In this document: one piece after another, positions 1 to 56,391 of the stretch
Position numbering within the stretch: the stretch's first letter is position 1
Layout: every line of letters starts with the position of its first letter
Virus record (IMG/VR): IMGVR_UViG_3300023274_000003
Span: 1 to 56,391 of that record
Reading direction: 5' to 3' (one strand)
DNA from: a virus
Length of the DNA: 56,391 bases
Program-made: the position numbers and the translations under genes
The notes under the pieces: model-generated
The model's database searches: none
What the model was told of the DNA's origin: nothing
Seen by the model: the letters and a program-made list of their open reading frames with translations, nothing else

Positions 1-133
1 TTATGGCCCGTGCCAATAGTAAAGAAAGTTCTCTTTTCTTTACTAGCATCAGGATTAACTATTGCCCATATGCAAGGAGTATCGAATTGAGTTTGAAGGC
101 TTATTATATTAGCACCCTTCGGCATTTCAATTA
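1..133. repeat. Terminal redundancy, left copy (pairs with 56260-56391)
   Basis: The first 133 bases match the last 132 bases except for one missing T in a TTT run near the right edge (about 56384). This is the overlap expected when a circular or circularly permuted genome is linearised by an assembler, so the true unit is about 56,259 bp. The single-base difference is at the extreme edge and is more likely a read-end error than real variation. Confidence 0.95.
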
Positions 134-179
134 CCTGTTCATCTGTTACTTCTAGTGGGAATTTCCAAATAGTTTGCAT
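1..179 (-). CDS. DUF7352-like small phage protein (C-terminal part lies at 56172-56259)
   Basis: Across the circular junction this gene encodes 88 residues, starting at ATG 179-177 and ending at 56172. The N-terminus MQTIWKFPLEVTDEQ followed by a Met-Pro-Lys-Gly-Ala segment is typical of a small protein common in phages (DUF7352), recognised from memory. Function is unknown. The start codon overlaps the stop of the upstream gene as TAATG, which fixes the start and suggests translational coupling. Confidence 0.75.
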   Translation of the reverse strand, partial: MQTIWKFPLEVTDEQVIEMPKGANIISLQTQFDTPCIWAIVNPDASKEKRTFFTIGTGH

Positions 180-361
180 TATCGTATTTTATTAAGTGAT
201 TGAATTGCATCGTTTAAACTTTTGAGTGAATCATTGATTAGTTTAACTCTCTCGCTATTTTCTAATAGAAAAATATCAAATTCCATTTCTGCTTGGCATT
301 TATCTCTGCACTTTATAAGTGCATTAGAAATTGTTTCTAAGTTCTTAATTGTAGTTTTCAC
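179..361 (-). CDS. Hypothetical small charged protein, 60 aa
   Basis: The product is 60 residues, rich in Lys, Glu, Asn and Leu, with a heptad-like pattern suggesting a helical or coiled-coil fold. There is no signal peptide, Cys cluster or membrane segment. It sits in a minus-strand run of small genes and its TAA stop overlaps the next ATG. No family is recognised. Confidence 0.6.
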   Translation of the reverse strand: MKTTIKNLETISNALIKCRDKCQAEMEFDIFLLENSERVKLINDSLKSLNDAIQSLNKIR

Positions 362-389
362 AGGTCTTTAGCTGTTTGTAGTTGAGAGG

Positions 390-650
390 TCATAGCTTTG
401 GTATTTCCATATAGTGGGTGATGCCAGAAATCAAACTTTCTCTTGCACTACAATACACTCCTCTATTGCTGCTTTCTAGCTTTCCTACTTGTGCCTGAAA
501 AGGGTTGAATGCTATTACATCATCTTCAGGCAAGTTATTCACATCAACCGGAACAACAATAGCATTAAATATGTCATCCGCTACACGTTCTGACTTTACG
601 AACCCGATACCTAGCTCAGCCATTAATATTTCTATTATTTTCTCTTTCAT
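390..650 (-). CDS. Hypothetical protein, 86 aa
   Basis: The soluble-looking protein of 86 residues begins MKEKIIEILMAELGIGF and contains an acidic middle segment. No catalytic motif or membrane segment is visible. It lies 28 nt from the following gene in the minus-strand early run. Function is unknown. Confidence 0.6.
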   Translation of the reverse strand: MKEKIIEILMAELGIGFVKSERVADDIFNAIVVPVDVNNLPEDDVIAFNPFQAQVGKLESSNRGVYCSARESLISGITHYMEIPKL

Positions 651-666
651 AGTGCTTTAAATTCGT

Positions 667-720
667 TTACTTGTGAGACATTAGTTTATCGAAGTCGGTT
701 ATCCATTCTAAAAAAATTAA
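667..720 (-). pseudogene. C-terminal remnant of the gene broken by the HNH gene
   Basis: Read on the minus strand, this stretch gives an open tail ending WITDFDKLMSHK then TAA. It has no start codon and begins at the HNH stop. Together with the 19-codon ORF at 1322-1381 it looks like the two ends of one gene separated by the HNH ORF. This is inferred from position and open frame only. Confidence 0.35.
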
Positions 721-1325
721 GCATACCTCATAAAAGTTTTGTTTTTCCCATTTAATTGAGCAAACATACGTGTGGAAGTGATACCTATTGAGTCTGCCGC
801 CTCAGACAAGCTGAAGTAAAATATACCAGTAAATATATTTACAATTATTCTGGTTTTTCTCGTATTCCTATTCTGTTCGAGCCTTGTAGCCCATTTGCAA
901 TTACTAGGGCAGTAATCTCCATCATTATCAATTCTTTCTATAGAATGACGACATGAGGGCTTATGTCCCATATCTTTCAAAAACACAGAAAATTCATTCC
1001 ATTCTTTGCAAAACTTTATACCACGAGCCCCATAATACTTATAAGACTTTATATTTGGGTTTTGGCACCTTTGTTTCATCGACATCCAGGTGTTGTACTC
1101 TGTAGTATTTGACTCTCCGTGTATTACTTTTTTCTGAAACTTTCTTTGCAAACATCCACAACTCTTAACTTTGTTTGCCTTTAATACGCAACCGTAAGCA
1201 TCCGTTCGTCCACCACAGTCACAAACGCAAGACCATAGCGAGTTTTTATTTTTCATTCCAACGAATGAAATCACAGTAAGCATGTGGAACTTTTTGCCAA
1301 TCAGGTTTGATAGTCTTTTATTCAT
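717..1325 (-). CDS. HNH endonuclease with N-terminal zinc-binding domain
   Basis: The protein has 202 residues from ATG 1325. The N-terminal third has closely spaced Cys residues (CVCDCGG, then SCGCLQRK) typical of a zinc-binding module. The middle contains TWMSMKQRCQNP and ERIDNDGDYCPSNCKWAT, the signature of a common phage HNH-type homing endonuclease family. The C-terminus resembles a NUMOD-like DNA-binding helix. An upstream in-frame start at 1442 would overlap the neighbour by 65 nt. ATG 1325 is preferred because it overlaps the preceding stop as ATGA. The gene sits between two fragments that look like parts of one disrupted ORF. Confidence 0.85.
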   Translation of the reverse strand: MNKRLSNLIGKKFHMLTVISFVGMKNKNSLWSCVCDCGGRTDAYGCVLKANKVKSCGCLQRKFQKKVIHGESNTTEYNTWMSMKQRCQNPNIKSYKYYGARGIKFCKEWNEFSVFLKDMGHKPSCRHSIERIDNDGDYCPSNCKWATRLEQNRNTRKTRIIVNIFTGIFYFSLSEAADSIGITSTRMFAQLNGKNKTFMRYA

Positions 1326-1381
1326 ATGTTTAAGTATTTTAACAACCCCAAATCTTCCAGTTGTTTCTTTATCTCGTTCAT
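1322..1381 (-). pseudogene. 19-codon ORF, probable N-terminal remnant of a broken gene
   Basis: The ORF encodes MNEIKKQLEDLGLLKYLNI. It starts with an ATGA overlap on the 131-aa gene at 1378-1773 and ends with an ATGA overlap on the HNH start. A start coupled to the upstream gene is typical of real genes in this operon. The abrupt stop next to the HNH gene, and a matching tail at 667-720, suggest an insertion truncated it. Confidence 0.4.
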
Positions 1382-1773
1382 AGGTAGGAGGGTTTGAAAC
1401 ACCATTTGAAAATTTCTTTATAAAAATCAGCCATATAGCCATTCACCATTTTGTGCCATTTCTTGGTTTTGTAGTGATAAATAATTATACCCAAATAACC
1501 TTTTTCGTCAACCGAAATTACTTCACACGAATAGTCTTTATCTGATAGTTTCGGCGGCAATACATCTTGCGTGAATGAACCTCTGTATTCGCCTAAGGTT
1601 TGGCAATCGGAAATTTTAACTGTTTCAATCTTGTTTTCGTTGTATCTAACAATAATTGATTCTCTATGTAAAACGTTGTTCCTAGGGAATAGACTTGAAA
1701 ACATTACTATTTGATTGTTGTATACCAAGTAGTTTATTCCATCTACTAATTCTTTTGCTTGTTCAATAGTCAT
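1378..1773 (-). CDS. Hypothetical phage protein, 131 aa
   Basis: The soluble, beta-rich-looking protein of 131 residues has no visible catalytic motif. It contains a Tyr/Lys-rich C-terminal segment (HYKTKKWHKMVNGYM). Its TGA overlaps the next ATG. The 128-nt gap on its upstream side (1774-1901) holds no ORF with a start codon. No family is recognised. Confidence 0.6.
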   Translation of the reverse strand: MTIEQAKELVDGINYLVYNNQIVMFSSLFPRNNVLHRESIIVRYNENKIETVKISDCQTLGEYRGSFTQDVLPPKLSDKDYSCEVISVDEKGYLGIIIYHYKTKKWHKMVNGYMADFYKEIFKWCFKPSYL

Positions 1774-1901
1774 ATCTTTTCTTGTTTATAAAATTAGCCG
1801 CCTTTCAGCATGGTTCTACAACATTGACCACTCTTATTATGTTTGTTGCCGCAAAACAGGGTACCCCCGCCTACGAATAAGCATGACTAATTTTAATGAG
1901 G

Positions 1902-2297
1902 TTAATATTTCTTACCGTGCTTGTATGGCCTCAATTCATTATATTTCATTTTCATTTGAATATGCCATTGCAGGTCAATATTCATATATTGCGCAATGTC
2001 CATAATCCTTATCATTGCATCGGCCAGTTCATCCTGAATAGTATTCTTTACTGACACCTCAAACTCTTGTTGAAAATACTTTTCATCTTCGCTAGATACC
2101 TCTTCATTAATATCTAGTTCTTTCAAAAAATGATTACTTCGATATATCTTGTCTTTTCTGTCTGCCTCCATTGCTTCTGATAATTCAGAAACCGTTAGCA
2201 TAAGCATTTTAGGTAAATCAAGTCCTTGTTCCCAAAAACCTTTTGCTTTGGCGTTAGAATGTATTTCTTCGGATAACTCTGCTATTGTCTTTGTCAT
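1902..2297 (-). CDS. mazG: MazG-like NTP pyrophosphohydrolase
   Basis: The 131-residue protein carries the all-alpha NTP-PPase metal-binding pattern: SELSEAMEADR (Glu38, Glu41) and DELADAMIRIMD (Glu90, Asp93). Such enzymes hydrolyse NTPs to NMP and pyrophosphate. In phages they may clean nucleotide pools or lower (p)ppGpp-type signals, but the substrate cannot be read here. The ATG lies about 14 nt after the T-run of a structured RNA (copy 1), so expression may depend on readthrough of that hairpin. Confidence 0.85.
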   Translation of the reverse strand: MTKTIAELSEEIHSNAKAKGFWEQGLDLPKMLMLTVSELSEAMEADRKDKIYRSNHFLKELDINEEVSSEDEKYFQQEFEVSVKNTIQDELADAMIRIMDIAQYMNIDLQWHIQMKMKYNELRPYKHGKKY

Positions 2298-2310
2298 ATT
2301 GGTATAAAAT

Positions 2311-2405
2311 GAAAAACCTCGCCTATCCGCTGTACGAGAGCATCAAGGCAAGGCTTTAATATTATTGGTTAAAAGATACTTATCTCGTACATAAGTCTTT
2401 TTTCG
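2311..2405 (-). ncRNA. Kissing-loop RNA, copy 1
   Basis: On the minus strand, hairpin 1 (2378-2396, stem ACTTAT/ATAAGT, with further A/T pairs outward to 2371 and 2400) has the 7-nt loop GTACGAG. Hairpin 2 (2312-2357) has a lower stem CCTTGCCT/AGGCGAGG, with one G-U pair only on this strand, and an upper GCT/AGC stem. Its 7-nt loop is CTCGTAC, the exact complement of loop 1. A T-run TTTTT follows. The MazG gene starts right after. This is the same architecture as copies at 7146-7243, 17085-17177 and 28303-28389, with different sequence. Confidence 0.7.
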
Positions 2406-2437
2406 GACGTTCAAATGATTACTTCATGTTAAAAATG

Positions 2438-2468
2438 ATTTAGATGGAAAATAGATGTTTATCTAAAT
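2438..2468. repeat. 8-bp inverted repeat downstream of a minus promoter
   Basis: ATTTAGAT (2438-2445) and ATCTAAAT (2461-2468) form a perfect inverted repeat with a 15-nt spacer. It lies just downstream of the predicted start of the promoter at 2483-2513, so it could be an operator or a leader hairpin. No binding protein can be assigned. Confidence 0.4.
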
Positions 2469-2482
2469 TGTACTTGAATAAA

Positions 2483-2513
2483 CAAACTTAAAAACTATTT
2501 TTGAGACTTGCAA
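2483..2513 (-). promoter_or_regulatory. Bacteroidota-type promoter for the MazG leader
   Basis: On the minus strand, TTG (2513-2511) and TAAGTTTG (2490-2483) are separated by 20 bp and match TTG / TAnnTTTG. The predicted start is near 2476. It would give a leader of about 180 nt that contains the 2438-2468 inverted repeat and kissing-loop RNA copy 1 before the MazG ATG. Confidence 0.55.
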
Positions 2514-2533
2514 ATAAAGTTGTCCACAGTACA

Positions 2534-2707
2534 CTACTCTATTTTAGATAAAACCTGATTAGCCCATTGAACCCAATTCTTCATTTCTTTTATAGATTCT
2601 TTTGGAAATTCGTATTCATCACTATTGAGTAGTGCCATTAATGTTTCGTTTTGTTCAGATAAGGCTTTCTTTACTATAAATATTTCCTCTTCTGTAAACT
2701 CAAACAT
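2534..2707 (-). CDS. Hypothetical small protein, 57 aa
   Basis: The gene encodes 57 residues beginning MFEFTEEEIFIVKKALSEQ, acidic and helical, with Trp-rich segment MKNWVQWANQVL. It overlaps the stop of the upstream 92-aa gene by 8 nt, which supports a coupled real gene. Function is unknown. Confidence 0.55.
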   Translation of the reverse strand: MFEFTEEEIFIVKKALSEQNETLMALLNSDEYEFPKESIKEMKNWVQWANQVLSKIE

Positions 2708-2978
2708 TCTCTATTGATTTACAATGAGCAATATTTTTTAGCATAAAAGAAATTTCCTTCTCTAGTTCATCAAGTCTCAATGGAACAATATTTGCAATTC
2801 TGGTATCCGCATTCTCTGTCATTGGGTGAAAGTCAACCCGACACCAATAGGAGTAATTACCAAGAGAATCTAAGAAGTTTTTAACGAGCTTATCCCTTAC
2901 ATCATCTGATTCGGTTTGCTCAATCGTGATTACAGGCGAGGGAGAGCCTATCACGTCAATTGTGATTTTACTTTTCAT
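2700..2978 (-). CDS. Hypothetical protein, 92 aa
   Basis: This soluble protein of 92 residues begins MKSKITIDVIGSPSPV. It has a YSYWCRVDFHPM segment and a helical C-terminus. Neither a catalytic motif nor a membrane segment is seen. It is the first gene of a two-gene unit with the 57-aa protein, downstream of a terminator at 3098-3132. A possible -7 box (CAAAAATA, 3027-3034) lies upstream but has no well-spaced TTG partner. Confidence 0.6.
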   Translation of the reverse strand: MKSKITIDVIGSPSPVITIEQTESDDVRDKLVKNFLDSLGNYSYWCRVDFHPMTENADTRIANIVPLRLDELEKEISFMLKNIAHCKSIENV

Positions 2979-3065
2979 TGTATTGTTGTTTTACCTAATT
3001 GCCTGAATTGGTCAACTGGCTTACAACAAAAATATGAATAAAAAATATACTTTCCTACCAAAACT

Positions 3066-3074
3066 TATCCACAT
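3066..3074 (+). promoter_or_regulatory. DnaA box
   Basis: TTATCCACA, an exact match to the DnaA box consensus, lies in an intergenic region. Exact copies also occur at 7557, 12139 (minus), 13224, 22245, 23014 and 28027. Confidence 0.5.
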
Positions 3075-3097
3075 ACAATTTGCAAAACCCGACAAAA

Positions 3098-3132
3098 TAA
3101 AAAAACCTCAAAGAAATATTCTAAGAGGTTTC
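3098..3132 (-). terminator. Intrinsic terminator after the 130-aa gene
   Basis: On the minus strand AAACCTC (3132-3126) pairs with GAGGTTT (3110-3104) across a 15-nt loop, followed by a run of seven T. It lies 23 nt past the stop of the 3155-3547 gene. Its loop has no partner hairpin upstream, so it is not a member of the kissing-loop RNA family. Confidence 0.75.
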
Positions 3133-3154
3133 TAAATCCATTGCGATGCCCTAA

Positions 3155-3547
3155 TTATATCAACCCTGATATGTTTTTCCAGTTCTCAATATCTGCATGA
3201 GTAACTTTGTCTTTGTTTATCTCTGAAATGTTTTTTGTGCGTTCTTCACTTAGTAGATAGTTTCCGAAACTTACCAATTCGTTTCGGTCTAATTCTATAC
3301 TTTCAGTTTCTGGTGTAATGTAAATATAGTGATAACCTGCGGGATTGTTTGAGATATGACTTACAGAACCTCTGTCTTGCATTGGGCCATGATCGGGAAT
3401 GATTTTTAGATTAACCGTTTTCTCTGACCATACCCTTGTGATAATTGCAGGAATATAACCCGTGTTGTGGTTGCTTTTCGCTACTTCGTCAGTAGGATTG
3501 GGCATAAATTGGACAATCTGCCCAACGTATGGATTGATTTTTAACAT
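3155..3547 (-). CDS. Conserved phage hypothetical, 130 aa
   Basis: The protein has 130 residues with the segments VGQIVQFMPNPTDEVA and PAIITRVWSEKTVNLKI, matching a small beta-barrel-like protein often seen in Bacteroidota phages and mobile elements (recognised from memory). Function is unknown. It is transcribed alone toward the terminator at 3098-3132 and divergently from the holin cassette. Confidence 0.65.
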   Translation of the reverse strand: MLKINPYVGQIVQFMPNPTDEVAKSNHNTGYIPAIITRVWSEKTVNLKIIPDHGPMQDRGSVSHISNNPAGYHYIYITPETESIELDRNELVSFGNYLLSEERTKNISEINKDKVTHADIENWKNISGLI

Positions 3548-3594
3548 AATCGTATAATTTTAAAGTTTTAAAAGATTGAAATTAATGAGTTTTG

Positions 3595-3624
3595 TTGTAA
3601 AATCCAAGCAAAACAATATCTTTG
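3595..3624 (+). promoter_or_regulatory. Promoter of the plus-strand holin cassette
   Basis: TTG (3595-3597), a 19-bp spacer and TATCTTTG (3617-3624) match the Bacteroidota consensus. The predicted start is about 3629-3632, giving a leader of only about 12 nt before ATG 3643. Confidence 0.75.
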
Positions 3625-3642
3625 TAAAGAATTATCAAACCA

Positions 3643-3939
3643 ATGGCAAAGAAGAAAAGAGTAGACATGGCCGACGGATGGGATGCCCCTTGGTGGGTAT
3701 ACCTTTCTTTAAAGCAATCAAACATTGCGGTTGGTACTTTATTGGGCTTTGCTATTGGGCAGGGGTCTTTTTTTGGCGCAACAGGTGTATTAATACTTAC
3801 GCTACTTAGAGACCAGTTTCAAGGACTATTAAGAGAAAAAGCCAAGAATGATACGCCGCCTGATTCGACAACATTCAGAAGTACAGAGGTAGGCCCTAAG
3901 GGTACAACAGAATCAAGTGTGACAACAGGAAACGAATGA
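3643..3939 (+). CDS. Small membrane protein, 98 aa
   Basis: The protein has a basic N-terminus (MAKKKR), one long hydrophobic segment rich in Gly and Phe (about residues 28-55) and a Thr/Ser-rich soluble tail. It opens a five-gene cassette with its own promoter and terminator that also holds a four-TM holin candidate. A lysis-related membrane role is an inference from context only. Confidence 0.7.
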   Translation: MAKKKRVDMADGWDAPWWVYLSLKQSNIAVGTLLGFAIGQGSFFGATGVLILTLLRDQFQGLLREKAKNDTPPDSTTFRSTEVGPKGTTESSVTTGNE

Positions 3940-4448
3940 AGCAGCTATTTTATGGCATGATGGAGGACATGGCTGATTTCTTCGCAGAGATTAAGCTGAA
4001 TCTATTTTATGCCTCACTTAGCTATATTATAGGGGAATATCTGGTACATCTTAAAAATGCTATTACTACCTATATTTTTGACGATTTCGCATTTGGTGTA
4101 TTCTTTTGTATCATGTTGCTTTGCGATGCCTTCGCCTATGTAAACCGAATGAGGATAGACAACAAAGGGCTAAAAATGATACACATCAAAGACGGCGGAG
4201 AAAGGTTTTTTGACAACGTAATTAAGTTTGGTATAGGATTGATAGCGATTCATGGCCTAGCGAACTACACAGTGAACGGGGTTAAAAACGAATGGTTTAC
4301 TAATGTACCCAACTGGTTTTTTGCTTTCTGTATGCTAAAGGTAGCTACAAGTGTATTTAAGAACTTAGGCATAGACATTTCTAAATATCTGGACGTAGTA
4401 AGTGAAAAGTTCAAAGATTTCAAAGTAAAGCCGGACGATAAAGAGTAA
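3936..4448 (+). CDS. Holin-like membrane protein
   Basis: The 170-residue protein has about four hydrophobic segments (roughly residues 23-43, 51-70, 91-109 and 127-146) and a charged C-terminal tail ending KVKPDDKE. Size and topology fit the holin families of Bacteroidota phages (phage_holin_4-like). The start overlaps the upstream stop by 4 nt. Other multi-TM phage proteins cannot be excluded. Confidence 0.6.
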   Translation: MKQLFYGMMEDMADFFAEIKLNLFYASLSYIIGEYLVHLKNAITTYIFDDFAFGVFFCIMLLCDAFAYVNRMRIDNKGLKMIHIKDGGERFFDNVIKFGIGLIAIHGLANYTVNGVKNEWFTNVPNWFFAFCMLKVATSVFKNLGIDISKYLDVVSEKFKDFKVKPDDKE

Positions 4449-4465
4449 CTAAATTTTAAAGCAAT

Positions 4466-4630
4466 ATGAACAAGCACCTAATTGAAGAAAAGCTGAGGCA
4501 GATTGAGCAGCTTACTAAGGAAATCCGAGAGGAATTGAAAAAGGACAGCCCGCAAACATTAGACGGCGACGATGGCGGCGCACCGCATCCGCCTACCCCT
4601 CCGCCACCTCCTCCGCCACCAAGGGGATAA
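4466..4630 (+). CDS. Coiled-coil protein with polyproline tail, 54 aa
   Basis: An amphipathic, charged N-terminal helix (EEKLRQIEQLTKEIREELKK) is followed by an acidic Gly/Asp linker and a tail with eight consecutive Pro. The stop TAA overlaps the next ATG as TAATG. No membrane or signal segment is present. A short coiled coil plus a rigid Pro tail could be a scaffold or partner for the adjacent membrane proteins; the function is unknown. Confidence 0.6.
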   Translation: MNKHLIEEKLRQIEQLTKEIREELKKDSPQTLDGDDGGAPHPPTPPPPPPPPRG

Positions 4631-4986
4631 TGAAGCATTATTTAGTGCTGGCGTTAGCTTTTGTCGTGTACATGGCTAACGCCTTATTTGTAGCTTTTTT
4701 CTATTACGATTTTGAATGGCTACGGTCTGCTACATGGCTGGCGGATCACCTTTGGCAAGTGATTTTACCTTTGTATATTGCCTTAGAGTCAAAGTACAGG
4801 ACAATAAAGGCACTGGCTTATTATTGGGCTATCTTTGCTTTCTTTAGGTTTCTTTATACACTTTTTACTTATACTTTGAAACTGCCGATAATCTCCGAAA
4901 GATATTCTTATTTATTTATTCATTGGGTATTTATTGTCTCACTTGTGTACGGATTTATAAGGCTAATCTGGAAACCTAAAGTATAG
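4630..4986 (+). CDS. Multi-pass membrane protein, 118 aa
   Basis: The product is hydrophobic nearly throughout, with three to four predicted membrane segments rich in Phe, Tyr and Trp (about residues 4-28, 38-55, 61-82 and 96-113). It is coupled by TAATG to the polyproline gene. A holin or antiholin role is possible from size and neighbours, but no family is recognised. Confidence 0.6.
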   Translation: MKHYLVLALAFVVYMANALFVAFFYYDFEWLRSATWLADHLWQVILPLYIALESKYRTIKALAYYWAIFAFFRFLYTLFTYTLKLPIISERYSYLFIHWVFIVSLVYGFIRLIWKPKV

Positions 4987-5028
4987 GTATTTTTACGTGT
5001 TTTGTATCTTTAACTAGGAAATAACAAT

Positions 5029-5058
5029 TAAAGTTAATACTTTCGGTTTTTAACTTTA
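5029..5058 (+). promoter_or_regulatory. 9-bp hairpin at a mini-ORF start
   Basis: TAAAGTTAA (5029-5037) and TTAACTTTA (5050-5058) are perfect inverted copies with a 12-nt loop. The hairpin ends on the A of an ATG whose frame (MLLWDE, stop at 5076) overlaps the GTG start of the next gene. This could control translation of the downstream membrane protein. Confidence 0.45.
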
Positions 5059-5065
5059 TGCTGTT

Positions 5066-5350
5066 GTGGGACGAGTAGCTATCAATGTCATTTTGCTGAA
5101 CATATTAAAAGGATTAGAGCATACATTGTTTGTTTTCCTGATTGGCTTTTATGACTTCCTGCAAGCGCAATTAGCGTTAAGCATATCAGAGAAGAAAGAA
5201 TTAATATTGTTCGCCTGTGGGCTTATCTGGGGCTTATTCAGGATTGGCAGGGAGTGGGTAAAGACTGACCAGCAGCGAATAGAAAGAGACATTAAAAAAG
5301 AAGAACATCGTAAGCTTAAACACGAAAACGATATTTTAGAAGGCAAATAG
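5066..5350 (+). CDS. Holin- or spanin-like membrane protein with charged tail, 94 aa
   Basis: Two hydrophobic segments (about residues 18-36 and 45-62) precede a strongly charged C-terminal helix (about 65-94, rich in Lys, Glu and Arg). No ATG exists in frame. GTG 5066 or TTG 5096 (MLNILKGLEHTLF) are the candidate starts. It closes the cassette and is followed by a strong terminator. The layout fits a small holin, but no family is recognised. Confidence 0.55.
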   Translation: MGRVAINVILLNILKGLEHTLFVFLIGFYDFLQAQLALSISEKKELILFACGLIWGLFRIGREWVKTDQQRIERDIKKEEHRKLKHENDILEGK

Positions 5351-5373
5351 TTTTTCATAGGGTTGAGATAGTA

Positions 5374-5408
5374 AAAGCCGATATGTATTGTATCGGCTTT
5401 ATTTTTTT
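5374..5408 (+). terminator. Intrinsic terminator of the holin cassette
   Basis: AAAGCCGATA (5374-5383) and TATCGGCTTT (5391-5400) form a perfect 10-bp stem with a 7-nt loop, followed by ATTTTTTT. The reverse strand has a shorter T-run, so it may also stop transcription of the convergent gene at 5407-5589. Confidence 0.9.
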
Positions 5409-5589
5409 ATACTTGCTGCATTCCTTTTTCTAAAATCAAAGTGCCGCACAACAAAACCTCTCTTAATAGTCTATTGTAATAATCTTGTGGTATCGTTATT
5501 TGTCCGTCTGATTTTTGATAAGCCCTTTTTGAATACTCTGCTACAATCTTTAGCCTTTCATCAAATCTGATAATTTCTTCTTGTGTCAT
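5407..5589 (-). CDS. Hypothetical small protein, 60 aa
   Basis: The helical, charged protein has 60 residues beginning MTQEEIIRFDERLK. It is the last gene of the minus-strand run and ends inside the bidirectional terminator at 5374-5408. No family is recognised. Confidence 0.55.
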   Translation of the reverse strand: MTQEEIIRFDERLKIVAEYSKRAYQKSDGQITIPQDYYNRLLREVLLCGTLILEKGMQQV

Positions 5590-5628
5590 TTTGTTCTAAT
5601 ATGTTTTTAAATATAGTTGATTAATTAT

Positions 5629-5961
5629 TTAAGAGTCTGCCCATATTCTAGCATTTGGGTAAATTTCGCAAGCCTCTAAATATTCTTTACAAAAACGAAT
5701 CAAGTCTTTTCTTTTACCCCATCCGTTAGTAGCATTAAACTTGTCATATTTTTCAGCATTGGATTCAAGTTCTAAAATGCCTTTTCTTAAAGGTGAAATC
5801 AAATCTTTAGCCGTTACGCTTTTACTTAACGTCTCTGGCCTCCAGAGGACATGATACAATTCGGAAACAATAGCCATATCAATTAAATTGTTTGTAATGT
5901 TTCCAGAATAGAGGACTTCATCATCAAAATCTACTCTAAATAAAGTTACGTCTAAGCTCAT
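5629..5961 (-). CDS. Conserved phage hypothetical, 110 aa
   Basis: The segments MSLDVTLF, ITNNLIDMAIVSELYHVLWRP, DLISPLRKGILELES and ATNGWGKR follow the pattern of a widespread small phage protein of unknown function that usually begins MSLDV. Length matches that family. It lies in the minus-strand early run. Confidence 0.7.
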   Translation of the reverse strand: MSLDVTLFRVDFDDEVLYSGNITNNLIDMAIVSELYHVLWRPETLSKSVTAKDLISPLRKGILELESNAEKYDKFNATNGWGKRKDLIRFCKEYLEACEIYPNARIWADS

Positions 5962-5974
5962 ATTCGTAGTTTAA

Positions 5975-6238
5975 TTATTTGTCTAATATTTTGAGTAAAG
6001 CGAAGAAATCTTCTTTTGAAGACGGAATAATAAACACTTCTTCTGGCTTGCCTTTCATGGGGACTACTTTCAAACGGCTATAAAGTGCCGGAATGGAAAT
6101 ATATTTATTGCTATTTTGGGGGTTCAAGAAAGTTTCTCTTCTTGTATAGCTATTAAAGGAGAGAGGTAAATATCCTTTTTGGCTCATATACTCCTTAACC
6201 CATTCTTCGGCTTGCTCTTTTGTAGCATATTTGTTCAT
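5975..6238 (-). CDS. Hypothetical protein, 87 aa
   Basis: The protein has 87 residues, starts MNKYATKEQAEEWVKEYM, and has a Tyr- and Pro-containing middle. No membrane segment or known motif is seen. Its ATG overlaps the stop of the upstream 127-aa gene by 4 nt. Confidence 0.6.
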   Translation of the reverse strand: MNKYATKEQAEEWVKEYMSQKGYLPLSFNSYTRRETFLNPQNSNKYISIPALYSRLKVVPMKGKPEEVFIIPSSKEDFFALLKILDK

Positions 6239-6618
6239 TGCGTTATCGTGTTTATGTCGATGGCTTGACCGCTGGGGATTAAGTTAAAGACGTCGAAGTG
6301 TTTTGAAATCAAATACACAACAACATCGTATGGAAATTTATTAACAGGTTTCTTTCTAATAAACCCATCTAAAATATCATATTGTGTTAAACTGTAAATC
6401 TCCTTACATTCTTCTACTGTCAAGTCTTTCATTGGTCGGAGAATAGGCTTTATAACTACGTATCCCACCATTTTATTAACTCCTAATGCACTATTGATAG
6501 TAATTGTGTCGTTACTAGGGTATTCGTCAATAGATAATTCCAAAATCTGTATAGGCTCTCCTTCATGTATAAGCCTCAACCCATAAGGCAAGTAAACTAC
6601 TAAGTTTTCTAGTTTCAT
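6235..6618 (-). CDS. Conserved phage hypothetical, 127 aa
   Basis: The N-terminal segment VVYLPYGLRL and a middle VVIKPILRPMKDLT match a protein family frequent in Bacteroidota phages in which a YLPYGL motif precedes a PILRP motif. Function is unknown. It is translationally coupled to the 87-aa gene downstream. Confidence 0.65.
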   Translation of the reverse strand: MKLENLVVYLPYGLRLIHEGEPIQILELSIDEYPSNDTITINSALGVNKMVGYVVIKPILRPMKDLTVEECKEIYSLTQYDILDGFIRKKPVNKFPYDVVVYLISKHFDVFNLIPSGQAIDINTITQ

Positions 6619-6644
6619 GTTGTTAGTTGGTTAATCTGCTTGAA

Positions 6645-7133
6645 TTAAATACCTAACTTTTCTTTAATTTTCTTATCGGCTTTTGCATTGATACGGTCTT
6701 CGATATTTTTATCGGTCAGTTGGTATTCAATTTTATCCGCAGCAGAGTTGATAGCATCAATAACTACTTTCATTGTAGAATTAATTTTAGACTCTGCGTT
6801 GGCAATGATTTGCGGTTTGTCTGACAAAAGTTCTGTAACGGTGTCGTTAATTACCTTCTTTATGTCAGAAGATATTTCTTTTGCTATTAAATCTTTTACT
6901 TCGTTTCTCAACTCCCATGCTTCGTAATGTCTATTTTTAGGTTTAAAAACAAGGAGTTGCATTTCCTCTTTAATCTTTGCGTCTACTATTTCTCGTGTTG
7001 TCTGATTAATAGTAGCCCCAAGCCATTTTTTAGCAAATGCTGCCGCAACGCTTTGACGAACATCAAATTCTATTTGTGAATCTCCATTTAAAAGACGTTC
7101 TAATGCTGCTAAACTGTTGATTTGAATTTTCAT
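6645..7133 (-). CDS. Conserved phage hypothetical, 162 aa
   Basis: The protein starts MKIQINSLAALERLLNGDSQ and continues with a helical, charged body. The opening (NSLAALERLLNGD...FDVRQSV..AFAKKWL) resembles a family common in Bacteroidota phages. An upstream in-frame ATG at 7163 would place the start inside the terminator-like hairpin, so ATG 7133 is chosen. The gene directly follows kissing-loop RNA copy 2. Confidence 0.65.
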   Translation of the reverse strand: MKIQINSLAALERLLNGDSQIEFDVRQSVAAAFAKKWLGATINQTTREIVDAKIKEEMQLLVFKPKNRHYEAWELRNEVKDLIAKEISSDIKKVINDTVTELLSDKPQIIANAESKINSTMKVVIDAINSAADKIEYQLTDKNIEDRINAKADKKIKEKLGI

Positions 7134-7145
7134 AGTATTATTAAA

Positions 7146-7243
7146 TAAAGAAACCAGTCCCAAAAGATGCGAGGCTTTCGAAACTGGTTCTTTGGATTTT
7201 GTCGGTTAAGACAATTTCTTGTATCTGCTCGCATTCAGATATT
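7146..7243 (-). ncRNA. Kissing-loop RNA, copy 2
   Basis: On the minus strand, hairpin 1 (7222-7241, stem TATCTG/CAGATA) has the 8-nt loop AATGCGAG. Hairpin 2 (7147-7193) has an outer stem GAACCAGT/ACTGGTTTC, an inner stem AAAG/CTTT and the 8-nt loop CCTCGCAT. ATGCGAG in loop 1 pairs perfectly with CTCGCAT in loop 2 (7 bp). TTTCTTTATTT follows hairpin 2. The promoter at 7248-7277 puts the RNA start at hairpin 1. Predicted length is about 95 nt. Confidence 0.8.
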
Positions 7244-7247
7244 AACA

Positions 7248-7277
7248 CAAATATACTCTTAATTCTTAATATTCCAA
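7248..7277 (-). promoter_or_regulatory. Promoter of kissing-loop RNA copy 2
   Basis: On the minus strand TTG (7277-7275), a 19-bp spacer and TATATTTG (7255-7248) match the consensus exactly. The start is predicted near 7242, at the first base of hairpin 1. The promoter overlaps the end of the 53-aa HTH gene. Confidence 0.8.
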
Positions 7278-7427
7278 ACCTTCTTTACGAAAGAATTGAT
7301 AAATAGTGGCAGGGTTTCTATTTAATAATACAGCTATTCTATTGCCTGTATATCCTTGAAAATATAGCTTAATGATTAAAAGTTTTTCTTCCTTTATCAT
7401 TCTGTAAGGTTTACCTTCTCTGGTCAT
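7266..7427 (-). CDS. Small helix-turn-helix protein, 53 aa
   Basis: The gene encodes MTREGKPYRMIKEEKLLI followed by a predicted helix-turn-helix (FQGYTGNRIAVLLNRNPA, then TIYQFFRKEGL), similar in pattern to resolvase-type or sigma-like DNA-binding helices. The ATG overlaps the stop of the YopX gene as ATGA. A regulator role is inferred from the fold only. Confidence 0.6.
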   Translation of the reverse strand: MTREGKPYRMIKEEKLLIIKLYFQGYTGNRIAVLLNRNPATIYQFFRKEGLEY

Positions 7428-7768
7428 TTTTGCATAAGTTCTGGATTGTCATAAATATTACCAACAATCGTGCAAGAGTCGGACAAAACAGCTTCTTGCA
7501 TTAAGTAGATTGCGTTTTCAAATTCAATCTCTATTAACTCTTTCCCGTCGCTCCACTTATCCACAATGTCACCTTCATAAATACGGTTTTCGCCTTTATC
7601 TTTTAATCCGATATATTGACCTACCGTTTCTGGATATACTTCATATTTAACTCCAGCATTAAACGTGCTGACTATGTAATATATACCACCGATGGTAATA
7701 GTTAAGCTACCAATAGCCCAACTTTCGTTTTCCTTTCTTTTACCTCTGAATTTAATTTCTCTTTTCAT
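7424..7768 (-). CDS. YopX-family protein
   Basis: The N-terminus MKREIKFRGKR and the segments VGQYIGLKDKGENRIYEGDIV and IVGNIYDNPEL are the signature of the YopX family found in phages of Firmicutes and Bacteroidota. Length of 114 residues fits. The biochemical role is unknown. It overlaps the next genes on both sides in a tightly packed early operon. Confidence 0.88.
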   Translation of the reverse strand: MKREIKFRGKRKENESWAIGSLTITIGGIYYIVSTFNAGVKYEVYPETVGQYIGLKDKGENRIYEGDIVDKWSDGKELIEIEFENAIYLMQEAVLSDSCTIVGNIYDNPELMQK

Positions 7769-8003
7769 CTTGTATTTGTTGTTTAACTGTGGCGATTGCT
7801 TCCTTTAAAATCTTAATTCTTGCGTCCTTACCAGTTGGAAGTTGTTTTGAAGCTATTTCAAAAAGAACTATCAACTCTTCTGTAAAATCTAATTCGTGAA
7901 CATAAAGGAAATAATGATAATAACCCTGACAGATAACTCCACACCATTTTTCATAATCCGCTAAAGCTTGTTCATAAATCTCTAACTCCTGTTCTTTTGT
8001 CAT
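7752..8003 (-). CDS. Hypothetical protein, 83 aa
   Basis: The 83-residue acidic helical protein starts MTKEQELEIYEQALADYEKW. The pattern resembles a common small phage protein that precedes YopX-like genes. It overlaps the YopX start by 17 nt. No catalytic residues can be assigned. Confidence 0.6.
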   Translation of the reverse strand: MTKEQELEIYEQALADYEKWCGVICQGYYHYFLYVHELDFTEELIVLFEIASKQLPTGKDARIKILKEAIATVKQQIQDEKRN

Positions 8004-8173
8004 TGCTTTAATAGGTTTTGTAGGTTTTTAATAAATTGTCTCAAACATATTCTACGTTCATAGAGTTGTACTTCTCTTGTTGAGCCAATTTGTAATTTGG
8101 CTATTTCTACGCCTAGTATTTTTATTTCCTGTTCGTAACTGTTAATGAGTTCTTTTATTTTATTTTCTGTCAT
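8000..8173 (-). CDS. Small coiled-coil protein, 57 aa
   Basis: The gene encodes 57 residues (MTENKIKELINSYEQEIKIL and a basic C-terminal half) with heptad-like spacing of Ile and Leu. The stop overlaps the next ATG as ATGA, which supports it as a real gene. Function is unknown. Confidence 0.55.
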   Translation of the reverse strand: MTENKIKELINSYEQEIKILGVEIAKLQIGSTREVQLYERRICLRQFIKNLQNLLKQ

Positions 8174-8177
8174 GATT

Positions 8178-8363
8178 TTAATACTCGCTTAATGAATCTA
8201 ATATATTAGAAAATCTGCCTTTATTCTTTATGTCGTTTTCTATCCTAATACAAGCAAGAAAATCATTTTCTTGCTTCGCCTTTTCAAGTTCTAAAGTCTG
8301 TTCTATGATTTCTTTTCTATAAATATGAATAAATACCTCTATCTGTTTTTTTATTTTTCTCAT
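8178..8363 (-). CDS. Hypothetical coiled-coil protein, 61 aa
   Basis: The product has 61 residues with alternating Lys and Glu (EQTLELEKAKQENDFL), probably one long helix. No family is recognised. It lies 4 nt upstream of the 57-aa gene. Confidence 0.5.
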   Translation of the reverse strand: MRKIKKQIEVFIHIYRKEIIEQTLELEKAKQENDFLACIRIENDIKNKGRFSNILDSLSEY

Positions 8364-8376
8364 GTTTTTAATTATG

Positions 8377-8580
8377 TTAATAGTGCTTGCTGAATTGAAT
8401 TGCTTCTAGGTTACTGCCTACGGTGTCAAATGGTATTCTACAAATAGAATTTACAATTTTAGTTCGTTCCTCCTCGAACTCTTTAAAGTCTGAAATTGTA
8501 CCATTATCGCCAGCATTGTAAATAATAGAGGCTAGATATATTCTAATTGCTCTAACACGTTGCCTTTTAGTTAATTTCAT
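8377..8580 (-). CDS. Hypothetical small protein, 67 aa
   Basis: The protein starts with the basic segment MKLTKRQRVRAIRIYLA and continues with acidic residues. It is soluble and helical in appearance. No motif is recognised. Confidence 0.5.
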   Translation of the reverse strand: MKLTKRQRVRAIRIYLASIIYNAGDNGTISDFKEFEEERTKIVNSICRIPFDTVGSNLEAIQFSKHY

Positions 8581-8638
8581 TGTATTGAGTCTTTAAATTG
8601 TTTTATTGAAAGTATAGTATCGAAATTCTTTTCTTTTG

Positions 8639-8758
8639 CTACAACGTAATTGCCGTGTTTGTTGCAAGCGGATCGTTTTGATTCAAATAATCCACGACTA
8701 TCTGAAATTCTTCTGAGCCATCATTAAAGACAGCCCAGCTATAAGGGAGTTTGTTCAT
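8639..8758 (-). CDS. Short protein, 39 aa, similar to N-terminus of the 18491-18940 product
   Basis: The product MNKLPYSWAVFNDGSEEF continues to 39 residues. The pattern LP....VxNDGSxxFxxxVxxxLN matches the first 26 residues of the 149-aa protein at 18491-18940. The ATG overlaps the methyltransferase stop as ATGA. It is either a truncated paralogue or a short family member. Confidence 0.5.
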   Translation of the reverse strand: MNKLPYSWAVFNDGSEEFQIVVDYLNQNDPLATNTAITL

Positions 8759-9393
8759 GTAAATAAATTTTCTTGTTTAATAATTGGAACATCGAATAAA
8801 GGCATGGCTATTTCTTTTTGAAACCTTGCGTTCCCATCCCTGAAGTAATCTTCATCTATTTCAAAGCCCCAGAAATCAAAGCCTTTTTTATAGGCAGCAA
8901 TACGGCTTGATTGGGAGCCTAAATGAGTGTCAAGGATTTTATCTCCAATTTTAGCATAATTTTTTATTAGCCAATCGTATAAAGCTCGAGGCTTCTGGGT
9001 TGGATGAATCTTGTTTTTTTCGTCTTGAACTGATTTTCTAAATATTTTATTCGCACCATCGAAAGATGTCCATGCAAAGTCGAACATTCCGAAACTTAGT
9101 GCTTCAGGTTGCATCTTATCCCAAATTACACAGTGCTTAGTTGGGGGAAGTGCGTAATAATTACCCCCCCAAATAATTTGATTTTTTGAAACTCTAAATA
9201 ATTCATCGAAGTAATTCATACTTATAGGCTCGTCGTCCCAGTTTTTGGCTTTTAATCCCTTATCTGTTACCAATCTTGGACTTTTTCCTATTCCTATTCC
9301 AAACTCTGGATCCACAATAGCCAAATCGAAAAACTTATCAGGGAATCTTTTCATGCCTTCGACACAATCTGAATTAAATACTTCGCTTATCAT
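8755..9393 (-). CDS. Adenine-specific DNA methyltransferase (D12/N4-N6 type)
   Basis: The 212-residue protein has the catalytic-loop motif IV as DPEF (residues 28-31) near the N-terminus and the SAM-binding motif region DTHLGSQSS late in the chain, preceded by HPTQKP. This is the permuted order of many phage N6-adenine or N4-cytosine methyltransferases. The segment YFDELFRVSKNQIIWGGNYY is typical of the phage subfamily. The motif has Glu where most enzymes have the second Pro of DPPY. It probably protects phage DNA from restriction. The target site cannot be read from sequence. Confidence 0.88.
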   Translation of the reverse strand: MISEVFNSDCVEGMKRFPDKFFDLAIVDPEFGIGIGKSPRLVTDKGLKAKNWDDEPISMNYFDELFRVSKNQIIWGGNYYALPPTKHCVIWDKMQPEALSFGMFDFAWTSFDGANKIFRKSVQDEKNKIHPTQKPRALYDWLIKNYAKIGDKILDTHLGSQSSRIAAYKKGFDFWGFEIDEDYFRDGNARFQKEIAMPLFDVPIIKQENLFT

Positions 9394-9426
9394 TATCTTA
9401 AAGATTTAGATGGTAAATTAAAATGG

Positions 9427-9618
9427 TTACTTAATAATAATTTCATTGCCCATAACTGGTTCAATCTGAATTGTGCATCTTTCTTGATGAAACTTATTTA
9501 TCACTATTTCACCAAACTTGTTTTCTGAAATTCTAAACTCTGAACCTAAGTCATTGTAAACTTTTAGATAGGTACATTCAACTGGTTCTTCTTGGGCTCT
9601 GTTAGTTTTGATTGTCAT
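9427..9618 (-). CDS. Hypothetical protein, 63 aa
   Basis: The 63-residue protein looks beta-rich (VECTYLKVYNDLGSEFRI) with no Cys cluster or membrane segment. It lies between DnaB and the methyltransferase in the minus-strand operon. No family is recognised. Confidence 0.55.
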   Translation of the reverse strand: MTIKTNRAQEEPVECTYLKVYNDLGSEFRISENKFGEIVINKFHQERCTIQIEPVMGNEIIIK

Positions 9619-9652
9619 TGTCTTAGTGATTTTGCATTTGATGGTAAAGTAA

Positions 9653-9805
9653 TTACTTGCGCTTTTTGATTAACTTATAATACTCTTTGTCAATGTCTTG
9701 ACGAGATGTATTATCCATTATTACGTTCCAACCTTCTTTTAAAGGTTCTGAAATATGAGCCACATGGTAGGCTCTTTGTTTTGAGTTGTATTCTAATCTA
9801 AACAT
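9653..9805 (-). CDS. Hypothetical small basic protein, 50 aa
   Basis: The gene encodes MFRLEYNSKQRAYHVAHI and a basic C-terminus rich in Lys (YYKLIKKRK). It fills the gap after dnaB and begins 4 nt from the helicase stop. Function is unknown. Confidence 0.5.
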   Translation of the reverse strand: MFRLEYNSKQRAYHVAHISEPLKEGWNVIMDNTSRQDIDKEYYKLIKKRK

Positions 9806-9809
9806 AGTT

Positions 9810-11264
9810 TTAAAAGTCAAATTCTACCGGTGCGACATTTGGAAAAGGATTCGATATAGGATGATGATAATTAATTACTTCATTAGGTTTATTTGCATAA
9901 AAGTTATTAGTGGGTAAATCGTGATACCATACAACCACATCTTTTTTGCCGTTTCGGTTCTTGGCAAAATCCCCTACCATGAGTTTCTTAGTTGATAATG
10001 TTTGAGGTTCGCCTTCTAGGTTTAAGTCTACGTATTCTAAGTCGTTATCCTCCGGCCTCCAAAGCATTAGCACTACGTCAGCATCGCTTTCTATATCTCC
10101 CGATCCTCTGAAATCTGCAATAGAGGGACGGCCGTTTCTTTTTTCTGCTTCACGGTTCAAAGAGGAAATAACTACAATAGGCATATTTAAAGATTTAGTT
10201 AATTTCTGTAACTTATCAGAACAATAAGTAACTGCCCGCATCACCTCTTTATATTCGGTGGGTATTTTTTGAATAAAGTCTATAAATATAACTTCCACCC
10301 CATACTTAGAAACCCATAATTGAGAAGTAGAAGAAATTTCTTCCATTGATTTCGGATTATCGTTATAATAAATAGGCAAGTCTTTCACTTTGGCGATAGC
10401 ATTCTGAACCTGGACTAGATTTTTCATATCTATTTCTTCCGGCACGAAAGAGTCGTTTGTGTAAAGACCTTCTAATTCACTTACCACCATTCTATTCGTA
10501 ATATCTTCGGCTGACATTTCTAAACTAAAACAACCTACGGCAATTCCTTCTTTACCCATTTCTTTCATCATAGCGGAAATCAAAGCAGATTTTCCAACAG
10601 AAGGTCTAGCACCTATGTAGACAAGTTTGTTTTGACCCCTCCTTAGTTTTAAACGAGAATCCAGGAAAGGAAAACCACAAGACATTTGCTTTGATTCTCT
10701 GGAGTTACCTAAATCCTTAATCGTCTGATTTAAGATTGAAAGATTCGTTTTTTGTCTGCCTCTAAAGATTGACTGACTAATTTTACTCACTCCTTCTATC
10801 TCATTAGAAAGTACTTCAAAAACGTCTGAAGTGTCATCAAATGCACTTTTAATAGTATCCTCTGCATTTTCAATCAAAGCACGTTTAACGGCTGTTTGCT
10901 GAACGATACGAGCATTATATTCATAGCTTGAATAAGAAACTTCACTTTCTTTTACTAATCTGAAAAGATACTGTACCCCTCCGACAAATTCAAGTTCTCC
11001 GTTTTGTCTTAAATCGTTCATTACACTAAGAGTGTCTACAGGCTCAAACTTAGATTTTAACCTTACGATTGCATTAAAAATCCTTTGGTTACAGTCTTTA
11101 TAAAACGCCTCTGCCTGTAAGATATTAAAAACAGATTCTATGATCTGAGGTGATGAAATCATTGCACCTATCACCGCTTCTTCTAGTTCTATGGCTTGCG
11201 GTGGTAATTTGCCGGAACTTAGAATTGATTGTTTTTCTAAAGGTTTTTTTGTTCTCTTATCCAT
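9810..11264 (-). CDS. dnaB: Replicative DNA helicase, DnaB-type
   Basis: The 484-residue protein has a DnaB N-terminal domain (LPPQAIELEEAVIGAMI, residues 20-36) and a RecA-like C-terminal domain with Walker A GARPSVGKSA (218-227) and Walker B VEVIFIDFIQ (about 315). LNREAEKRNGRPSIADFRGS is the conserved H3/H4 region. It unwinds DNA at the phage fork as a hexamer. It overlaps the DUF6291-like gene by 8 nt, and that protein may act in loading. Length fits full-size DnaB. Confidence 0.95.
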   Translation of the reverse strand: MDKRTKKPLEKQSILSSGKLPPQAIELEEAVIGAMISSPQIIESVFNILQAEAFYKDCNQRIFNAIVRLKSKFEPVDTLSVMNDLRQNGELEFVGGVQYLFRLVKESEVSYSSYEYNARIVQQTAVKRALIENAEDTIKSAFDDTSDVFEVLSNEIEGVSKISQSIFRGRQKTNLSILNQTIKDLGNSRESKQMSCGFPFLDSRLKLRRGQNKLVYIGARPSVGKSALISAMMKEMGKEGIAVGCFSLEMSAEDITNRMVVSELEGLYTNDSFVPEEIDMKNLVQVQNAIAKVKDLPIYYNDNPKSMEEISSTSQLWVSKYGVEVIFIDFIQKIPTEYKEVMRAVTYCSDKLQKLTKSLNMPIVVISSLNREAEKRNGRPSIADFRGSGDIESDADVVLMLWRPEDNDLEYVDLNLEGEPQTLSTKKLMVGDFAKNRNGKKDVVVWYHDLPTNNFYANKPNEVINYHHPISNPFPNVAPVEFDF

Positions 11265-12096
11265 AGTTTTTAATTGAGGTTGATTTTGTCTTTACTTTTA
11301 GTTCTTTAGCGGCCCTTTTCTTGAAAGAGTTAAACACGTGCTGAATCTCATTAAATCCTTTGAACTTGTATTCGTTAAGTAATCCGTTCATGACATGGAA
11401 TAAGTCAGTTTTTAAGGCATTTTCGGAATTGTCACTTGATGAATAATCTTTTATAATTTTTAATTCTTGATAAAGTAGATTGAAACTACCCTCTATTTTC
11501 GATTTTAAAGTACCTAGAAACTGATTAGTATCATAAGGATATAGTTCGTATTCTACCCTTATTAAATCGCTTCTTACAGTGGCTATATTGTTAGCTAAGG
11601 TTACTATGTATTCTTCTGCATTTATTCTAGTAGGCATTCTTTCGTAATAGTATTCCTTATGAGTAAGAAAGAGACTTACGGATTCTTTATAATCTAAATC
11701 CTTATAAGAAGAAAGTTTTGGCGATGACGACGAATCACTATCATTGTCATTATCACTATCTTTTTCATTCTTACTTTCACTATCATTATCGGCTTTCTGT
11801 GGGTTTTGTTGGGTTCGAGAAAAACCGACTGGGTTATTTGGGTTTTGTTGGGTTATTGGTCTGCCTCCTTTTTCTCCATTCTTTTTATTTCTTTCTACTA
11901 CTGCATCGTACTTTTGATTGTCTCTATCAAATTGATTTTTGAAAGAAGTAAATATAATGTCTGTAAATTGGTCTAGGTTCAATTCTTTTCCTCTATTATA
12001 GTCAATGATAGCCTGAAACAAATTAGCCTTCATTTCAACCGTCAATTTGTCTACAATATCCAAGCTATCTAAATGCAGTATAAAGGATTTCTTCAT
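11257..12096 (-). CDS. DUF6291-like replication-associated protein
   Basis: The N-terminal 75 residues (FILHLDSLDIVDKLTVEMKA... through NKKNGEKGGRP) match the DUF6291 pattern found in phage replication initiators or loaders. A Ser/Asp/Asn-rich linker follows (about residues 110-130), then a helical C-terminal domain of about 150 residues. The gene overlaps dnaB, which fits a helicase loader or replisome-organiser role. That role is inferred from position, not from motifs. Confidence 0.7.
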   Translation of the reverse strand: MKKSFILHLDSLDIVDKLTVEMKANLFQAIIDYNRGKELNLDQFTDIIFTSFKNQFDRDNQKYDAVVERNKKNGEKGGRPITQQNPNNPVGFSRTQQNPQKADNDSESKNEKDSDNDNDSDSSSSPKLSSYKDLDYKESVSLFLTHKEYYYERMPTRINAEEYIVTLANNIATVRSDLIRVEYELYPYDTNQFLGTLKSKIEGSFNLLYQELKIIKDYSSSDNSENALKTDLFHVMNGLLNEYKFKGFNEIQHVFNSFKKRAAKELKVKTKSTSIKNYG

Positions 12097-12138
12097 TGTT
12101 TAATTAATCAAAAGTCAAAATCAATGTTTTTATAGTTG

Positions 12139-12147
12139 TGTGGATAA
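12139..12147 (-). promoter_or_regulatory. DnaA box
   Basis: TTATCCACA on the minus strand lies in the gap between the ParB-like gene and the replication protein gene. Confidence 0.45.
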
Positions 12148-12152
12148 GTAGA

Positions 12153-12956
12153 CTAAATAGCTTTAGGAAATTCTTCTTTTTTTGAATCGAAAACCAATAA
12201 TTTTACCTCCCGATTAGACCTGAAATTATTCCATGTTTTAAGAATGAGCGCAGTTATAATTTGCTTTGGCAACTTAGAGACAGCCATTTTATCGTTAATG
12301 AGTTTATTTCTAAGTAAGACAATCGATTTGTTTTCTATGTCCATTCCGGTACAAAGTTGGTTCATAAATCTCTCGCAGTAATCTTGATTTATATCATTTA
12401 AGAACAAATACAGTCCACCGATTACGCTACCAACAAGGATATTGCTGAATTGATTTGACAAATTACACGCAACGCTAGATATGTGGTCGTAATATGTTGG
12501 ATTTTTATTATATTCAGCCAGCAAAACAGAGTTCGTTAATTTAGTATTATTCTTGCTTCTGTAATAAGCTAACCCGAGACGCAATGTTAAATAAAAATTA
12601 ATTATGGAAGCGGTTCTACTTGCGCTCTTTACATTTCCAATAGAAAAGGTATCTGAAGCGGTTCTCTTTACGCCTGTGTCCAAAACATCAAAAATATCTT
12701 TGGATAACCCGTAGGCAAAACTAAAAGCAATTGGCTTGTTTGCTTTAATGACTGCCATCATTCTGTGTTGACCATCAAGTAAAACGCCATCAGAAGACAC
12801 CTTTATAAACTCTCCGGTGTTTTCTTTCCACCTGCCGGAAATCATATCTTCAGCATACCTAAGTACGACAGATTCCTTTATCTGCCTGTTAATTGTGTTA
12901 TTCCCTAAAAAGTCCTTTGCTAATTCAGGGGTTACTAAGACTTGTTTAATTTCCAT
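12153..12956 (-). CDS. ParB-like nuclease/partition-fold protein
   Basis: The 267-residue protein has a ParB/sulfiredoxin-like core with GEFIKVSSDGVLLDGQHRMM (DGQHR at 61-65), a phosphate-binding motif of the fold. The remainder is helical and resembles phage proteins annotated as ParB-like. No ParA partner is found nearby. It lies between the candidate origin and the helicase genes. It may act on DNA near the origin, but activity is unproven. Confidence 0.75.
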   Translation of the reverse strand: MEIKQVLVTPELAKDFLGNNTINRQIKESVVLRYAEDMISGRWKENTGEFIKVSSDGVLLDGQHRMMAVIKANKPIAFSFAYGLSKDIFDVLDTGVKRTASDTFSIGNVKSASRTASIINFYLTLRLGLAYYRSKNNTKLTNSVLLAEYNKNPTYYDHISSVACNLSNQFSNILVGSVIGGLYLFLNDINQDYCERFMNQLCTGMDIENKSIVLLRNKLINDKMAVSKLPKQIITALILKTWNNFRSNREVKLLVFDSKKEEFPKAI

Positions 12957-13014
12957 CTTTATATTTTTTTAATTAAAATTATGAACACGTTGTAAACTAA
13001 ACGGGCAAAAAAAA

Positions 13015-13170
13015 TTACTTAACGGTTAGAATGATAAATGTTATCCCGTCAATAGTTAATGTATTAAGCTCTTTTTGCTTAATTCTCTTGTAAATTGTCG
13101 TTCTGCTGAGTTCGTAAATTTTAGCATAGTTACTAATTGTCAGCATTTTTGGCAACTGTAATTTTTCCAT
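13015..13170 (-). CDS. Excisionase/HTH-17-like DNA-binding protein, 51 aa
   Basis: From ATG 13170 the product is MEKLQLPKMLTISNYAKIY followed by LSRTTIYKRIKQKEL, a winged helix-turn-helix of the excisionase/MerR-like (HTH_17) type. The promoter at 13174-13203 starts transcription at or within a few bases of this ATG, so the mRNA may be leaderless. A longer in-frame start at 13203 would lie upstream of the promoter -7 box and is rejected. Confidence 0.7.
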   Translation of the reverse strand: MEKLQLPKMLTISNYAKIYELSRTTIYKRIKQKELNTLTIDGITFIILTVK

Positions 13171-13173
13171 GTA

Positions 13174-13203
13174 CAAATATAGGTAAATGAACAATATGTT
13201 CAA
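13174..13203 (-). promoter_or_regulatory. Promoter of the HTH/ParB/replication operon
   Basis: On the minus strand TTG (13203-13201), a 19-bp spacer and TATATTTG (13181-13174) match the consensus exactly. The -7 box ends 3 bases before the HTH ATG, so the transcript is close to leaderless. Confidence 0.75.
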
Positions 13204-13262
13204 ACTATTTTCTTATTTTTATTTTATCCACAAGTTATCAACAATTACTTATTAATAATCAA
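13204..13262. other. Candidate replication origin with paired DnaA boxes
   Basis: This very AT-rich 59-bp gap holds TTATCCACA (13224-13232) and TTATCAACA (13235-13243), two DnaA-type boxes 2 bp apart in the same orientation. It lies immediately upstream of the operon encoding HTH, ParB-like, replication and DnaB proteins. Origin function is inferred from this clustering. Confidence 0.45.
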
Positions 13263-13685
13263 TTATTCTATAATCAAGTTGAAGTCTACCGTCAAAAAAT
13301 AATCTATGGTATTTGTAAACCCTAACTCTTTGTGAAGGATGGCGTGAGCTTTTTTAGGATAATAGTCATTATACTTTACCAGTTTTTTAATAATTTCTAT
13401 TTCTTCTTTCTGTTTTTGGGCGGGGTCTTTTTTGTAGAAATGCAAATAAATGTCACAAGAGGTTTTTTCATTTATATCTGTAAAGGTAATATACCCTATT
13501 CTTATAACAATCTTATCTAATTCCCATACTTTCCCGTCAATTCTATATGTTTTTCCATAGTCGTGCTTTTGTCTGACTTTTTCTTTTATTATTCTTTCAA
13601 TATTTTCTTTTAGGGTCGTTGCTACGGATTCGGCATTTTGCACATTTAAATATGCGTCTCTGAGTTTTTCTATATACCAATTCAT
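13263..13685 (-). CDS. Hypothetical protein, 140 aa
   Basis: The 140-residue protein starts MNWYIEKLRDAYLNVQNAES with a helical, charged N-terminus, a beta-rich middle and a Tyr/Lys-rich C-terminal part. No motif is recognised. It lies just upstream of the candidate origin. Confidence 0.6.
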   Translation of the reverse strand: MNWYIEKLRDAYLNVQNAESVATTLKENIERIIKEKVRQKHDYGKTYRIDGKVWELDKIVIRIGYITFTDINEKTSCDIYLHFYKKDPAQKQKEEIEIIKKLVKYNDYYPKKAHAILHKELGFTNTIDYFLTVDFNLIIE

Positions 13686-13721
13686 ACTTTTAATACTGTT
13701 TATAAGTAAATACCTAATTGA

Positions 13722-14135
13722 TTAAATTATTATAAATTCATCTCTTGGTAGAAATATTGCTTTTGCTTTGCCTTTTGCGACCTGTATTTTTATTCTATAT
13801 TTAAAACCATTATAGCCACCAGCTTCACAGCATTGTAGCACCTTGTATGGGGTATTTAATTCAATTGTCGTGGTTTTCCCTCCAAGTTTGGTTACAGCTA
13901 TAATACTTCCCCTAACTGGAAGCCAGCCAACACGTTTCTTTTTAATGGGCTCTTTTTTTAGTGTCTCTAAGTATAAATCAAAAAGCTCTTCTACTGTTTT
14001 TAAATTATCATCAAAACAATCGCTTGGGCTAAATCCTATTGATTGGGTTAATTCTCCTGTGTAATAGTGGAAATGAGTATCTCCATTGTCTAAATTTTTA
14101 AGCCATTTGGCAAATCCTATTGCAAGTTCTTTCAT
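13722..14135 (-). CDS. Hypothetical protein, 137 aa
   Basis: The product has 137 residues, with an N-terminal helix containing FAKWLKNLDNG and a basic middle segment (KKKRVGWLPVRGSIIAVTK) that may form a small beta domain. Its ATG overlaps the stop of the upstream zinc-motif gene as ATGA. Function is unknown. Confidence 0.6.
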   Translation of the reverse strand: MKELAIGFAKWLKNLDNGDTHFHYYTGELTQSIGFSPSDCFDDNLKTVEELFDLYLETLKKEPIKKKRVGWLPVRGSIIAVTKLGGKTTTIELNTPYKVLQCCEAGGYNGFKYRIKIQVAKGKAKAIFLPRDEFIII

Positions 14136-14296
14136 ATCTTTATCTGTTTAATTTTTCCACATTTCTTACAAATCAAAGTGTGTTTACATTCGTAAGGCAA
14201 TCCATCATCTACGTCAAACTTTCTACTTGTGTGATATGTGAGCCAGTCGTGACTACACCCTAATTTCCCTAATACTTTCTTTATTAAATCTTTCAT
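14132..14296 (-). CDS. Small zinc-ribbon-like protein, 54 aa
   Basis: The gene encodes 54 residues with GCSHDW, ECKHTLICKKCGK and a basic end. The spaced Cys and His residues look like a zinc ribbon. It overlaps the downstream gene as ATGA. Its 5' leader resembles the leader of the methyltransferase gene at 14320-14856. Partner and function are unknown. Confidence 0.6.
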   Translation of the reverse strand: MKDLIKKVLGKLGCSHDWLTYHTSRKFDVDDGLPYECKHTLICKKCGKIKQIKI

Positions 14297-14319
14297 AAGT
14301 ATATCTCTATATGATTATA

Positions 14320-14856
14320 TTATAACTTGTCTTTTATTTTGCCTAAAATATTTATTCTATCTTGTGAAACTTCTTTAAGACCTTGTCTTGTCTCAAATAT
14401 TACAATCATTGAATCGTGCATTCCTGAGTTCTTAACGCTTTCCATGCCTTCAGGCACTTTCCATCCGTTTTGATTATAATTAACCGCTTGTCCTTTGGTA
14501 TTTATCCCTACAAATGGAATACGACCCTCAACGAACCTGATTAATTTTGCATTTATCTGAATATGCTGTTGAAATATATTTGTGCTAGTCGATACTGGTA
14601 AAAGCATAACACAAAGTTTGCCTTTTTTGCTTTCTTCAATAGCCTTCATAATAAACGCTTCTTTTAGCTTTCGAGAGTAAGGCGGATTAATAAAGTTTCT
14701 TTCTTTCCATTCAATTTTCAAGCCGTCTTGGTGTGTCTCTGGATTGTATTCATAAGGGCATGGGTCGAAATTAAAGTCAAACTCCTTGTTTAATTCGTAA
14801 TAGAATCTTGCTGGAGTAGCCCAGTTGTCACTATGTGGTAAGTTTCTGTCTTTCAT
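14320..14856 (-). CDS. Phage Dam-type N6-adenine methyltransferase
   Basis: The 178-residue protein contains DNWATPARFYYELNKEF near the N-terminus, FDPCPYEYN, and the catalytic motif INPPYS (NPPY at 57-60). This matches the short phage DNA N-6-adenine-methyltransferase family (PF05869-like). Length is close to the family norm. The phage thus carries two unrelated adenine methyltransferases. Confidence 0.9.
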   Translation of the reverse strand: MKDRNLPHSDNWATPARFYYELNKEFDFNFDPCPYEYNPETHQDGLKIEWKERNFINPPYSRKLKEAFIMKAIEESKKGKLCVMLLPVSTSTNIFQQHIQINAKLIRFVEGRIPFVGINTKGQAVNYNQNGWKVPEGMESVKNSGMHDSMIVIFETRQGLKEVSQDRINILGKIKDKL

Positions 14857-14891
14857 AAGTATATCCCAATTTGATTATTATACATTTCTAA

Positions 14892-15206
14892 TTAAAAACT
14901 TGCACCCTTTTGTTTTAAATATCTAAACATATCAATCAAACCATACGCTAAAACTTTTTCCGAGTTAGAATAAATTTGGTCAAATCCTTGTTGTTCCATG
15001 AATTTAGAAAATTCCTCTTGCTCAGAACTAGATAGGCAGTCTTTAGTAGCCTGATTAAGTCTATTTTCGTCCACCACGATAGGATAAATTTCTTTTAGGG
15101 TTGCAGCCATGTATCCATTTATAGTTTTTGATATATTTTTATTGGACACTTTGAAGGACTCTAATGCATCCTTATCAACTGATAATGTAATTTTTACTTT
15201 TGACAT
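14892..15206 (-). CDS. Ribbon-helix-helix-like protein, 104 aa
   Basis: From ATG 15206 the product begins MSKVKITLSVDKDALESFKV, the strand-then-helix pattern of a ribbon-helix-helix (CopG/MetJ-like) domain, followed by a helical C-terminal region. It may be a DNA-binding regulator or an antitoxin, but no toxin gene is adjacent. It is divergent from tnpB, with 80 bp between the starts. A longer start at 15263 would overlap the tnpB promoter region and is not favoured. Confidence 0.6.
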   Translation of the reverse strand: MSKVKITLSVDKDALESFKVSNKNISKTINGYMAATLKEIYPIVVDENRLNQATKDCLSSSEQEEFSKFMEQQGFDQIYSNSEKVLAYGLIDMFRYLKQKGASF

Positions 15207-15274
15207 ATTGGTATATATTTTAAAATTATATGCAATAATATAAATAAAGTATTTAACAAACAAATTATTTTATG

Positions 15275-15282
15275 TATATTTG
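15275..15282 (+). promoter_or_regulatory. -7 promoter box of tnpB
   Basis: TATATTTG lies 4 bases before the tnpB ATG at 15287, with no well-spaced TTG upstream. Transcription would start at or next to the ATG and give a nearly leaderless mRNA. Confidence 0.5.
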
Positions 15283-15286
15283 TGTA

Positions 15287-16384
15287 ATGAAAGTTTTTAA
15301 AACATATAAGTACAAGCTAGGTCTTTCCAAAGTACAATCTAATCAGGTTGATAAGTGGATTGGTGCATGTAGGTATGTTTATAATTTGGCTTTAGAATGC
15401 AAAATTGAAGCATGGAAGAAAAGGGTTTCGGTGTCTAAATTTGACTTAATAAATCAATTGCCATCGTTAAAAGATGTGGACTGGATAAAATCCGTTCCAT
15501 CACAAAGCCTTCAAGATGTAGTTGAGCGTTTAGATAAAGCCTATCAAAGCTTTTTCAAGGGTGGAGGATTCCCTAAATGGGCAAAAAGGGGAGAGTATAG
15601 TTCAATATTATTTAAGACTGTCTATGTGAAAGATAGTGAATTTGTCCTTCCAAAACTCGGGAAGGTCAAGGTCTATAAAGATAGAATGCCCAAAGGCAAG
15701 TTAAGTGTGGCAAAGATAACAAAAGAAGCTAACGGCTATTTTTTATCAGTAACTTTCGAGTCTGAATCAGAAAACCTCTATCCTACCGACGAGAACCAAG
15801 TAGTAGGCTTAGATATGGGTATAACATATTTTTTGACTGATTCAAATGGTGTTTTTGTTGACAATCCACGTCATACAAAAAAGTATGAAAGGAAGTTAAG
15901 AGTAAAAAACAGGGCATTAGCACGGAAGAAAAAGGGTAGCAATGGTTTTAAGGAAGCTAAGAAACAAGTTGCTAAACTTCATTCTAAAATTGCCAATGTT
16001 CGCAAAGATTTTCTACATAAACTTAGTTTCCAATATGTCAAAGAAAATTCATTAATCGTGTCTGAGGATTTGAAAGTTAAGAGCATGATTAAGTTTGGTA
16101 ATCTTTCAAAGCACATTTCGGACACAGGTTGGTCAATGTTTTTTGATATGCTAGCATACAAAAGCAAGTTTTACGAAAAGACCTATGTAAGAATTGACCC
16201 TAAATTTACCTCTCAAAAGTGTAATTCATGCGGTCATACCTGCAAAGAAAACCGGATAACTCAATCAAAGTTTCTTTGTGTAAAATGTGGGCATAATGAA
16301 AATGCAGACTTTAACGCTGCTCAAAATATTTTAGGCAAGGGCATTGTCTTAGTTCGTCAACGTGAAACATTAGTTTGTGCGTAG
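15287..16384 (+). CDS. tnpB: TnpB, RNA-guided transposon-associated endonuclease (solo)
   Basis: The 365-residue protein (from ATG 15287) has a full TnpB layout: N-terminal OrfB helix-turn-helix domain, RuvC-I GLDMGI (Asp176), RuvC-II SEDLKVK (Glu260), a CxxC...CxxC zinc finger (Cys312, 315, 331, 334) and RuvC-III NADFNAA (Asp341). All catalytic and zinc residues are present, so it looks active. No tnpA transposase is near it. TnpB is guided by an omega-RNA from the element's right end and cuts targets next to a TAM. It has inserted between a ribbon-helix-helix gene and a truncated ORF. Confidence 0.93.
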   Translation: MKVFKTYKYKLGLSKVQSNQVDKWIGACRYVYNLALECKIEAWKKRVSVSKFDLINQLPSLKDVDWIKSVPSQSLQDVVERLDKAYQSFFKGGGFPKWAKRGEYSSILFKTVYVKDSEFVLPKLGKVKVYKDRMPKGKLSVAKITKEANGYFLSVTFESESENLYPTDENQVVGLDMGITYFLTDSNGVFVDNPRHTKKYERKLRVKNRALARKKKGSNGFKEAKKQVAKLHSKIANVRKDFLHKLSFQYVKENSLIVSEDLKVKSMIKFGNLSKHISDTGWSMFFDMLAYKSKFYEKTYVRIDPKFTSQKCNSCGHTCKENRITQSKFLCVKCGHNENADFNAAQNILGKGIVLVRQRETLVCA

Positions 16385-16410
16385 AACTTAGAATTACAAT
16401 TGTAATATGT
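16300..16410 (+). ncRNA. Presumed omega-RNA region at the tnpB 3' end
   Basis: By analogy with known TnpB loci, the guide scaffold should span the end of the coding region and a short stretch after the stop (16384). A perfect 14-bp palindrome, ATTACAATTGTAAT (16393-16406), lies just beyond the stop and may mark the element end. Exact limits and the guide cannot be set from this sequence alone. Confidence 0.3.
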
Positions 16411-16435
16411 CAGACATTTCTCTTAGCTCTTTCAA
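16394..16435 (-). pseudogene. Truncated ORF start next to tnpB
   Basis: From TTG 16435 this reads MKELREMSDILQL then stop. The 29 bases upstream (16436-16464) closely match the leaders of the genes at 14132 and 14320, including ATATxCCAATTTGATT. A conserved leader in front of 13 codons that stop near the tnpB edge suggests the 5' end of a gene cut off by the tnpB insertion. Confidence 0.4.
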
Positions 16436-16513
16436 AGATATATGCCAATTTGATTGTTGTAATGTTCTCTTAACTCTAATCTTTCTAAGGTAGAGTATTC
16501 TAAATTCTGTCTT

Positions 16514-17083
16514 TTAAGTTCTTTTACTATTTTTTCTTTCCCTATATGTTAGATTGTTACATTTTCTAGTTTTCAGTCTATACTCCTCTCTTATTAATAT
16601 CAATTCTTCTTTTGTTCTTCTAGTCGCTTCGAATCTTTCACAAACCTCGTCCCTTATCTTTATAGCCTCTTCAAGTGTATCATATTTTCCAAAGTACGTT
16701 TTTATACCCATTATTCGGATTCTCACTTGAAACCTATTGTTTATATTGCTTATACCAGGAGTTAAATAGCCTTTAAATATCTTTTCGTGATTAGCGTTTT
16801 CTCTGCTTGTTACAAACTCTAAATTAGATAAATAGTTGTTTGTTTTATTCAGGTCTTTATGATTAACATATGTTTTAGTCTTTTCTAAAAAAGCATTTGC
16901 CACGAGAACATGAATCCTAAATGATTTGCATCTAAGATTTACTGATAAATATCCGGTATGTTTACATAAAAAAGGTTTTAATATCAAGTTTCTTTTTATA
17001 GACTTTACGCTGCCTAATGAACTAACCAAATAAAACCCTTCGTATCCATTTACACTTTTCCAAATTTCTTCTTGATTTTTCAT
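16514..17083 (-). CDS. HNH homing-type endonuclease with NUMOD4 and AP2-like domains
   Basis: From ATG 17083 the 189-residue protein begins MKNQEEIWKSVNGYEGFYLV, a NUMOD4 motif. It continues with an HNH core (VNHKDLNKTNNYLSNLEFVT) and an AP2-like DNA-binding segment (FQVRIRIMGIKTYFGKYDTL). This is the classical architecture of free-standing phage homing endonucleases. The longer in-frame start at 17131 lies inside the kissing-loop RNA and is rejected. The gene directly follows that RNA (copy 3). Confidence 0.9.
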   Translation of the reverse strand: MKNQEEIWKSVNGYEGFYLVSSLGSVKSIKRNLILKPFLCKHTGYLSVNLRCKSFRIHVLVANAFLEKTKTYVNHKDLNKTNNYLSNLEFVTSRENANHEKIFKGYLTPGISNINNRFQVRIRIMGIKTYFGKYDTLEEAIKIRDEVCERFEATRRTKEELILIREEYRLKTRKCNNLTYRERKNSKRT

Positions 17084-17084
17084 A

Positions 17085-17177
17085 AATAAAAAAAAGATTT
17101 GGCTTTCGAGGTCGTGGTCTCTACTTGCCAAATCTTTAAGATTAATATCTTTTTACTTGCAATCCACGACAATTGCG
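17085..17177 (-). ncRNA. Kissing-loop RNA, copy 3
   Basis: On the minus strand hairpin 1 (17159-17176, GCAAT/ATTGC) has the 8-nt loop TGTCGTGG. Hairpin 2 (17093-17137) has a perfect 11-bp stem AAAGATTTGGC/GCCAAATCTTT, an upper stem GAG/CTC and the loop ACCACGAC. GTCGTGG pairs perfectly with CCACGAC (7 bp). TTTTTTTT follows. The promoter at 17181-17210 places the start at hairpin 1. The HNH gene ATG is at 17083. Confidence 0.8.
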
Positions 17178-17180
17178 ATA

Positions 17181-17210
17181 CTAAATTAAGAGAATAATTG
17201 ATAAAATCAA
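17181..17210 (-). promoter_or_regulatory. Promoter of kissing-loop RNA copy 3
   Basis: On the minus strand TTG (17210-17208), a 19-bp spacer and TAATTTAG (17188-17181) match with one base off the TAnnTTTG consensus. The predicted start is near 17176, the first base of hairpin 1. Confidence 0.6.
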
Positions 17211-17503
17211 AGTAATTGTTTAATTAATTCTAGGGTTTTTACAGAATGAAGCGTACTAGGTGTAACCCTTAAAAGCCTCCATCCCAATACTACCGCTTGA
17301 TTGTACTTTTCCATATCTCCCATAAATCCTTTTCCCCTAGTATGCCTGCCTTGTGTAAATACTCCGCCCTCTACCTCAATAGCTATCTTTTGCGAAATTA
17401 TCGCATAATCAAAACGCCATTTTCTTTTAGGGTGAAACGGATGTTCTTTAGTTACTTCAATACCATATAAAGACTTTATGAGCATTGTAAACTGGTCGTT
17501 CAT
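17207..17503 (-). CDS. PD-(D/E)XK nuclease (DUF559/Vsr-like)
   Basis: The 98-residue protein has the nuclease core RKWRFDYAI, then KIAIEVEGGVF (the D...ExE motif), then FMGDMEKYNQAVVLGWRLLRVTP, a fold shared with Vsr and DUF559 enzymes. It overlaps recT by 4 nt, so it is likely the nuclease partner in phage recombination. A Holliday-junction or single-strand specificity cannot be told apart from sequence. Confidence 0.8.
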   Translation of the reverse strand: MNDQFTMLIKSLYGIEVTKEHPFHPKRKWRFDYAIISQKIAIEVEGGVFTQGRHTRGKGFMGDMEKYNQAVVLGWRLLRVTPSTLHSVKTLELIKQLL

Positions 17504-18432
17504 TGTCTTTCAAACTGTTCCATTTGCTGGATATTAGTTAATTTATTTTGTATGTCTGTTTGACTGTACAGGTTTCCCGAACTTAGAGGGTCTAATTGTC
17601 TATCTTTTAAGAATTTAATTGTTTGTTGTGCATGGTTTCCACTCATACTTGGCAATTCTCTAAAAATAGCCTGTGATTGTTCGGGTGTTACATTGGCCGT
17701 CATTAAAAGGCTTTCTATTAATCCTTCTTGACTTGGAGTAATGGCATAATCTTGTTCGTCTAGCTCAATTGCATTAGCTAAGTTATCTAAATTCTTAGAT
17801 TTAGGCAAATACTTAATTGCCCTACGGATAACGGTTTTACGGCACATTTCTACAAAATCAGACTCCCAGATACAAGAGGATATTTTACCCGATTTAAAAG
17901 CCTTATAAGATTCACTACGACCTCTAATGTCTTCTATTTCTGCAATACTCATAGCTTCGAACTGATAAGAACCGTCAGCCAGTTTTGCTTGGGCATACAC
18001 ACCAATTATATTTTCGTTTTTCTTATCCTTTGCGAACGGGTTCATCTTGTGATCTATGCCGAAGTTTGTTGCCGTGTATTCTTCTCCTAAATAGACCGGA
18101 TAACATGAAACCGATGTAACACTACCAGTGTCGGTTAAAAGTTTGATTAAGCCTTGATATGAAGGCTCTAAACACGCTTCATTTACTTTCTTTTGATTGT
18201 TCCATCGGGGAACTAGATAAGCCAGCTTTAATACAGGATTTAAAGAAAGCCCGACATTGGCAATGTTCATTACGGCCGCAAGTATTGAATTAAGTTCACA
18301 CTCTTGTAGTTGTTTGCTTTTTGCTACTAACTGCCGCGCAAAAGATATTTCTTTGTCGTAAAATTCTCTACTGGTTAAACGTATAAAGTTACGTTCTTTG
18401 TCGCCTTCAAGGGCTATTTTGCTAATTTCCAT
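17500..18432 (-). CDS. recT: RecT-family single-strand annealing protein
   Basis: The 310-residue protein has the RecT signatures SILAAVMNIANVGLSLNP, LAYLVPR, EPSYQGLIKLL and a basic RRAIKYLPKS segment. RecT anneals complementary single strands during phage recombination and repair. It is coupled to the PD-(D/E)XK nuclease gene, the usual nuclease-plus-annealase pair. Confidence 0.95.
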   Translation of the reverse strand: MEISKIALEGDKERNFIRLTSREFYDKEISFARQLVAKSKQLQECELNSILAAVMNIANVGLSLNPVLKLAYLVPRWNNQKKVNEACLEPSYQGLIKLLTDTGSVTSVSCYPVYLGEEYTATNFGIDHKMNPFAKDKKNENIIGVYAQAKLADGSYQFEAMSIAEIEDIRGRSESYKAFKSGKISSCIWESDFVEMCRKTVIRRAIKYLPKSKNLDNLANAIELDEQDYAITPSQEGLIESLLMTANVTPEQSQAIFRELPSMSGNHAQQTIKFLKDRQLDPLSSGNLYSQTDIQNKLTNIQQMEQFERQ

Positions 18433-18490
18433 TGTTTTTATTATTTAAGGGCTGTTAAAATTGAGACAAGTACTCTCGAATGCAGGTTCG

Positions 18491-18940
18491 TTAAATGAGT
18501 TCTTTTTTAGTTACTAGCTTATAAAGCATCTTAAGTTCTTCTACTGTATGTATAACTATATCAGCCTTTGGGCAAATCCAGCCATTAGGTAATATATTTA
18601 ACCAGGGTTTAAAAATATATTTTATTGAAAACGTTTTATTACAATAGGTTCTATAAAAAGGCGTTTCTCCTGTTTTCTCGAACCCATAATCTACAATATT
18701 GTCTTCTGTTAGTATTTGTTTCTCTTTTGTCATTTCTATGAATTGCTCTAAAGTGATTATTGAATCAAATATTGTTGGGTCTTGCGAGTGAGTTACTCCA
18801 TCAAAATCGATTCCATAGTGCCACCCTTTCATGCACCCCGTTAAATCAGCCTGTTTGCTATTAAGGAAAGGTATTACTGTATCTTTAAACAATTGACTGC
18901 CATCGTTAAGGACTCCGAATGTTTTTGGTAAGGTGTTCAT
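18491..18940 (-). CDS. Hypothetical protein, 149 aa
   Basis: The product has 149 residues, with an N-terminal VLNDGSQLFKDTVIPFLN segment and an aromatic-rich C-terminal half. The N-terminal pattern is shared with the 39-aa ORF at 8639-8758. No catalytic motif is recognised. Confidence 0.6.
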   Translation of the reverse strand: MNTLPKTFGVLNDGSQLFKDTVIPFLNSKQADLTGCMKGWHYGIDFDGVTHSQDPTIFDSIITLEQFIEMTKEKQILTEDNIVDYGFEKTGETPFYRTYCNKTFSIKYIFKPWLNILPNGWICPKADIVIHTVEELKMLYKLVTKKELI

Positions 18941-18944
18941 AGTT

Positions 18945-19352
18945 TTATTTGTCGTTCATTGAGTGTAAAGAAGGATATCCAGAAAATGTTCCATTGGCAT
19001 AACTACATCCTAAGCAAGTGCCTACGCCTTTTTTTACTGGAGTAGAACAATCCAAACATCCACCGTGAAAGATTTTCTTTTCTTTGGATTCGGGATAAGT
19101 TTCTATAAAAATAAGATCTTCCTGTCTTTCTGTTTCACGGTTCAAATTTCTTAGTGAATCGTCTGAGGTTTTTCTAATAGACGATAGTTTTGATAGTATT
19201 TTTAAATATTCTGCCCTTATCCTATTAGATTCTATACTTAATTTCTCGTATTCTTTTAAAAGCCTAAGATGTTCTTTTTGCTGTTGTTCCATTGCTTTGT
19301 TTACGGACTTAGAAACAAGTTCGTTTATAATTCTTAATAGGTATTCTTTCAT
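18945..19352 (-). CDS. Coiled-coil protein with C-terminal zinc ribbon, 135 aa
   Basis: Residues 1-90 form a long charged helical region with heptad spacing. The C-terminal 40 residues contain CLDCSTPVKKGVGTCLGC, a CxxC...CxxC zinc-binding motif. No nuclease or polymerase motif is visible. A structural or regulatory role is plausible. Confidence 0.6.
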   Translation of the reverse strand: MKEYLLRIINELVSKSVNKAMEQQQKEHLRLLKEYEKLSIESNRIRAEYLKILSKLSSIRKTSDDSLRNLNRETERQEDLIFIETYPESKEKKIFHGGCLDCSTPVKKGVGTCLGCSYANGTFSGYPSLHSMNDK

Positions 19353-19397
19353 TTATTTTCAATATTAATGGTTATTACACTAAACTCTGATTCTTCA

Positions 19398-19832
19398 TTA
19401 CTCTTTTTGAATGAGTGCTTCTATTTCTGAAAGATAGGGAATAGGGGGATTGTAGGGTTTGCAATATTTCCATCCATACAAATTACTGCCACTGGGATTA
19501 TGATGACAATAGTACTTTCCATTTAGAAAAACTTCAAATACTTTCTCTTCCCAGTCGTACCCATCTTCAAAATCTCTTACCAAAACTTTTTCCTTTTGTT
19601 TTGGTGTCCATGTAGTAGGGGTTTTAATGGTGAAGTTTGCTTCAATAAAGTCAAAGAAAAATCTATCTTCCTTGCCTGCTAACGTAACTTTGACGCAATT
19701 TCCAAATACTTTTTCTACTTCAAATCTTCGTCCTTTCTCGATAATCATATCTGGTTTTCCTTCGTTGTTTTGGATAGTCCAGTCGGTATTTAGTATCAGT
19801 ATGTCCCCTATTTTGATGTTTTGAGTATTCAT
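19398..19832 (-). CDS. Conserved phage hypothetical, 144 aa
   Basis: The protein begins with IKIGDILILNTDWTI and ends with a segment containing KVLVRDFEDGYDW and GWKYCKPY. This resembles a beta-rich domain found in many phage proteins of unknown function. Confidence 0.6.
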   Translation of the reverse strand: MNTQNIKIGDILILNTDWTIQNNEGKPDMIIEKGRRFEVEKVFGNCVKVTLAGKEDRFFFDFIEANFTIKTPTTWTPKQKEKVLVRDFEDGYDWEEKVFEVFLNGKYYCHHNPSGSNLYGWKYCKPYNPPIPYLSEIEALIQKE

Positions 19833-19836
19833 AATA

Positions 19837-20112
19837 TTAATAGTTAAACAGTTGAGTAATTAAAATATAAAGTAACCCGGTAATTAGTAAGGATTTAACG
19901 GCGAACCTCAATACCTTGTAATATTTTGCTTCCATCTTTTGAAAGAACTTTTGAGTTTTTGACTTGGTTAAGGAGTTTAGAAAATCATCTATACTCGTTT
20001 CTTTATAGTCCCATTTGATGTTTTTATTCAAAGAATCAACGGCTTTCTTTGCTCTGAATAGATTTGTTGTAGTTGGTTTCATATTCTTTATTTGTTGCTC
20101 GTAGTAGTTCAT
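19837..20112 (-). CDS. Tail-anchored small protein, 91 aa
   Basis: The chosen ATG 20112 overlaps the upstream stop as ATGA. The soluble, charged N-terminal 70 residues precede a C-terminal hydrophobic segment (FAVKSLLITGLLYILI) that looks like a membrane anchor. Function is unknown. Confidence 0.55.
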   Translation of the reverse strand: MNYYEQQIKNMKPTTTNLFRAKKAVDSLNKNIKWDYKETSIDDFLNSLTKSKTQKFFQKMEAKYYKVLRFAVKSLLITGLLYILITQLFNY

Positions 20113-20333
20113 TTGATTAAATCTTTTAATTCTTGTTCCCATTGTTCAACTAATCCATACTCTTTCATTGTAATGAAGTCCCAATTTTCATACCTTTCGA
20201 TAGCACCTTTTAGCTTTATTACCCTATCTATCTTCTCTTCTGTAGAAGGAAAATAAGGAATTTCTAAATTCTCAAGCCAGAACCATCTTGGGCAAATGCC
20301 AATAGGCGGTTTAAATACGCTGAAGTAATTCAT
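20109..20333 (-). CDS. Conserved phage hypothetical, 74 aa
   Basis: The protein contains GICPRWFWLENLEI and an ERYENWDF segment before a C-terminal EQWEQELKDLI. This pattern (PRWFW, then RY) is common in small phage proteins of unknown function. It overlaps both neighbours. Confidence 0.6.
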   Translation of the reverse strand: MNYFSVFKPPIGICPRWFWLENLEIPYFPSTEEKIDRVIKLKGAIERYENWDFITMKEYGLVEQWEQELKDLIK

Positions 20334-20530
20334 TTGATAAAGTTATTAAAATCTGTTTCGTTTAATTCTATTATGTTTGTGATTGTACCTGTATCTTCCG
20401 ACAAGAAAGACTTTTCTTCTATTAACTTTTCAGTTAAACTTTTGTTGGGGTACTCATTCTGTACTAAAGTAAGTAGTACGCATTTACCGCCAAGTGTGTT
20501 GTATTTATAAAATACTATAAAATATCTCAT
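20330..20530 (-). CDS. Hypothetical protein, 66 aa
   Basis: The product has 66 residues with a beta-rich N-terminus (MRYFIVFYKYNTLGGKCV). No motif is recognised. It overlaps the stop of the upstream two-TM gene by 4 nt and so is part of a coupled operon. Confidence 0.55.
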   Translation of the reverse strand: MRYFIVFYKYNTLGGKCVLLTLVQNEYPNKSLTEKLIEEKSFLSEDTGTITNIIELNETDFNNFIK

Positions 20531-20742
20531 GATTCTTCTTGATTAATGATTGTCCGATAGTTTCTATACGTCATAATACAATTACCTAGTAAGCAAGGTA
20601 AAAGGATACACCAGGCTAAGAACTTTTCAATAAAAGGGTAGCCTGTAAAGCATACGGCAATGCTCATAAAGAACAGAACAATTGTATAGAATCCAAACCA
20701 AAGATAATTATCTTCAATTACTCTCTGTTGGGGTGTTTTCAT
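20527..20742 (-). CDS. Two-TM membrane protein, 71 aa
   Basis: Two hydrophobic segments (about residues 14-33 and 40-59) flank a short loop, with a basic Arg/Asn-rich tail. It is small and in an early-gene operon, so it may be an exclusion or host-takeover protein, though this is inference. Confidence 0.55.
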   Translation of the reverse strand: MKTPQQRVIEDNYLWFGFYTIVLFFMSIAVCFTGYPFIEKFLAWCILLPCLLGNCIMTYRNYRTIINQEES

Positions 20743-20744
20743 TT

Positions 20745-20948
20745 TCAGTATTCCGGTTTAAATGATAGTTTGATTTCTTCGATGTCTACATTTTCTTCTA
20801 TGTCTTCAATCAATGCTTTAGTGAGTATTTCTCGATCACTAAACTTAAACCCATGTACCTTAATCTCAATATACACTCTATGATAAAACATAAGCGTTTT
20901 TAATGCTTCAAATGTTTCTTCTTTGGGGGTTAGTTCTTTCTTTGTCAT
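20745..20948 (-). CDS. Hypothetical protein, 67 aa
   Basis: The 67-residue protein is soluble and Glu/Ile-rich (IEDIEENVDIEEIKLSF near the C-terminus). No motif is recognised. It is the middle gene of a tightly spaced run. Confidence 0.5.
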   Translation of the reverse strand: MTKKELTPKEETFEALKTLMFYHRVYIEIKVHGFKFSDREILTKALIEDIEENVDIEEIKLSFKPEY

Positions 20949-20970
20949 GTTTTTGGACGTTTGAAGATGG

Positions 20971-21312
20971 TTAAATGTATCGATAATTAGGATTCCATTC
21001 AGAACTATTGGAAACGCTCATTCTTTTTTGGTGAAAATCCTCTTTAAAATCTGTAATAAATGGTGTCAAAGGCAACCCTAAAAGCTTTTGAACAGTTCTG
21101 ATTCTTTTCCTGTTTTCCATTAATGCGTAACAAGTGCTACACGTACTCATGTTTTTGCTTTTGTTTATTTGATAGTAATAGAAAGGTTTCTTGTGTGCCT
21201 CATCCTGAGCGTCGCAATGCCAAAAATCATGGCCTTTTTCAAACAATGCAGTTTGACAACTTTCTAACATTTTCAAACAATCTTTTAAGATTCTCTTAGT
21301 TTTCTTGTCCAT
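20971..21312 (-). CDS. Cys-rich hypothetical protein, 113 aa
   Basis: The 113-residue protein has Cys residues at about positions 12, 19 and 33, then STCSTCYALMENRKRIRTV with a basic helix. It may bind zinc, but spacing does not match a standard ribbon. The function is unknown. Confidence 0.55.
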   Translation of the reverse strand: MDKKTKRILKDCLKMLESCQTALFEKGHDFWHCDAQDEAHKKPFYYYQINKSKNMSTCSTCYALMENRKRIRTVQKLLGLPLTPFITDFKEDFHQKRMSVSNSSEWNPNYRYI

Positions 21313-21346
21313 GATTTACATTTTATCGTCTGACGACGGGGGTTAG

Positions 21347-21577
21347 TTATTCTGAGACAATATTTATATTTTCAATAACATCATCAAGGTTGCCAATCAT
21401 TTCGTCTAATGAAGAAACGTTTTCTTCCATCTTTTGACCTCTTTCGCTAGATTGTAGGTTTTCTGATAGATTATAGAAAGATTCTTCTTCTTCATCTTTT
21501 ACTGACTCTATTATCTGTTTAGCATCTTCTATTAGAGAGATAGCTTTTTCTAATTCTTTTCTTCTTGATTTGTTCAT
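21347..21577 (-). CDS. Acidic coiled-coil protein, 76 aa
   Basis: The product has 76 residues, very Glu/Asp/Ser-rich, with SRRKELEKAISLIEDAKQII at the start, likely one long helix. Acidic small proteins in phage early regions may mimic DNA or bind host factors, but no such match is made here. Confidence 0.55.
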   Translation of the reverse strand: MNKSRRKELEKAISLIEDAKQIIESVKDEEEESFYNLSENLQSSERGQKMEENVSSLDEMIGNLDDVIENINIVSE

Positions 21578-21602
21578 TGTTTTTATATTAGTTAATGTTA
21601 GT

Positions 21603-21684
21603 TGTCACGAAGGGAATCGAACCCAAAACTTACACCTGTATTTATATCCGACTCGAACGGAGAGTTTACACCAAGTACGTGACA
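21603..21684 (-). tRNA. Degenerate class II tRNA, anticodon CGA (Ser)
   Basis: On the minus strand a 7-bp acceptor (TGTCACG/CGTGACA) encloses a T-arm GGGTTCGATTCCC, an anticodon stem TCCG/CGGA with loop TTCGAGT (anticodon CGA at 21655-21653) and a long variable region of about 20 nt, as in tRNA-Ser. The D-arm has no clear stem, and two T-arm pairs are mismatched. No CCA is encoded. It is either a decaying tRNA or a tRNA-like RNA. Confidence 0.6.
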
Positions 21685-21690
21685 ATATTA

Positions 21691-21933
21691 TTAAAAAGAT
21701 ACACTCAAGATATACTTCTCTATCTCTTTAGCATCGTTAAAATGCTTTTCTATGAAGTCTAATACCTTGCCTGTAGTAGTATTAGGCGATACAATCATAA
21801 AATCTATAAAAGGTGTACCGTTTTCAAGCGGATAAGATACTGTGATAATATCTTTGTTCTGGTCTACCTCAAAATCTGGTATGGTGTTGAAGTTATATTC
21901 TGATTCGGCTTGTGCTTGTTGTAAGATGTTCAT
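21691..21933 (-). CDS. Hypothetical protein, 80 aa
   Basis: The product has 80 residues, probably a small alpha/beta fold (KDIITVSYPLENGTPFIDFM, then FIEKHFNDAKEIEKY). It lies next to the tRNA-like gene. No family is recognised. Confidence 0.55.
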   Translation of the reverse strand: MNILQQAQAESEYNFNTIPDFEVDQNKDIITVSYPLENGTPFIDFMIVSPNTTTGKVLDFIEKHFNDAKEIEKYILSVSF

Positions 21934-21938
21934 GTTAT

Positions 21939-22010
21939 TTAAAGGGTTATTAGATTTGTTTTGGCACTAACGCAGTTCCCGCAGTTGAGATTAATATTTT
22001 TTAATTCCAT
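21939..22010 (-). CDS. Possible 23-residue CxxC peptide
   Basis: The short ORF MELKNINLNCGNCVSAKTNL overlaps the end of the 59-aa gene by 20 nt. It has a CGNC pair. It may be a real microprotein or chance; support is limited to its open frame and position. Confidence 0.25.
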   Translation of the reverse strand: MELKNINLNCGNCVSAKTNLITL

Positions 22011-22170
22011 TTCTTTTGCAATATTCATTCGCCTGAGAACCTGTATTGAATCCCTGCATCATATTTACACCCCCTATTTTAACAAATCCGTCAGAATATA
22101 CTCTTACATTTAAAATTTCTGAAAATTTAGTAATTAAAGTAAATTCGGTGTTAATGGTGAAAGTTATCAT
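21991..22170 (-). CDS. Hypothetical protein, 59 aa
   Basis: The gene encodes 59 residues (MITFTINTEFTLITKFSEIL and a basic C-terminus with one Cys). It is the first gene after promoter P2 (22198-22227), so it is controlled by the same operator as the repressor operon. Confidence 0.55.
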   Translation of the reverse strand: MITFTINTEFTLITKFSEILNVRVYSDGFVKIGGVNMMQGFNTGSQANEYCKRNGIKKY

Positions 22171-22197
22171 TTTCTTGTTTGTTTTAATTTGATAGTA

Positions 22198-22227
22198 TAA
22201 AGGTAATACTTATTTTCATTTATGCAA
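22198..22227 (-). promoter_or_regulatory. Promoter P2, overlapped by an operator repeat
   Basis: On the minus strand TTG (22227-22225), a 19-bp spacer and TACCTTTA (22205-22198) give a promoter with one mismatch in the -7 box. The TTG lies inside the 35-bp repeat at 22221-22255, in the same place as in P1. It would drive the 59-aa gene and downstream genes. Confidence 0.6.
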
Positions 22228-22255
22228 TATAAGTATTGCAAAAGTTATCCACATT
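22221..22255. repeat. 35-bp operator/DnaA-box repeat, copy 1
   Basis: It differs from 22990-23024 at 2 of 35 positions. It contains the palindrome GCAATATAAGTATTGC and the DnaA box TTATCCACA (22245-22253). The DnaA box forms the last codons and stop of the repressor gene. Confidence 0.8.
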
Positions 22256-22448
22256 CTTGCAGATATTTATTTTCTAAGGCAAATATCTTTGCTAGTTCTT
22301 CTAAGGTTTCAAAAGAAGGACTAAACTTACCGGATTCTATTTGACTAATTGCCTGGTGTGTGATAGGGGGGGTAAACTTTTCTCCTAACATCGTTTGTGA
22401 CCAGCCACGACTTAAGCGTAATTCTTTTATTTTTTCGTTGATTTTCAT
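22245..22448 (-). CDS. Cro/cI-type (XRE) transcription regulator
   Basis: The 67-residue single-domain protein MKINEKIKELRLSRGWSQ contains the classical helix-turn-helix through THQAISQIESGKFSP. It resembles Cro or a short cI-like repressor without an oligomerisation or cleavage domain. It lies in its own operon between two matching operators (22221 and 22990), so autoregulation is likely. The gene upstream overlaps it by 4 nt. Confidence 0.88.
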   Translation of the reverse strand: MKINEKIKELRLSRGWSQTMLGEKFTPPITHQAISQIESGKFSPSFETLEELAKIFALENKYLQECG

Positions 22449-22648
22449 ATATTAAACTCCTTTTTAATTTCTTCGCTTAAATTTTCATATAATTCATCCA
22501 TTACTGAGGATTTTCCTAGATTAAGATATTCCCATTGTTTCTTATTTAGTTCCTTATCTTCTTTTTTCTTCCACCATGCTTCATTATATTCTATCTTTTT
22601 TGAAGCTATAAGGGCCACTATTTTTTGAAGTTCATTTTTATAATTCAT
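22445..22648 (-). CDS. Hypothetical small charged protein, 67 aa
   Basis: The product has 67 residues, mostly one charged helix with Trp pairs (NEAWWKKKEDKELNKKQW). It sits in the repressor operon and overlaps both neighbours. Function is unknown. Confidence 0.55.
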   Translation of the reverse strand: MNYKNELQKIVALIASKKIEYNEAWWKKKEDKELNKKQWEYLNLGKSSVMDELYENLSEEIKKEFNI

Positions 22649-22931
22649 ATGCTTTCCTTACGGCTTTATATGTTTTTTCTTGTTGATTACAAATAGTATG
22701 CTTTATCTTAATGATTTTACCATTAGCCTCGATAATGGACTCGTAAGTTTCAAAATGAATTTCTCTTTCTGAAACTATGTAGTACTTCTTTTTGTCTCTT
22801 GGTGTTTCCAACGCAATTCTTTTGCCTATAACTGATAGGTCTTTTTCAATTTCTTTCCAAGTTTTTTCTTGTTCTGACTTTGAATACATTTTTATTATTG
22901 TGCCACTTGTAGATAGAATAGATGTTGCCAT
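22638..22931 (-). CDS. Hypothetical protein, 97 aa
   Basis: The product has 97 residues, with a soluble alpha/beta pattern (IGKRIALETPRDKKKYYIVS). It is the first gene of the repressor operon, downstream of P1. No motif is recognised. Confidence 0.55.
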   Translation of the reverse strand: MATSILSTSGTIIKMYSKSEQEKTWKEIEKDLSVIGKRIALETPRDKKKYYIVSEREIHFETYESIIEANGKIIKIKHTICNQQEKTYKAVRKAYEL

Positions 22932-22966
22932 TGTCTTAGTTATTTTATTGTTCCGTTTAACTGATA

Positions 22967-22996
22967 CAAATATACAAGGATAAAATTAATATGCAA
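22967..22996 (-). promoter_or_regulatory. Promoter P1 of the repressor operon
   Basis: On the minus strand TTG (22996-22994), a 19-bp spacer and TATATTTG (22974-22967) match the consensus exactly. The TTG is inside the 35-bp repeat, so binding at the palindrome would block it. Start near 22960. Confidence 0.8.
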
Positions 22997-23024
22997 CATA
23001 AATATTGCAAAAGTTATCCACATT
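22990..23024. repeat. 35-bp operator/DnaA-box repeat, copy 2
   Basis: It is the near-identical partner of 22221-22255, with the palindrome GCAACATAAATATTGC and the DnaA box TTATCCACA at 23014-23022. It lies in the divergent gap between the repressor operon and the late structural operon. Confidence 0.8.
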
Positions 23025-23067
23025 TATAATTATTTTTGAAATTATTTTTAAGTAGTAAGAATATTTA

Positions 23068-23075
23068 TATATTTG
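23068..23075 (+). promoter_or_regulatory. -7 box of the structural-gene operon promoter
   Basis: TATATTTG matches the -7 consensus. A TTG at 23036-23038 is too far upstream (29 bp), so the promoter may be weak or need an activator. The start is about 23081, giving a 30-nt leader before ATG 23113. Confidence 0.5.
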
Positions 23076-23112
23076 CTTTGAAAAGAAGTGAAGTTTAATT
23101 AAAAAGTATCTT

Positions 23113-23430
23113 ATGAAAGACTCAAAAATATTTGAAGCCGAAAAAGATATCCCGTCACCGGAACCAAGTTCTTTGCAGTACGACGGAGAAAACCCTACAA
23201 GATTTTACCCTTTTCATGTAGTAGGTCAGGGACAAGTATTCATTGACGACAAAGGTGTATTGCATATTAAGAATAACAATGGCGTAGGCTTTACTTTATC
23301 GGTTGATCCTGACTTGACTAAAGAGGATGAGGCTACATTAGTTATGTCTGAGAAAGGACTTATCTTAAAAAAGAAACAGCCACTAAACCTTGATGGCATG
23401 GCTCACAACTACTTAACCCCACAGGAATAA
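23113..23430 (+). CDS. Hypothetical protein, 105 aa
   Basis: The protein starts the plus-strand late operon. The sequence is soluble with an N-terminal Pro/Ser-rich part and a beta-rich middle (GQGQVFIDDKGVLHIKNNNG). No motif is recognised. It precedes the terminase genes, where small scaffold or packaging accessory genes are common. Confidence 0.6.
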   Translation: MKDSKIFEAEKDIPSPEPSSLQYDGENPTRFYPFHVVGQGQVFIDDKGVLHIKNNNGVGFTLSVDPDLTKEDEATLVMSEKGLILKKKQPLNLDGMAHNYLTPQE

Positions 23431-23431
23431 T

Positions 23432-23725
23432 ATGTTATTACAGATAGATACTACCAGTAAAACTATAGAACTCTTAGAAGAAGCCTCTTTTAATGAGCTA
23501 AAGGAGTTTATAGAACTACTACCCGATGGGCAGGAATATAAAATTATACCTACAGAGTCTCAGGATCCGCCATGTGTGAATAGCGAAAGATTTGTTTATA
23601 AGCAAGAACCTAACGACTGGAAGCATGAACCGGAACAGAAGACTAAAAAGATGGTCAGTGATTTGCAGGATGCCCTTGAAAAAGACCTGCAAGCGAAGAC
23701 TATAACCAAGAAAGCTATTGAGTGA
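23432..23725 (+). CDS. Hypothetical protein, 97 aa
   Basis: The 97-residue acidic protein has an N-terminal beta segment (LLQIDTTSKTIELLEEASF) and a Lys/Asp-rich helical end. It is one nucleotide from the upstream gene. The function is unknown. Confidence 0.6.
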   Translation: MLLQIDTTSKTIELLEEASFNELKEFIELLPDGQEYKIIPTESQDPPCVNSERFVYKQEPNDWKHEPEQKTKKMVSDLQDALEKDLQAKTITKKAIE

Positions 23726-23807
23726 ATATAATTTTACCGTGATTTGCGTACACTTTGTATTGCTTTTTGCGGTATAAACACCAAAAACATAGAGAAGAAA
23801 CCAAGAA

Positions 23808-24038
23808 ATGGGATATTTAAACTACATAGAGCAACCACAAACAGGGAAAACAAAAATTTTCAATATAATTTCTAATGGACAAGATTTAGGGGTTATTAAG
23901 TGGTTTTCTAATTGGCGTAGATATTGTTTGTTTCCGAAGTCGGAAGTATTATTCGATTCAAGTTGTTTAAGTGAAATAAAAGAGAAGTTGAATTCTCTAA
24001 TGTTAGAAAGAAAAGATGGCAGCACCGAAGGGAAATAG
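23808..24038 (+). CDS. Conserved phage hypothetical, 76 aa
   Basis: The segments LGVIKWFSNWRRYCLFP and SSCLSEIKEKLNSL match a widespread small phage protein pattern (GxIKWxxxWRxYxFxP). Role unknown. It overlaps the terminase small subunit by 23 nt. Confidence 0.65.
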   Translation: MGYLNYIEQPQTGKTKIFNIISNGQDLGVIKWFSNWRRYCLFPKSEVLFDSSCLSEIKEKLNSLMLERKDGSTEGK

Positions 24039-24438
24039 ATTTTGGGAATTGTGGGAAAAAGAAAGAGATAAGAAGTATACATCCGAATCTCTTTGGGATA
24101 AAGCTATTGAATACTTTGAGTATTTTGAAGAGAATCCACTACAAGAGCAGGATTGGGTAGGTAAGGACGCTTTCGAAGTAATTAAAAACAAAATGCGTGC
24201 AATGTCTATCACTTCTTTCTGTGGGTTCTGTGGAATATCGCTACACACGTTCCTAGATTATGAAAAATCTGAAAGTATGGTTCATATCGTAACACGCATA
24301 CGTAGCATAATTTACTCTCAGAAGTTTGAGGGGGCAGCCGCAGGACTGCTTAACCCTAGCATCATATCCAGAGAATTAGGTCTTGTAGATAAAAAAGATG
24401 TTTCGATTACCGCAGAACAGCCGCTATTCAGTGAATAA
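24016..24438 (+). CDS. terS: Terminase small subunit
   Basis: The 140-residue protein begins MAAPKGNRFWELWEKERDK and has a helix-turn-helix-like middle (ITSFCGFCGISLHTFLDYEK) and a C-terminal NPSIISRELGLVDK segment. Both are typical of phage packaging small subunits. It sits directly in front of the large subunit with a 2-nt gap. It would recognise the packaging site and regulate the large subunit. Confidence 0.85.
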   Translation: MAAPKGNRFWELWEKERDKKYTSESLWDKAIEYFEYFEENPLQEQDWVGKDAFEVIKNKMRAMSITSFCGFCGISLHTFLDYEKSESMVHIVTRIRSIIYSQKFEGAAAGLLNPSIISRELGLVDKKDVSITAEQPLFSE

Positions 24439-24440
24439 GT

Positions 24441-25652
24441 ATGTTCAAGTACACCACAGCCATACGTAAACTACGGGCATTAAATAAAAGAATTAAAAAA
24501 GTGCCAGGCGGCACAAGTGCTGGTAAGACTTTTGGGATTCTCCCTATACTAATAGACAGAGCCACTAAAACGCCTTTGCTTGAAATATCGGTAGTATCAG
24601 AATCAGTTCCTCATTTAAAAAGAGGAGCAATCAAAGATTTTAAAAAGATTATGCAGGTCACTAACAGGTGGAACGCTGACCACTGGCACGGAACGGACTT
24701 TAAATATACTTTTTCAAACGGTTCTTATATAGAGTTTTTTAGTGCAGATCAGGAAGAAAAGACCAGAGGCCCACGAAGAAATATATTATACATTAACGAG
24801 TGTAACAATATACCCTTTGAAACGTATCATCAGTTAGCTATTCGTACAGATATAGAGATTTGGTTAGATTATAACCCAACACACGAATTCTGGGTACATT
24901 CTGAATTAAAAGGAGATGATGATGTAGATGAGTTAATCCTGACTTATAAAGACAATGAGGGCCTATCGGAAAGCATTGTTAAGGAGATAGAGAAAGCCCT
25001 TTATAAAGCCTTTTTTAATCCTTCTTTGCCTTATGAGAAGTTGTTTGAAGAAAAGAACATTAAGAACGCTTATTGGTCTAACTGGTGGAAAGTATACGGG
25101 TTAGGACTAACGGGTTCTTTAGAGGGCGTAATATTCAGCAACTGGTCACAGATAGACTCAGTACCCGAAGGGGCTAAACTTATTTCTTTTGGACTTGACT
25201 TTGGGTTTACTAATGACCCTACGGCATTAACAGGTGTATATTTATTTGAAGGCGATTTGATTATTGACGAGGTATTATATCAAACAGGACTGCTTAATAG
25301 TACTATCAGGGATTTAGCCAAAGACTATGGTATAGGTAATCAACAGATTATTGCTGATAGTGCCGAGCCAAAAAGTATTGCCGAATTAAAACTAGGCGGA
25401 TTAATGGTTAAGGAATCTCTAAAAGGTAAAGATTCTATTATGTTTGGCATAGACTTTCTGCAACAATATCATATGAGAGTAACTAAAAGGAGTACCAATA
25501 TAATTAAGGAGTTAAGGAATTATATCTGGGATAAAGACAGAGAAGGAAATAAGCTCAATAAGCCTATAGACGCTTTTAATCACGGAATAGATTCTATCAG
25601 GTATGCGGTAAGTTATTTGTCTAAGCCGGCACTTACATGGACAATGAATTAA
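24441..25652 (+). CDS. terL: Terminase large subunit
   Basis: The 403-residue protein has an ATPase domain with Walker A GGTSAGKT (23-30) and Walker B ILYINECN (114-121, Glu119). The nuclease domain begins FGLDFGFTNDPTAL (Asp252 as first metal ligand) and continues with IIADSAEPKS and NHGIDSIRY. This matches the PBSX/Terminase_3-like family. Together with the small subunit it fills procapsids with DNA. Confidence 0.96.
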   Translation: MFKYTTAIRKLRALNKRIKKVPGGTSAGKTFGILPILIDRATKTPLLEISVVSESVPHLKRGAIKDFKKIMQVTNRWNADHWHGTDFKYTFSNGSYIEFFSADQEEKTRGPRRNILYINECNNIPFETYHQLAIRTDIEIWLDYNPTHEFWVHSELKGDDDVDELILTYKDNEGLSESIVKEIEKALYKAFFNPSLPYEKLFEEKNIKNAYWSNWWKVYGLGLTGSLEGVIFSNWSQIDSVPEGAKLISFGLDFGFTNDPTALTGVYLFEGDLIIDEVLYQTGLLNSTIRDLAKDYGIGNQQIIADSAEPKSIAELKLGGLMVKESLKGKDSIMFGIDFLQQYHMRVTKRSTNIIKELRNYIWDKDREGNKLNKPIDAFNHGIDSIRYAVSYLSKPALTWTMN

Positions 25653-25653
25653 A

Positions 25654-27057
25654 ATGACAATAAAAGACACGGTTAATCGGTGGCTGGGTAACAACCAGAA
25701 AGCAATCACATTGCCTAATCATGCCGCAGTACCTTCGCAGCTACTGTGGCACTTAATGGGGGGCGTTCCTGTTATCTGGTACACAGGCAATACAGACACC
25801 TATCTACGCAAAGGCTTTGAAGGAAACCACGTAGTTTTTACTATTGCCGACTGGTGTGCCAGAAAACTAGCCGCCATTCCTCCTATCCTCTACGATACCA
25901 AAGACGAAGGAGCCGCCAAAGACTATAAGTTTCTTAGAAAACACCTAAGTATTGAGAATATCGCACAGGCGCAGAAAATAAAAGCCCGTGCATTCGTTGA
26001 GGTAAGAGAGCATAAGATTCTTGACGTGTTGATGCAGCCAAACGAATTGATGCCTTACGACGAATTTATGTACGGATGGTATATCTTTAAAAAGTTTGTA
26101 GGCAAAGCCGATATACAAGGAATTGCCACTACGGGGGTAAATCCAGGAATAGCTAACTTATACTTACTCCCATCTAATTACATACAGGCAGTCGCAGGGC
26201 AGGGGCTAACTGTTATCGATCACTTTATTGATACCCGTCAGCCTTCAGTTCATATTCCGACCGAGCAGATACTGGAGATCAGAAACTTTTCAGCCAATTA
26301 TCAATCAGCAGGGGCGCAGTTACAAGGTATGTCAGTCATGCAGGCGGCCTCTAAACTTCTTACCAAGTCCAACGACTCGTTATCTGCGCAGGCCGAAACT
26401 TTGCAGAATAGAGGGGCAAGGGGTATATTGGCACCTAATTTGTCAGGGGCAGACCTGGCAGGCTTACAACTGCCTAGTGGGGCGACAATGGATACTATGA
26501 ACGCCGAAATGCGTAAACGACTGTCAGAAGCGGGTAATCAGGGAGTTATTACGCACTCTATCCCTATGAGTTATATAAGCATAGGAATGACTTCAGTAGA
26601 AATGCAGACCTTAGAGTCTGACAAACTAGATAATGCGGCTTGGGCCTCTTTATTCCATGTAGATAGCCGTGTAGTGCTTAATGACCATCAGAGCAGCACC
26701 AAAGACAATATGCAAACGGCCAGACTTGATTCTATCTTAGACGGGGTGTTACCTGAAGCGGAAGCGTTCAAGAACGGAATAAACGCATGGATGCTACCTA
26801 CTTACGATAATAAAGGCAGATACTATTTCGACATGGACTATACTGTTTTGCCGGAAATACAAAGGCAGTTACGGGACACAGCCAAAGAAATGTCAGATGC
26901 GGGCATCTTTACCCCTAATGAAATAAGGGAGGTCTGGAAGTACGATGCTTACCCACACGCTAACGCTAATAAGATACTAGTCGCTACTACCAAACAGTTG
27001 CTCGATGACATGGACAGTTCATTGCCGGACGTTGAAAACACAGGAGACTATCAATGA
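25654..27057 (+). CDS. Portal protein
   Basis: The 467-residue protein is located between terminase and MuF-like genes. It has an ADWCARKLAAIPP segment near residue 75, a long helical middle and a GMSVMQAASKLLTKSNDSL region typical of phage portal proteins. It forms the dodecameric channel for DNA entry and tail attachment. Family assignment rests on order, length and pattern. Confidence 0.85.
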   Translation: MTIKDTVNRWLGNNQKAITLPNHAAVPSQLLWHLMGGVPVIWYTGNTDTYLRKGFEGNHVVFTIADWCARKLAAIPPILYDTKDEGAAKDYKFLRKHLSIENIAQAQKIKARAFVEVREHKILDVLMQPNELMPYDEFMYGWYIFKKFVGKADIQGIATTGVNPGIANLYLLPSNYIQAVAGQGLTVIDHFIDTRQPSVHIPTEQILEIRNFSANYQSAGAQLQGMSVMQAASKLLTKSNDSLSAQAETLQNRGARGILAPNLSGADLAGLQLPSGATMDTMNAEMRKRLSEAGNQGVITHSIPMSYISIGMTSVEMQTLESDKLDNAAWASLFHVDSRVVLNDHQSSTKDNMQTARLDSILDGVLPEAEAFKNGINAWMLPTYDNKGRYYFDMDYTVLPEIQRQLRDTAKEMSDAGIFTPNEIREVWKYDAYPHANANKILVATTKQLLDDMDSSLPDVENTGDYQ

Positions 27058-27266
27058 AATCCTTAATACTACTTATACATAAATATCTTTCTTTGCTTTG
27101 TATAGGGTTAGGTGTAATTCATGTTATAATCACTATATTTAGCTTACTATTTAAAGTGAATGATGCCTTTTTAAAGACTCCTATGGGGCTGGTTATTCAG
27201 GGATTTATCTATGCTTATGCTATATCATTTATTTTAACTAATCTATCAAGGGATGACCAAAGATGA
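27054..27266 (+). CDS. Two-TM membrane protein, 70 aa
   Basis: Two hydrophobic segments (about residues 9-30 and 44-63) and few charges define this small membrane protein. It overlaps both the portal and MuF-like genes. A membrane protein in the head module is unusual. The role is unknown. Confidence 0.6.
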   Translation: MKSLILLIHKYLSLLCIGLGVIHVIITIFSLLFKVNDAFLKTPMGLVIQGFIYAYAISFILTNLSRDDQR

Positions 27267-28092
27267 AAAAATAGCCTATGCAAAGAAATACCATACATTC
27301 AACAGTAAAATTGAAAAGTATGGCAGGAAGATATTCTTTAAAGCACTGAAAGAACAAACCAGCAGCTTACTGGATTATTTAAAACGAGGCGGTCAGTTGT
27401 ATGAAAGTATTGTAGATATATTTATTACACCCGATACCATTAAGCAGGCTCTATCGGGATTCTATCGAAGCGTATCGCCTAAGTTCTTATCTTTCTTTCA
27501 ACAGCCCTTGCAGCCTACCCCTAGTAGTATTCTTTCTTTCAGGGATGCACAGAAACTAGCTGAACTTTCCCGCATTGCCGAATCGGCCGAAGTATTACAA
27601 AAAGTAACCAATATTACCGATACTACCCGCAGGATTATTAAAGAAACCATTAGTAACGGATTTCTGCAAGGCAAACCGCAAAGGGAAATAATTAAAGAAA
27701 TTAACACCAAGACCAAAGGGCAGATTATATTAAAAAGGGCTACCTTGATAGCCAGAACCGAAAGCACTTATATCTCATCTAAAGCCGCAGAGGTAAACGT
27801 GATGTTTTCACCTTTTGCGATGCAGAAAGAATGGATACCTATTGTTGATATGAAAACCCGTGATACTCACCTACATATGCTATCAAAGAAACCAGTACCT
27901 AAAGAACAGCCGTTTAACGTCGGCGGCGTACCTATGAAATATCCAGGCGATCCGGCAGGAGGTGCGGCCAATTGCTGTAACTGCAGGTGCTGCATCGTCT
28001 TTTCCCCTATTACGCAGGATGAAACTTTATCCACAGAAACTACCGAAGGAAATATTTTAGTAAATCAGATAGTAGAGAACCTTTTAAGATGA
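27253..28092 (+). CDS. MuF-like minor head protein (SPP1 gp7 family)
   Basis: The 279-residue protein has a helical N-terminal half and a C-terminal MuF domain: ARTESTYISSKAAEV, DTHLHML, YPGDPAGGAANCCNCRC. It follows the portal gene as in many siphophages and is thought to be an internal head or ejection protein. The sequence ends with a Cys cluster that could bind metal. Confidence 0.9.
   Translation: MTKDEKIAYAKKYHTFNSKIEKYGRKIFFKALKEQTSSLLDYLKRGGQLYESIVDIFITPDTIKQALSGFYRSVSPKFLSFFQQPLQPTPSSILSFRDAQKLAELSRIAESAEVLQKVTNITDTTRRIIKETISNGFLQGKPQREIIKEINTKTKGQIILKRATLIARTESTYISSKAAEVNVMFSPFAMQKEWIPIVDMKTRDTHLHMLSKKPVPKEQPFNVGGVPMKYPGDPAGGAANCCNCRCCIVFSPITQDETLSTETTEGNILVNQIVENLLR
28027..28035 (+). 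promoter_or_regulatory. DnaA box inside the MuF-like gene
   Basis: TTATCCACA exact match within coding sequence. A second coding copy is at 7557-7565 in the YopX gene. It could be chance. Confidence 0.3.
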
Positions 28093-28286
28093 TTACACAC
28101 CCTTACCCTTTTAAAGAACAGCCTTGTTGTGAGGAGTTCAAAGAACTGGTACAGACCAGAGAAATAGACCAGATGTCTAACCAGTGGACGATGTACACCA
28201 CCAATAAGGATAATTACGGCCCACGTTACCAAAGAATTAGTTATTGTCCCTTTTGCGGGGATAAGTTAGAGGAAATTAAAAACTAA
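28089..28286 (+). CDS. Small zinc-ribbon protein, 65 aa
   Basis: The C-terminal SYCPFCGDKL is half of a zinc ribbon, and N-terminal CC residues (PCCEEF) supply the other ligands. It overlaps the MuF-like gene as ATGA. Small zinc ribbons of this kind are common in phages, with unknown roles. Confidence 0.65.
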   Translation: MITHPYPFKEQPCCEEFKELVQTREIDQMSNQWTMYTTNKDNYGPRYQRISYCPFCGDKLEEIKN

Positions 28287-28290
28287 TTAC

Positions 28291-28298
28291 TATATTTG
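28291..28298 (+). promoter_or_regulatory. -7 promoter box of kissing-loop RNA copy 4
   Basis: TATATTTG lies 4 nt after the stop of the zinc-ribbon gene. The predicted start (about 28302-28305) is just before hairpin 1 of the RNA. No TTG is found at the usual distance. Confidence 0.6.
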
Positions 28299-28302
28299 TT
28301 TA

Positions 28303-28389
28303 ACAGTTCATTTGAAAAAGGTAGGATGTTTTCAAATGGAAATAATCACCTTTTAAGCCTTGCCAAATCCTACTGGTCAAGGCTTTTTA
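28303..28389 (+). ncRNA. Kissing-loop RNA, copy 4 (no gene downstream on the same strand)
   Basis: Hairpin 1 (28307-28340) has a perfect 10-bp core CATTTGAAAA/TTTTCAAATG and the loop AGGTAGGATG. Hairpin 2 (28355-28385) has AAGCCTTG/CAAGGCTT, an upper CCA/TGG stem and the 8-nt loop AATCCTAC. GTAGGAT (28321-28327) pairs perfectly with ATCCTAC (28367-28373). TTTTT follows. The next plus-strand gene is 1.3 kb away, so this copy reads as a free small RNA of about 87 nt or an operon terminator with extra structure. Confidence 0.85.
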
Positions 28390-28401
28390 TATAGTTATAA
28401 A

Positions 28402-28686
28402 TCATAAATCCTTTAACGCTTGACAATATTCATACATTTCAAATACTTCATACATACAAATAAGGCCATCAACTTCGTTTGGTTCTAAATGGCTAAGATG
28501 GAAACGAACAACCTCAACGGGTAGCAAAAGAAATTCTCTTAGCTTCTCTTCCTGCTCGTTGATTTTAGCCATTATTCCCCCTATCTCCATTAGTTTAGCA
28601 TGGGCATCTTCTACGGATATGTTAAGGGTTACGGAGGCGGCTACCAGCTTAATAAAAGCTTCTTGTTCTGCTTTGTCAAAGGTCAT
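28402..28686 (-). CDS. Hypothetical protein, 94 aa
   Basis: From ATG 28686 (MTFDKAEQEAFIKLVAASVT) the product is a soluble helical protein. An upstream in-frame ATG at 28776 would overlap the neighbour by 101 nt and is not favoured. It is the last gene of a four-gene minus-strand cassette inserted in the head module. Confidence 0.55.
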   Translation of the reverse strand: MTFDKAEQEAFIKLVAASVTLNISVEDAHAKLMEIGGIMAKINEQEEKLREFLLLPVEVVRFHLSHLEPNEVDGLICMYEVFEMYEYCQALKDL

Positions 28687-28939
28687 TTTTAGAGGTTTGA
28701 TTTTTTCTTGGGAAAACACACATAGGATGAAAGCTACCCTCATGTATAGGTTTCCCATCAATACATACACTTTCAATTGTTATTGTAAAGTTTCCCTGTC
28801 TTGCTATTTCACGAAGTTTTTTAACGGCATCTTTAATTGAGATAGGAGTTTGGTTCTTCGATAACTCCCTCATTTCTTGTTCGCATTTTTCTAGTATCTT
28901 ATTCATCTTGTCCAAATTTATCAATAAACATTTCATCAA
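28676..28939 (-). CDS. Hypothetical protein, 87 aa
   Basis: The product has 87 residues and a soluble alpha/beta pattern (ISIKDAVKKLREIARQGNFT). A shorter start at 28906 (MNKILEKCEQEM) is possible. No motif is recognised. Confidence 0.55.
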   Translation of the reverse strand: MMKCLLINLDKMNKILEKCEQEMRELSKNQTPISIKDAVKKLREIARQGNFTITIESVCIDGKPIHEGSFHPMCVFPRKNQTSKNDL

Positions 28940-29428
28940 CTATTTTAGTTTTTCATTTATTTCAAGTTCTTGATTAAAAAGTAAAAAGTATAGATTCTGA
29001 AAAGAGTGTATGGTATTGATAGGTATTTGCGTATCATTCATATATACTCCCTTTAAGTTTTCACCCTCAAAACGTATGTATAGTTTAAAGCCATCGCCAA
29101 GCCATAATAAGTTATCGGATTTAACTATTCCAACACCCTTTATATATCTTTGTAGCGACTTTTTTGTGATAGGAATATATCCCGCCCACCATTCATATTT
29201 TAAAGGAAACTTCTTTCTATTGACTACATAAAACACAACGCCATTGCCGTTTATTTCGGAAACTTTTATTGCGTCTCCATATTGTGTTTGCAGGATATTC
29301 CCTAATCTTAACTCTTTTATGTCTACATTCATTTCAATAACCAGTCCCTTAAAGGTCAATGCCTTAGCTAACTTGATGTGGTCTTTTATATTCCACTCTT
29401 CATCTTCTTTGCTTAATTGCTTTCTCAT
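28940..29428 (-). CDS. Conserved phage hypothetical, 162 aa
   Basis: The part from residue 33 (MNVDIKELRLGNILQ through YIPITKKSLQRYIKG and TIHSFQNLYFLLFNQELEI) matches a well-known phage protein pattern beginning xxELRLGNxV and ending HxxQNLYFxLxxxEL. The first 32 residues are an extra charged segment, but the ATGA overlap at 29428 supports this start. Function unknown. Confidence 0.65.
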   Translation of the reverse strand: MRKQLSKEDEEWNIKDHIKLAKALTFKGLVIEMNVDIKELRLGNILQTQYGDAIKVSEINGNGVVFYVVNRKKFPLKYEWWAGYIPITKKSLQRYIKGVGIVKSDNLLWLGDGFKLYIRFEGENLKGVYMNDTQIPINTIHSFQNLYFLLFNQELEINEKLK

Positions 29429-29613
29429 ATCTTAAAATAGTCTTTTAACTGTCCATAGGTTACAGGGTCAGCACCCCGACTGCCGTTGTTGTTTACTTTC
29501 TTACCTAAATGTTTACGCACCTGCTTTAGTTTCCTCATGGCCGTACGTGGGGAACATTGAAACACCTCTTGCACGTCTTTTACGGTTGCTATACTTGTGA
29601 TAATTAATGCCAT
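29425..29613 (-). CDS. Small HTH-like protein, 62 aa
   Basis: The product MALIITSIATVKDVQEVF is followed by SPRTAMRKLKQVRKHLGKKV, a helix-turn-helix-like basic segment. A start 7 codons upstream (29634) is possible but is only a few bases after the predicted transcription start. It leads the minus cassette and may regulate it. Confidence 0.6.
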   Translation of the reverse strand: MALIITSIATVKDVQEVFQCSPRTAMRKLKQVRKHLGKKVNNNGSRGADPVTYGQLKDYFKI

Positions 29614-29642
29614 AATGTATATAAATAGTGCCACTCTATAAG

Positions 29643-29650
29643 CAAAGATA
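29643..29650 (-). promoter_or_regulatory. -7 box of the minus cassette promoter
   Basis: On the minus strand TATCTTTG matches the -7 consensus; no clear TTG lies 19-20 bp upstream. It faces into the four-gene cassette 28402-29634. Confidence 0.45.
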
Positions 29651-29701
29651 TAAATATTATTATTTAATATCCTATTTTTATTAGAAAAAATCTCTCACAA
29701 G

Positions 29702-30427
29702 TTGGAAACAGCCACCTTTAAGAACATTGCTACAGAATTATTAGATGAAACAGGCGACGGGCGCACCGTTCGTGCAAGGGTTTCTAAATTCGGCAATATT
29801 GACCACGACGGAGATATGATGATGCCAGGATGCTATAAAAAAAGCATTCAGGAACGAGGGCATGAACTATTCCACCTTTCCAACCACCGGATGCTACCAG
29901 AGTTTGTTCTTTCAAAAGCTACTTTTGAAGAAGATAAAGACGGACTGGTAATGACATCCACCCTTCGCAATACACAGCACGCAGAAGACATATTAGAGGG
30001 GTATAAGACAGGGATATGGAGCCAGCACAGCGTCATGTTTGCTGCCACCAAAGGAGGGTACGAAAAAAAGACTACAACCAAAGGCGAAACCTATAACGAG
30101 TTTACAGAAGTAAAGCTATATGAAGGGTCAACCGTAGTATTAGGTGCTAACCCTGACACCCCTACTTTAGGTCTAAAGTCATTCTTTGAGACTGAATATA
30201 AAAGCGACATCAAAAAAGCCTTTGACCATCTGCGTAAATTAAACACTGCCTTTAGAAAAGGAAAATTCACAGACGAGTTTTTCCCGCTCATAGAAATTCA
30301 AATCAAATTAATAGAATCCTTTATCGAAGAAAGTCAGCAAAAAAGCATTGAGCCGGCACTAGTCACTCAACCGCAAGAGGGCAAAGGTAAGGAACTGTTT
30401 ACACAAATCTTAGCATCATTAAAATAA
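29702..30427 (+). CDS. HK97-type prohead protease
   Basis: The 241-residue protein has an N-terminal RVSKFGNIDHDGDMMMPGCY, a LSNHRMLPEF segment with the candidate catalytic His, IWSQHSVMF with a candidate Ser, and EGSTVVLGANPDTP, all features of the U35/S78 protease family. It processes the capsid precursor during maturation. No ATG is present in frame, so TTG 29702 is the start. It overlaps the capsid gene by one base (TAATG). Confidence 0.9.
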   Translation: METATFKNIATELLDETGDGRTVRARVSKFGNIDHDGDMMMPGCYKKSIQERGHELFHLSNHRMLPEFVLSKATFEEDKDGLVMTSTLRNTQHAEDILEGYKTGIWSQHSVMFAATKGGYEKKTTTKGETYNEFTEVKLYEGSTVVLGANPDTPTLGLKSFFETEYKSDIKKAFDHLRKLNTAFRKGKFTDEFFPLIEIQIKLIESFIEESQQKSIEPALVTQPQEGKGKELFTQILASLK

Positions 30428-31680
30428 TGGAAATACAAGAAGCAAAAACAGAGATTTTAGGAGCGATTGACTCACGCCTCAAACAATACGAGGCACAGGT
30501 GAAAACCGCAGGAGACGCCGCCGCATCCACTACCACAGAATTGAAAAATCTGTCAGATAGGTTTGCTGATATTATCGAGAAGCAAACTAAACTCGACGAG
30601 AATCAAGGGGTATTAATCAAACAAGCAGATGCACTTGAAATGTGGGCAAAACGTCAGAACCAATCGTTCGACCAGCGCATCAAAGGGTTTTACGAAGACC
30701 TCAAAGAAAAAGCAGATGCAGCCTCTGGCGATCTGGCAGCGTTAGGCACCCGTAAAAGTCGCAGTGTTAATTTTGACCTGGAACATGGCCAGGACTATGT
30801 ATCTCAAAAAGCAGTAGGTAATATTACTACTTCTTTGAGTGCTACCGGAACGTTACCTGTTCAAATGGCTCCTAACGTAGTGATGCCGCAAAACAGAAAG
30901 GTACATATCCGTTCGCTGATTCCTTCAACCCCGATGACTGCCGTTAATTACTCTTATCCTAAGTTTACAGATGGAGAGGGAACGCCAGCGATTCAAACGG
31001 AAGGCTCAGCTAAAGCGCAAGGGGATTTAGATGTACAGTACATCACGTTAAATCCTGTGGTGATTGCCTACTGGATGCGTGTATCTGAGCAGATGCTTTC
31101 AGATATTCCGCGTTTACTTTCTGTTATCTCTAACCGTATGGTTGAGCAGTTGTTGAATGTAGAAGATAACGAAATCTTAAACGGCCCGGGCGGTAATAAC
31201 CGATTAAACGGTATTATCACACAAGCGACTGCCTTTGCTCCACAAGGTTCGGCTAATAAATCTAACGCAGACCGTTATAACTACATTCTGAGTGCCTTGT
31301 CTCAATTAGCACAGACTAATTACATGGCTTCAGGTATTGTAGTGAATCCGTACTCATACTACGAATTTATGCAGGTAAAAACAACGACTAACGACTATAC
31401 CGCGCCATTGTCAGGTATTACATGGATTGATAATACCCTTCGTTTAGCGGGTGTTCCTGTTTATCAGACTACCGCAATGGCTCAGAACTCGTTTGTTGTA
31501 GGTGACTGGAATCAGGCGGAGTTCTTAGTAAAAGATGCCATGCAGGTAGACCTTTCCAGAGAAGACAACGACAACTTCACCAAGAACTTAGTAACCGTTC
31601 GTGTAGAAGAAAGAGTTGGTCTGGCTGTTTATTATCCACAAGCATTTCTCTATGGGTCGTTCAACGCCATCTCATCATAA
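30427..31680 (+). CDS. Major capsid protein, HK97 fold
   Basis: The 417-residue protein has an N-terminal coiled-coil scaffolding (delta) region (about residues 1-105) likely removed by the adjacent protease. The body (PVQMAPNVVMPQNRKVHIRS, MRVSEQMLSDIP, NRMVEQLLNVEDNEILNG) follows HK97-fold capsid proteins. Copy number is the highest of all virion proteins. A hairpin follows its stop. Confidence 0.93.
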   Translation: MEIQEAKTEILGAIDSRLKQYEAQVKTAGDAAASTTTELKNLSDRFADIIEKQTKLDENQGVLIKQADALEMWAKRQNQSFDQRIKGFYEDLKEKADAASGDLAALGTRKSRSVNFDLEHGQDYVSQKAVGNITTSLSATGTLPVQMAPNVVMPQNRKVHIRSLIPSTPMTAVNYSYPKFTDGEGTPAIQTEGSAKAQGDLDVQYITLNPVVIAYWMRVSEQMLSDIPRLLSVISNRMVEQLLNVEDNEILNGPGGNNRLNGIITQATAFAPQGSANKSNADRYNYILSALSQLAQTNYMASGIVVNPYSYYEFMQVKTTTNDYTAPLSGITWIDNTLRLAGVPVYQTTAMAQNSFVVGDWNQAEFLVKDAMQVDLSREDNDNFTKNLVTVRVEERVGLAVYYPQAFLYGSFNAISS

Positions 31681-32299
31681 TTCACAAGTCAGGGAGGGGT
31701 TATTCCCTCCCGACTTTATCAGTAAATCAATCGTTCTTAATCTGGACGAAAGAATCGACAGGCTAAGCCAGACTACTGAGGAGTTACAAAAAGTAGGGGT
31801 AAGGTTTGAAAGATTCGCCGCCATTAAGCACGCCGAAGGGTGGAAAGGGTACAACCAGTCTATTCTAGCTATTTTAAATAGAACGGAAGGATGGGGTAAT
31901 ATATTCTTAGTAGAAGACGATTGTAGTTTTATAGGTGACGTAAGCCATGTAAAAAGGGCTGTACGGGAACTGCCTGACAATTGGGACGGGTTATGGCTAG
32001 GGTCGAACTTGCAAGGAGTTCACACCAATAAGCACTCAGCACACCTTTACAAGCTAGAGAACGGATGGAATACACACGCAATTATATTAAGTCCAAAGTT
32101 CCGCAAGTGGTGTTTAGAGAATTATCAGCAGTGGGAAAATATCCCTTTTGATGAGTTTCTAAGGGTTAATCAGCCTAATAAAAACTGTTATGTCGTTTAT
32201 CCGATGGTAGCGATTCAACGGGCATCATATTCTAATATTATCAACGACTTCGCTAATTACGAATCACGGTTCGAGGAAGTCCAACAATTCTTTTTATGA
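31652..32299 (+). CDS. GT25-type glycosyltransferase
   Basis: From ATG 31652 the 215-residue protein has SIVLNLDERIDRL (family N-terminus), FLVEDDCSF with an acidic metal-binding cluster, and HAIILSPKF, typical of glycosyltransferase family 25 (LPS-type beta-galactosyltransferases). It overlaps the capsid gene by 29 nt in another frame. It is next to a GT4 gene, so the pair may glycosylate the capsid or a head decoration, or modify host surface sugars. Substrate unknown. Confidence 0.85.
   Translation: MGRSTPSHHNSQVREGLFPPDFISKSIVLNLDERIDRLSQTTEELQKVGVRFERFAAIKHAEGWKGYNQSILAILNRTEGWGNIFLVEDDCSFIGDVSHVKRAVRELPDNWDGLWLGSNLQGVHTNKHSAHLYKLENGWNTHAIILSPKFRKWCLENYQQWENIPFDEFLRVNQPNKNCYVVYPMVAIQRASYSNIINDFANYESRFEEVQQFFL
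31692..31711 (+). terminator. GC-rich hairpin after the capsid gene
   Basis: GGGAGGG (31692-31698) and CCCTCCC (31705-31711) form a perfect 7-bp stem with a 6-nt loop 12 nt after the capsid stop, inside the glycosyltransferase frame. No T-run follows. It may protect the 3' end of the capsid message or reduce downstream expression. Confidence 0.45.
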
Positions 32300-33264
32300 G
32301 GATACTCTTTCATCTGCACGCTTACCCACCTGAACTATTGGCAGGAGCCGAAACGATGGCCCGCCGGATTGCTAAATTTCTAAAGGGTAAAGGACATGAA
32401 ATAAAGGTGTATTCACAAACAGCCAAAAGCATACAGTTCATTGATGAAATACAGGTAAAGCCTTACGATACAAGCGTAGATGATGATTCAGACTGGCAAT
32501 GGGCTGATTTAGTTATTACTCATTTAGGTGCTACTGCGTATTGTCTGAACAAGTCGAGATTCTGGAAAAAGAAACTGGTGAATCTGATTCATAATTCTTT
32601 TTTTGACCAGTTGACCTGTTGCCGTGTAGCTAATAACTATCTGGTTTATAATTCGCCTTATGTCAAAAGAGAATTAGAATCGCATGGATACACGCACCCC
32701 AATGTTATTTGTATCCCTCCGGTAGACTACAGAGAATATGAAGACGTGCAGATTACAGGTGAGTATATTACGCTTGTAAACCTTAACGAAAATAAAGGAG
32801 GAAAGATATTTATTGAACTGGCTAAAAGATTGCCACAGTACAAGTTTCTAGGCGTAACAGGCGGATATTATGAACAGCACAAACAACAGCTTCCTAACCT
32901 CACTTATATACCACCGCAAGGCGATATTAAGAAGGCATACCAGAAGACAAAACTATTGTTAATGCCTTCCGAATATGAAAGCTGGGGGCAGGTGGCTATC
33001 GAAGCATTAAGTTGTGGTATTCCTGTAATCAGCAGTAAAGCGCAAGGGTTGTGCGAGGCATTAGGGTATGCAGGAATGAATGTAGAGCGAGATAATATGG
33101 ATGGATGGATAGCATCTATCTGCGCTATCATGGAAGACAAAGACAGATACGATAAGTTGTCTTTTTTAGCCAAGAAAAGAGCCAAAGACCTAGACCCTAC
33201 CCCTTATTTAGAAGAGTTAAACAGTTTCTTAGTAGATATAAATCAGCGATTATGGCAACAATAG
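32296..33264 (+). CDS. GT4-type glycosyltransferase
   Basis: The 322-residue protein has a GT-B N-terminus (MRILFHLHAYPPELLAGAET) and the C-terminal donor-binding segment LLMPSEYESWGQVAIEA with the EX7E-like motif and GIPVISSKAQGL. It would transfer a sugar from a nucleotide-sugar donor. It overlaps the GT25 gene by 4 nt. Two transferases placed between capsid and connector genes suggest a virion or receptor target. Confidence 0.9.
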   Translation: MRILFHLHAYPPELLAGAETMARRIAKFLKGKGHEIKVYSQTAKSIQFIDEIQVKPYDTSVDDDSDWQWADLVITHLGATAYCLNKSRFWKKKLVNLIHNSFFDQLTCCRVANNYLVYNSPYVKRELESHGYTHPNVICIPPVDYREYEDVQITGEYITLVNLNENKGGKIFIELAKRLPQYKFLGVTGGYYEQHKQQLPNLTYIPPQGDIKKAYQKTKLLLMPSEYESWGQVAIEALSCGIPVISSKAQGLCEALGYAGMNVERDNMDGWIASICAIMEDKDRYDKLSFLAKKRAKDLDPTPYLEELNSFLVDINQRLWQQ

Positions 33265-33365
33265 AAACGCCCGCAAAGGAAGAGGAAAAACCCCTTAAAA
33301 AGAAAAAGGTAGAATTGGTTAAAACTAAAGAAAGAAAAATCCGTGTTGACAACGAATCTAATTGA
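33252..33365 (+). CDS. Small highly charged protein, 37 aa
   Basis: The ORF MATIETPAKEEEKPLKKKKV continues with a Lys/Glu-rich tail. It overlaps the GT4 stop and the GTG start of the connector gene. Such short charged ORFs may be real small head proteins or remnants; the start overlap favours a gene. Confidence 0.45.
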   Translation: MATIETPAKEEEKPLKKKKVELVKTKERKIRVDNESN

Positions 33366-33888
33366 TGTAAGCATATCCGACGAAGGAAGCGAAGTAGTAG
33401 ATTTAACCTACGTTAAACTCTATTGTCAGATAGATGGTAGTAATCACGATGCGCTTTTAATGACGTTAATTAAATCTGCCCGCCAGGATGTTGAAAAGTA
33501 TGCAGATATATCTATTGTCACTAAGACTATACGGGCCGAATGGACTTCAGTATCTGAATACGCTATTCTACCTAAACCCCGAATTAATGACATTGACTCT
33601 GTTTTTGATAGTCAGGAAAACGAGCTGTTTTTAGATTCAGCTTACCAGATAAGAGGACAGGATAAGAAACGCATTATAGGGGATTTTTCTAATGGATTAG
33701 TAGTGACTTATGGGGCGGGATACGGAACGGACGTGCCGGAAGATTTAAAAATGAGTATCACTAAAAAGGTACTCATGGATTTTGAAGCACGGACAGGGTT
33801 AAGTGTTAGTAACTCACAAAGCCTGTTACTTCCTAATAGCTGGGAGAAAACGGCTATAGCTTACAGACCTACATGGATGATTCTTTAA
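33343..33888 (+). CDS. Head-tail connector protein (gp6-like)
   Basis: The protein of about 180 residues has VDLTYVKLYCQIDGSNHDALL, then LIKSARQDVEKYADI, the N-terminal pattern of the HK97 gp6-like/YqbG family of connectors. No ATG is available; GTG 33343 (or TTG 33346) is the likely start. It forms the ring between portal and head-closure protein. Confidence 0.85.
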   Translation: MLTTNLIDVSISDEGSEVVDLTYVKLYCQIDGSNHDALLMTLIKSARQDVEKYADISIVTKTIRAEWTSVSEYAILPKPRINDIDSVFDSQENELFLDSAYQIRGQDKKRIIGDFSNGLVVTYGAGYGTDVPEDLKMSITKKVLMDFEARTGLSVSNSQSLLLPNSWEKTAIAYRPTWMIL

Positions 33889-34214
33889 GAATAGAAGCAG
33901 GAAAGCTAAGGGAACGAATTAGTTTCTATACTACCGCTGCTACACAGGACGAGGCAGGAGGGTTTCCTGAAAGTACAAAAACGTTTGCTTTTTCAGTGGC
34001 TTGTATGTTAGCACCTAAAATAAGTATGCGAACCTATGAGGGACAGAAAACAGAGTTTACCGAAACATGGGATTTATTGATGAGATATGATAGTAACCTC
34101 GTACCGGATGGACAGATGCTGGCTTTTTTCAGAAACGAGTATTTTAATATACTAGGAATCGAAAATGTATTAACGAGAAATTTGGTCTTAAAAATAAAGA
34201 TAGCCAGGCATTGA
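33873..34214 (+). CDS. Head-closure protein (SPP1 gp16-like)
   Basis: The 113-residue protein has RIEAGKLRERISFYTTAAT, the beta-barrel N-terminus typical of SPP1 gp16-like head-tail adaptors, and a C-terminal FFRNEYFNILGIENV segment. It overlaps both neighbours in the connector block. Confidence 0.85.
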   Translation: MDDSLRIEAGKLRERISFYTTAATQDEAGGFPESTKTFAFSVACMLAPKISMRTYEGQKTEFTETWDLLMRYDSNLVPDGQMLAFFRNEYFNILGIENVLTRNLVLKIKIARH

Positions 34215-34645
34215 AAGCGAAAGTTACAGGGTTGAATACGATTCTAAGGAATATGAAAATCTATTCCGAAAGACTAAAAACGGATTTAATTCAACAGACC
34301 GAAAAGTCAGGCACAAACATTGAAAGGGCGGCTAAAATGCGGGTAATTAAGGACTTTGTATTAAGGCAGTCTATCTTTTCAAGAATGAATTACCAGAAGG
34401 GAGTAGCAGAGGTAGGGGCAACCGCATTTCATGCACCTTATGTAGAGTTTGGAACAGGGCTAAAGGTAAAGGTTCCACAAGGCTATGAAGAATTTGCGAT
34501 GCAGTTCTATGTAAACGGAAAGGGCAGAATGTCGCCACAACCTTATTTAATTCCATCTTTTTTAGAAGAAATGACACACTATAAGTCAAATATTCAAAAA
34601 CTGGTGCAAAAATATAGTGGATTAAAGTCGATTAAACGATTATGA
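34211..34645 (+). CDS. Neck protein, HK97 gp10-like
   Basis: The 144-residue protein has the family pattern of a helical N-terminus with KAAKMRV-type repeat (IERAAKMRVIKDFVLRQSI), ATAFHAPYVEFGTGLKVKV and a SPQPYLIPSF segment near the end. The start is TTG 34211, overlapping the upstream stop. It links the head connector to the tail. Confidence 0.88.
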   Translation: MKAKVTGLNTILRNMKIYSERLKTDLIQQTEKSGTNIERAAKMRVIKDFVLRQSIFSRMNYQKGVAEVGATAFHAPYVEFGTGLKVKVPQGYEEFAMQFYVNGKGRMSPQPYLIPSFLEEMTHYKSNIQKLVQKYSGLKSIKRL

Positions 34646-35061
34646 AAGATACAGGCTTACCAGTCAGAACAGCATACACAACGCTACTAAAAGGCTTAGG
34701 GTTTAACTGTTACGACTATAAAGCCCCTGACAGCGCAACTGTTCCTTATATTATTTTAGGGTCACAGAACCAGCAGCCAGAAGATACTAAAAACAGATTT
34801 GGCTATCGATCAACGATTAATCTGGATTTTGTCATGTCTTTTAAAGACCAGTATGGAGGAAGGAAGCAGCTAGATTTGATGGTTAATACGGTACTTGAGG
34901 CATTAAAGCCAGAGCCTGGACAAGTAGGAATCAGCGTAACAGGGTTTAGTATTTACGGGACGACTATTCCGATGCAGTTTGACTTTCCACCCGAAGTAGA
35001 GAATACACAGACGATTTATAGACGAGTAATTACAATAGAACATTTATTAGAACAACAATAA
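34642..35061 (+). CDS. Tail completion protein (gp17/DUF3168-like)
   Basis: The 139-residue protein contains VPYIILGSQNQQPED, a typical segment of tail terminator/completion proteins, and a C-terminal YRRVITIEHL strand. Position between the neck and tail tube genes supports the call. Confidence 0.82.
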   Translation: MKDTGLPVRTAYTTLLKGLGFNCYDYKAPDSATVPYIILGSQNQQPEDTKNRFGYRSTINLDFVMSFKDQYGGRKQLDLMVNTVLEALKPEPGQVGISVTGFSIYGTTIPMQFDFPPEVENTQTIYRRVITIEHLLEQQ

Positions 35062-35062
35062 G

Positions 35063-35485
35063 ATGGCAAAATCAAACGCTTCCAGTCACAAACTTTCTTT
35101 AATCGAATCTAGTGTTGAGAAACCAGTAGCGGAATTAACCAATATTACATTCGGGGGAAGTACGGACTTAATAGACCTTACCTCTAAGGATAATAACGGA
35201 TTCAGGGATATTTTGCCTGGGTTGCAGTCTTTTACCTTAAATATTGAAGGTTTTGTAGACTTTCAGACCACAGCTAATAGTCGAAATATTGACGATTTAG
35301 TAACGGCTAAGAGAACTAAAGTCCTTGTTACCTTTAAACTAGCCAACAGCACCACAGGCGACACTGTTTATCTGGGGCTGGCGTATGTGACTGCTTTTGA
35401 GATTACCTCAGGCACAGAGACAGGCTTAACTTTTACGGCCACCTTTGAAGTAAAAGGCGATATAACAGTAGGTGCTAATTCATAA
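35063..35485 (+). CDS. Major tail tube protein
   Basis: The 140-residue protein has GFRDILPGLQSFTLNIEGFV and repeated beta strands ending TGLTFTATFEVKGDIT, the phage tail-tube fold (TP901-1 type). It is followed by the tail assembly chaperone and tape measure genes, which is the conserved siphophage order. Confidence 0.9.
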   Translation: MAKSNASSHKLSLIESSVEKPVAELTNITFGGSTDLIDLTSKDNNGFRDILPGLQSFTLNIEGFVDFQTTANSRNIDDLVTAKRTKVLVTFKLANSTTGDTVYLGLAYVTAFEITSGTETGLTFTATFEVKGDITVGANS

Positions 35486-35488
35486 AAT

Positions 35489-35950
35489 ATGAGAGGATAT
35501 TTCGAGATACCAGAAGAGGGTAGGTTTCTGATAGGAACCTACGCTCTAAGAAAATTAACCAAAAACTATAATTGTTCACCTAGCGAACTGTTTAATCTGG
35601 CTAGTGACGGTATAGAGTCGTTAAGCTTTACGGTTCTACTATTAAAGTACAGCAGGGAAAATGCACGTTTGCAGGCTAACGGACAAGAAAACTTTAAAGA
35701 GGTCACAGAAACCGAAATTGAATTTATTCTTGACAAGATAGGCGTAGACGAAGCCATTAACCGCACCATCATTGATGCGTTGTGTCAGTCTATATCCGGC
35801 AAGTCTTTGGCAGAGCTGGAAGAAGAAGGGCGCAAAAAGATGCAAGAGGAGCAGCAGGAAATCGAGGAAGAGGAAAAAAAAATTGGTTCGATTACTGGCG
35901 CGCCATCGAAAAAATCGGATGGCGCAAAGGAATCAGACCTGTCGAACTAG
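35489..35950 (+). CDS. Tail assembly chaperone, short form (gpG-like)
   Basis: The 153-residue 0-frame product has a helical body and a Glu-rich coiled end (EEGRKKMQEEQQEIEEEEKK). It lies between tail tube and tape measure genes. A slippery site at 35875-35881 allows a -1 frameshift to a longer fusion product, as in lambda gpG/gpGT. The chaperone binds the tape measure during tail assembly. Confidence 0.85.
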   Translation: MRGYFEIPEEGRFLIGTYALRKLTKNYNCSPSELFNLASDGIESLSFTVLLLKYSRENARLQANGQENFKEVTETEIEFILDKIGVDEAINRTIIDALCQSISGKSLAELEEEGRKKMQEEQQEIEEEEKKIGSITGAPSKKSDGAKESDLSN

Positions 35951-36198
35951 ATTGCCTGACCCTGTATGACATAGATGTTTTATATGAATGTCAAAGGGAA
36001 GAAGACGAGTTTGTTTCTAAAAATACACGTATAATCGCTTACTATATCGCTTTAGCCAGTGATAAATTCAGAAAGGGATTAAAAGAAACCGACATATTTA
36101 CTTTGCCCTCAGAAATACCTAAGGTACAAAGAATCAAAAAATGGGAAACCGAATACACTGACAGGGTTTTAAGAACCCTTTATTCTCAAAAGAAATAA
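35489..36198 (+). CDS. Tail assembly chaperone, frameshifted long form (gpGT-like)
   Basis: The fusion uses 35489-35881 in frame 0 (131 codons) and then continues at 35881 in the -1 frame with NWFDYWRAIEKIGWRKGIRP to stop at 36196-36198 (105 codons), 236 residues in all. The -1 frame ORF upstream of the site reads as low-sense basic residues, so it is not translated alone. Its stop abuts the tape measure ATG at 36199. Confidence 0.85.
35875..35925 (+). promoter_or_regulatory. Programmed -1 frameshift signal
   Basis: The slippery heptamer A AAA AAA at 35875-35881 lies in a run of nine A. It is followed after 18 nt by a perfect 8-bp hairpin GCGCCATC (35900-35907)/GATGGCGC (35918-35925). The downstream -1 frame is the expected tail-chaperone extension. 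This fits a frameshift regulated by a stimulatory structure. Confidence 0.85.
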
Positions 36199-38415
36199 AT
36201 GGCAGGACTAGGCAACTTTACATTAACCGTTGGGGTAGATACTTCAGCATTGACAAGGGGCTTAGCCAGTGCATCTTCACAACTTACTGCCTTTGCCTCT
36301 AGGGCTGAATCAACAGGAACCCGACTATCTCTTGCAATCTCTACACCTTTAGCCCTTTTAGCTAAGAGGGCTATTGAGTCGTATGGTGAACTAGAAGCCC
36401 TTCGTATGTCTTTACGTACAGTAGAAGGGTCAGCCGCTAACACAGCCCGCAGACTAGCCGTATTAAACGAAGTAGCTAAATTGCCAGGGGTAGGCTTTAA
36501 AGAAGCGATTCAGGGTGATGTCAGACTTCGTACGGTCGGGATAAGTGCTGACCTTGCCAAGCGTTCGATGATGGCCTTTGGGAATGCGATTGCGATTGCC
36601 GGAGGGGGTAAAGCGCAATTTGAATCGGTAATAAATCAGTTGACACAGATGTCCACAAGGTCAAGTGTGCTGATGGAAGATTTAAAACCAATCACTACCG
36701 CCGTTCCTGCCGTTTCACGGGTTCTTCAGCAGCTATACGGTACGATTGATACTGAAGTTATTTCGGCTAAGCTGAAAAAGACCGGAACCTCTACCAAAGA
36801 GTTTATTGCGCAGATAACGGCCGAACTGGAAAAGCTACCACCAGCTACGGGAGGTGTAAAGAATGCGATTGAAAACTTAGGCGATAGCGTTTTTAAAACC
36901 TTTGCGCAAGTAGGTGAGACTATCAACAAGAATGTTGGTGTAAAAAACTGGCTTGATAGTATTGGAAGTTCTTTAGAAGAAGCGGCCAGTGGCTTTGCCA
37001 GATTATCCCCTGAGGCACAGAAAGCTATTTTAGCTATAAGTGCCGTAGCAATCGCTTTACCTCCTTTTTTACTTTTAGCCGGAACGATTCTTCCTGCCTT
37101 ACAAACGGGCTTTTTAGCCTTGCTAAGTCCCATCAATCTGGTAGGAGTTGCTTTAGGGGCTGCGGCAATTTACGCAGTTTCCCATTGGAACAAGGTTGAA
37201 GATATTATCTACCGGATAAAAACTAATTTTCAAAGAACTCTGGCTGACATAGGTTTAGGCATTGCGGGAGTATTAAGAGACACAGAAGGGGCGGCTGACA
37301 TTGCCAGTGCATATGTTAAAAGCAGAGGAATTAACCCTGAATCGCAACGAGACGCTTCGGCGCGTGGGCGTTTCATGTACAAAAAGGGGGGGCAACAGGA
37401 TTTGGCTAATTTAGCCCGCATCAAGCAGGAAGAAGAAATAGCTAAAAAGCAAAAAGACATAGCCGCCTCCGCCTCGTCAGTCAGCACAAAACAGGAACAA
37501 GACAGAATAAAAGCCATTAAAGATTTGTCTGATAATCTATTAAAAGACAGACAAAGGGCAGAGGTAGAAGCAATAGCTAACAAGGCTGAAAGGGCAAGGG
37601 CTGGCGCGCAAATGCAGTACAATGAAGAAGTAAAAGCGTATGCTGACTCTATCAATGCTTTAAAGGCAAGTGTAGCAGAGAAGAAACCACTATGGGAAGG
37701 GTATACACAATTTGTTATAGCAAAAGACAAGGAGTTAAAACAAAAACTAAGAGAGAACGACCTACTATCGGAGTTTACCAGTAAGCCATTAAAGAGTATT
37801 GGTTCAGACGATAATTCTAAAGATACCCAAGCCCGTATTTCAGCCATTATGGGTATCTCTCCCGATGGCGTAGATAAATACGCCGTTTCTCTAAATCAGC
37901 GCATGAAAAACGCTGCCAAGTACCTACAGGAACAAGGGGAGAGCAAGATGGATACTAATAATCTTGAACAGTTTTTAGGACTAGCGGAAGGAACAATTAC
38001 GGGGGATACTTTTGCTAAATATGCTGAACAGGCTAACATCTTAATAGATGCCAATCAGCGTATTAAAGAAAGCTTTCAGAACATGGCAGCCGATTCGTTA
38101 GCCTCGCTTTCGATTGTGGTGGGGGAGATGATAGCAGGAACGGCTACAATTGAAGATTTAGCCAATACTTTACTTTCAAGCATATCCCAATCTTTAGCGC
38201 AAATAGCTAAACAAAATATTCTAATCGGACTATTCACGGGTAACGTGGGCATGGTAGCACAAGGCGTATTAGCCGGAATAGGGGCAGGTATTACCGGCGG
38301 ACTTGCCAAGAAACAACAGCAAAATCAGCAAAACTCACAAGGAAACAGGACAGTAGTCAGGGGTCAGGAAATAGAAACAGTCAGAGCGAGGTACGATACG
38401 ATTAAAAACTTTTAA
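36199..38415 (+). CDS. Tape measure protein
   Basis: The 738-residue protein has MAGLGNFTLTVGVDTSALTR, a typical tape measure start, long Ala/Lys-rich helices, a hydrophobic central segment (about residues 275-320, KAILAISAVAIALPPFLLLA) that may insert in membranes, and a Gly/Ala-rich C-terminus. Length is short for the class, suggesting a tail of around 110 nm by the usual 1.5 Angstrom per residue. Its stop overlaps the next ATG as TAATG. Confidence 0.92.
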   Translation: MAGLGNFTLTVGVDTSALTRGLASASSQLTAFASRAESTGTRLSLAISTPLALLAKRAIESYGELEALRMSLRTVEGSAANTARRLAVLNEVAKLPGVGFKEAIQGDVRLRTVGISADLAKRSMMAFGNAIAIAGGGKAQFESVINQLTQMSTRSSVLMEDLKPITTAVPAVSRVLQQLYGTIDTEVISAKLKKTGTSTKEFIAQITAELEKLPPATGGVKNAIENLGDSVFKTFAQVGETINKNVGVKNWLDSIGSSLEEAASGFARLSPEAQKAILAISAVAIALPPFLLLAGTILPALQTGFLALLSPINLVGVALGAAAIYAVSHWNKVEDIIYRIKTNFQRTLADIGLGIAGVLRDTEGAADIASAYVKSRGINPESQRDASARGRFMYKKGGQQDLANLARIKQEEEIAKKQKDIAASASSVSTKQEQDRIKAIKDLSDNLLKDRQRAEVEAIANKAERARAGAQMQYNEEVKAYADSINALKASVAEKKPLWEGYTQFVIAKDKELKQKLRENDLLSEFTSKPLKSIGSDDNSKDTQARISAIMGISPDGVDKYAVSLNQRMKNAAKYLQEQGESKMDTNNLEQFLGLAEGTITGDTFAKYAEQANILIDANQRIKESFQNMAADSLASLSIVVGEMIAGTATIEDLANTLLSSISQSLAQIAKQNILIGLFTGNVGMVAQGVLAGIGAGITGGLAKKQQQNQQNSQGNRTVVRGQEIETVRARYDTIKNF

Positions 38416-41400
38416 TGGCATATACTACTAAATACATTGCACAAGCCTACGGGCTTTCTTCTACCCCCTGGCGGGTTGAATTACTGGTAGATGGATACGA
38501 CGACGACCCTATCCAGTTGGATTTGGTTGAAAACGGCGTTCTGATTGGTTATGACCGTGAAGAAAACCGTTTCAATCCTATCTATAGCAGGTATGCGATT
38601 ATTTCCCTAAAAGTTACGGGTGTATTTAATTTAGACACCCTACAGTTTGATGATGAACGCAAATTCCAGGTCAATATCTATAAGGATAATAGTCTGGAGT
38701 TTGTTGGGTGGTTAGTGCCTTTTTACTCTACTGAAGCCTTCGAGGATACCTCTATTACGACCTTAGATGTAATGGCTAAGGATACGATTAAACAGTTGTC
38801 GAATGTAGATTTTTACAACCAGTACCCCGAACGTATTAGTAACAAGCAGTCGTTTAAGGAAGTAATCAGTCTTGGGTTAAAAGAATTAGGCTATCCCTTA
38901 TATCTGGAAATCTACTATAATAAGTACGATGTTGCGATGTATAAAGAGGCGATGGACTGCCCTTTGTCTCAACTGTATTTTGATATTTACCGCCTGCAAA
39001 ACGAAGACGGAACATGGATGAACTTTTATGAGTGTATCCAGTTGCTACTCGCTGAGCATGATTTAAGATTATTTCAGGCACAGGGTAAGTGGATTATTAT
39101 TTCCCCGATTGAAGTAGTAGACGGCTCGGTATCAGGTAGAAGATTTGAACCGGAATATGGGTTCTATATGTCTACAGTAACCCTTGATACTAATCAGCTT
39201 ATTCATAAAGGCGGACTACCTATTAAAAGAAATGCCGTTAGAAGAAAAGATATTCCTATTCAGTCCTTTACGGGGATGTACGAATATGGACTACTTTCTA
39301 ATCTGGTTTTAAACGGAGACTTGCTACGGTTTACAGGAGACACCCCCGACTACTTTACTAAAGGCGGCGACTGGTCGGAAGGCGAATTAACCGATATTGT
39401 TGGCGGGGGAGTAATGATTGACCGTACTTACATACGTAAACTGTTAGAAATCCCTACCGAAACTGCACCCGACCCTATTCTCTTGAAGAATCAGTTTCTT
39501 ATCTCTGACCAGATAGATATCACTTCCTTAACAGCCCTTAGGTTTAAGGCTGATGTGTACGGCGATGATGATATAGACGAAATAAGAATAGCCCTTAGAA
39601 TGACTAAAACCTCATCGCCTGGGGCTGTGTTTTATGTAGACGGTGCGGGAAATGTATACAACGTTCCGATGTCTATTTATGTACAGAAAGGAACGGAAAA
39701 CAAAGCCTTTTCGATTGATGTATCGTGGAACAGGGAAGACCCTGCCTTTGATTTTAACCTTCGTTATGCCAACGTTTTAGAAATTATCCTTTATCCTGGC
39801 ATAAGATACCGGACAGGTGAACCTTCTAATTTACACGTAAAATTCAGAAACTTAGAATTAACCGGAACGCCGTATGTATATGACGCTAATTATGTAGGCA
39901 GAAAATACCAGTACACCAATACGGATTTACCTCACTCTAAAAAAGAAGAGGTATTCAACTTCGGTTTTCAGGACAACGTTATAGACACGCTGTCAGACTT
40001 CAAGTTAAGAAGTAGTATGTTTGTGGGGGAGACTATTATCAAAACCACCCAATGGAAAAGAACTACTGAATCTACTTATAGAAGCCTGATAGAATCAGTT
40101 CTGATCGACAGATTAGTGCTGACTTCAAGGTTTGGTGACATTTTAGAGGCAAGTATTAAAGGGTATCTGAGTTTCTTTCAGACCCCGCAACTAACGGTTG
40201 GCAGTAAAAGATTCCTGATTTTATTCGCCGAATACAACCTTCAGGACGATTCTACCGAAGTCGTTTTAACCGAACTCTATACCAACGAAGTAGATGTTTC
40301 TTATAAATTAATCGACGTATTTAAGGATAAGGAAATAGATGTAAGCGACGGAACGAGTACCTCACAAACAGGAGTAGGGGAGAATTTCGACCCGCCAATT
40401 ACTTCTAAGGGGGGAGGAACTACGTATGGAGGTCTTTACCCGGACGGAGGAATTGATTCGCTCCCTAGCGACACAATCGACCCTAAAGCAAAGAACCCGG
40501 GCAAACTTTTAATCGGCAGGGCGCATGCATTATTATTGGAATTGGGAAACCTTGATAGCCTGACTAAGATTTTCGGGCGTTTTGGACTCCTGAATGAAGA
40601 TAATTTTTTAGGGGAGTTCAAGACCGCCGGAATTACTTCTGATCGGGAGTATACCTTCCCTGATAGAGACATAATTATAAATGATTATGACTATTTAGTC
40701 AATACGCCCGACTTTTACCCTCCTTTAGTAGATGGAACAGCTAACCATCTGGTTAGATTCGGGGCAATGGGAGATGCATTAGTAGATTCATTAATTATTG
40801 ATACAGGAACAAATGTAGGCATAGGTAGTTTGTTTAATATTGACCCTATTACGGGTGGATTAGTAGGAACATCGGCAGAATTTACTACACTAAACGTGCT
40901 GAACACTTCGACCTTTAACGATACGGCAACTTTTGAGAATTATATCTTATTGCCAGACTTACCAACCGATCCTTACCATGCAACCAATAAAGCCTATGTC
41001 GATTCTTTAGCCTTTGTAAAAAGAGGGGACACGGTAAAAACGATTGCATTAAGCAGTGTTACCAAGTCAGGCACGCAGACAGTTTCAGGATATGCTTTAA
41101 GCGCAGGCGAATACGTATTATTAACGAATCAGGCAAGTCCGGCAGATAATGGCGTATGGGTAGTAGCTAGTGGGGCATGGTCACGTTCCACTACGGATGA
41201 TTCAGATGCTGAAATCAGGGGGGCTTATCATTATATTACTGACGGGACTTATGCCAATCAAAGATATATAAATACCAATACATCAGCCATTACCCTCAAT
41301 ACGACCCCGATTACTTACGGGATAGACTTTGGGGCAGAAACCGATCCGGTATGGACGGCGTTTAAGACCACTAACGCGATTACCAGTACCTCGGTAACCC

Positions 41401-44400
41401 ATTGGAACGATGCTTATAGCTGGGGCGATCATGCCGATGCGGGCTATGCTTTGGCGACTAGAACGATAACTATTAATGGAACCAGTGGACAAATTGCCAG
41501 TTCGGCAAGCAGCCAGGATTTAAGTGCAAACCGTACATGGACATTAAGTTTAATAGCTACAGGCGTAACGGCCTCGACTTATAAAAGTGTCACAGTTGAC
41601 ATTTACGGCAGAGTAACGGCCGGAACCAATCCGACTACACTCGCAGGCTATGGGATTACAGACGCCTTGCCTTCCACAGCCATTAACGGCACAATAAATC
41701 AGGTAGCTAAATTTGCTTCTTCTGATAGCATAGAAGATTCAAGTATTACTTCGGTAGGTGCAAGTGTGGGGATTAACAGATCGTCGCCTGATTCCTCTTA
41801 TGCCTTAGACGTGAACGGTTCTGCATTGCTAGGCGGTGCTTTAATAGGTAATTCGTCTTTAGGCGTAGGGATTGCAAACTACTTAGGGACTTCTCCCCGC
41901 ATCGGGGCGATTGGTGGCACGAATCTTGATTTTAATTCTCCAGCTAATTACGTATGGTACACAGGTGGGGGTACCGAAAGGTTCAGGTACGATTCAAATG
42001 GTTTTAAGGTTGGAACGGCAATTAACCCCAGTAGTTTAATCGTTGTAGGAAACGTAGAATATAGCGGTCTCTTATATGTAGGCTCCACGCCGTCAAGTGG
42101 AACCAACGGACAATTCTTAAAACGCGTGGCAACATCCAACGCATGGGCAAATTTAGCTATTTCTGATGTGGCAACTTTGCAAACATCATTAGACGGAAAG
42201 CAACCCTTAGACGGCGATTTAACAGCTATTAGTGCTTTGAGTTCTACGGGATTTCTAAAGAGAACGGGTACGAATACATGGGATTTAGATTCGTCTACCT
42301 ATCTTTCTGCTTCATCCGGCACTACCAACAAAGTTGCAAAGTTTACATCGTCTACGGCACTGGGGGATTCCAGGATTACTGATAACGGAACGTCAGTGGG
42401 AATAGACAAATCCTCGCCCGATGCGGGGTTTGCTTTAGATGTGAACGGGGCAATTCTAATGACTGGATCGGTATCAGGAACAACTTCATTAGGCGTTGCC
42501 ATAGGGAACTACTTAGGTACTACGCCAAGAATCGGGTCTTTAGGCACGCACCTTACTTTCAACTCGTCTGGAGACTATATCTGGTATACTGCGGGGTCTA
42601 TAGAAAGATTCAGATACGATTCAGGAGGTTTTCAGGTAGGAACCGTTACCAACCCCTCTACGATTTCAGTAACCGGACAGTTATCGTATACAGGATATTT
42701 ATACACCGCTTCTGGATACGGCACAGATGGGCAGTTTTTAAAACGTACTTCGTCTTCTAATGCGTGGACTGCTATAGGGATTAGCGACGTAACGTCTTTG
42801 CAGTCCACCCTTGACGCAAAACAGCCCCTAGATGGTGACCTTACCGCTATTGCTGCTTTATCTACCGTAGGGTTCGCTAAACGTACCGGAACAAATGCGT
42901 GGGCAATAGACACAAATAGCTATCAATTGCTTGATGCTGACCTTACCGCTATTGCCGCCCTTACAGGTACAGGGATTCTTAAACGTACCGGAACGAATAT
43001 ATGGGCATTAGATACGGGTACTTATCTTACATCTACGGGTACGGCTAATTATATCTCTAAATTCACCTCTTCGTCGGCTATAGGGAACAGTGTATTATAC
43101 GAAGACTCTGGAAGTATAGGTATTAACGCTACAACCTTAACCGGATATGCACTTAGAATTACCAAAGACTTTCCGACTTCTACATCATACGGGATAAGTG
43201 TAGAGGGATCAGCTACAGTAGCCTCAACAAATGCTTATGGATATCATAGTGCGCTAGGTTCTGGTGCAGACGGAAACCCTACAAATTTAAGACACTTTTA
43301 CGCTACCCAGTCCCCCTTAGTTGGTGCAATTCAAAATCAGGCAGGATTCTATGCCGGATTAAGTTTGGTAGGGGCTACTAATAATTATGGATTTTACGGG
43401 AATATCCCTATCAGTGGCAATTCATGGAATTTGTACATGGCAGGAACAGCTAATAACTACCTGAACGGGAATCTATGGATAGGCACTACTTCTTCGACCT
43501 ATAAATTAGACGTAAATGGTACAGTAAGAATTACGGGGGCTTTTGAACTTGATTCTACCCTGATAGATACAGCTAACAGCGCAGGTGCATCTGGATATGT
43601 TTTAAGTTCAACCGGCACGGGTACTTCGTGGATTAATTTAGCTACGATTTATCAACCCCTAGACGGTGATTTGACGGCAATCGCCGCTTTATCAGCCAAT
43701 GGATTTGCCAAGCGTACAGGCACTAACACATGGACAATTGACACAAGTAGTTATCTTCCTACGTCATCGATAAGCGGAACAAACAACCGTGTAGTTAAAT
43801 TTACTTCAGCTACTACGATAGGGGATTCGCAGATATTCGACAATGGAACGACCGTAGGGATAGGCAGAGGAAATTCTCCTGATACCGGATTTACACTCGA
43901 CGTGAACGGGCCTATATTATCAAGTGCCGCAGTGTACGGGTCTACTTCGTTAGGTGTTGCTATCGGACTTTATTTAGGCGTAACGCCCAGAATAGGCAGT
44001 ATAGGGGGGACTACATTAGATTTCAATTCGCCCGCAAATTACATTTGGTATACAGGCGGCTCTACTGAAAGATTCCGTTATGACTCATCAGGATTTAAAA
44101 TAGGGACAACGGGTAATCCATCGACACTAACAGTCGTAGGGACTGTATATTACAATGATTTGCTGTACGTTGGTAGTTCGCCATCGTCAGGGACTGACGG
44201 ACAGTACCTAAAACGTACATCGTCTTCTAACGCATGGGCTAATATAATTATAGGGGATGTCACAGGGCTACAAACCGCCCTTGATGCTAAGCTATCCGGC
44301 TCTGGCACCACTAATTATTTGCCAAAATATACGGGTAGTCTTGTATTGGGGAATAGCCTTATTAATGACAATGGAAGTGGTATAGGAATTGGCACAACTG

Positions 44401-47400
44401 CCACCGCCGGACGTGTTTTGTTGATTACACAAGCGATAACCGGGAACGTACAGTCGTATGGCACGTTAATCTCCAGTGAAATTCAATCAGGCGTTACAAC
44501 GTCGGTTGATTATTTCAGAACAAGCACAAGCACTCAAGCCGCATCTTTTACGCTTGGAAGTCTTACGCACTATCATGCATTGCAGGGCGTATTCGGTGCT
44601 GGAAGTAGTGTAACGAGTCAATACGGCTTCTGGGTAGATTCCTCCATGACTGGAGCGTCTTCAATCAATGCCGCTTTCAGAGGGTCATTAGCTAAATCTT
44701 CTACTACATGGAATACTTACATGGACGGTGCCGCTAATAACTATATGGCAGGCTCTTTGGGTATTGGCTCTGTAGGTTTGACACAGTTTAATTTGCGTAT
44801 CAGCAAGATTATCACAGGGAACGTTAATAGTTATGGTGTATATAACTCAGGGGATGTGCAAGCGGATGTAACCTCTAGTGCGAGGTATTTTAACACGGCT
44901 GTAAGTACGCAGGCAGCTAGTTTTGGGTTGGGGGCGATATATCACTATTCGGCAACGCAAGGCACTTTTGGCGCAGGAAGTACAGTATCTGACCAAATCG
45001 GGTATTATGTGGATAGTACATTGACTGGGGCTACGAGAAATTACGGATTCTACGGGAGTATAGCGTCCGGCACCGATAGATGGAATTTGTACATGGCAGG
45101 AACAGCCCATAATTACCTGAAAGGTAATTTGTGGATAGACACCTTATCAAGCTCATACAAACTTGACGTAAATGGCACAGCAAGAGTAACGGGGGCTTTT
45201 GAACTGGACTCTACACTAATTGATACGTCAAATAGTGCAGGCACATCTGGATATGTTCTCACCTCAACCGGAACAGGAATCTCATGGATAAATGGGTCTA
45301 CCGTATTCCAGCCCTTGGATGGTGATTTAACAGCTATTGCAGCCCTTTCTACTAATGGATTTGCTAAGCGGACAGGCACAAATACATGGACGATTGACAC
45401 AAATAGTTACCTACCCACTTCGTCTATCGCAGGGACAAATAACCGTGTCACTAAATTTACTTCAACATCTACCATAGGAGATAGTCAGATTACGGATAAC
45501 GGCACCAGTGTAGGGATTAACAGAACAAACCCCGATGCGGGGTTTGTTTTAGATGTGAACGGGGCAATGCTTACCAGCGGTTTTGTTGTTGGTACGGTTT
45601 CGCTAGGCATCGCAATAGCAAATTATTTAGGCACTACCCCAAGGATAGGTAGCTTGGGCGGAACAACCTTAGAGTTTAATTCGCCTGCCAATTATATTTT
45701 CTACACAGGGGGTAGTACCGAACGATTCAGGTATGATAGTTCTGGCTTCCAGGTTGGAACAGGGGCTAATCCGTCTCAGATATCAGTAAAAGGCGATATT
45801 GTCTACAACGGACTTCTTTATGCTGGCAGTTCGCCCTCTAGTGGCAGTAGCGGGCAATTCTTAAAAAGAGGGGCTTCTACGAACGCATGGGCAACTATGT
45901 CCATTAGCGACGTAACGTCTTTGCAGACATCACTGGATGCTAAGTTAAGTATAGCTAATATTAATTCGTACCTATACCCTCCTGCCTCACACACGCATAC
46001 GATTTCTGACACAACAGGTTTGCAAACAGCATTAGATAATAAGCAACCCCTTGATGGAGACTTAACATCTATTGCTGCATTGACCGGAACGGGTTATGCC
46101 AAAAGGACAGGCACTAACACATGGACAATTGATAATAGTTCATTCGCCTTATCTTCGTCTATATCCGGCACTACCAACAAAGTTGCAAAGTTTGTCTCGT
46201 CTACTACTATTGGGGATTCTATTATCACTGATAACGGGACATCGGTGGGCATTAATCAACCTTCCCCTAATTCGTTATACAAATTAGATGTAGGCGGCAG
46301 TGTCAAGGTAGACGATATGAATGTAGGAGAGTCGATATACTACCAAATGTCTATGTATATGGGGCCAGCCTTGAGTAATTATGCCCGAATTGCCACTGGT
46401 GCAGCTACTCTTGAACACTTAGCTACGTCTAATTTTACCTGGTCGTATTACAGCAGCGGGATTGTTCAGAAAATGAAACTTACCCCAACCGGGTTAAAGA
46501 TAGGCGCAGGGAATGCCGCCTATGGGCTTGATGTATCTGGCGACGTGTCATATAGCGGTCTTCTGTATGTAGGGAGTAGTCTGTCAAGTGGAACTAATGG
46601 GCAATTTCTAAAAAGAACCGCGAGTAATAATACGTGGTCTACGTTAGCTATCGCAGATACGACAGGACTTCAGGCTGCCTTAGATACTAAAGCGTCTCTG
46701 GTTGATTTTAATACACTTTGGGACGCAAGATGGACAACCACTCAAGCCGCAGGGGTCACTTTTGGCGGAGAGGTATTAATTTCAGGGGTATTATTGGTTG
46801 ATAACGAGGCAATAATTAACAATGATTTACAGGTAGGGGGGTTACTGGCAGGATTTAATGGATTTAACCTTACAGGGCACTTTAACGACAATACGGGGTC
46901 AGCAGGAACATCGGGCTATGTCCTTTCGTCTACCGGAACGGCTACTGCATGGATTAATCCAACTTCCAGTCTACTTACCGGATACGCCATAGGGGGGGAT
47001 ACCGCAATATCTGCGACTGATTCAATTTTACAGGCATTCCAGAAGGTGCAAGGTCAATTAAGTGCAAAAGTATCTGGAACGCTTAATTATTTACCAAAGT
47101 TTAGTTCTACCACTGCTATAGGTAATAGTATTATTTATGAAAATGGTGGGGTAGGAATAGGTACAACCTCGGTAACAGCCTACGGGCTGAGGCTAACAAG
47201 CAATATTACAGGGGGGCTTAGTGCCTATGGTATCGAATCAAGCGGACAGGTACAAACGGGAGTTACGACCTTAGCGTCTTATTTCAGAACGAGCGCATCG
47301 ACGATTACGGGATTTACCCTTACTACCTTAAATCACTTTTCGGCAGTACAAGGGACGCTGTCTGGAACCGTAACTTCGCAGATGGGATTTAGTGCAAATT

Positions 47401-50400
47401 TCTCATTAACCGGGGCTACTAATAATTACGGGTTTTACGGGAATATAGCCGCCGCCACTAATTCATGGAACTTTTACGGGAACGGAACGGCTAATAATTA
47501 CATGGCCGGGGCGTTAGGGATAGGTAGTACATCATTAACAGGCTTTTCCCTTGTTTTAGGCAAGACAATAACAGGGGCTACTTCGTCATTTGGTATATTG
47601 AATGGGGGTCAAATCCAGTCGGACGTTACGGTTTTAGCAGAATATAACAGAACAACTGCCTCTACTGCGGCGGCATCATTTACCCTCCCGAATCTCATAC
47701 ACTATCACGCAACTCAAGGGACTTTCGGGGCAGGTAGTTCAGTGACTAATCAGTATGGCTTTCAGGTTAGTTCAAATATGACAGGGGCAACAAATGTAAA
47801 CATTGCATTCAGGGGGGCGCTTGCATCTGCTGCTACCAACTGGAACGCATACATGGACGGAACTGCTAATAACTACATGGCAGGTTCTTTGGGTATTGGT
47901 AATAATACGCTTACCCAGTACAATTTACGGATTAGTAAAAACATTACAGGCGCTCCTACTTCCTTTGGGGTTTATAATTCCGGCGACGTTCAATCTGGGG
48001 TCACGTCGAATGCGGTTTATAACAGAACCGTTGCCTCAACGGCAGCAGCATCATTTACGCTTTCACAGCTTTATCACTATCAGGCAACGCAAGGCACATT
48101 CGGGGCAGGTAGTACCGTGACAACGCAAGTAGGCTATTACGTTGATAGCACGACCACTGGAGCTGCCAATAACTATGGTTTTTTTGGCGCGATAGCGTCG
48201 GGGTCTGGCAGATGGAATATTTATATGTCCGGAACAGCTAATAACTACCTGAACGGGAATCTATGGATAGGCACCACATCATCTTCTTATAAGCTGGATG
48301 TAATAGGGACCAGTCATTTCTCACAGGATAGCACTTTCGACGCTAATATTGTCGTACCAACTGCGCCTACATTAAGTAGTCACGCCACCAACAAGGCTTA
48401 TGTAGACTCTTTGTCTTTTATAAAAAGGGGTGATGTAGTAAAAACCATATCCTTAACCAATATTACATTATCTGGCGCACAGACTATCAGCGGATACGCC
48501 GCAGTAGCAACGGATTATGTGTTAGTAGCCGGGCAGACACTTCCGGCGCAAAATGGTGTATATGTGGTAGCAGCAGGCACATGGACGCGTAGCACAACCA
48601 ATGATTCAGATGCTGAAATCAGGGGGGCTTATCACTTAATCACCAATGGCACATACGCCAATCAAAGGTACATTAATACTAATGCGTCTACGATTACAGT
48701 CAATACAACAGGAATTACGTATGCTTTGGATTTTGGGGCAGAAACAGACCCTGTCTGGAGTGCATTTAAATCTGCCAACCTGATTACGGACACTTCGATA
48801 ACTAACTGGAACAGTGCTTATGGATGGGGGAATCACGCATCCGCAGGGTACGCACTGGGCGCAACAACTATTACAATCAATGGAACATCTGGCAGGGTAA
48901 CGAGTTCGGCTGGGGCGCAAGATTTATCAGGCAATAAAACATGGGCATTAGATTTGGCTTCAGGAATAGCAACGCCAGGGACTTACAAGTCTGTTACGGT
49001 AGACACTTACGGACGGGTTACGGCAGGCACAAACCCTACTACTTTAGCTGGGTACGGAATCGTAGACGCATTGGGAACTGCTGCCATCACAGGCACAGCT
49101 AACAAGGTAGTTAAATACGCCACGACTTCGACCTTAGGGGACTCTCAAATCACCGACAACGGAACGTCGGTCGGAATTAACCAGTCGTCACCTAACGCCT
49201 CGTATAAGCTAGATGTGAACGGTTCGGTTTTAGCTACGAGTGGGGTATTTGGAACAGTAACTGATTATATTAAAACTTCATTTTCGACTAACGCTATTCT
49301 GGAATCTTCTGCCGCCCTTGATATTAAAGGAACAACAACGTCCTTTTTCAGTAGTGGCACACAGAAAATGTCCATCAATTCGACTGGGGTAAGGATTGGC
49401 ACAAGTACAGCCTCTTATCCTTTGGATATCTTAGGGAATTTTAACTATACAGGACTTTTACACGTAAGCGGGTCTAATGGAACATCGGGCCAATTCCTGA
49501 AAAGAGGCGCAAGCACAAACGCATGGGCCACACTTGCGGTAGCGGATATATCCGATATTGCGACAGCATATCAGGCTAAACTTTCAGGAACAGGGTTTAT
49601 TAAGATTAGCGGCACAACTATTTCTTATGACAATTCTACCTATCTGACCACTGCTACGGCTACGGCTACTTATCAGCCTTTGCTTGATGATGGCACAGGA
49701 CTTGTACGTTCAACCGCTGGGGCAATTACCTACGATAACACCTCCTACTTATCTACCTCAACAGCGGCCAGCACGTATCAGTTGATTTTAGGTGGTACAG
49801 GCTTTGTTAAGTCGGTCGCAGGGGTAATCAGTTACGATACCAGTACGTATTTAACTACCGCTTCGGCCTCGTCTACTTACCTGACTTCTACCATCGCAGC
49901 TAGTACATATCTATCTATTTCTAACGCTACTGCTACGTATGCCACCAAAGAAGATGCGGTATTACTTCTGACAGATGAAGGCGAAAGAGGATTTAAACTC
50001 TATTCCGATACAGACAAGGCGTTCGGGGAGGCATTTGTATTTATAGATTCAGACACAGGGGTGTTCGGTCTTCATGCTTATAGAAAAGACAGTGCTTTGG
50101 CTGACATGGTTCAGTATGGCATTCAGATTGACAAGGACGGACTGGTGTATCATTTGATGGACGACACCAACCGATACAGATTCCTGACCGAACTTGATTT
50201 GCTGAATCTAACATGGAGTGGCGGGAAAGTAGATAAGGATATTTTAATGGATAGTTACAATACTATATTCTGGAATAAAACAGGGACTGACTACGATGCA
50301 AGAATGTATGGATATAAAAGTGTGGGCGGACTCAGGGGCTTACAAATAGAGTCCTCGTATGACATAACCATAGGTGGCAAGTGGGTTGAGTTATTATCTG

Positions 50401-50576
50401 ACAAGTATCCAGGGGGTGCAGTAAACGATGATAGCGGCGTAGTCATTGACGGGGTACTTTTTGATTTACAGGGTGTTTCGGCTTTGGTAGGACAAACGGC
50501 TAAGTTTCAGATTACTAACAGTTCGCCCGTAAGTAGTGGTAAGTACCGATATAAAGCAACTTTAATAGCAGGGTAA
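38415..50576 (+). CDS. Giant tail tip/fibre protein, 4053 aa
   Basis: One uninterrupted frame of 4053 codons fills 12.2 kb, about 22% of the genome. Residues 1 to about 640 form a non-repetitive tail-tip-like domain (RVELLVDGYDDDP, FVGWLVPFYS). From about 855 a module with TNKAYVDSL and SDAEIRGAYH starts. Six DGDLTAIAAL-type units, several NYLGTTPRIGSLG-type units and many ANNYLNGNLWIGTTSS units follow. A second TNKAYVDSL module lies at about 3322. The last 130 residues are unique and not a recognisable S74 chaperone. It likely combines a baseplate hub with a very long fibre for receptor binding. Confidence 0.85.
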   Translation: MAYTTKYIAQAYGLSSTPWRVELLVDGYDDDPIQLDLVENGVLIGYDREENRFNPIYSRYAIISLKVTGVFNLDTLQFDDERKFQVNIYKDNSLEFVGWLVPFYSTEAFEDTSITTLDVMAKDTIKQLSNVDFYNQYPERISNKQSFKEVISLGLKELGYPLYLEIYYNKYDVAMYKEAMDCPLSQLYFDIYRLQNEDGTWMNFYECIQLLLAEHDLRLFQAQGKWIIISPIEVVDGSVSGRRFEPEYGFYMSTVTLDTNQLIHKGGLPIKRNAVRRKDIPIQSFTGMYEYGLLSNLVLNGDLLRFTGDTPDYFTKGGDWSEGELTDIVGGGVMIDRTYIRKLLEIPTETAPDPILLKNQFLISDQIDITSLTALRFKADVYGDDDIDEIRIALRMTKTSSPGAVFYVDGAGNVYNVPMSIYVQKGTENKAFSIDVSWNREDPAFDFNLRYANVLEIILYPGIRYRTGEPSNLHVKFRNLELTGTPYVYDANYVGRKYQYTNTDLPHSKKEEVFNFGFQDNVIDTLSDFKLRSSMFVGETIIKTTQWKRTTESTYRSLIESVLIDRLVLTSRFGDILEASIKGYLSFFQTPQLTVGSKRFLILFAEYNLQDDSTEVVLTELYTNEVDVSYKLIDVFKDKEIDVSDGTSTSQTGVGENFDPPITSKGGGTTYGGLYPDGGIDSLPSDTIDPKAKNPGKLLIGRAHALLLELGNLDSLTKIFGRFGLLNEDNFLGEFKTAGITSDREYTFPDRDIIINDYDYLVNTPDFYPPLVDGTANHLVRFGAMGDALVDSLIIDTGTNVGIGSLFNIDPITGGLVGTSAEFTTLNVLNTSTFNDTATFENYILLPDLPTDPYHATNKAYVDSLAFVKRGDTVKTIALSSVTKSGTQTVSGYALSAGEYVLLTNQASPADNGVWVVASGAWSRSTTDDSDAEIRGAYHYITDGTYANQRYINTNTSAITLNTTPITYGIDFGAETDPVWTAFKTTNAITSTSVTHWNDAYSWGDHADAGYALATRTITINGTSGQIASSASSQDLSANRTWTLSLIATGVTASTYKSVTVDIYGRVTAGTNPTTLAGYGITDALPSTAINGTINQVAKFASSDSIEDSSITSVGASVGINRSSPDSSYALDVNGSALLGGALIGNSSLGVGIANYLGTSPRIGAIGGTNLDFNSPANYVWYTGGGTERFRYDSNGFKVGTAINPSSLIVVGNVEYSGLLYVGSTPSSGTNGQFLKRVATSNAWANLAISDVATLQTSLDGKQPLDGDLTAISALSSTGFLKRTGTNTWDLDSSTYLSASSGTTNKVAKFTSSTALGDSRITDNGTSVGIDKSSPDAGFALDVNGAILMTGSVSGTTSLGVAIGNYLGTTPRIGSLGTHLTFNSSGDYIWYTAGSIERFRYDSGGFQVGTVTNPSTISVTGQLSYTGYLYTASGYGTDGQFLKRTSSSNAWTAIGISDVTSLQSTLDAKQPLDGDLTAIAALSTVGFAKRTGTNAWAIDTNSYQLLDADLTAIAALTGTGILKRTGTNIWALDTGTYLTSTGTANYISKFTSSSAIGNSVLYEDSGSIGINATTLTGYALRITKDFPTSTSYGISVEGSATVASTNAYGYHSALGSGADGNPTNLRHFYATQSPLVGAIQNQAGFYAGLSLVGATNNYGFYGNIPISGNSWNLYMAGTANNYLNGNLWIGTTSSTYKLDVNGTVRITGAFELDSTLIDTANSAGASGYVLSSTGTGTSWINLATIYQPLDGDLTAIAALSANGFAKRTGTNTWTIDTSSYLPTSSISGTNNRVVKFTSATTIGDSQIFDNGTTVGIGRGNSPDTGFTLDVNGPILSSAAVYGSTSLGVAIGLYLGVTPRIGSIGGTTLDFNSPANYIWYTGGSTERFRYDSSGFKIGTTGNPSTLTVVGTVYYNDLLYVGSSPSSGTDGQYLKRTSSSNAWANIIIGDVTGLQTALDAKLSGSGTTNYLPKYTGSLVLGNSLINDNGSGIGIGTTATAGRVLLITQAITGNVQSYGTLISSEIQSGVTTSVDYFRTSTSTQAASFTLGSLTHYHALQGVFGAGSSVTSQYGFWVDSSMTGASSINAAFRGSLAKSSTTWNTYMDGAANNYMAGSLGIGSVGLTQFNLRISKIITGNVNSYGVYNSGDVQADVTSSARYFNTAVSTQAASFGLGAIYHYSATQGTFGAGSTVSDQIGYYVDSTLTGATRNYGFYGSIASGTDRWNLYMAGTAHNYLKGNLWIDTLSSSYKLDVNGTARVTGAFELDSTLIDTSNSAGTSGYVLTSTGTGISWINGSTVFQPLDGDLTAIAALSTNGFAKRTGTNTWTIDTNSYLPTSSIAGTNNRVTKFTSTSTIGDSQITDNGTSVGINRTNPDAGFVLDVNGAMLTSGFVVGTVSLGIAIANYLGTTPRIGSLGGTTLEFNSPANYIFYTGGSTERFRYDSSGFQVGTGANPSQISVKGDIVYNGLLYAGSSPSSGSSGQFLKRGASTNAWATMSISDVTSLQTSLDAKLSIANINSYLYPPASHTHTISDTTGLQTALDNKQPLDGDLTSIAALTGTGYAKRTGTNTWTIDNSSFALSSSISGTTNKVAKFVSSTTIGDSIITDNGTSVGINQPSPNSLYKLDVGGSVKVDDMNVGESIYYQMSMYMGPALSNYARIATGAATLEHLATSNFTWSYYSSGIVQKMKLTPTGLKIGAGNAAYGLDVSGDVSYSGLLYVGSSLSSGTNGQFLKRTASNNTWSTLAIADTTGLQAALDTKASLVDFNTLWDARWTTTQAAGVTFGGEVLISGVLLVDNEAIINNDLQVGGLLAGFNGFNLTGHFNDNTGSAGTSGYVLSSTGTATAWINPTSSLLTGYAIGGDTAISATDSILQAFQKVQGQLSAKVSGTLNYLPKFSSTTAIGNSIIYENGGVGIGTTSVTAYGLRLTSNITGGLSAYGIESSGQVQTGVTTLASYFRTSASTITGFTLTTLNHFSAVQGTLSGTVTSQMGFSANFSLTGATNNYGFYGNIAAATNSWNFYGNGTANNYMAGALGIGSTSLTGFSLVLGKTITGATSSFGILNGGQIQSDVTVLAEYNRTTASTAAASFTLPNLIHYHATQGTFGAGSSVTNQYGFQVSSNMTGATNVNIAFRGALASAATNWNAYMDGTANNYMAGSLGIGNNTLTQYNLRISKNITGAPTSFGVYNSGDVQSGVTSNAVYNRTVASTAAASFTLSQLYHYQATQGTFGAGSTVTTQVGYYVDSTTTGAANNYGFFGAIASGSGRWNIYMSGTANNYLNGNLWIGTTSSSYKLDVIGTSHFSQDSTFDANIVVPTAPTLSSHATNKAYVDSLSFIKRGDVVKTISLTNITLSGAQTISGYAAVATDYVLVAGQTLPAQNGVYVVAAGTWTRSTTNDSDAEIRGAYHLITNGTYANQRYINTNASTITVNTTGITYALDFGAETDPVWSAFKSANLITDTSITNWNSAYGWGNHASAGYALGATTITINGTSGRVTSSAGAQDLSGNKTWALDLASGIATPGTYKSVTVDTYGRVTAGTNPTTLAGYGIVDALGTAAITGTANKVVKYATTSTLGDSQITDNGTSVGINQSSPNASYKLDVNGSVLATSGVFGTVTDYIKTSFSTNAILESSAALDIKGTTTSFFSSGTQKMSINSTGVRIGTSTASYPLDILGNFNYTGLLHVSGSNGTSGQFLKRGASTNAWATLAVADISDIATAYQAKLSGTGFIKISGTTISYDNSTYLTTATATATYQPLLDDGTGLVRSTAGAITYDNTSYLSTSTAASTYQLILGGTGFVKSVAGVISYDTSTYLTTASASSTYLTSTIAASTYLSISNATATYATKEDAVLLLTDEGERGFKLYSDTDKAFGEAFVFIDSDTGVFGLHAYRKDSALADMVQYGIQIDKDGLVYHLMDDTNRYRFLTELDLLNLTWSGGKVDKDILMDSYNTIFWNKTGTDYDARMYGYKSVGGLRGLQIESSYDITIGGKWVELLSDKYPGGAVNDDSGVVIDGVLFDLQGVSALVGQTAKFQITNSSPVSSGKYRYKATLIAG
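41197..41230 (+). repeat. 34-bp exact repeat in the fibre gene, partner at 48601-48634
   Basis: The bases encoding DSDAEIRGAY are identical over 34 bp at 41197-41230 and 48601-48634, although the rest of the two modules has diverged more. Such an island may come from recent recombination within the gene. Confidence 0.75.
43443..43486 (+). repeat. 44-bp exact repeat in the fibre gene, partner at 48231-48274
   Basis: The 44-bp stretch coding for TANNYLNGNLWIG is identical at 43443-43486 and 48231-48274, 4.8 kb apart. It shows ongoing duplication or gene conversion of fibre modules. Confidence 0.75.
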
Positions 50577-50577
50577 T

Positions 50578-50606
50578 TTGCAAATACATTTTTTTATTTA
50601 TATTTG
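50578..50606 (+). promoter_or_regulatory. Promoter upstream of the tail accessory genes
   Basis: TTG (50578-50580), an 18-bp spacer and TATATTTG (50599-50606) match the consensus. The start is about 50611-50614, giving a 20-nt leader before ATG 50633. It allows the last part of the late region to be expressed independently of the giant fibre gene. Confidence 0.75.
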
Positions 50607-50632
50607 TATATTATTCACTTAAAACATTGTTT

Positions 50633-51034
50633 ATGAAAGTAGGATTCAGAAAAATTAATTTCCTTACCTCAATGGTAGCCCGTCTGCTTCAAAGTACTGA
50701 ACTGTCTTATGAAGAAAGAAAGAACCTTAAAAAAGCCAAAGACTACTTACAGGACGTAGCTTTGTCCAGTACGACGGAGATTAATCACGCAAACGAGATT
50801 TACAGTGAAATGTCCAAGCATAAGACCTATGCGGAAAATGCGGACAAATCATTAGAACTTCTTGAGAAGAAGCAAAAAGATGTAGCGGGCGCAGTAGCAA
50901 AGGAATATGAGTTCAGCTTTGAACCCTTTGAGCTTACAACCAAATTCACCGGAGACGATAAGACAGATTTTTATTCGGTAGCCGTTGAACTGGAAGATTA
51001 TATTTTAAAGATAACAGACAAAACAAAGAAGTAA
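50633..51034 (+). CDS. Hypothetical tail-region protein, 133 aa
   Basis: The start is ATG 50633 (MKVGFRKINFLTSMVARLLQ). The product has a basic N-terminus, a long helical middle (LSYEERKNLKKAKDYLQDVA) and an acidic end. It may be a fibre chaperone or baseplate part given its place, but no family is recognised. Confidence 0.6.
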   Translation: MKVGFRKINFLTSMVARLLQSTELSYEERKNLKKAKDYLQDVALSSTTEINHANEIYSEMSKHKTYAENADKSLELLEKKQKDVAGAVAKEYEFSFEPFELTTKFTGDDKTDFYSVAVELEDYILKITDKTKK

Positions 51035-53536
51035 ATGCCTCTCAGTAAACCAGTCTTTCAGGACATAGTCGTTTATAACCCTACCACATTAAAACATGCA
51101 GGGTTATTTTTCCGGTATGGAGAAAACGATATAAACGGCAGCGATGTGATGCAGTGGTACTATATGGAAACAGACGCATCAGGTAGAATCACTAACACCA
51201 GAGAAAATGCCCTGAATGACTATTTTACTGACATTAACGATGCCATTGCTACGCCGCCTAGCGGGTATGGAGACGTACCCGCAGGGGATAATTTTCAGAA
51301 CGAAAACACCGTAGCTTACTTGCAGCAATATCCCACAGCAGAGGGCAGAACTACCACCTCACCCTCTATTGTAAGGACTAAGCAGGAATATCTGCAAGCA
51401 GTAAATAATGGGGCCACAGAAATTATGATATGGGTAGAATGGGGATTGATTTACAATGACTATGCTGCCCAGGTTACCAATTCAGATAGCAATTGGGCGT
51501 ATATTTTTGATTTGGCAGACTATGCTATCGGACTGAATGCAAAAGTAAAACTAAGTTTCCGTATATGTACCGACTTGAACAACTCGCAAACCTACGGGGC
51601 TGCAAACTTTGTCAATGGTAGTGACAAAATAGATTTGTGGGCTAATGTCATGCAGGACGATCAGGGCTATCCGGCACGTATAGAATACGGTAGTGGTCAC
51701 GTATCTTTAGCCTACGAGCCAGGGGTAACGATGGCTCTGGATTTTGTTAAAAAAGCCTTAGTTAAACTTACAGTAAGATATGGGTCAAAATTTGTGATGT
51801 ATAGTGTAGCTATGACTGCACAGAAAGAGGCGGGGTATAACTTTGAGAACCAGCAGTACACCAGAACACAAAGAGCCGGAACTGTTTCTATCAGCGGAGG
51901 CGGAACAACCCTTACAGGGTCTGGCACGAACTTTACCACAGATTTTCAGGTAGGGCATCCGGTATTCTTTCCAGACAAGGAATTTGTACGGGTGACGGCC
52001 ATTGCATCTAACACTTCTATGACAGTCACCAGTCCATTGTATAGCTACTCCAATTCTATTTATTACAGTCAGGGAGATGTCAAGTCTGAAAGATACCAAA
52101 CCTCTTATGATTTTAGTCCGCCTGCCGTAGCTGCTTTTAAAACAGCGATGCAAGCCAAATACACCTTAATTGCTACCCTTAACACCTCATGGGGGACTTC
52201 TTACGGTAGTTTCTCCGAAGTAGAGCCGCCACGTTCAGGGCAACTGTATACAAACTCTACTCCAGAAGTAGCCAGTAGTATCTATAGCAACAACAGGGGC
52301 AAAGACTGGTGGCAGTTTAACTTCAATCTTTTTAAGGGATATATGGAGGATTGCCGTCAGCTTGGGGTAGATTATGCGCCTCAGGCCAAGTTTGCTTTAG
52401 AGTTCGGGGCTATTACTTATCCTTATTCAGACAGAAGAATGACTGTGCTGGCCAGCGAGTGGGACGATTCGGCAGATATGGTTAAAGCGCAGATGGGCAT
52501 TTCTTCTTCAAGGCCGGATTATTCTATTTCAGTCGACGTGATGCGTACTAATATCACTAAGAAGAAGGGAACGGAGATTAACGATTTTGATATGAGGGAA
52601 ATCTACGGGGCAACTAATCCGACAGACATAGAAACTTATGGAAAAGAAATAGCCTATAGTGCGATAGACAACGGGGCTAAATATATTCTAATTATCTCCG
52701 ACTCTATTAATTCTAATTACTTCTCAGCGATGATGAACGTCCTTAAGGGTGTAGTACAGAAATTCGCTCAGCCGCCTAATACAGTTAATGTAGAAAAAAC
52801 GGTCAATCAAAGTATAGGCAAAGTCTTAGAGAATCCCAATTCTATCTTAGCTGACTGGAAATCAGTTGGTGCGGGCAATAGTGTACGGGCAAGCGTTCCG
52901 GTGAGTGATGACTACGGGTTTACAGCCAGTAGTGGGTGTCAGTATCCTTTAAGTTTATACACGCTTCATTCGTTCTGTCTGAAAGACAATTCAATTAAGT
53001 CTTTCCCTTATACAAATGCCGACGGAAGTACCAATTCCGCTAATTTTCCTACTTATCAAAGCACAAAAGTAAGAATCTTAGCCCCTACGCACAGCATCAC
53101 CTATACGGGCAGTAGTGGCAATCTGGCGATGGTCAAATGGCGATTAGTAGGACAGGACGGTATCACTTATATTTCAAACACACAAACCGCAGGCTGGTAT
53201 TATGTAATGCCGGATGTAAATGGGAATCAACCTGCCCAAAACAACAACCACCCTGATAGAAGGTATATTAAGACCTCAGCCGAAGATGCTATTTACTACC
53301 TGCCGATTCAGTCCTATACTATTTATATGACGAATCTAACGGCTTTTGCGGTTACTTTTCAGGTAGATTTTTTAAATCCAAGCACGATGCCTTTCCGCAA
53401 GAAATTAACATCAGCAATGGGCGAACAATCGTATACTTTTAGTACAAGTGGAATCCCTTACAATGAACTAAGACAAGTGAAAATAAATTGTAACAGATAC
53501 GAGCAAACCGATAGCACCTGGGCAGACATTCCTTAA
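51035..53536 (+). CDS. Glycoside hydrolase-like tail protein, 833 aa
   Basis: The protein has a virion-type N-terminus (about residues 1-100) and a TIM-barrel-like central part with FVMYSVAMTAQKEAGYNF (Glu265) and AKFALEFGAITYPYS (Glu456), plus LNTSWGTSYGSFSEVEPP, which resembles GH42-type enzymes. The C-terminal 250 residues are beta-rich. It may cleave a host capsular or surface polysaccharide. Catalytic Glu roles are inferred by position in a GH-A style fold, not proven. Confidence 0.7.
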   Translation: MPLSKPVFQDIVVYNPTTLKHAGLFFRYGENDINGSDVMQWYYMETDASGRITNTRENALNDYFTDINDAIATPPSGYGDVPAGDNFQNENTVAYLQQYPTAEGRTTTSPSIVRTKQEYLQAVNNGATEIMIWVEWGLIYNDYAAQVTNSDSNWAYIFDLADYAIGLNAKVKLSFRICTDLNNSQTYGAANFVNGSDKIDLWANVMQDDQGYPARIEYGSGHVSLAYEPGVTMALDFVKKALVKLTVRYGSKFVMYSVAMTAQKEAGYNFENQQYTRTQRAGTVSISGGGTTLTGSGTNFTTDFQVGHPVFFPDKEFVRVTAIASNTSMTVTSPLYSYSNSIYYSQGDVKSERYQTSYDFSPPAVAAFKTAMQAKYTLIATLNTSWGTSYGSFSEVEPPRSGQLYTNSTPEVASSIYSNNRGKDWWQFNFNLFKGYMEDCRQLGVDYAPQAKFALEFGAITYPYSDRRMTVLASEWDDSADMVKAQMGISSSRPDYSISVDVMRTNITKKKGTEINDFDMREIYGATNPTDIETYGKEIAYSAIDNGAKYILIISDSINSNYFSAMMNVLKGVVQKFAQPPNTVNVEKTVNQSIGKVLENPNSILADWKSVGAGNSVRASVPVSDDYGFTASSGCQYPLSLYTLHSFCLKDNSIKSFPYTNADGSTNSANFPTYQSTKVRILAPTHSITYTGSSGNLAMVKWRLVGQDGITYISNTQTAGWYYVMPDVNGNQPAQNNNHPDRRYIKTSAEDAIYYLPIQSYTIYMTNLTAFAVTFQVDFLNPSTMPFRKKLTSAMGEQSYTFSTSGIPYNELRQVKINCNRYEQTDSTWADIP

Positions 53537-53544
53537 TAGCCATG

Positions 53545-53609
53545 AAAAAAGAAAAGCCCTAAATAATAGGGCTGTATTCATTGCAAATTGTTACATCACT
53601 GAGATGGTG
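53545..53609 (-). ncRNA. Small antisense-strand RNA, about 65 nt
   Basis: On the minus strand, the promoter at 53615-53644 would start near 53609. A hairpin with stem TCAC/GTGA and 7-nt loop CATCTCA comes first. The transcript ends with AGCCCTA/TAGGGCT (53574-53556) and a T-rich run at 53555-53545. Both flanking genes are on the plus strand. It has a 5' hairpin and terminal hairpin like the kissing-loop RNAs, but without loop complementarity. Confidence 0.6.
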
Positions 53610-53614
53610 ACATA

Positions 53615-53644
53615 CAAATATAGTAAGATATGATAGAATCGCAA
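53615..53644 (-). promoter_or_regulatory. Promoter of the 53.6-kb antisense RNA
   Basis: On the minus strand TTG (53644-53642), a 19-bp spacer and TATATTTG (53622-53615) match the consensus exactly. It overlaps the start of the plus-strand gene at 53630, so transcription would be divergent. Confidence 0.7.
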
Positions 53645-54091
53645 TACGATAGTACAAAAGATACGTTATTACACGTAAAAAGAGTTGCAGAACTCTTAAA
53701 CGAAGCTGCAATAGAATTAATAAAAAGGGCTAACGTGCATGACAATTCAAAGTTCATTAGTCCAGAAAAAGAACTATTTGATGAGTACACTCCTAAACTA
53801 AAGAATTGTGTGTATGGTAGTGATGAATATAAAGAGTTCTTGCAAGGGCTTAAAGTTGCTTTGGATAATCACTATACTAACAACTCTCATCATCCAGAGC
53901 ATTATGAGAACGGTATTGATGGGATGGATTTGTTTGATTTGATAGAAATGTTTTTTGACTGGAAAGCCGCAACTGAAAGGACAAAGGACGGAAACATATT
54001 TAAGTCTATCGAAATAAATAAAAACAGATTTAAAATGTCTGAACAATTGGTTTCTATATTTGCTAATACAAGTATTCGATTAGGCTATTAA
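53630..54091 (+). CDS. DUF5662-like protein
   Basis: The 153-residue protein has ANVHDNSKF, LKVALDNHYTNNSHHPEHYE and GMDLFDLIEMFFDWKAATER. These His/Asp-rich motifs match the DUF5662 family, seen in phages and bacteria and possibly HD-like. No activity is known. It sits between the tail and endolysin genes. Confidence 0.8.
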   Translation: MIESQYDSTKDTLLHVKRVAELLNEAAIELIKRANVHDNSKFISPEKELFDEYTPKLKNCVYGSDEYKEFLQGLKVALDNHYTNNSHHPEHYENGIDGMDLFDLIEMFFDWKAATERTKDGNIFKSIEINKNRFKMSEQLVSIFANTSIRLGY

Positions 54092-54092
54092 C

Positions 54093-54659
54093 ATGATAAT
54101 CAAGCAAAACTTTTTTAATATTGTTCGTCAGGAATTTGGCAAACTCAATCAATCACAAGTTGAGGGCTTTGATTTTATCTTAGATTCTTTAGCCGAACAA
54201 GAGGATATAACAGATTTGAGACAATTTGCCTACATCTTAGCCACTATCTGGCATGAGACGGCGGCAACTATGCAACCGATTGAAGAGTTTGGAAAAGGCA
54301 AAGGCAGACCCTACGGCGTGCCTGACCCTGTTACAAAGCAGGTTTACTACGGGCGTGGCTATGTGCAAATAACCTGGAAAACAAATTATCAGAAGTTTGC
54401 TAATTTATTGAACGTTAATTTAATTTTAAGACCAGAGTTAGCCCTTGATAAAAACATTTCAATTAAGATTTGCCTTATAGGCATGAAAGAGGGATTTTTT
54501 CGCCCTAGTCATACATTAGGGGTATATTTCAACGATAGAAACACAGACTGGATTAATGCCCGTAAGATTATCAACGGTGCAAGGCAAGGAGAAAAACTAC
54601 CCGACAAAGCCAAAGAAATATCAGAATACGCACAGAAATTTTATAAGGCATTGCAATGA
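54093..54659 (+). CDS. Endolysin, GH19-like
   Basis: The 188-residue protein has the GH19/lysozyme-like core ILATIWHETAATMQPIEEF (catalytic-type Glu in HET) and YYGRGYVQITWKTNYQKF, the family signature. It likely cleaves the peptidoglycan at the end of infection. No signal peptide is seen, so it depends on a holin. The next gene overlaps its stop as ATGA. Confidence 0.9.
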   Translation: MIIKQNFFNIVRQEFGKLNQSQVEGFDFILDSLAEQEDITDLRQFAYILATIWHETAATMQPIEEFGKGKGRPYGVPDPVTKQVYYGRGYVQITWKTNYQKFANLLNVNLILRPELALDKNISIKICLIGMKEGFFRPSHTLGVYFNDRNTDWINARKIINGARQGEKLPDKAKEISEYAQKFYKALQ

Positions 54660-54811
54660 AAACTAAACAAGAAATGGGGCTTGAGCTTGTAAAAAAGTTA
54701 TTGACAGATTACGAAGCGAAGCAATTAAGGGATGCAAAGAGAAAAGAAATGCTAAGATACCACTTAACATTTATAACAATAGCGAAGTCGGGAAATCTGA
54801 CTTTGGTATAA
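54656..54811 (+). CDS. Small basic helical protein, 51 aa
   Basis: The ORF MKTKQEMGLELVKKLLTDYE continues with a Lys/Arg-rich helix. The ATG overlaps the endolysin TGA, so it is likely translated in coupling. No membrane segment is found. It is the last gene before the convergent terminator. Confidence 0.55.
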   Translation: MKTKQEMGLELVKKLLTDYEAKQLRDAKRKEMLRYHLTFITIAKSGNLTLV

Positions 54812-54813
54812 AT

Positions 54814-54846
54814 AAAAAAGACCTCCTAAAGTAGAAAGTCTTTTCC
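54814..54846. terminator. Bidirectional terminator after the late operon
   Basis: AAAAGAC and GTCTTTT pair across a 15-nt loop, with A-runs and T-runs on each side. It can end plus transcripts from the endolysin unit and minus transcripts from the 54942-54971 promoter. Confidence 0.7.
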
Positions 54847-54936
54847 TGAAGTACTAACCCATAATCACTATCTTAAAACTATTTTTCGTATCCCTACCTA
54901 CCCTTTATCCGCACTAACAAGCGGGGTTTAAAAGGT
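54815..54936 (-). ncRNA. Possible small RNA, about 120 nt, upstream of the late terminator
   Basis: On the minus strand, the promoter at 54942-54971 starts near 54936. A hairpin with stems CCTTT/AAAGG (54935-54931, 54906-54902) and CCGC/GCGG encloses the 8-nt loop TTGTTAGT. The transcript runs to the 54814-54846 terminator with no ORF. The loop has no perfect complement in the rest of the RNA. Confidence 0.5.
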
Positions 54937-54941
54937 GAAAA

Positions 54942-54971
54942 CAAATATAAACTAAAGAATTAGAATAACAA
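54942..54971 (-). promoter_or_regulatory. Promoter of the 54.9-kb small RNA
   Basis: On the minus strand TTG (54971-54969), a 19-bp spacer and TATATTTG (54949-54942) match the consensus exactly. It overlaps the 3' end of the spanin-like gene at 54952. Confidence 0.7.
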
Positions 54972-55296
54972 AGAAAATTGCATTTACTATTAATGAGCCG
55001 ATAGCGATTTTGTTCTTATTTCTGATTTTCTTCTCTGCCCGTTTAATCTGTGCGTCTTTAATCTTCGATGAATCGCTTAATACTTTATTCTGATTGTCTA
55101 ATGTCTTGGCAATTACACTTAACAGGAATCCAGCAGCATTGCAGGAATCACGCTGACGAAAGGCATTGTTTGCGGCCCTGAGTTCTTCTTCTGTAACGGT
55201 GAATACCTGTGCTTTACTTCTTACGGGTATTACGCTTAAAGCGATCATAAGCATCATTAGCAGGCTCATTGAAAATCTTCTGTTTTTCTTTTGCAT
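54952..55296 (-). CDS. Secreted/membrane coiled-coil protein, outer spanin candidate
   Basis: The 114-residue protein has a signal-like N-terminus (RRFSMSLLMMLMIALSVIP, cleavage after SKA), a coiled-coil middle (about 45-90) and a C-terminal hydrophobic segment IAIGSLIVNAIFFVILIL. Its start lies 83 nt inside the 55214-55480 gene, as in Rz/Rz1 pairs. There is no lipobox Cys, so if a spanin it is atypical. Confidence 0.55.
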   Translation of the reverse strand: MQKKNRRFSMSLLMMLMIALSVIPVRSKAQVFTVTEEELRAANNAFRQRDSCNAAGFLLSVIAKTLDNQNKVLSDSSKIKDAQIKRAEKKIRNKNKIAIGSLIVNAIFFVILIL

Positions 55297-55480
55297 CTTC
55301 TTGAATGGTTTGAATTGATTGTCTAATCTTTGTATTGCAGTCGTTATTTCCCTTGGCTAATCCTGCTTCATATCCTCTATCAAAAGCATTTAACTTCCCT
55401 GTAAGGAAAACTACTATAAATACAATTACAATAGCTACAAGGGCTATTAATTCCCAATGTGTACGATTAAGTTTTTTCAT
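55214..55480 (-). CDS. Type II membrane coiled-coil protein, inner spanin candidate
   Basis: The 88-residue protein has one N-terminal TM (about residues 10-27, ELIALVAIVIVFIVVFLTG) and a charged periplasmic helical tail with KIRQSIQTIQEDAKEKQKIF. This is the Rz-like inner spanin plan. It overlaps the next gene by 83 nt, and its own ATG overlaps the upstream stop as ATGA. Confidence 0.6.
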   Translation of the reverse strand: MKKLNRTHWELIALVAIVIVFIVVFLTGKLNAFDRGYEAGLAKGNNDCNTKIRQSIQTIQEDAKEKQKIFNEPANDAYDRFKRNTRKK

Positions 55481-55671
55481 TGTACAAGTTTTTTATAAAT
55501 ATAATTTAATAGTGCAAAAGGCCAACCAATAAAGGTTACCGCAAATAATAGCATCACTTCGCCGTATTCTCCAGCATGAATTTTATGGTTATCTTTAAAA
55601 AATAGTTGATAAGTAAAGACTAAACCTACGCCTAAACTTAAAAGTAAATGAATGATGATGTAATATTTCAT
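55477..55671 (-). CDS. Small two-TM protein, holin candidate
   Basis: The 64-residue protein has two hydrophobic segments (about 3-22 and 38-58) with a short charged loop, the class II holin layout. Position directly upstream of the spanin-like pair supports a lysis role. A second holin-like cassette is at 3643-5350. Confidence 0.55.
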   Translation of the reverse strand: MKYYIIIHLLLSLGVGLVFTYQLFFKDNHKIHAGEYGEVMLLFAVTFIGWPFALLNYIYKKLVQ

Positions 55672-55703
55672 AAGCCTGATAATTTAAAAAGTCTGATTAG
55701 GGA

Positions 55704-56045
55704 TTAAAAATAAATTATATCATATCTCTTTCTTTGGTCTTTAGCCATATCAATAGAAATTTTAGTTCCTTTGCTTTTGCCGTCCCAGAATGCAATTAAT
55801 TCGTCACATTCATTAACTATCAATCGGTTTCTAATTGCTCCTGCCGCCTTGCCGTATTTATTCCAATCGGGTAAATGTACGATAATAGGAATATTATTTT
55901 CTTTAGCCCAATTACTTGCAAAGGTATCCGCACCTTCAGCACCTCCGCTTATTACAAGCGTTACCTTATCTTTGTAAGGCTCTAATTTGTAATCGAATCT
56001 TTCTTTATTAGAAAACTTTCTACTGCCAATTATTGCTAGTTTCAT
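55704..56045 (-). CDS. DUF2493/SLOG-type nucleotide-binding protein
   Basis: From ATG 56045 (the frame also opens at TTG 56051) the 113-residue protein has MKLAIIGSRKFSN, VISGGAEGADTFASNWA, HLPDWNKYGKAAGAIRNRLI, all signature motifs of the SLOG superfamily (DUF2493). SLOG proteins bind nucleotides or nucleotide-derived ligands. The start overlaps the upstream stop as ATGA. Confidence 0.88.
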   Translation of the reverse strand: MKLAIIGSRKFSNKERFDYKLEPYKDKVTLVISGGAEGADTFASNWAKENNIPIIVHLPDWNKYGKAAGAIRNRLIVNECDELIAFWDGKSKGTKISIDMAKDQRKRYDIIYF

Positions 56046-56146
56046 ATCCAATAATCGTTTAAATCTTCATCATCAGCTAAACAATAACATAGAAAACCTA
56101 CTATAAGGATAGGTATTAAATAGATGTAGTGTTTAATTGTTTTCAT
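56042..56146 (-). CDS. Single-TM small protein, 34 aa
   Basis: The ORF MKTIKHYIYLIPILIVGFLC continues with an acidic tail. One hydrophobic segment (about residues 7-24) is followed by Asp/Glu residues. Its stop overlaps the DUF2493 start as ATGA. It may be a small membrane-anchored regulator or partner of the SLOG protein, which is inference. Confidence 0.5.
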   Translation of the reverse strand: MKTIKHYIYLIPILIVGFLCYCLADDEDLNDYWI

Positions 56147-56171
56147 TTCTTTGTCCGTTTTAATCGTGAAA

Positions 56172-56384
56172 TTATTTCAATTCAAACACATGAAAAACAA
56201 GAACTCCTCCCTGTATAGAATAACTGCCAATATGTACTAAGCCTGTAAAATTGGGGTATTTATGGCCCGTGCCAATAGTAAAGAAAGTTCTCTTTTCTTT
56301 ACTAGCATCAGGATTAACTATTGCCCATATGCAAGGAGTATCGAATTGAGTTTGAAGGCTTATTATATTAGCACCCTTCGGCAT
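56172..56384 (-). CDS. C-terminal part of the DUF7352-like protein (junction copy)
   Basis: This 70-codon frame is the same gene as 1-179 read across the circular junction. The true start is at window position 179. Here the frame opens at an internal ATG only because the window ends. It is not a separate gene. Confidence 0.8.
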   Translation of the reverse strand: MPKGANIISLQTQFDTPCIWAIVNPDASKEKRTFFTIGTGHKYPNFTGLVHIGSYSIQGGVLVFHVFELK

Positions 56385-56391
56385 TCAATTA
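56260..56391. repeat. Terminal redundancy, right copy
   Basis: It matches 1-133 with one base deleted near the edge. See the left copy. It marks the circular closure of the assembled genome. Confidence 0.95.

Follow-up and report, generated by a model that had tools for sequence, protein, structure and literature searches.

A family of short phage RNAs with a covarying contact predicted between the first hairpin and the terminator loop

A short transcription unit on the minus strand of a Bacteroidota virus genome from IMG/VR (record IMGVR_UViG_3300023274_000003, analysed over its 56,391 nucleotides, hereafter the window) combines a promoter, a hairpin at the predicted RNA start and an intrinsic terminator whose loop is complementary to that of the first hairpin. 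This RNA element, called copy 2, is real and stands above chance expectation. Comparison with other phages gives good support for the view that it is one member of a family of phage RNAs of ~95 nt, a family that is real and apparently undescribed so far. Bacteroidota phages dominate gut viromes, and to our knowledge little is known about the timing of their gene expression. The element is compact, the comparative evidence is strong, and it occurs in the inducible gut prophage BI-TP1. It opens a testable question, namely whether contact between the first and the last hairpin of a transcript decides termination. Since the contact can be recoded as long as complementarity is kept, it would serve as an orthogonal switch for genetic tools in Bacteroidota.

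Two RNA units in one phage genome

The features of copy 2 and the position of a second unit, copy 1, are listed in Table 1. The promoter of copy 2 fits the −33/−7 consensus of Bacteroidota, TTTG/TANNTTTG, in which the G of the −7 element lies at −5 (PMC6847099). A preliminary description of this DNA had proposed a consensus promoter with TTG and a 19 bp spacing; TTTG-19-TATATTTG was indeed found on the minus strand, TTG (7277-7275) being contained in TTTG (7278-7275). The published −7 position predicts an RNA start at 7243, two bases 5′ of hairpin 1 (H1), which begins at 7241; this agrees with the start at about 7242, at hairpin 1, that had been put forward.

The 6-bp stem of H1 closes the loop AATGCGAG. 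A second hairpin (H2), absent from the preliminary description, lies between H1 and the terminator hairpin (H3). The base of H3 can be extended to 7193-7148 with one bulge, CTTTATTT follows the hairpin directly, and H3 is the sole terminator-like site detected within 5500-9500. The loops had been described as complementary over 7 bp, and this holds: ATGCGAG in H1 pairs with CTCGCAT in H3, the pairing ending precisely at the loop edges. ATGCGAG has two sites in the whole window, which are the two loops of copy 2. The minimum free energy (MFE) of the RNA, in a model that excludes the loop-loop (kissing) contact, is −29.6 kcal/mol (z = −4.5), and none of 200 shuffled sequences was equally stable.

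Table 1. Coordinates of the RNA units and neighbouring genes in the window
Feature	Position	Strand	Details
YopX-family ORF	7424-7768	−	same gene string, upstream of copy 2; also upstream of the RNA in G009
Helix-turn-helix ORF, 53 aa	7266-7427	−	immediately upstream of copy 2; 3′ end overlaps the −33 element
Bacteroidota-type promoter, copy 2	7248-7278	−	TTTG (7278-7275), 19 nt, TATATTTG (7255-7248)
Hairpin 1 (H1), copy 2	7222-7241	−	TATCTG-AATGCGAG-CAGATA; kiss strand ATGCGAG 7234-7228
Hairpin 2 (H2), copy 2	7199-7214	−	TTGTC-TTAACC-GACAA
Hairpin 3 (H3), intrinsic terminator, copy 2	7151-7190	−	16 bp, loop CCTCGCAT; kiss strand CTCGCAT 7173-7167
T-rich tail	7139-7152	−	TCTTTATTTAATAA; the short RNA is expected to end here
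162-aa ORF	6645-7133	−	start 7133, 18 nt past the GGTT end of the terminator stem; would be reached by read-through
Copy 1 of the RNA	28291-28385	+	TATATTTG 28291-28298; H1 from 28307

The existence of copy 1, implied by the preliminary description, was borne out by the unit on the plus strand. Its GTAGGAT (28321-28327) pairs with ATCCTAC (28367-28373), and its terminator hairpin spans 28355-28385. It has a competing H1 fold, and sits behind the gene that closes the first late block, opposite convergent genes, with no co-directional gene in the next ~1.3 kb.

Could such units be chance hairpins in AT-rich DNA? If a 7-bp loop match is all that is asked for, with short stems allowed, shuffled windows give about one per strand (mean 1.15), and a relaxed scan without the full promoter gave many chance matches and supports no claim. 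When promoter, stem and tail were all required, however, the window contained two units against a mean of 0.005 and a maximum of 1 in 200 dinucleotide shuffles. Further units were moreover found in unrelated contexts, with loops that covary, and we consider a chance origin extremely improbable.

Other features of the window were recorded in passing. An exact direct repeat of 126 bp is present at its ends (1-126 and 56260-56385), which suggests that the phage genome is complete in the window. A TnpB-like gene (OrfB_IS605, Cas12f1-like TNB) lies at 15272-16384 on the plus strand, with no TnpA seen nearby; close to it are three imperfect direct repeats of 41 nt (14289-14329, 14849-14889 and 16428-16468), which begin at the start codons of neighbouring minus-strand genes. 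An ORF of 4053 aa (38415-50576, plus strand) with many degenerate internal repeats is of unusual length for a 56-kb phage. Finally, two promoter-plus-terminator units without a kissing contact, both on the minus strand (54941-54810 and 53614-53540), are possible small RNAs, the latter running antisense to a coding gene.

Relatives and covariation of the loops

Searches by sequence failed because hardly anything except the architecture is conserved. No relatives of the RNA were found by blastn against phages and plasmids, patterns with fixed loops retrieved unrelated coding sequence only, without stems, and searches for kin through the capsid, helicase and L177-nuclease genes gave no useful result. 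Relatives were obtained in six other phage contigs by searches in which the loops were left free, and two units were added from BI-TP1 by means of a descriptor. In a first scan of IMG/VR, with promoter and H1 stem fixed, 14 matches were found, and in two of these the terminator loop contained 7-8 bp complementary to the H1 loop. A second scan, with TTTG and the terminator base fixed, yielded 62 distinct stretches; the same complementarity was seen there in L177 again and in four new units (L269, L193, L257 and L241/L232). The L178 unit was completed from its own contig (L281/L301 in G009). The terminator base AAAGAACC-GGTTTCTT belonged to one search pattern, and its presence in the members found thereby is no evidence of conservation. 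The family sample amounts to ~10 units, some of them from fragments.

The descriptor scan of named phages covered 743 kb from ten phages, some of them in part. It detected two units, A and B, in BI-TP1, an induced Bacteroides intestinalis prophage, and a single unit in LoVEphage, a close relative of BI-TP1. Between the latter unit and BI-TP1 A the changes are confined to leader and linker, helices and kiss being identical. BI-TP1 B is the weakest member listed, as the MFE prefers a nested fold using the kiss segments. The scan gave one further match, in phage PAU, but shuffled sequences yield such matches too (0 to 1 per shuffle). A three-hairpin candidate RNA of PAU (NC_019521, 26386-26303, minus strand), with a 6-bp loop match, lies in an intergenic gap and was not counted as a member. 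PAU codes for a relative of the 162-aa protein elsewhere. The Flavobacteriia phages phi18:1, 11b, P2559S, stinky9-1 and phi13:2, and the part of phi4:1 that was scanned, gave AT-rich chance matches only.

Family members have their own Bacteroidota promoter, a 5′ hairpin at ~+1 to +6 (in six of them its first base falls between +1 and +4 relative to the predicted start), usually a second small hairpin, an intrinsic terminator, and a covarying loop-loop match of 7-8 bp. The second hairpin is present in window copy 2, G008, G009, G010, G011, G012 and L269, and absent from window copy 1 and BI-TP1 A and B; in every three-hairpin relative it has 5-7 bp and a differing sequence. The H1 stems also vary yet stay paired (ATCTG/CAGAT, ATACG/CGTAT, GTAG/CTAC, GGT/ACC), and the same is true of the H2 stems and of most H3 stems. 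The kissing loops read ATGCGAG in window copy 2, (A)ATGAGAG in G009, AGTTGCGA in G008, GTTGCAG in L269 and G010, CCGCGAC in G012 and GTACGAG in G011. In the three-hairpin members the kiss occupies loop positions 2-8, the loop of G011 having 7 nt, and compensatory changes were found at all 7 kiss positions, with 2-3 pair types at each, all Watson-Crick. Within a member the two loops match over 6-8 bp, against a mean of 2.7 and a maximum of 6 between members. Pairs were counted element by element and not with a covariance model, as the members share so little sequence that MAFFT alignments misalign H3. We conclude that the predicted loop-loop contact is kept by covariation.

Genomic settings and possible roles

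In 6 of the 10 units (window copy 2, G008, G009, G010, G012 and L269), an ATG lies 14-22 nt past the terminator stem. This leaves no space for another promoter, so that only read-through can bring polymerase to the gene. Unrelated genes occupy this position: orphans of 162, 147 and 105 aa, a 48-aa ORF at the head of an operon, and genes for helicase-methylase proteins. In G008 the RNA is the leading element of an operon and the genes upstream are divergent.

The preliminary description had placed a conserved 162-aa phage protein right after the RNA of copy 2. The position was correct, with the ATG 18 nt past the stem; conservation is limited to a small scattered set, Sphingomonas phage PAU gp279 and 6 IMG/VR contigs, and the protein has no Pfam or PHROG match. 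None of these relatives has the RNA upstream, and the route by homology from this gene to kin of the RNA was dropped for that reason. In G009, which contains the closest relative of the window RNA, the same slot is taken by a 147-aa gene unrelated to the 162-aa gene. By comparative evidence, then, RNA and 162-aa protein do not form a fixed pair. The window and G009 both have YopX and helix-turn-helix genes before the RNA and a 127-aa gene after the next one, and differ in the gene directly behind the RNA despite these homologous flanks, which suggests that the RNA element works as one module on whichever gene lies behind it. An ORF of 34 codons (7230-7132, minus strand) runs from an ATG in the H1 loop of copy 2 to a TGA that shares bases with the start codon of the 162-aa gene. 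A leader peptide was rejected, as this reading frame is not conserved: it has 24 codons and ends inside H3 in G009, and other members have none or 11 codons.

The other four units (window copy 1, BI-TP1 A, BI-TP1 B and G011) do not abut a gene, and three of them are near phage repressor or antirepressor genes. BI-TP1 A is 32 nt from a divergent S24 repressor, that is, in the position of an early promoter; BI-TP1 B lies ~310 nt before a KilA-N regulator, and the RNA of G011 lies before an ANT-domain antirepressor gene. Behind BI-TP1 A, the interval from the S24 repressor to gp65 contains ~200 nt of non-coding DNA (L331, 2497-2720) that is rich in GC and apparently structured, with no Rfam match found. 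The two roles suggested earlier for the element, a separate RNA or a 5′ leader attenuator, are partly supported: comparison favours a real RNA element with a kissing contact, in a leader-like position in six units and free-standing in four, the attenuator function being an inference.

The explanation that we favour, with slightly less than even confidence, is a conditional terminator (attenuator) close to the promoter, which would also release a locked RNA of ~95 nt. RNA polymerase would start at 7243 and H1 would fold first; its loop would capture the emerging terminator loop, favouring closure of the terminator hairpin. Most transcripts would then stop near 7146 as short RNAs, the two ends of each being joined in a single rod, and the 162-aa ORF would be made only if polymerase reads through. 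Read-through would require that the kiss or the terminator be blocked, be it by an antitermination factor of the phage, by protein binding to H1 or H2, or by a loop that competes. Private kiss sequences would prevent cross-pairing between several units. By a rough geometrical estimate (29 stacked base pairs, ~80 angstrom, vs a linker of 31 nt with a small hairpin), the kiss can form within one molecule. In favour of this explanation are the covarying kiss, the ATG at 14-22 nt in six units, the leading place of the RNA in the G008 operon, the exchange of the gene behind the RNA between the window and G009, and the early-promoter position of BI-TP1 A. The four units without an adjoining gene count against a conditional terminator. 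No alternative antiterminator pairing was seen, and a closed terminator would still permit the kiss, whose role may thus be to stabilise the RNA instead of controlling termination.

The main alternative, to which we give appreciably less credit, is a free-standing small RNA acting in trans on phage or host RNA. The kiss would then hide the loop until a target or a chaperone opens the RNA, and read-through would be incidental or produce a second isoform, as in Gifsy-1 IsrK. For it speak the promoter and terminator that every unit carries, the absence of a gene directly after the RNA in window copy 1 and in both BI-TP1 units, and the immunity regulators nearby (the S24 repressor, KilA-N regulator and ANT antirepressor). 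A trans-acting RNA does not, however, account for the tight 14-22 nt spacing in six units, whose next gene can be transcribed only through the terminator, and as the loops vary between members a shared target is lacking.

It is also conceivable, albeit improbable, that the kiss is intermolecular: the short RNA would pair with the nascent terminator of another transcript of the same phage, for dose sensing or sequence-specific immunity, with the loops as specificity codes. The loop pairs are orthogonal, both from member to member and when the two copies of a single phage are compared, and two units adjoin repressor or regulator genes. Both loops are nevertheless in one RNA, the 31-nt linker suffices by the rough geometry, and pairing in cis should win.

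A stabilised terminator or insulator, in which the kiss has no regulatory part and only protects the RNA ends from nucleases or makes termination stronger, would fit the strong terminator stem and the fact that conserved sequence is limited to the promoter, the helices and the terminator base (the last being part of a search pattern). Such an unconditional terminator behind a promoter would yield the RNA alone and silence the gene whose ATG follows, and we judge this reading unlikely.

A broader proposal can be made, which we hold only tentatively: the units may represent a class of RNAs that is widespread in Bacteroidota phages. Pairing between the loops of the first hairpin and of the RNA's own terminator would serve as a code, private to each unit and diversifying, that decides on transcription of the next gene; each phage would have several mutually orthogonal copies, which would be exchangeable gates for accessory and immunity genes.

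Comparison with known RNA systems

No Rfam 15 family matched in the window, nor in eight loci with family members, and within 7100-7300 the matches were at chance level only (E up to 5). A metabolite riboswitch was rejected: conserved unpaired nucleotides for ligand binding are absent, and loops, linkers and stems all vary among members. Type III toxin-antitoxin loci (ToxI) consist of a promoter, a structured RNA, a terminator and an ORF of ~170 aa, a layout similar to that of copy 2. This class (ToxIN/CptIN/TenpIN) was discarded too, as 6600-7400 contains no direct repeat of at least 24 nt and no ToxN-type ORF was found: the 162-aa protein is without Pfam or PHROG match and the ORF differs among members.

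The order of promoter, short RNA, strong terminator and ATG is also that of the lambda PR′ - 6S RNA - tR′ region, where a short leader RNA precedes a strong terminator and expression of the next gene needs read-through. Antitermination by lambda Q uses a DNA site and a sigma-dependent pause, and we know of no kissing RNA in that system; a non-systematic look did not identify a Q-like gene in the window. The put RNAs of HK022 are structured nascent phage RNAs at the start of early operons, which prevent termination downstream and do not include the terminator. They resemble the present family in being structured nascent phage RNAs that govern termination, as proposed here, and differ in that the terminator of the family lies within the RNA. 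Loops of 7 nt that pair along their whole length are known from ColE1 RNA I/RNA II and from pT181-type attenuators, the contact being coupled to termination in pT181. There the partners are two antisense RNAs, whereas here both loops are in one RNA.

IsrK of the Salmonella prophage Gifsy-1 has its own promoter and terminator, with partial read-through giving short and long isoforms; it regulates by pairing alternatively with orf45 and affects translation in trans (PMC4825925). The likeness covers the promoter, the terminator and a gene that is reached only by read-through, as positional evidence suggests for 6 of the 10 units. The IsrK locus likewise contains an antirepressor gene, as does the vicinity of G011 with its ANT-domain gene. 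A covarying contact between the loops of the 5′ hairpin and the terminator is not described for IsrK in the part of the account considered here (PMC4825925), and a sequence match is absent. IsrK is the closest worked example of a trans-acting RNA with a read-through isoform.

Follow-up and report, generated by a model that had tools for sequence, protein, structure and literature searches.

A short RNA on the minus strand (17210-17088) of IMG/VR virus record IMGVR_UViG_3300023274_000003, whose positions 1 to 56,391 make up the window of 56,391 nucleotides analyzed here, is confirmed as a real kissing-loop element in which the loop of a 5' hairpin is complementary to the apical loop of an intrinsic terminator. 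The contact is conserved by compensatory change, and one architecture recurs in many viral contigs and isolated phages, before homing endonuclease genes (HEGs) as well as replication genes, which supports the original prediction of a general RNA family. On balance, we lean toward reading the element as a cis-acting leader (attenuator) RNA of Bacteroidota phages, in which the kissing contact would tune termination. Its parts, i.e. leader, terminator, and kissing loops, are of known kinds; the novelty lies in finding them combined in a single short RNA of phages and maintained by compensatory change. No description of a kissing-loop leader RNA was found in the open-licence full text of PMC.

Anatomy of the window element

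Promoters of the Bacteroidota follow a consensus of TTG and a -7 box, TANNTTTG. The window element opens with a promoter-like TTG-N19-TAATTTAG whose box lies 4 nt before hairpin 1, in keeping with the predicted promoter originally placed there (Table 1). The lower stem of the terminator is 11 bp long and 100% complementary, and GTCGTGG and CCACGAC, read on the minus strand, pair at 7/7 positions with a duplex energy of -11.8 kcal/mol, exactly as had been proposed for both features. The proposal that ACCACGAC forms a loop holds for its pairing part and fails for its shape, as the sequence sits inside a layered apical part of 23 nt (A-AGTA-GAG-ACCACGAC-CTC-GAAA), and the HNH gene does not begin two bases past the T-run as first reported, its ATG lying four bases past it. 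The encoded protein matches Pfam NUMOD4 (E 3.4e-14) and HNH_3 (E 1.8e-5, 0.1 bit below the HNH_3 cut-off). The fold of the element by itself is moderately unusual only, with a z of -2.40 and 3 of 200 shuffles equally good.

Table 1. Coordinates of the element at 17210-17088, of the other kissing-loop copies in the window, and of adjoining genes.
Feature	Position	Strand	Basis and remarks
-33 TTG, promoter-like, Bacteroidota-type	17208..17210	-	Sequence; 19 nt to -7 box
-7 box TAATTTAG	17181..17188	-	Sequence; 5/6 fixed positions of TANNTTTG, one mismatch; 4 nt 5' of hairpin 1
Hairpin 1, GCAAT-TGTCGTGG-ATTGC, 5 bp, loop TGTCGTGG	17159..17176	-	Sequence, layout scan; covariation in relatives
Kissing bases GTCGTGG in hairpin 1 loop	17170-17164	-	Sequence
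A/T-rich linker, 21 nt	17138..17158	-	Sequence
Terminator hairpin, 11-bp lower stem, AGTA/GAAA internal part, GAG/CTC upper helix	17093..17137	-	Sequence, fold
Kissing bases CCACGAC in terminator apical loop	17117-17111	-	Sequence
T8 run	17088..17095	-	Sequence; 3/8 T within terminator stem
NUMOD4-HNH homing endonuclease gene, 189 aa	16514..17083	-	Pfam; ATG 17083-17081, behind leader
Copy 1, other subtype, TGA/GAT internal motif	2310..2396	-	Loop TGTACGAGA pairs 9/9; without good -7 box
MazG-like gene after copy 1	1902-2297		phrog_9236; start 15 nt past copy 1
Copy 2, kissing contact of 7 (ATGCGAG)	7151..7241	-	Perfect promoter TTG-N19-TATATTTG upstream; function-unknown gene starts at 7133
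Copy 4, kissing contact of 7 (GTAGGAT)	28307..28385	+	TATATTTG 8 nt upstream; no ORF start within 80 nt; convergent ORF next

A layout scan of the window, with thresholds of at least 7 for the kissing contact, 8 for the terminator, and 5 for the hairpin, returned five matches, four intergenic and one within a giant gene, vs a total of 12 in 40 dinucleotide shuffles (0.3 per shuffle). The four intergenic copies carry four different loops (TGTACGAGA, ATGCGAG, GTCGTGG, and GTAGGAT); the gene after copy 1 is a pyrophosphatase according to PHROGs. A TGA/GAT internal loop replaces AGTA/GAAA in the terminators of copy 1 and of two contigs (L046 5075-5149, L395 19679-19753; L and G numbers are our handles for loci), and is possibly another subtype marker. 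On whole contigs the scan gave 43 matches vs 12 in shuffles, and single matches in coding places are therefore not trusted. The second HNH gene of the window (717-1442, or from 1325) is a genuine HNH gene (phrog_374, E 5e-62), and, as had been noted at the outset, no kissing-loop RNA was found upstream of it in layout scans of the window and contigs. The window further encodes a TnpB-like protein at 15272-16384 (+) with OrfB_IS605 and Cas12f1-like_TNB matches, convergent to the HNH gene and ~130 nt from its end, around which Rfam gave no match, and a single ORF of 4053 aa at 38415-50576 (+) in the tail region.

Conservation of the kissing contact

The window terminase shares 60% identity with its counterpart in Flavobacterium psychrophilum phages; no DNA similarity of the window to known phages was found. 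In a first scan of relatives, comprising 80 viral loci reached via the terminase and three isolate records, the kissing-loop layout recurred with other loops. From promoter type, terminase kinship, and the hosts of the isolates, we infer that the host is a member of the Bacteroidota. Two backbones were traced by DNA patterns, an AGCCGC type and an AGTA type, the latter including the window copy at 17210-17088. The AGTA-type pattern, AGTAGAG-N6-11-CTCGAAAG, takes its seed from this copy and from L016; among the matches listed, 52 distinct ones have a lower stem and T-rich tail, and 48 of these have a complementary hairpin 1, the other four all being cellular contigs. One of the 48 positives, L367, is a chance match on an archaeal contig. 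With this match left out, the unique AGTA-type RNAs among the matches listed number 48 sequences with 19 loop types. A loop finds its own partner over at least 7 bases in 47 of these 48 RNAs, as against 177 of 2256 cross pairs with foreign loops.

Covariation was counted in an alignment, A2, of 27 of the 48 unique AGTA-type sequences (matches listed), with rows preselected for a kissing contact of at least 6; the count excludes long-hairpin variants, near-duplicates, and those rows, including the window, for which hairpin 1 was misaligned by MAFFT in alignment A1. With the kissing helix included, 97.2% of 646 cells are paired, a percentage inflated by the preselection for kissing; more informative is the number of compensatory types, with two-sided changes in 19 of 24 pairs across the 27 sequences (kissing helix 6/7, lower stem 8/9, hairpin 1 5/5) and the seeded upper helix invariant. 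Covariation lies above that of all 500 shuffles (0/500), and slid controls are 34–43% paired. Outside the seeded form, the upper helix also changes compensatorily (ACG/CGT in L045, AGG/CCT in G024, CAG/CTG in G030). A covariance model, R1, built without the kissing pair and excluding the window copy, finds that copy at 64.5 bits (E 2.3e-12; next best 14.9), a score that is partly circular via the AGTAGAG/CTCGAAAG seed; the other three window copies are of other subtypes, outside the reach of R1.

The AGCCGC type combines near-identical backbones with several loop pairs, among them ATACCAG/CTGGTAT, GTAGGAG/CTCCTAC, GTAGCAGA/TCTGCTAC, GGTGGTGCA/TGCACCACC, and GGTCGTAGC/GCTACGACC. Its pattern gave 70 matches, 51 of them unique, and 10 without a promoter box were left aside; 30 of the remaining 41 satisfy the scripted rule, 9 of the other 11 hold complementarity of at least 7 nt with a weak hairpin 1 (by eye), and the last two have a mismatch (L120) or a G-U (L126). 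In L085-L146, the AGCCGC-type leaders have a common conserved upstream gene, with an end like YMDNSVIDAMRKVADEHDRR, and identical leaders precede different operons.

Isolated phages carry the element as well. In Flavobacterium phage morran9-1 it lies at 14189-14284, upstream of gp43, a DUF1376-like gene (matching L181), and a primase/helicase; the annotated gp42 (L424 14157-14300), a 47-aa hypothetical protein, overlaps the RNA and probably does not represent a real gene. BLAST with the morran9-1 stretch retrieved 57 records, including phages of Lillamyvirus and Muminvirus, with more distant matches among Cellulophaga phages. In the representatives read, both partners of the loops at the replication operon change in step: GTGAGAAG/CTTCTCAC in morran, GTGAGACG/CGTCTCAC in lillamy, GTGGAACG/CGTTCCAC in mumin and snusmum, CTTCTGAC/GTCAGAAG in Cellulophaga phi18:3, and GTACGAC/GTCGTAC in phi10:1 and phi19:1. 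The Flavobacterium lillamy/morran phages and the Cellulophaga phages also share the UTR past the terminator, GTAATCTTAAAACC or one base off; mumin and snusmum are without it and have a different gene behind the leader. In Cellulophaga phage Nekkels_1 (L427 45000-45215), two complementary pairs, ATTGGAA/TTCCAAT and GTCTAAC/GTTAGAC, were seen by eye in a very long terminator stem, in the same kind of place as the other isolate elements; PTm1 has only the promoter-like sequence in common. Across eight isolate phages, a layout scan yielded a single element, against 1.7 in shuffles at the threshold used, and missed those of phi10:1 and Nekkels_1; the isolate evidence rests on the shared locus and the compensatory changes instead. 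Weak BLAST matches of two leaders to other phages were taken as chance.

At the Rfam gathering cut-off, no match was found in the window or in 8 + 12 loci with relatives, except one tRNA, and permissive Rfam scans of window 17050-17260 and morran9-1 14100-14360 gave sub-threshold, unrelated matches only. Model R1 had 0 matches in 296 Flavobacteriales genomes, under stricter filters and for one subtype only, which argues, if weakly, for an element of virulent phages. Three loci with direct relatives of the window HNH, which look like phages of other hosts, held no kissing-loop RNA. A possible relative of the window phage, L438 (56,130 bases), encodes a RecT 72% identical to that of the window; it has no R1 match and no such RNA after RecT, and with other genes at that place it is not a clean empty site.

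Leader layout and proposed mechanism

Among the 48 listed AGTA-type RNAs, 29 have a perfect -7 box (TANNTTTG) no more than 35 nt from hairpin 1, vs 3.6% of random places, and 44 have boxes scoring at least 5; TTG at -33 accompanies only 13 of these 44. As 34 of the 44 boxes sit 1–5 nt 5' of hairpin 1, transcription should begin at the hairpin's foot. The distance from terminator to ATG is 4–27 nt in 44 of the 48, a closeness expected of any intergenic RNA in dense phage genomes, and too short for a promoter, so that the gene must be reached through the terminator. The arrangement is that of an attenuator, with a predicted intrinsic terminator between a predicted promoter and the gene. An ORF begins within 80 nt behind 71 of 74 elements (related-contig copies included; 53 distinct proteins), the three others being window 28307-28385, G003b, and G029b. 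After replacement of a partial copy by its full-length twin and removal of two near-duplicates, 51 downstream proteins were scanned: NUMOD4 is present in 20 and HNH_3 in 20, and other families comprise NUMOD3, AP2, I-HmuI-like, GIY-YIG, HNH_5, DUF6291, a primase-polymerase, an AAA protein, and a methylase. PHROGs classify the L181 and L184 proteins as replisome organizers and that of L185 as a helicase/primase. Nine proteins at AGCCGC-type loci are VapE/primase proteins, DUF6291, methylases, and DUF3223; the second L090 protein of this set lies directly behind the element in other contigs only.

Building on this anatomy, promoter box, covariation, and gene context, the following course of transcription, termination, and read-through can be proposed. 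RNA polymerase would start just before hairpin 1 and produce an RNA of ~90 nt, mostly ending at the terminator a few bases before the start codon, and the mRNA for the gene behind (the HEG in the window, replication genes elsewhere) would come from read-through alone. Pairing between the hairpin 1 loop and the apical loop would set in once the latter has been transcribed and while the terminator's 3' arm is still to come; in truncated consensus folds, the kissing pair (-7.5 to -8.3) outcompetes hairpin 1 (-3.85) before this arm is made, and no alternative antiterminator besides the kissing pair was found in these folds. The contact probably adjusts the fraction of transcripts in which the terminator forms early enough, and probably also renders the short RNA compact and stable. 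The leader probably sets the output of HEGs and replication genes.

It is possible, if rather unlikely, that the element is instead an independent small-RNA gene, complete with promoter and terminator, whose product has its target elsewhere, for instance in the host or the phage, and that the downstream gene is a neighbor read from upstream operons. Such an independent gene would fit the complete promoter-terminator unit, the stability expected of 5' and 3' hairpins joined by kissing, and the three elements without a following gene start, among which copy 4 of the window is an exception to the leader layout; it fits poorly with the start codons found 4–27 nt past most listed AGTA-type terminators, the UTR conserved past the terminator in several isolates, and the retention of the RNA at operon starts. 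Control in trans is a quite unlikely further reading, whereby the released short RNA would pair loop-to-loop with leaders of the same type and turn read-through or translation up or down, with loop types as specificity groups. The loops are indeed self-complementary and of 19 types among the 48 unique listed AGTA-type RNAs, IsrK acts on its own read-through mRNA according to the portion of PMC4825925 that concerns it, and the P4 CI RNA acts on its own leader. Copies within one genome all differ in nine multi-copy genomes (by reading), but this difference is near chance (by a hand estimate, ~0.6 identical pairs expected in 21) and is suggestive, not significant. Moreover, the kissing helix in A2 varies no faster than the lower stem, which does not support diversifying selection on the loops, and intramolecular pairing should win.

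Homing endonucleases and known RNA systems

As for the gene under the proposed leader in the window, it is plausible that the RNA limits HNH expression, as originally suggested, the predicted terminator lying between the promoter-like site and the ATG. The companion suggestion, that the RNA marks HNH insertion sites, is not supported. Flank comparison showed that L255 retains 167 nt and no RNA at the site of the L158 unit, and that L158 and L261 retain 135 and 103 nt, respectively, and no RNA at the site of the L170 unit; judged by these flanks, RNA and HEG come and go together at both sites. At replication operons, the RNA is retained while the first gene differs (L231 vs L171; L184/L226 vs L201). 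Further comparisons with a subject lacking a detected element (L158 vs L170; L170 vs L182, L147, and L255; L186 vs L182 and L170; L256 vs L158; L261 vs L182 and L170) show longer or other sequence and are not clean empty sites. The joint absence at two HEG sites and the persistence at replication operons indicate a general leader carried by some HEGs rather than an insertion mark.

It is very improbable that the RNA belongs to the homing-endonuclease element alone, for instance as its guide or as a hairpin masking the RBS. The abundance of NUMOD4 and HNH_3 among the 51 downstream proteins and the joint absences just described speak for this reading, but the RNA also precedes replication genes, methylases, and a MazG-like gene, and such HEG-free copies largely refute it. 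The original prediction had held that an RNA always lost with the HNH gene and never seen alone would belong to the HNH element, an objection that fails in view of the copies before replication genes. Several unrelated HEG classes lie behind the RNA, and L223 has two HEGs of different classes, each with its own RNA and its own loop pair. Among 80 NUMOD4-HNH loci sampled without use of the RNA motif, many of them probably in phages of other hosts, a kissing contact of at least 7 occurred upstream in three only, no more than in shuffles, and two of these were convincing: L461 and L515, new subtypes with loops ATGGTAG and GGTCAAG. Some HEG lineages in Bacteroidota phages carry the leader, and most HEGs are without it. 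Chance or an ordinary terminator, for which only the modest fold z of -2.40 speaks, can be dismissed given the covariation, and recurrence also argues against it.

Two further candidates were rejected. An IscB/TnpB guide RNA (HEARO/omegaRNA) finds no Rfam match, the partner here is a NUMOD4-HNH protein or replication proteins, and the nearby TnpB gene is convergent. A type III toxin-antitoxin (ToxI-like) would call for features not found here: there is no tandem repeat in 16900-17500 and no ToxN-like family among the 21 listed for the 51 downstream proteins.

The cis-acting leader resembles several known systems in part. ColE1 RNAI/RNAII-type kissing joins 7-nt, fully complementary loops of two RNAs; the loops here are likewise 7 nt and fully complementary, but belong to one RNA. 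The put-type antitermination RNA of HK022 makes polymerase ignore later terminators, and the element's layout at operon starts is compatible with such a role; a literature search for put-type RNAs in open-licence PMC was empty. In P4, the complementary sequences are separate and the RNA is processed, whereas both partners here are loops of one short RNA. As far as it is covered in the relevant part of PMC4825925, the P4 CI RNA/leader system places phage replication genes under a complementary RNA and early leader termination, a configuration that would be shared by the replication genes behind the present leader. The same part of PMC4825925 describes a double role for IsrK of the Gifsy-1 prophage, which heads a read-through mRNA as its leader and also exists as a short RNA that acts in trans. 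The likeness is one of layout, comprising a phage promoter, a short RNA ending at an intrinsic terminator, and partial read-through into the genes behind, all predicted here; unlike the translational switching of IsrK (PMC4825925, same part), the present element has kissing between hairpin 1 and terminator loops and occurs in Bacteroidota phages in many copies before many downstream genes. The sections of PMC2988022 on T4 describe RBS-masking hairpins, and terminators inside mobE/segF, that curb HEG expression, and an RNA structure or terminator would similarly limit a phage HEG here, which makes restraint of the HEG a reasonable purpose. An RBS-sequestering hairpin of the T4 type was itself rejected, as the window ATG lies outside the stem, and the leader, unlike those of T4 in these sections, has its own promoter-like site.

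These findings define a structured RNA family, outside every Rfam model, with strong covariation for the contact between a 5' hairpin and an intrinsic terminator loop. The element sits at replication operons of Bacteroidota phages and before some mobile endonucleases, and its presence in cultured phages (Lillamyvirus, Muminvirus, Cellulophaga phi10:1, phi18:3, and phi19:1) makes the mechanism directly testable. A phage-wide RNA code, in which each self-complementary short RNA would act in trans and solely on leaders that share its loop pair, is unlikely; if true, it would place replication operons, and the HEG cassettes that captured the leader, under regulation of a copy-control or superinfection type.

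Follow-up and report, generated by a model that had tools for sequence, protein, structure and literature searches.

The window analysed here is a complete IMG/VR virus record of 56,391 bases, from a phage whose terminase and portal resemble those of Bacteroidota phages. It contains four copies of an RNA element composed of two hairpins whose loops are exactly complementary over 7 nt, the second hairpin being followed by a T-run in the manner of an intrinsic terminator (Table 1). Copy 4 lies 5 nt behind the stop codon of the last gene of the portal-MuF operon and has no gene on its strand behind it, whereas copies 1 to 3 end directly before start codons. Copies 2 and 4 have a TATATTTG box, matching the Bacteroidota -7 consensus TAnnTTTG (PMC7366714), within 20 nt of hairpin 1. 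The four loop pairs, which we refer to as keys, are mutually non-complementary, with at most 4 nt in a row.

Table 1. Copies of the two-hairpin element, the genes behind them and other features of the window.
Position	Strand	Feature	Basis
28291-28298	+	Copy 4, TATATTTG, Bacteroidota -7 promoter box	Sequence; consensus from PMC7366714; same box at nearly all relatives
28307-28340	+	Copy 4, hairpin 1, perfect 10-bp core CATTTGAAAA/TTTTCAAATG; loop 1 GTAGGAT at 28321-28327	Sequence; thermodynamic descriptor and energies
28355-28388	+	Copy 4, hairpin 2 (terminator-like), AAGCCTTG..CAAGGCTT; loop 2 ATCCTAC at 28367-28373; T-run to 28388	Sequence; thermodynamic descriptor; whole element is the best hit of covariance model R1
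2311-2405	-	Copy 1, hairpin 1 (loop GTACGAG 2384-2390), terminator hairpin (loop CTCGTAC 2332-2338), T-run; ends just before the start codon at 2297; promoter box degenerate	Sequence; energies
7145-7255	-	Copy 2, TATATTTG box, hairpin 1 (loop ATGCGAG 7228-7234), terminator hairpin (loop CTCGCAT 7167-7173), T-rich tail; before the start codon at 7133	Sequence; thermodynamic descriptor
17091-17185	-	Copy 3, hairpin 1 (loop GTCGTGG 17164-17170), terminator hairpin (loop CCACGAC 17111-17117), T8; before the start codon at 17083; box TAATTTAG has one mismatch	Sequence; thermodynamic descriptor
1902-2297	-	Gene behind copy 1, MazG-like pyrophosphatase	PHROG 9236, E 9e-40; tblastn
6645-7133	-	Gene behind copy 2, unknown function, relative of Sphingomonas phage PAU gp279	Homology searches
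16514-17083	-	Gene behind copy 3, NUMOD4-HNH endonuclease	Pfam NUMOD4, 3e-14; PHROG 59
15272-16384		Transposase-like gene (PHROG 506), on the opposite strand next to the HNH gene of copy 3	PHROG 506
21601-21684		tRNA-Ser (CGA) gene in the early region	
38415-50576		One open frame of 4053 codons in the late region	

An earlier note, made from the sequence alone, had described these four copies as a family of kissing-loop RNAs with terminator-like ends, and that observation is confirmed. A descriptor that adds the hairpin 1, hairpin 2 and kissing energies and a T-run score ranked copies 2, 3 and 4 first in the window, at -41.8 to -42.5. The next site in the window scored -31.6 and the best site in 30 dinucleotide-shuffled windows scored -35.9; the descriptor was written after the copies were known, but the shuffles were scanned with the same descriptor. 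Copy 1 was missed by the seed filter of the scan, although its parts are comparable (hairpin 2, -19.9 kcal/mol; kissing interaction, -12.6 kcal/mol). No Rfam 15 family was matched: the window gave no hits at or above the gathering threshold, and element-sized searches gave only sub-threshold matches.

The same architecture is found in relatives. Searches of viral contigs with the portal, MazG-like and HNH proteins gave few or no useful relatives, but the terminase found 80 viral loci at 52-72% identity. Scans of these loci gave the same architecture with other keys in the loci L043 (GCTCTCA), L044 (GTGGACG), L014 (GTGCAG) and L032 (TTCGCA), and in a group with the scaffold GACGAGCCGC, the GACG group, to which pattern scans added further members. 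The nearest relative, 72% identical in the terminase, has three elements in 20 kb, with the keys GGTCAAG, GGTGAGA and GTACGAA, the last before a KilAC antirepressor gene. The genes behind the elements of the relatives include BT4734/PriCT-2/VapE primase-helicase, DUF6291, MT-A70 methyltransferase, DUF3223 and HNH genes. In L057, L066, L070, L100, L106 and other loci of the GACG group the same key occurs before different first genes (DUF6291, primase, MT-A70 methyltransferase), replication modules being exchanged behind a constant leader. When an exact box and a score below -32 were required, 13 sites were found against 0 in shuffled relatives. The copy 4 locus has no syntenic counterpart, because the relatives share little besides the terminase. 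DNA searches of phages and plasmids with the GACG leader found nothing. No element was found in 535 kb of Bacteroidota chromosome, and covariance-model hits in 395 Bacteroidota genomes showed no convincing combination of box, hairpin, kissing loops and terminator, and look like ordinary terminators.

Cultured phages also carry the element. Flavobacterium phage vB_FspS_mumin6-4 has two, one at the head of the helicase-primase operon and one before a NUMOD4 endonuclease gene. The first stretch is matched at 80% identity or more by 46 records of Mumin- and Lillamy-type phages, and the five of these that were read carry the element. Mumin has the loop pair GTGGAACG/CGTTCCAC and lillamy has GTGAGACG/CGTCTCAC, in a stretch that is 92% identical. 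The F. columnare phage FCV-1 has GTAGTGC/GCACTAC before its HNH gene. In filifjonk and lillamy both the HNH gene and its leader are missing, so that in the FspS phages leader and gene are present or absent together and behave as one cassette. The element is nevertheless not an obligatory part of HNH genes, since the typical form was not found before several other NUMOD4-HNH genes. NUMOD4-HNH genes of Parabacteroides, Bacteroides and Polaribacter phages (loci L241, about 590-690; L242, about 600-690; L238, about 580-690; L239, about 600-700) also sit behind a TATATTTG-like box and a folded leader with a T-run, but these are of other designs, for example the crossing AACGGGGA/TCCCCGTT and GCAACC/GGTTGC of PD491P1. 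No convincing element was found in phages 11b, phi18:2, P12024L or phi46:1. The paper on the Mumin- and Lillamy-type phages (PMC7077304) describes the isolates as virulent and does not contain the words terminator, promoter or RNA-seq.

Covariation indicates that the kissing helix is under selection. In an alignment of 21 GACG-group leaders, the structure of two hairpins plus loop-loop helix has 98.1% standard pairs, compared with 79.0+-1.1% in shuffles and 31-45% in slid controls, with 109 double-change cells against 33+-4 and a covariation score of 0.507 against 0.152. The kissing helix itself is 100% paired, with both-side changes at 6 of its 7 pairs. The sequences are related, and the cells are consequently not independent events, but there are eight distinct loop 1 types, some of which differ by one compensated pair in near-identical backbones: GTAGGAG/CTCCTAC versus GTAGCAG/CTGCTAC, and TTCGCAG/CTGCGAA versus TTCGCAC/GTGCGAA. 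The mumin and lillamy loop pairs are another such case. G-U pairs are common in hairpin 1, so it acts as RNA, and a DNA-level role as a cruciform was set aside for this reason. A covariance model built from these relatives without the kissing pairs, model R1, found copy 4 of the window as its best hit in 235 kb (E about 1.6e-5, a rough value) and one element of the nearest relative. The earlier note had named such a model search, and pairing conservation in relatives, as a possible refutation, and the family passed both. The ordinary explanation, that these are chance pairs of hairpins in front of ordinary terminators, draws some support from the position of copy 4 just behind an operon end, where a terminator is expected, but it is refuted by the covariation of the loops and opposed by the shuffle controls, the recovery of copy 4 by model R1 and the presence of the element in cultured phages; we regard it as most improbable.

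An unusual feature of the family is the hypervariability of the key. Between aligned leaders of different loop 1 type the promoter region is 91% identical, stem 2 is 93% identical, the downstream sequence is 89-99% and the upstream sequence mostly 83-95% identical, but hairpin 1 is only 51% and loop 2 only 49% identical. Two places some 40 nt apart have therefore changed in concert while everything around them stayed. This is more than cis pairing alone seems to require, and it is the main reason to consider recognition between molecules. Within the contigs searched the key occurs only in the leader, apart from one chance coding match, so a partner in trans would have to be another copy of the same leader.

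The earlier note's reading of the element is partly supported. It was right about a family of functional kissing-loop RNAs with terminator-like ends, about covariation and about the absence of a named family, but it best read copy 4 as a free small RNA, and this is not supported as the general case. Its statement that there is no gene on the same strand for 1.3 kb is right for copy 4 only, and it missed the start codons behind copies 1 to 3. In copies 1 to 3, in the relatives and in cultured phages, the element is the 5' leader of a gene whose start codon lies about 3-50 nt after the T-run, with a constant order of box, hairpin 1, terminator, T-run and ATG. A regulated terminator, the last of the roles listed in the note, fits best. 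Copy 4 alone remains compatible with a free RNA, having promoter box and terminator but no gene behind it. A free, trans-acting small RNA for which downstream genes are incidental could also be argued from the expected stability of the compact double hairpin and from the hypervariable loops, which are typical of RNAs that are read in trans. However, start codons lie directly behind nearly all other copies, the two loops are complementary to each other and so are both occupied in the folded RNA, and no third copy of the key was found as a trans target in the contigs searched, one chance coding match apart. We consider this explanation unlikely as a general account.

We propose, with moderate confidence, that the element is a phage 5' leader attenuator, a self-kissing terminator leader. 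In this model, transcription starts a few nucleotides after the TAnnTTTG box and hairpin 1 folds first; the terminator hairpin then emerges and its loop pairs over about 7 nt with the loop of hairpin 1. Much of the RNA would end at the T-run as a compact RNA of about 85-110 nt, and the rest would read through into the gene right behind it, loop-loop pairing being the controlled step. The start codon is sometimes only 3-12 nt behind the T-run, so the closed form should also hinder translation. Linkers of 11-34 nt seem long enough for all three helices to form in one molecule. What the analysis establishes is the anatomy, including an apparent promoter-proximal intrinsic terminator between promoter box and gene, the position before start codons, and selection on the kissing helix. 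The start and end of the RNA, termination and read-through and their control, the assumption that pairing favors the closed, terminated state, and the idea that the key was diversified so that each leader answers only to itself are inferences from sequence alone. The terminator stems of the GACG group are strong by themselves (about -24 to -27 kcal/mol), so it is not evident what kissing would add to termination, and the imperfect promoter boxes of copies 1 and 3 and the lack of a gene behind copy 4 also count against the model. At copy 4 the same RNA would be a free leader RNA and could also serve as the terminator of the operon.

Two other modes of action have some support. The kissing complex could be the binding site of a phage or host protein that sets termination or translation, as Rop binds the ColE1 RNAI/RNAII complex, whose fully complementary loops of about 7 nt resemble those found here; geometry is conserved in the leaders whereas sequence is not. 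However, no common partner gene was identified next to the elements, and a protein does not by itself explain why the key is hypervariable, so this is an improbable alternative. The ColE1 complex also forms between two RNAs from opposite strands, rather than within one RNA. Still less likely is a put-like RNA that modifies RNA polymerase so that it reads through its own and later terminators. HK022 putL is an RNA of about 70 nt with two stem-loops just behind an early promoter (PMC9378689), similar in size and position, but put RNA is not described there as having kissing loops or a terminator of its own, and nothing but pairing is conserved across the groups of leaders.

The nearest working precedent is the CI RNA of satellite phage P4, in which a leader-encoded RNA of the same transcript stops transcription before the replication genes through base pairing with leader sequences (PMC4825925); here too a leader precedes primase-helicase operons. 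P4 CI RNA is a processed, antisense-acting RNA that pairs with seqA and seqC, whereas the present leaders have two 7-nt loops within one leader, an apparent intrinsic terminator and several unrelated downstream genes, and Mumin-type phages are described as virulent (PMC7077304). The C4 RNA of phages P1 and P7 (Rfam RF01695) comes from the leader of ant and has short complementary segments in the same transcript that set immunity specificity, and one element here precedes a KilAC antirepressor gene; however, C4 has a different architecture and acts on translation, and its Rfam model was not matched. Gifsy-1 IsrK is a short prophage RNA that ends at a Rho-independent terminator with read-through into a downstream mRNA (PMC4825925), but no kissing-loop family or hypervariable key was found in its description there. 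We do not claim membership in the P4 CI RNA family or any other named family. The family is absent from Rfam, was not found in the papers searched, and has been found so far only in phages of Bacteroidota type; its anatomy is that of an attenuator, and the hypervariable, self-complementary key is unusual.

A more speculative possibility, doubtful on present evidence but not excluded, is that the key is a self-complementary barcode. The released leader RNA would act in trans on nascent leaders that carry the same key, so that each phage, and each operon, counts its own copies and ignores or shuts out relatives with another key, like an incompatibility determinant encoded on the sense strand.

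These leaders add an RNA family to phages of Bacteroidota, whose gene control is little known, with a clear structural rule, that the terminator loop kisses an upstream loop, and with cultured carriers in which it can be tested. The hypervariable yet always matching loop pair is an unusual evolutionary signature and makes self/non-self recognition between co-infecting phages directly testable. The leaders could also serve as orthogonal transcription switches.
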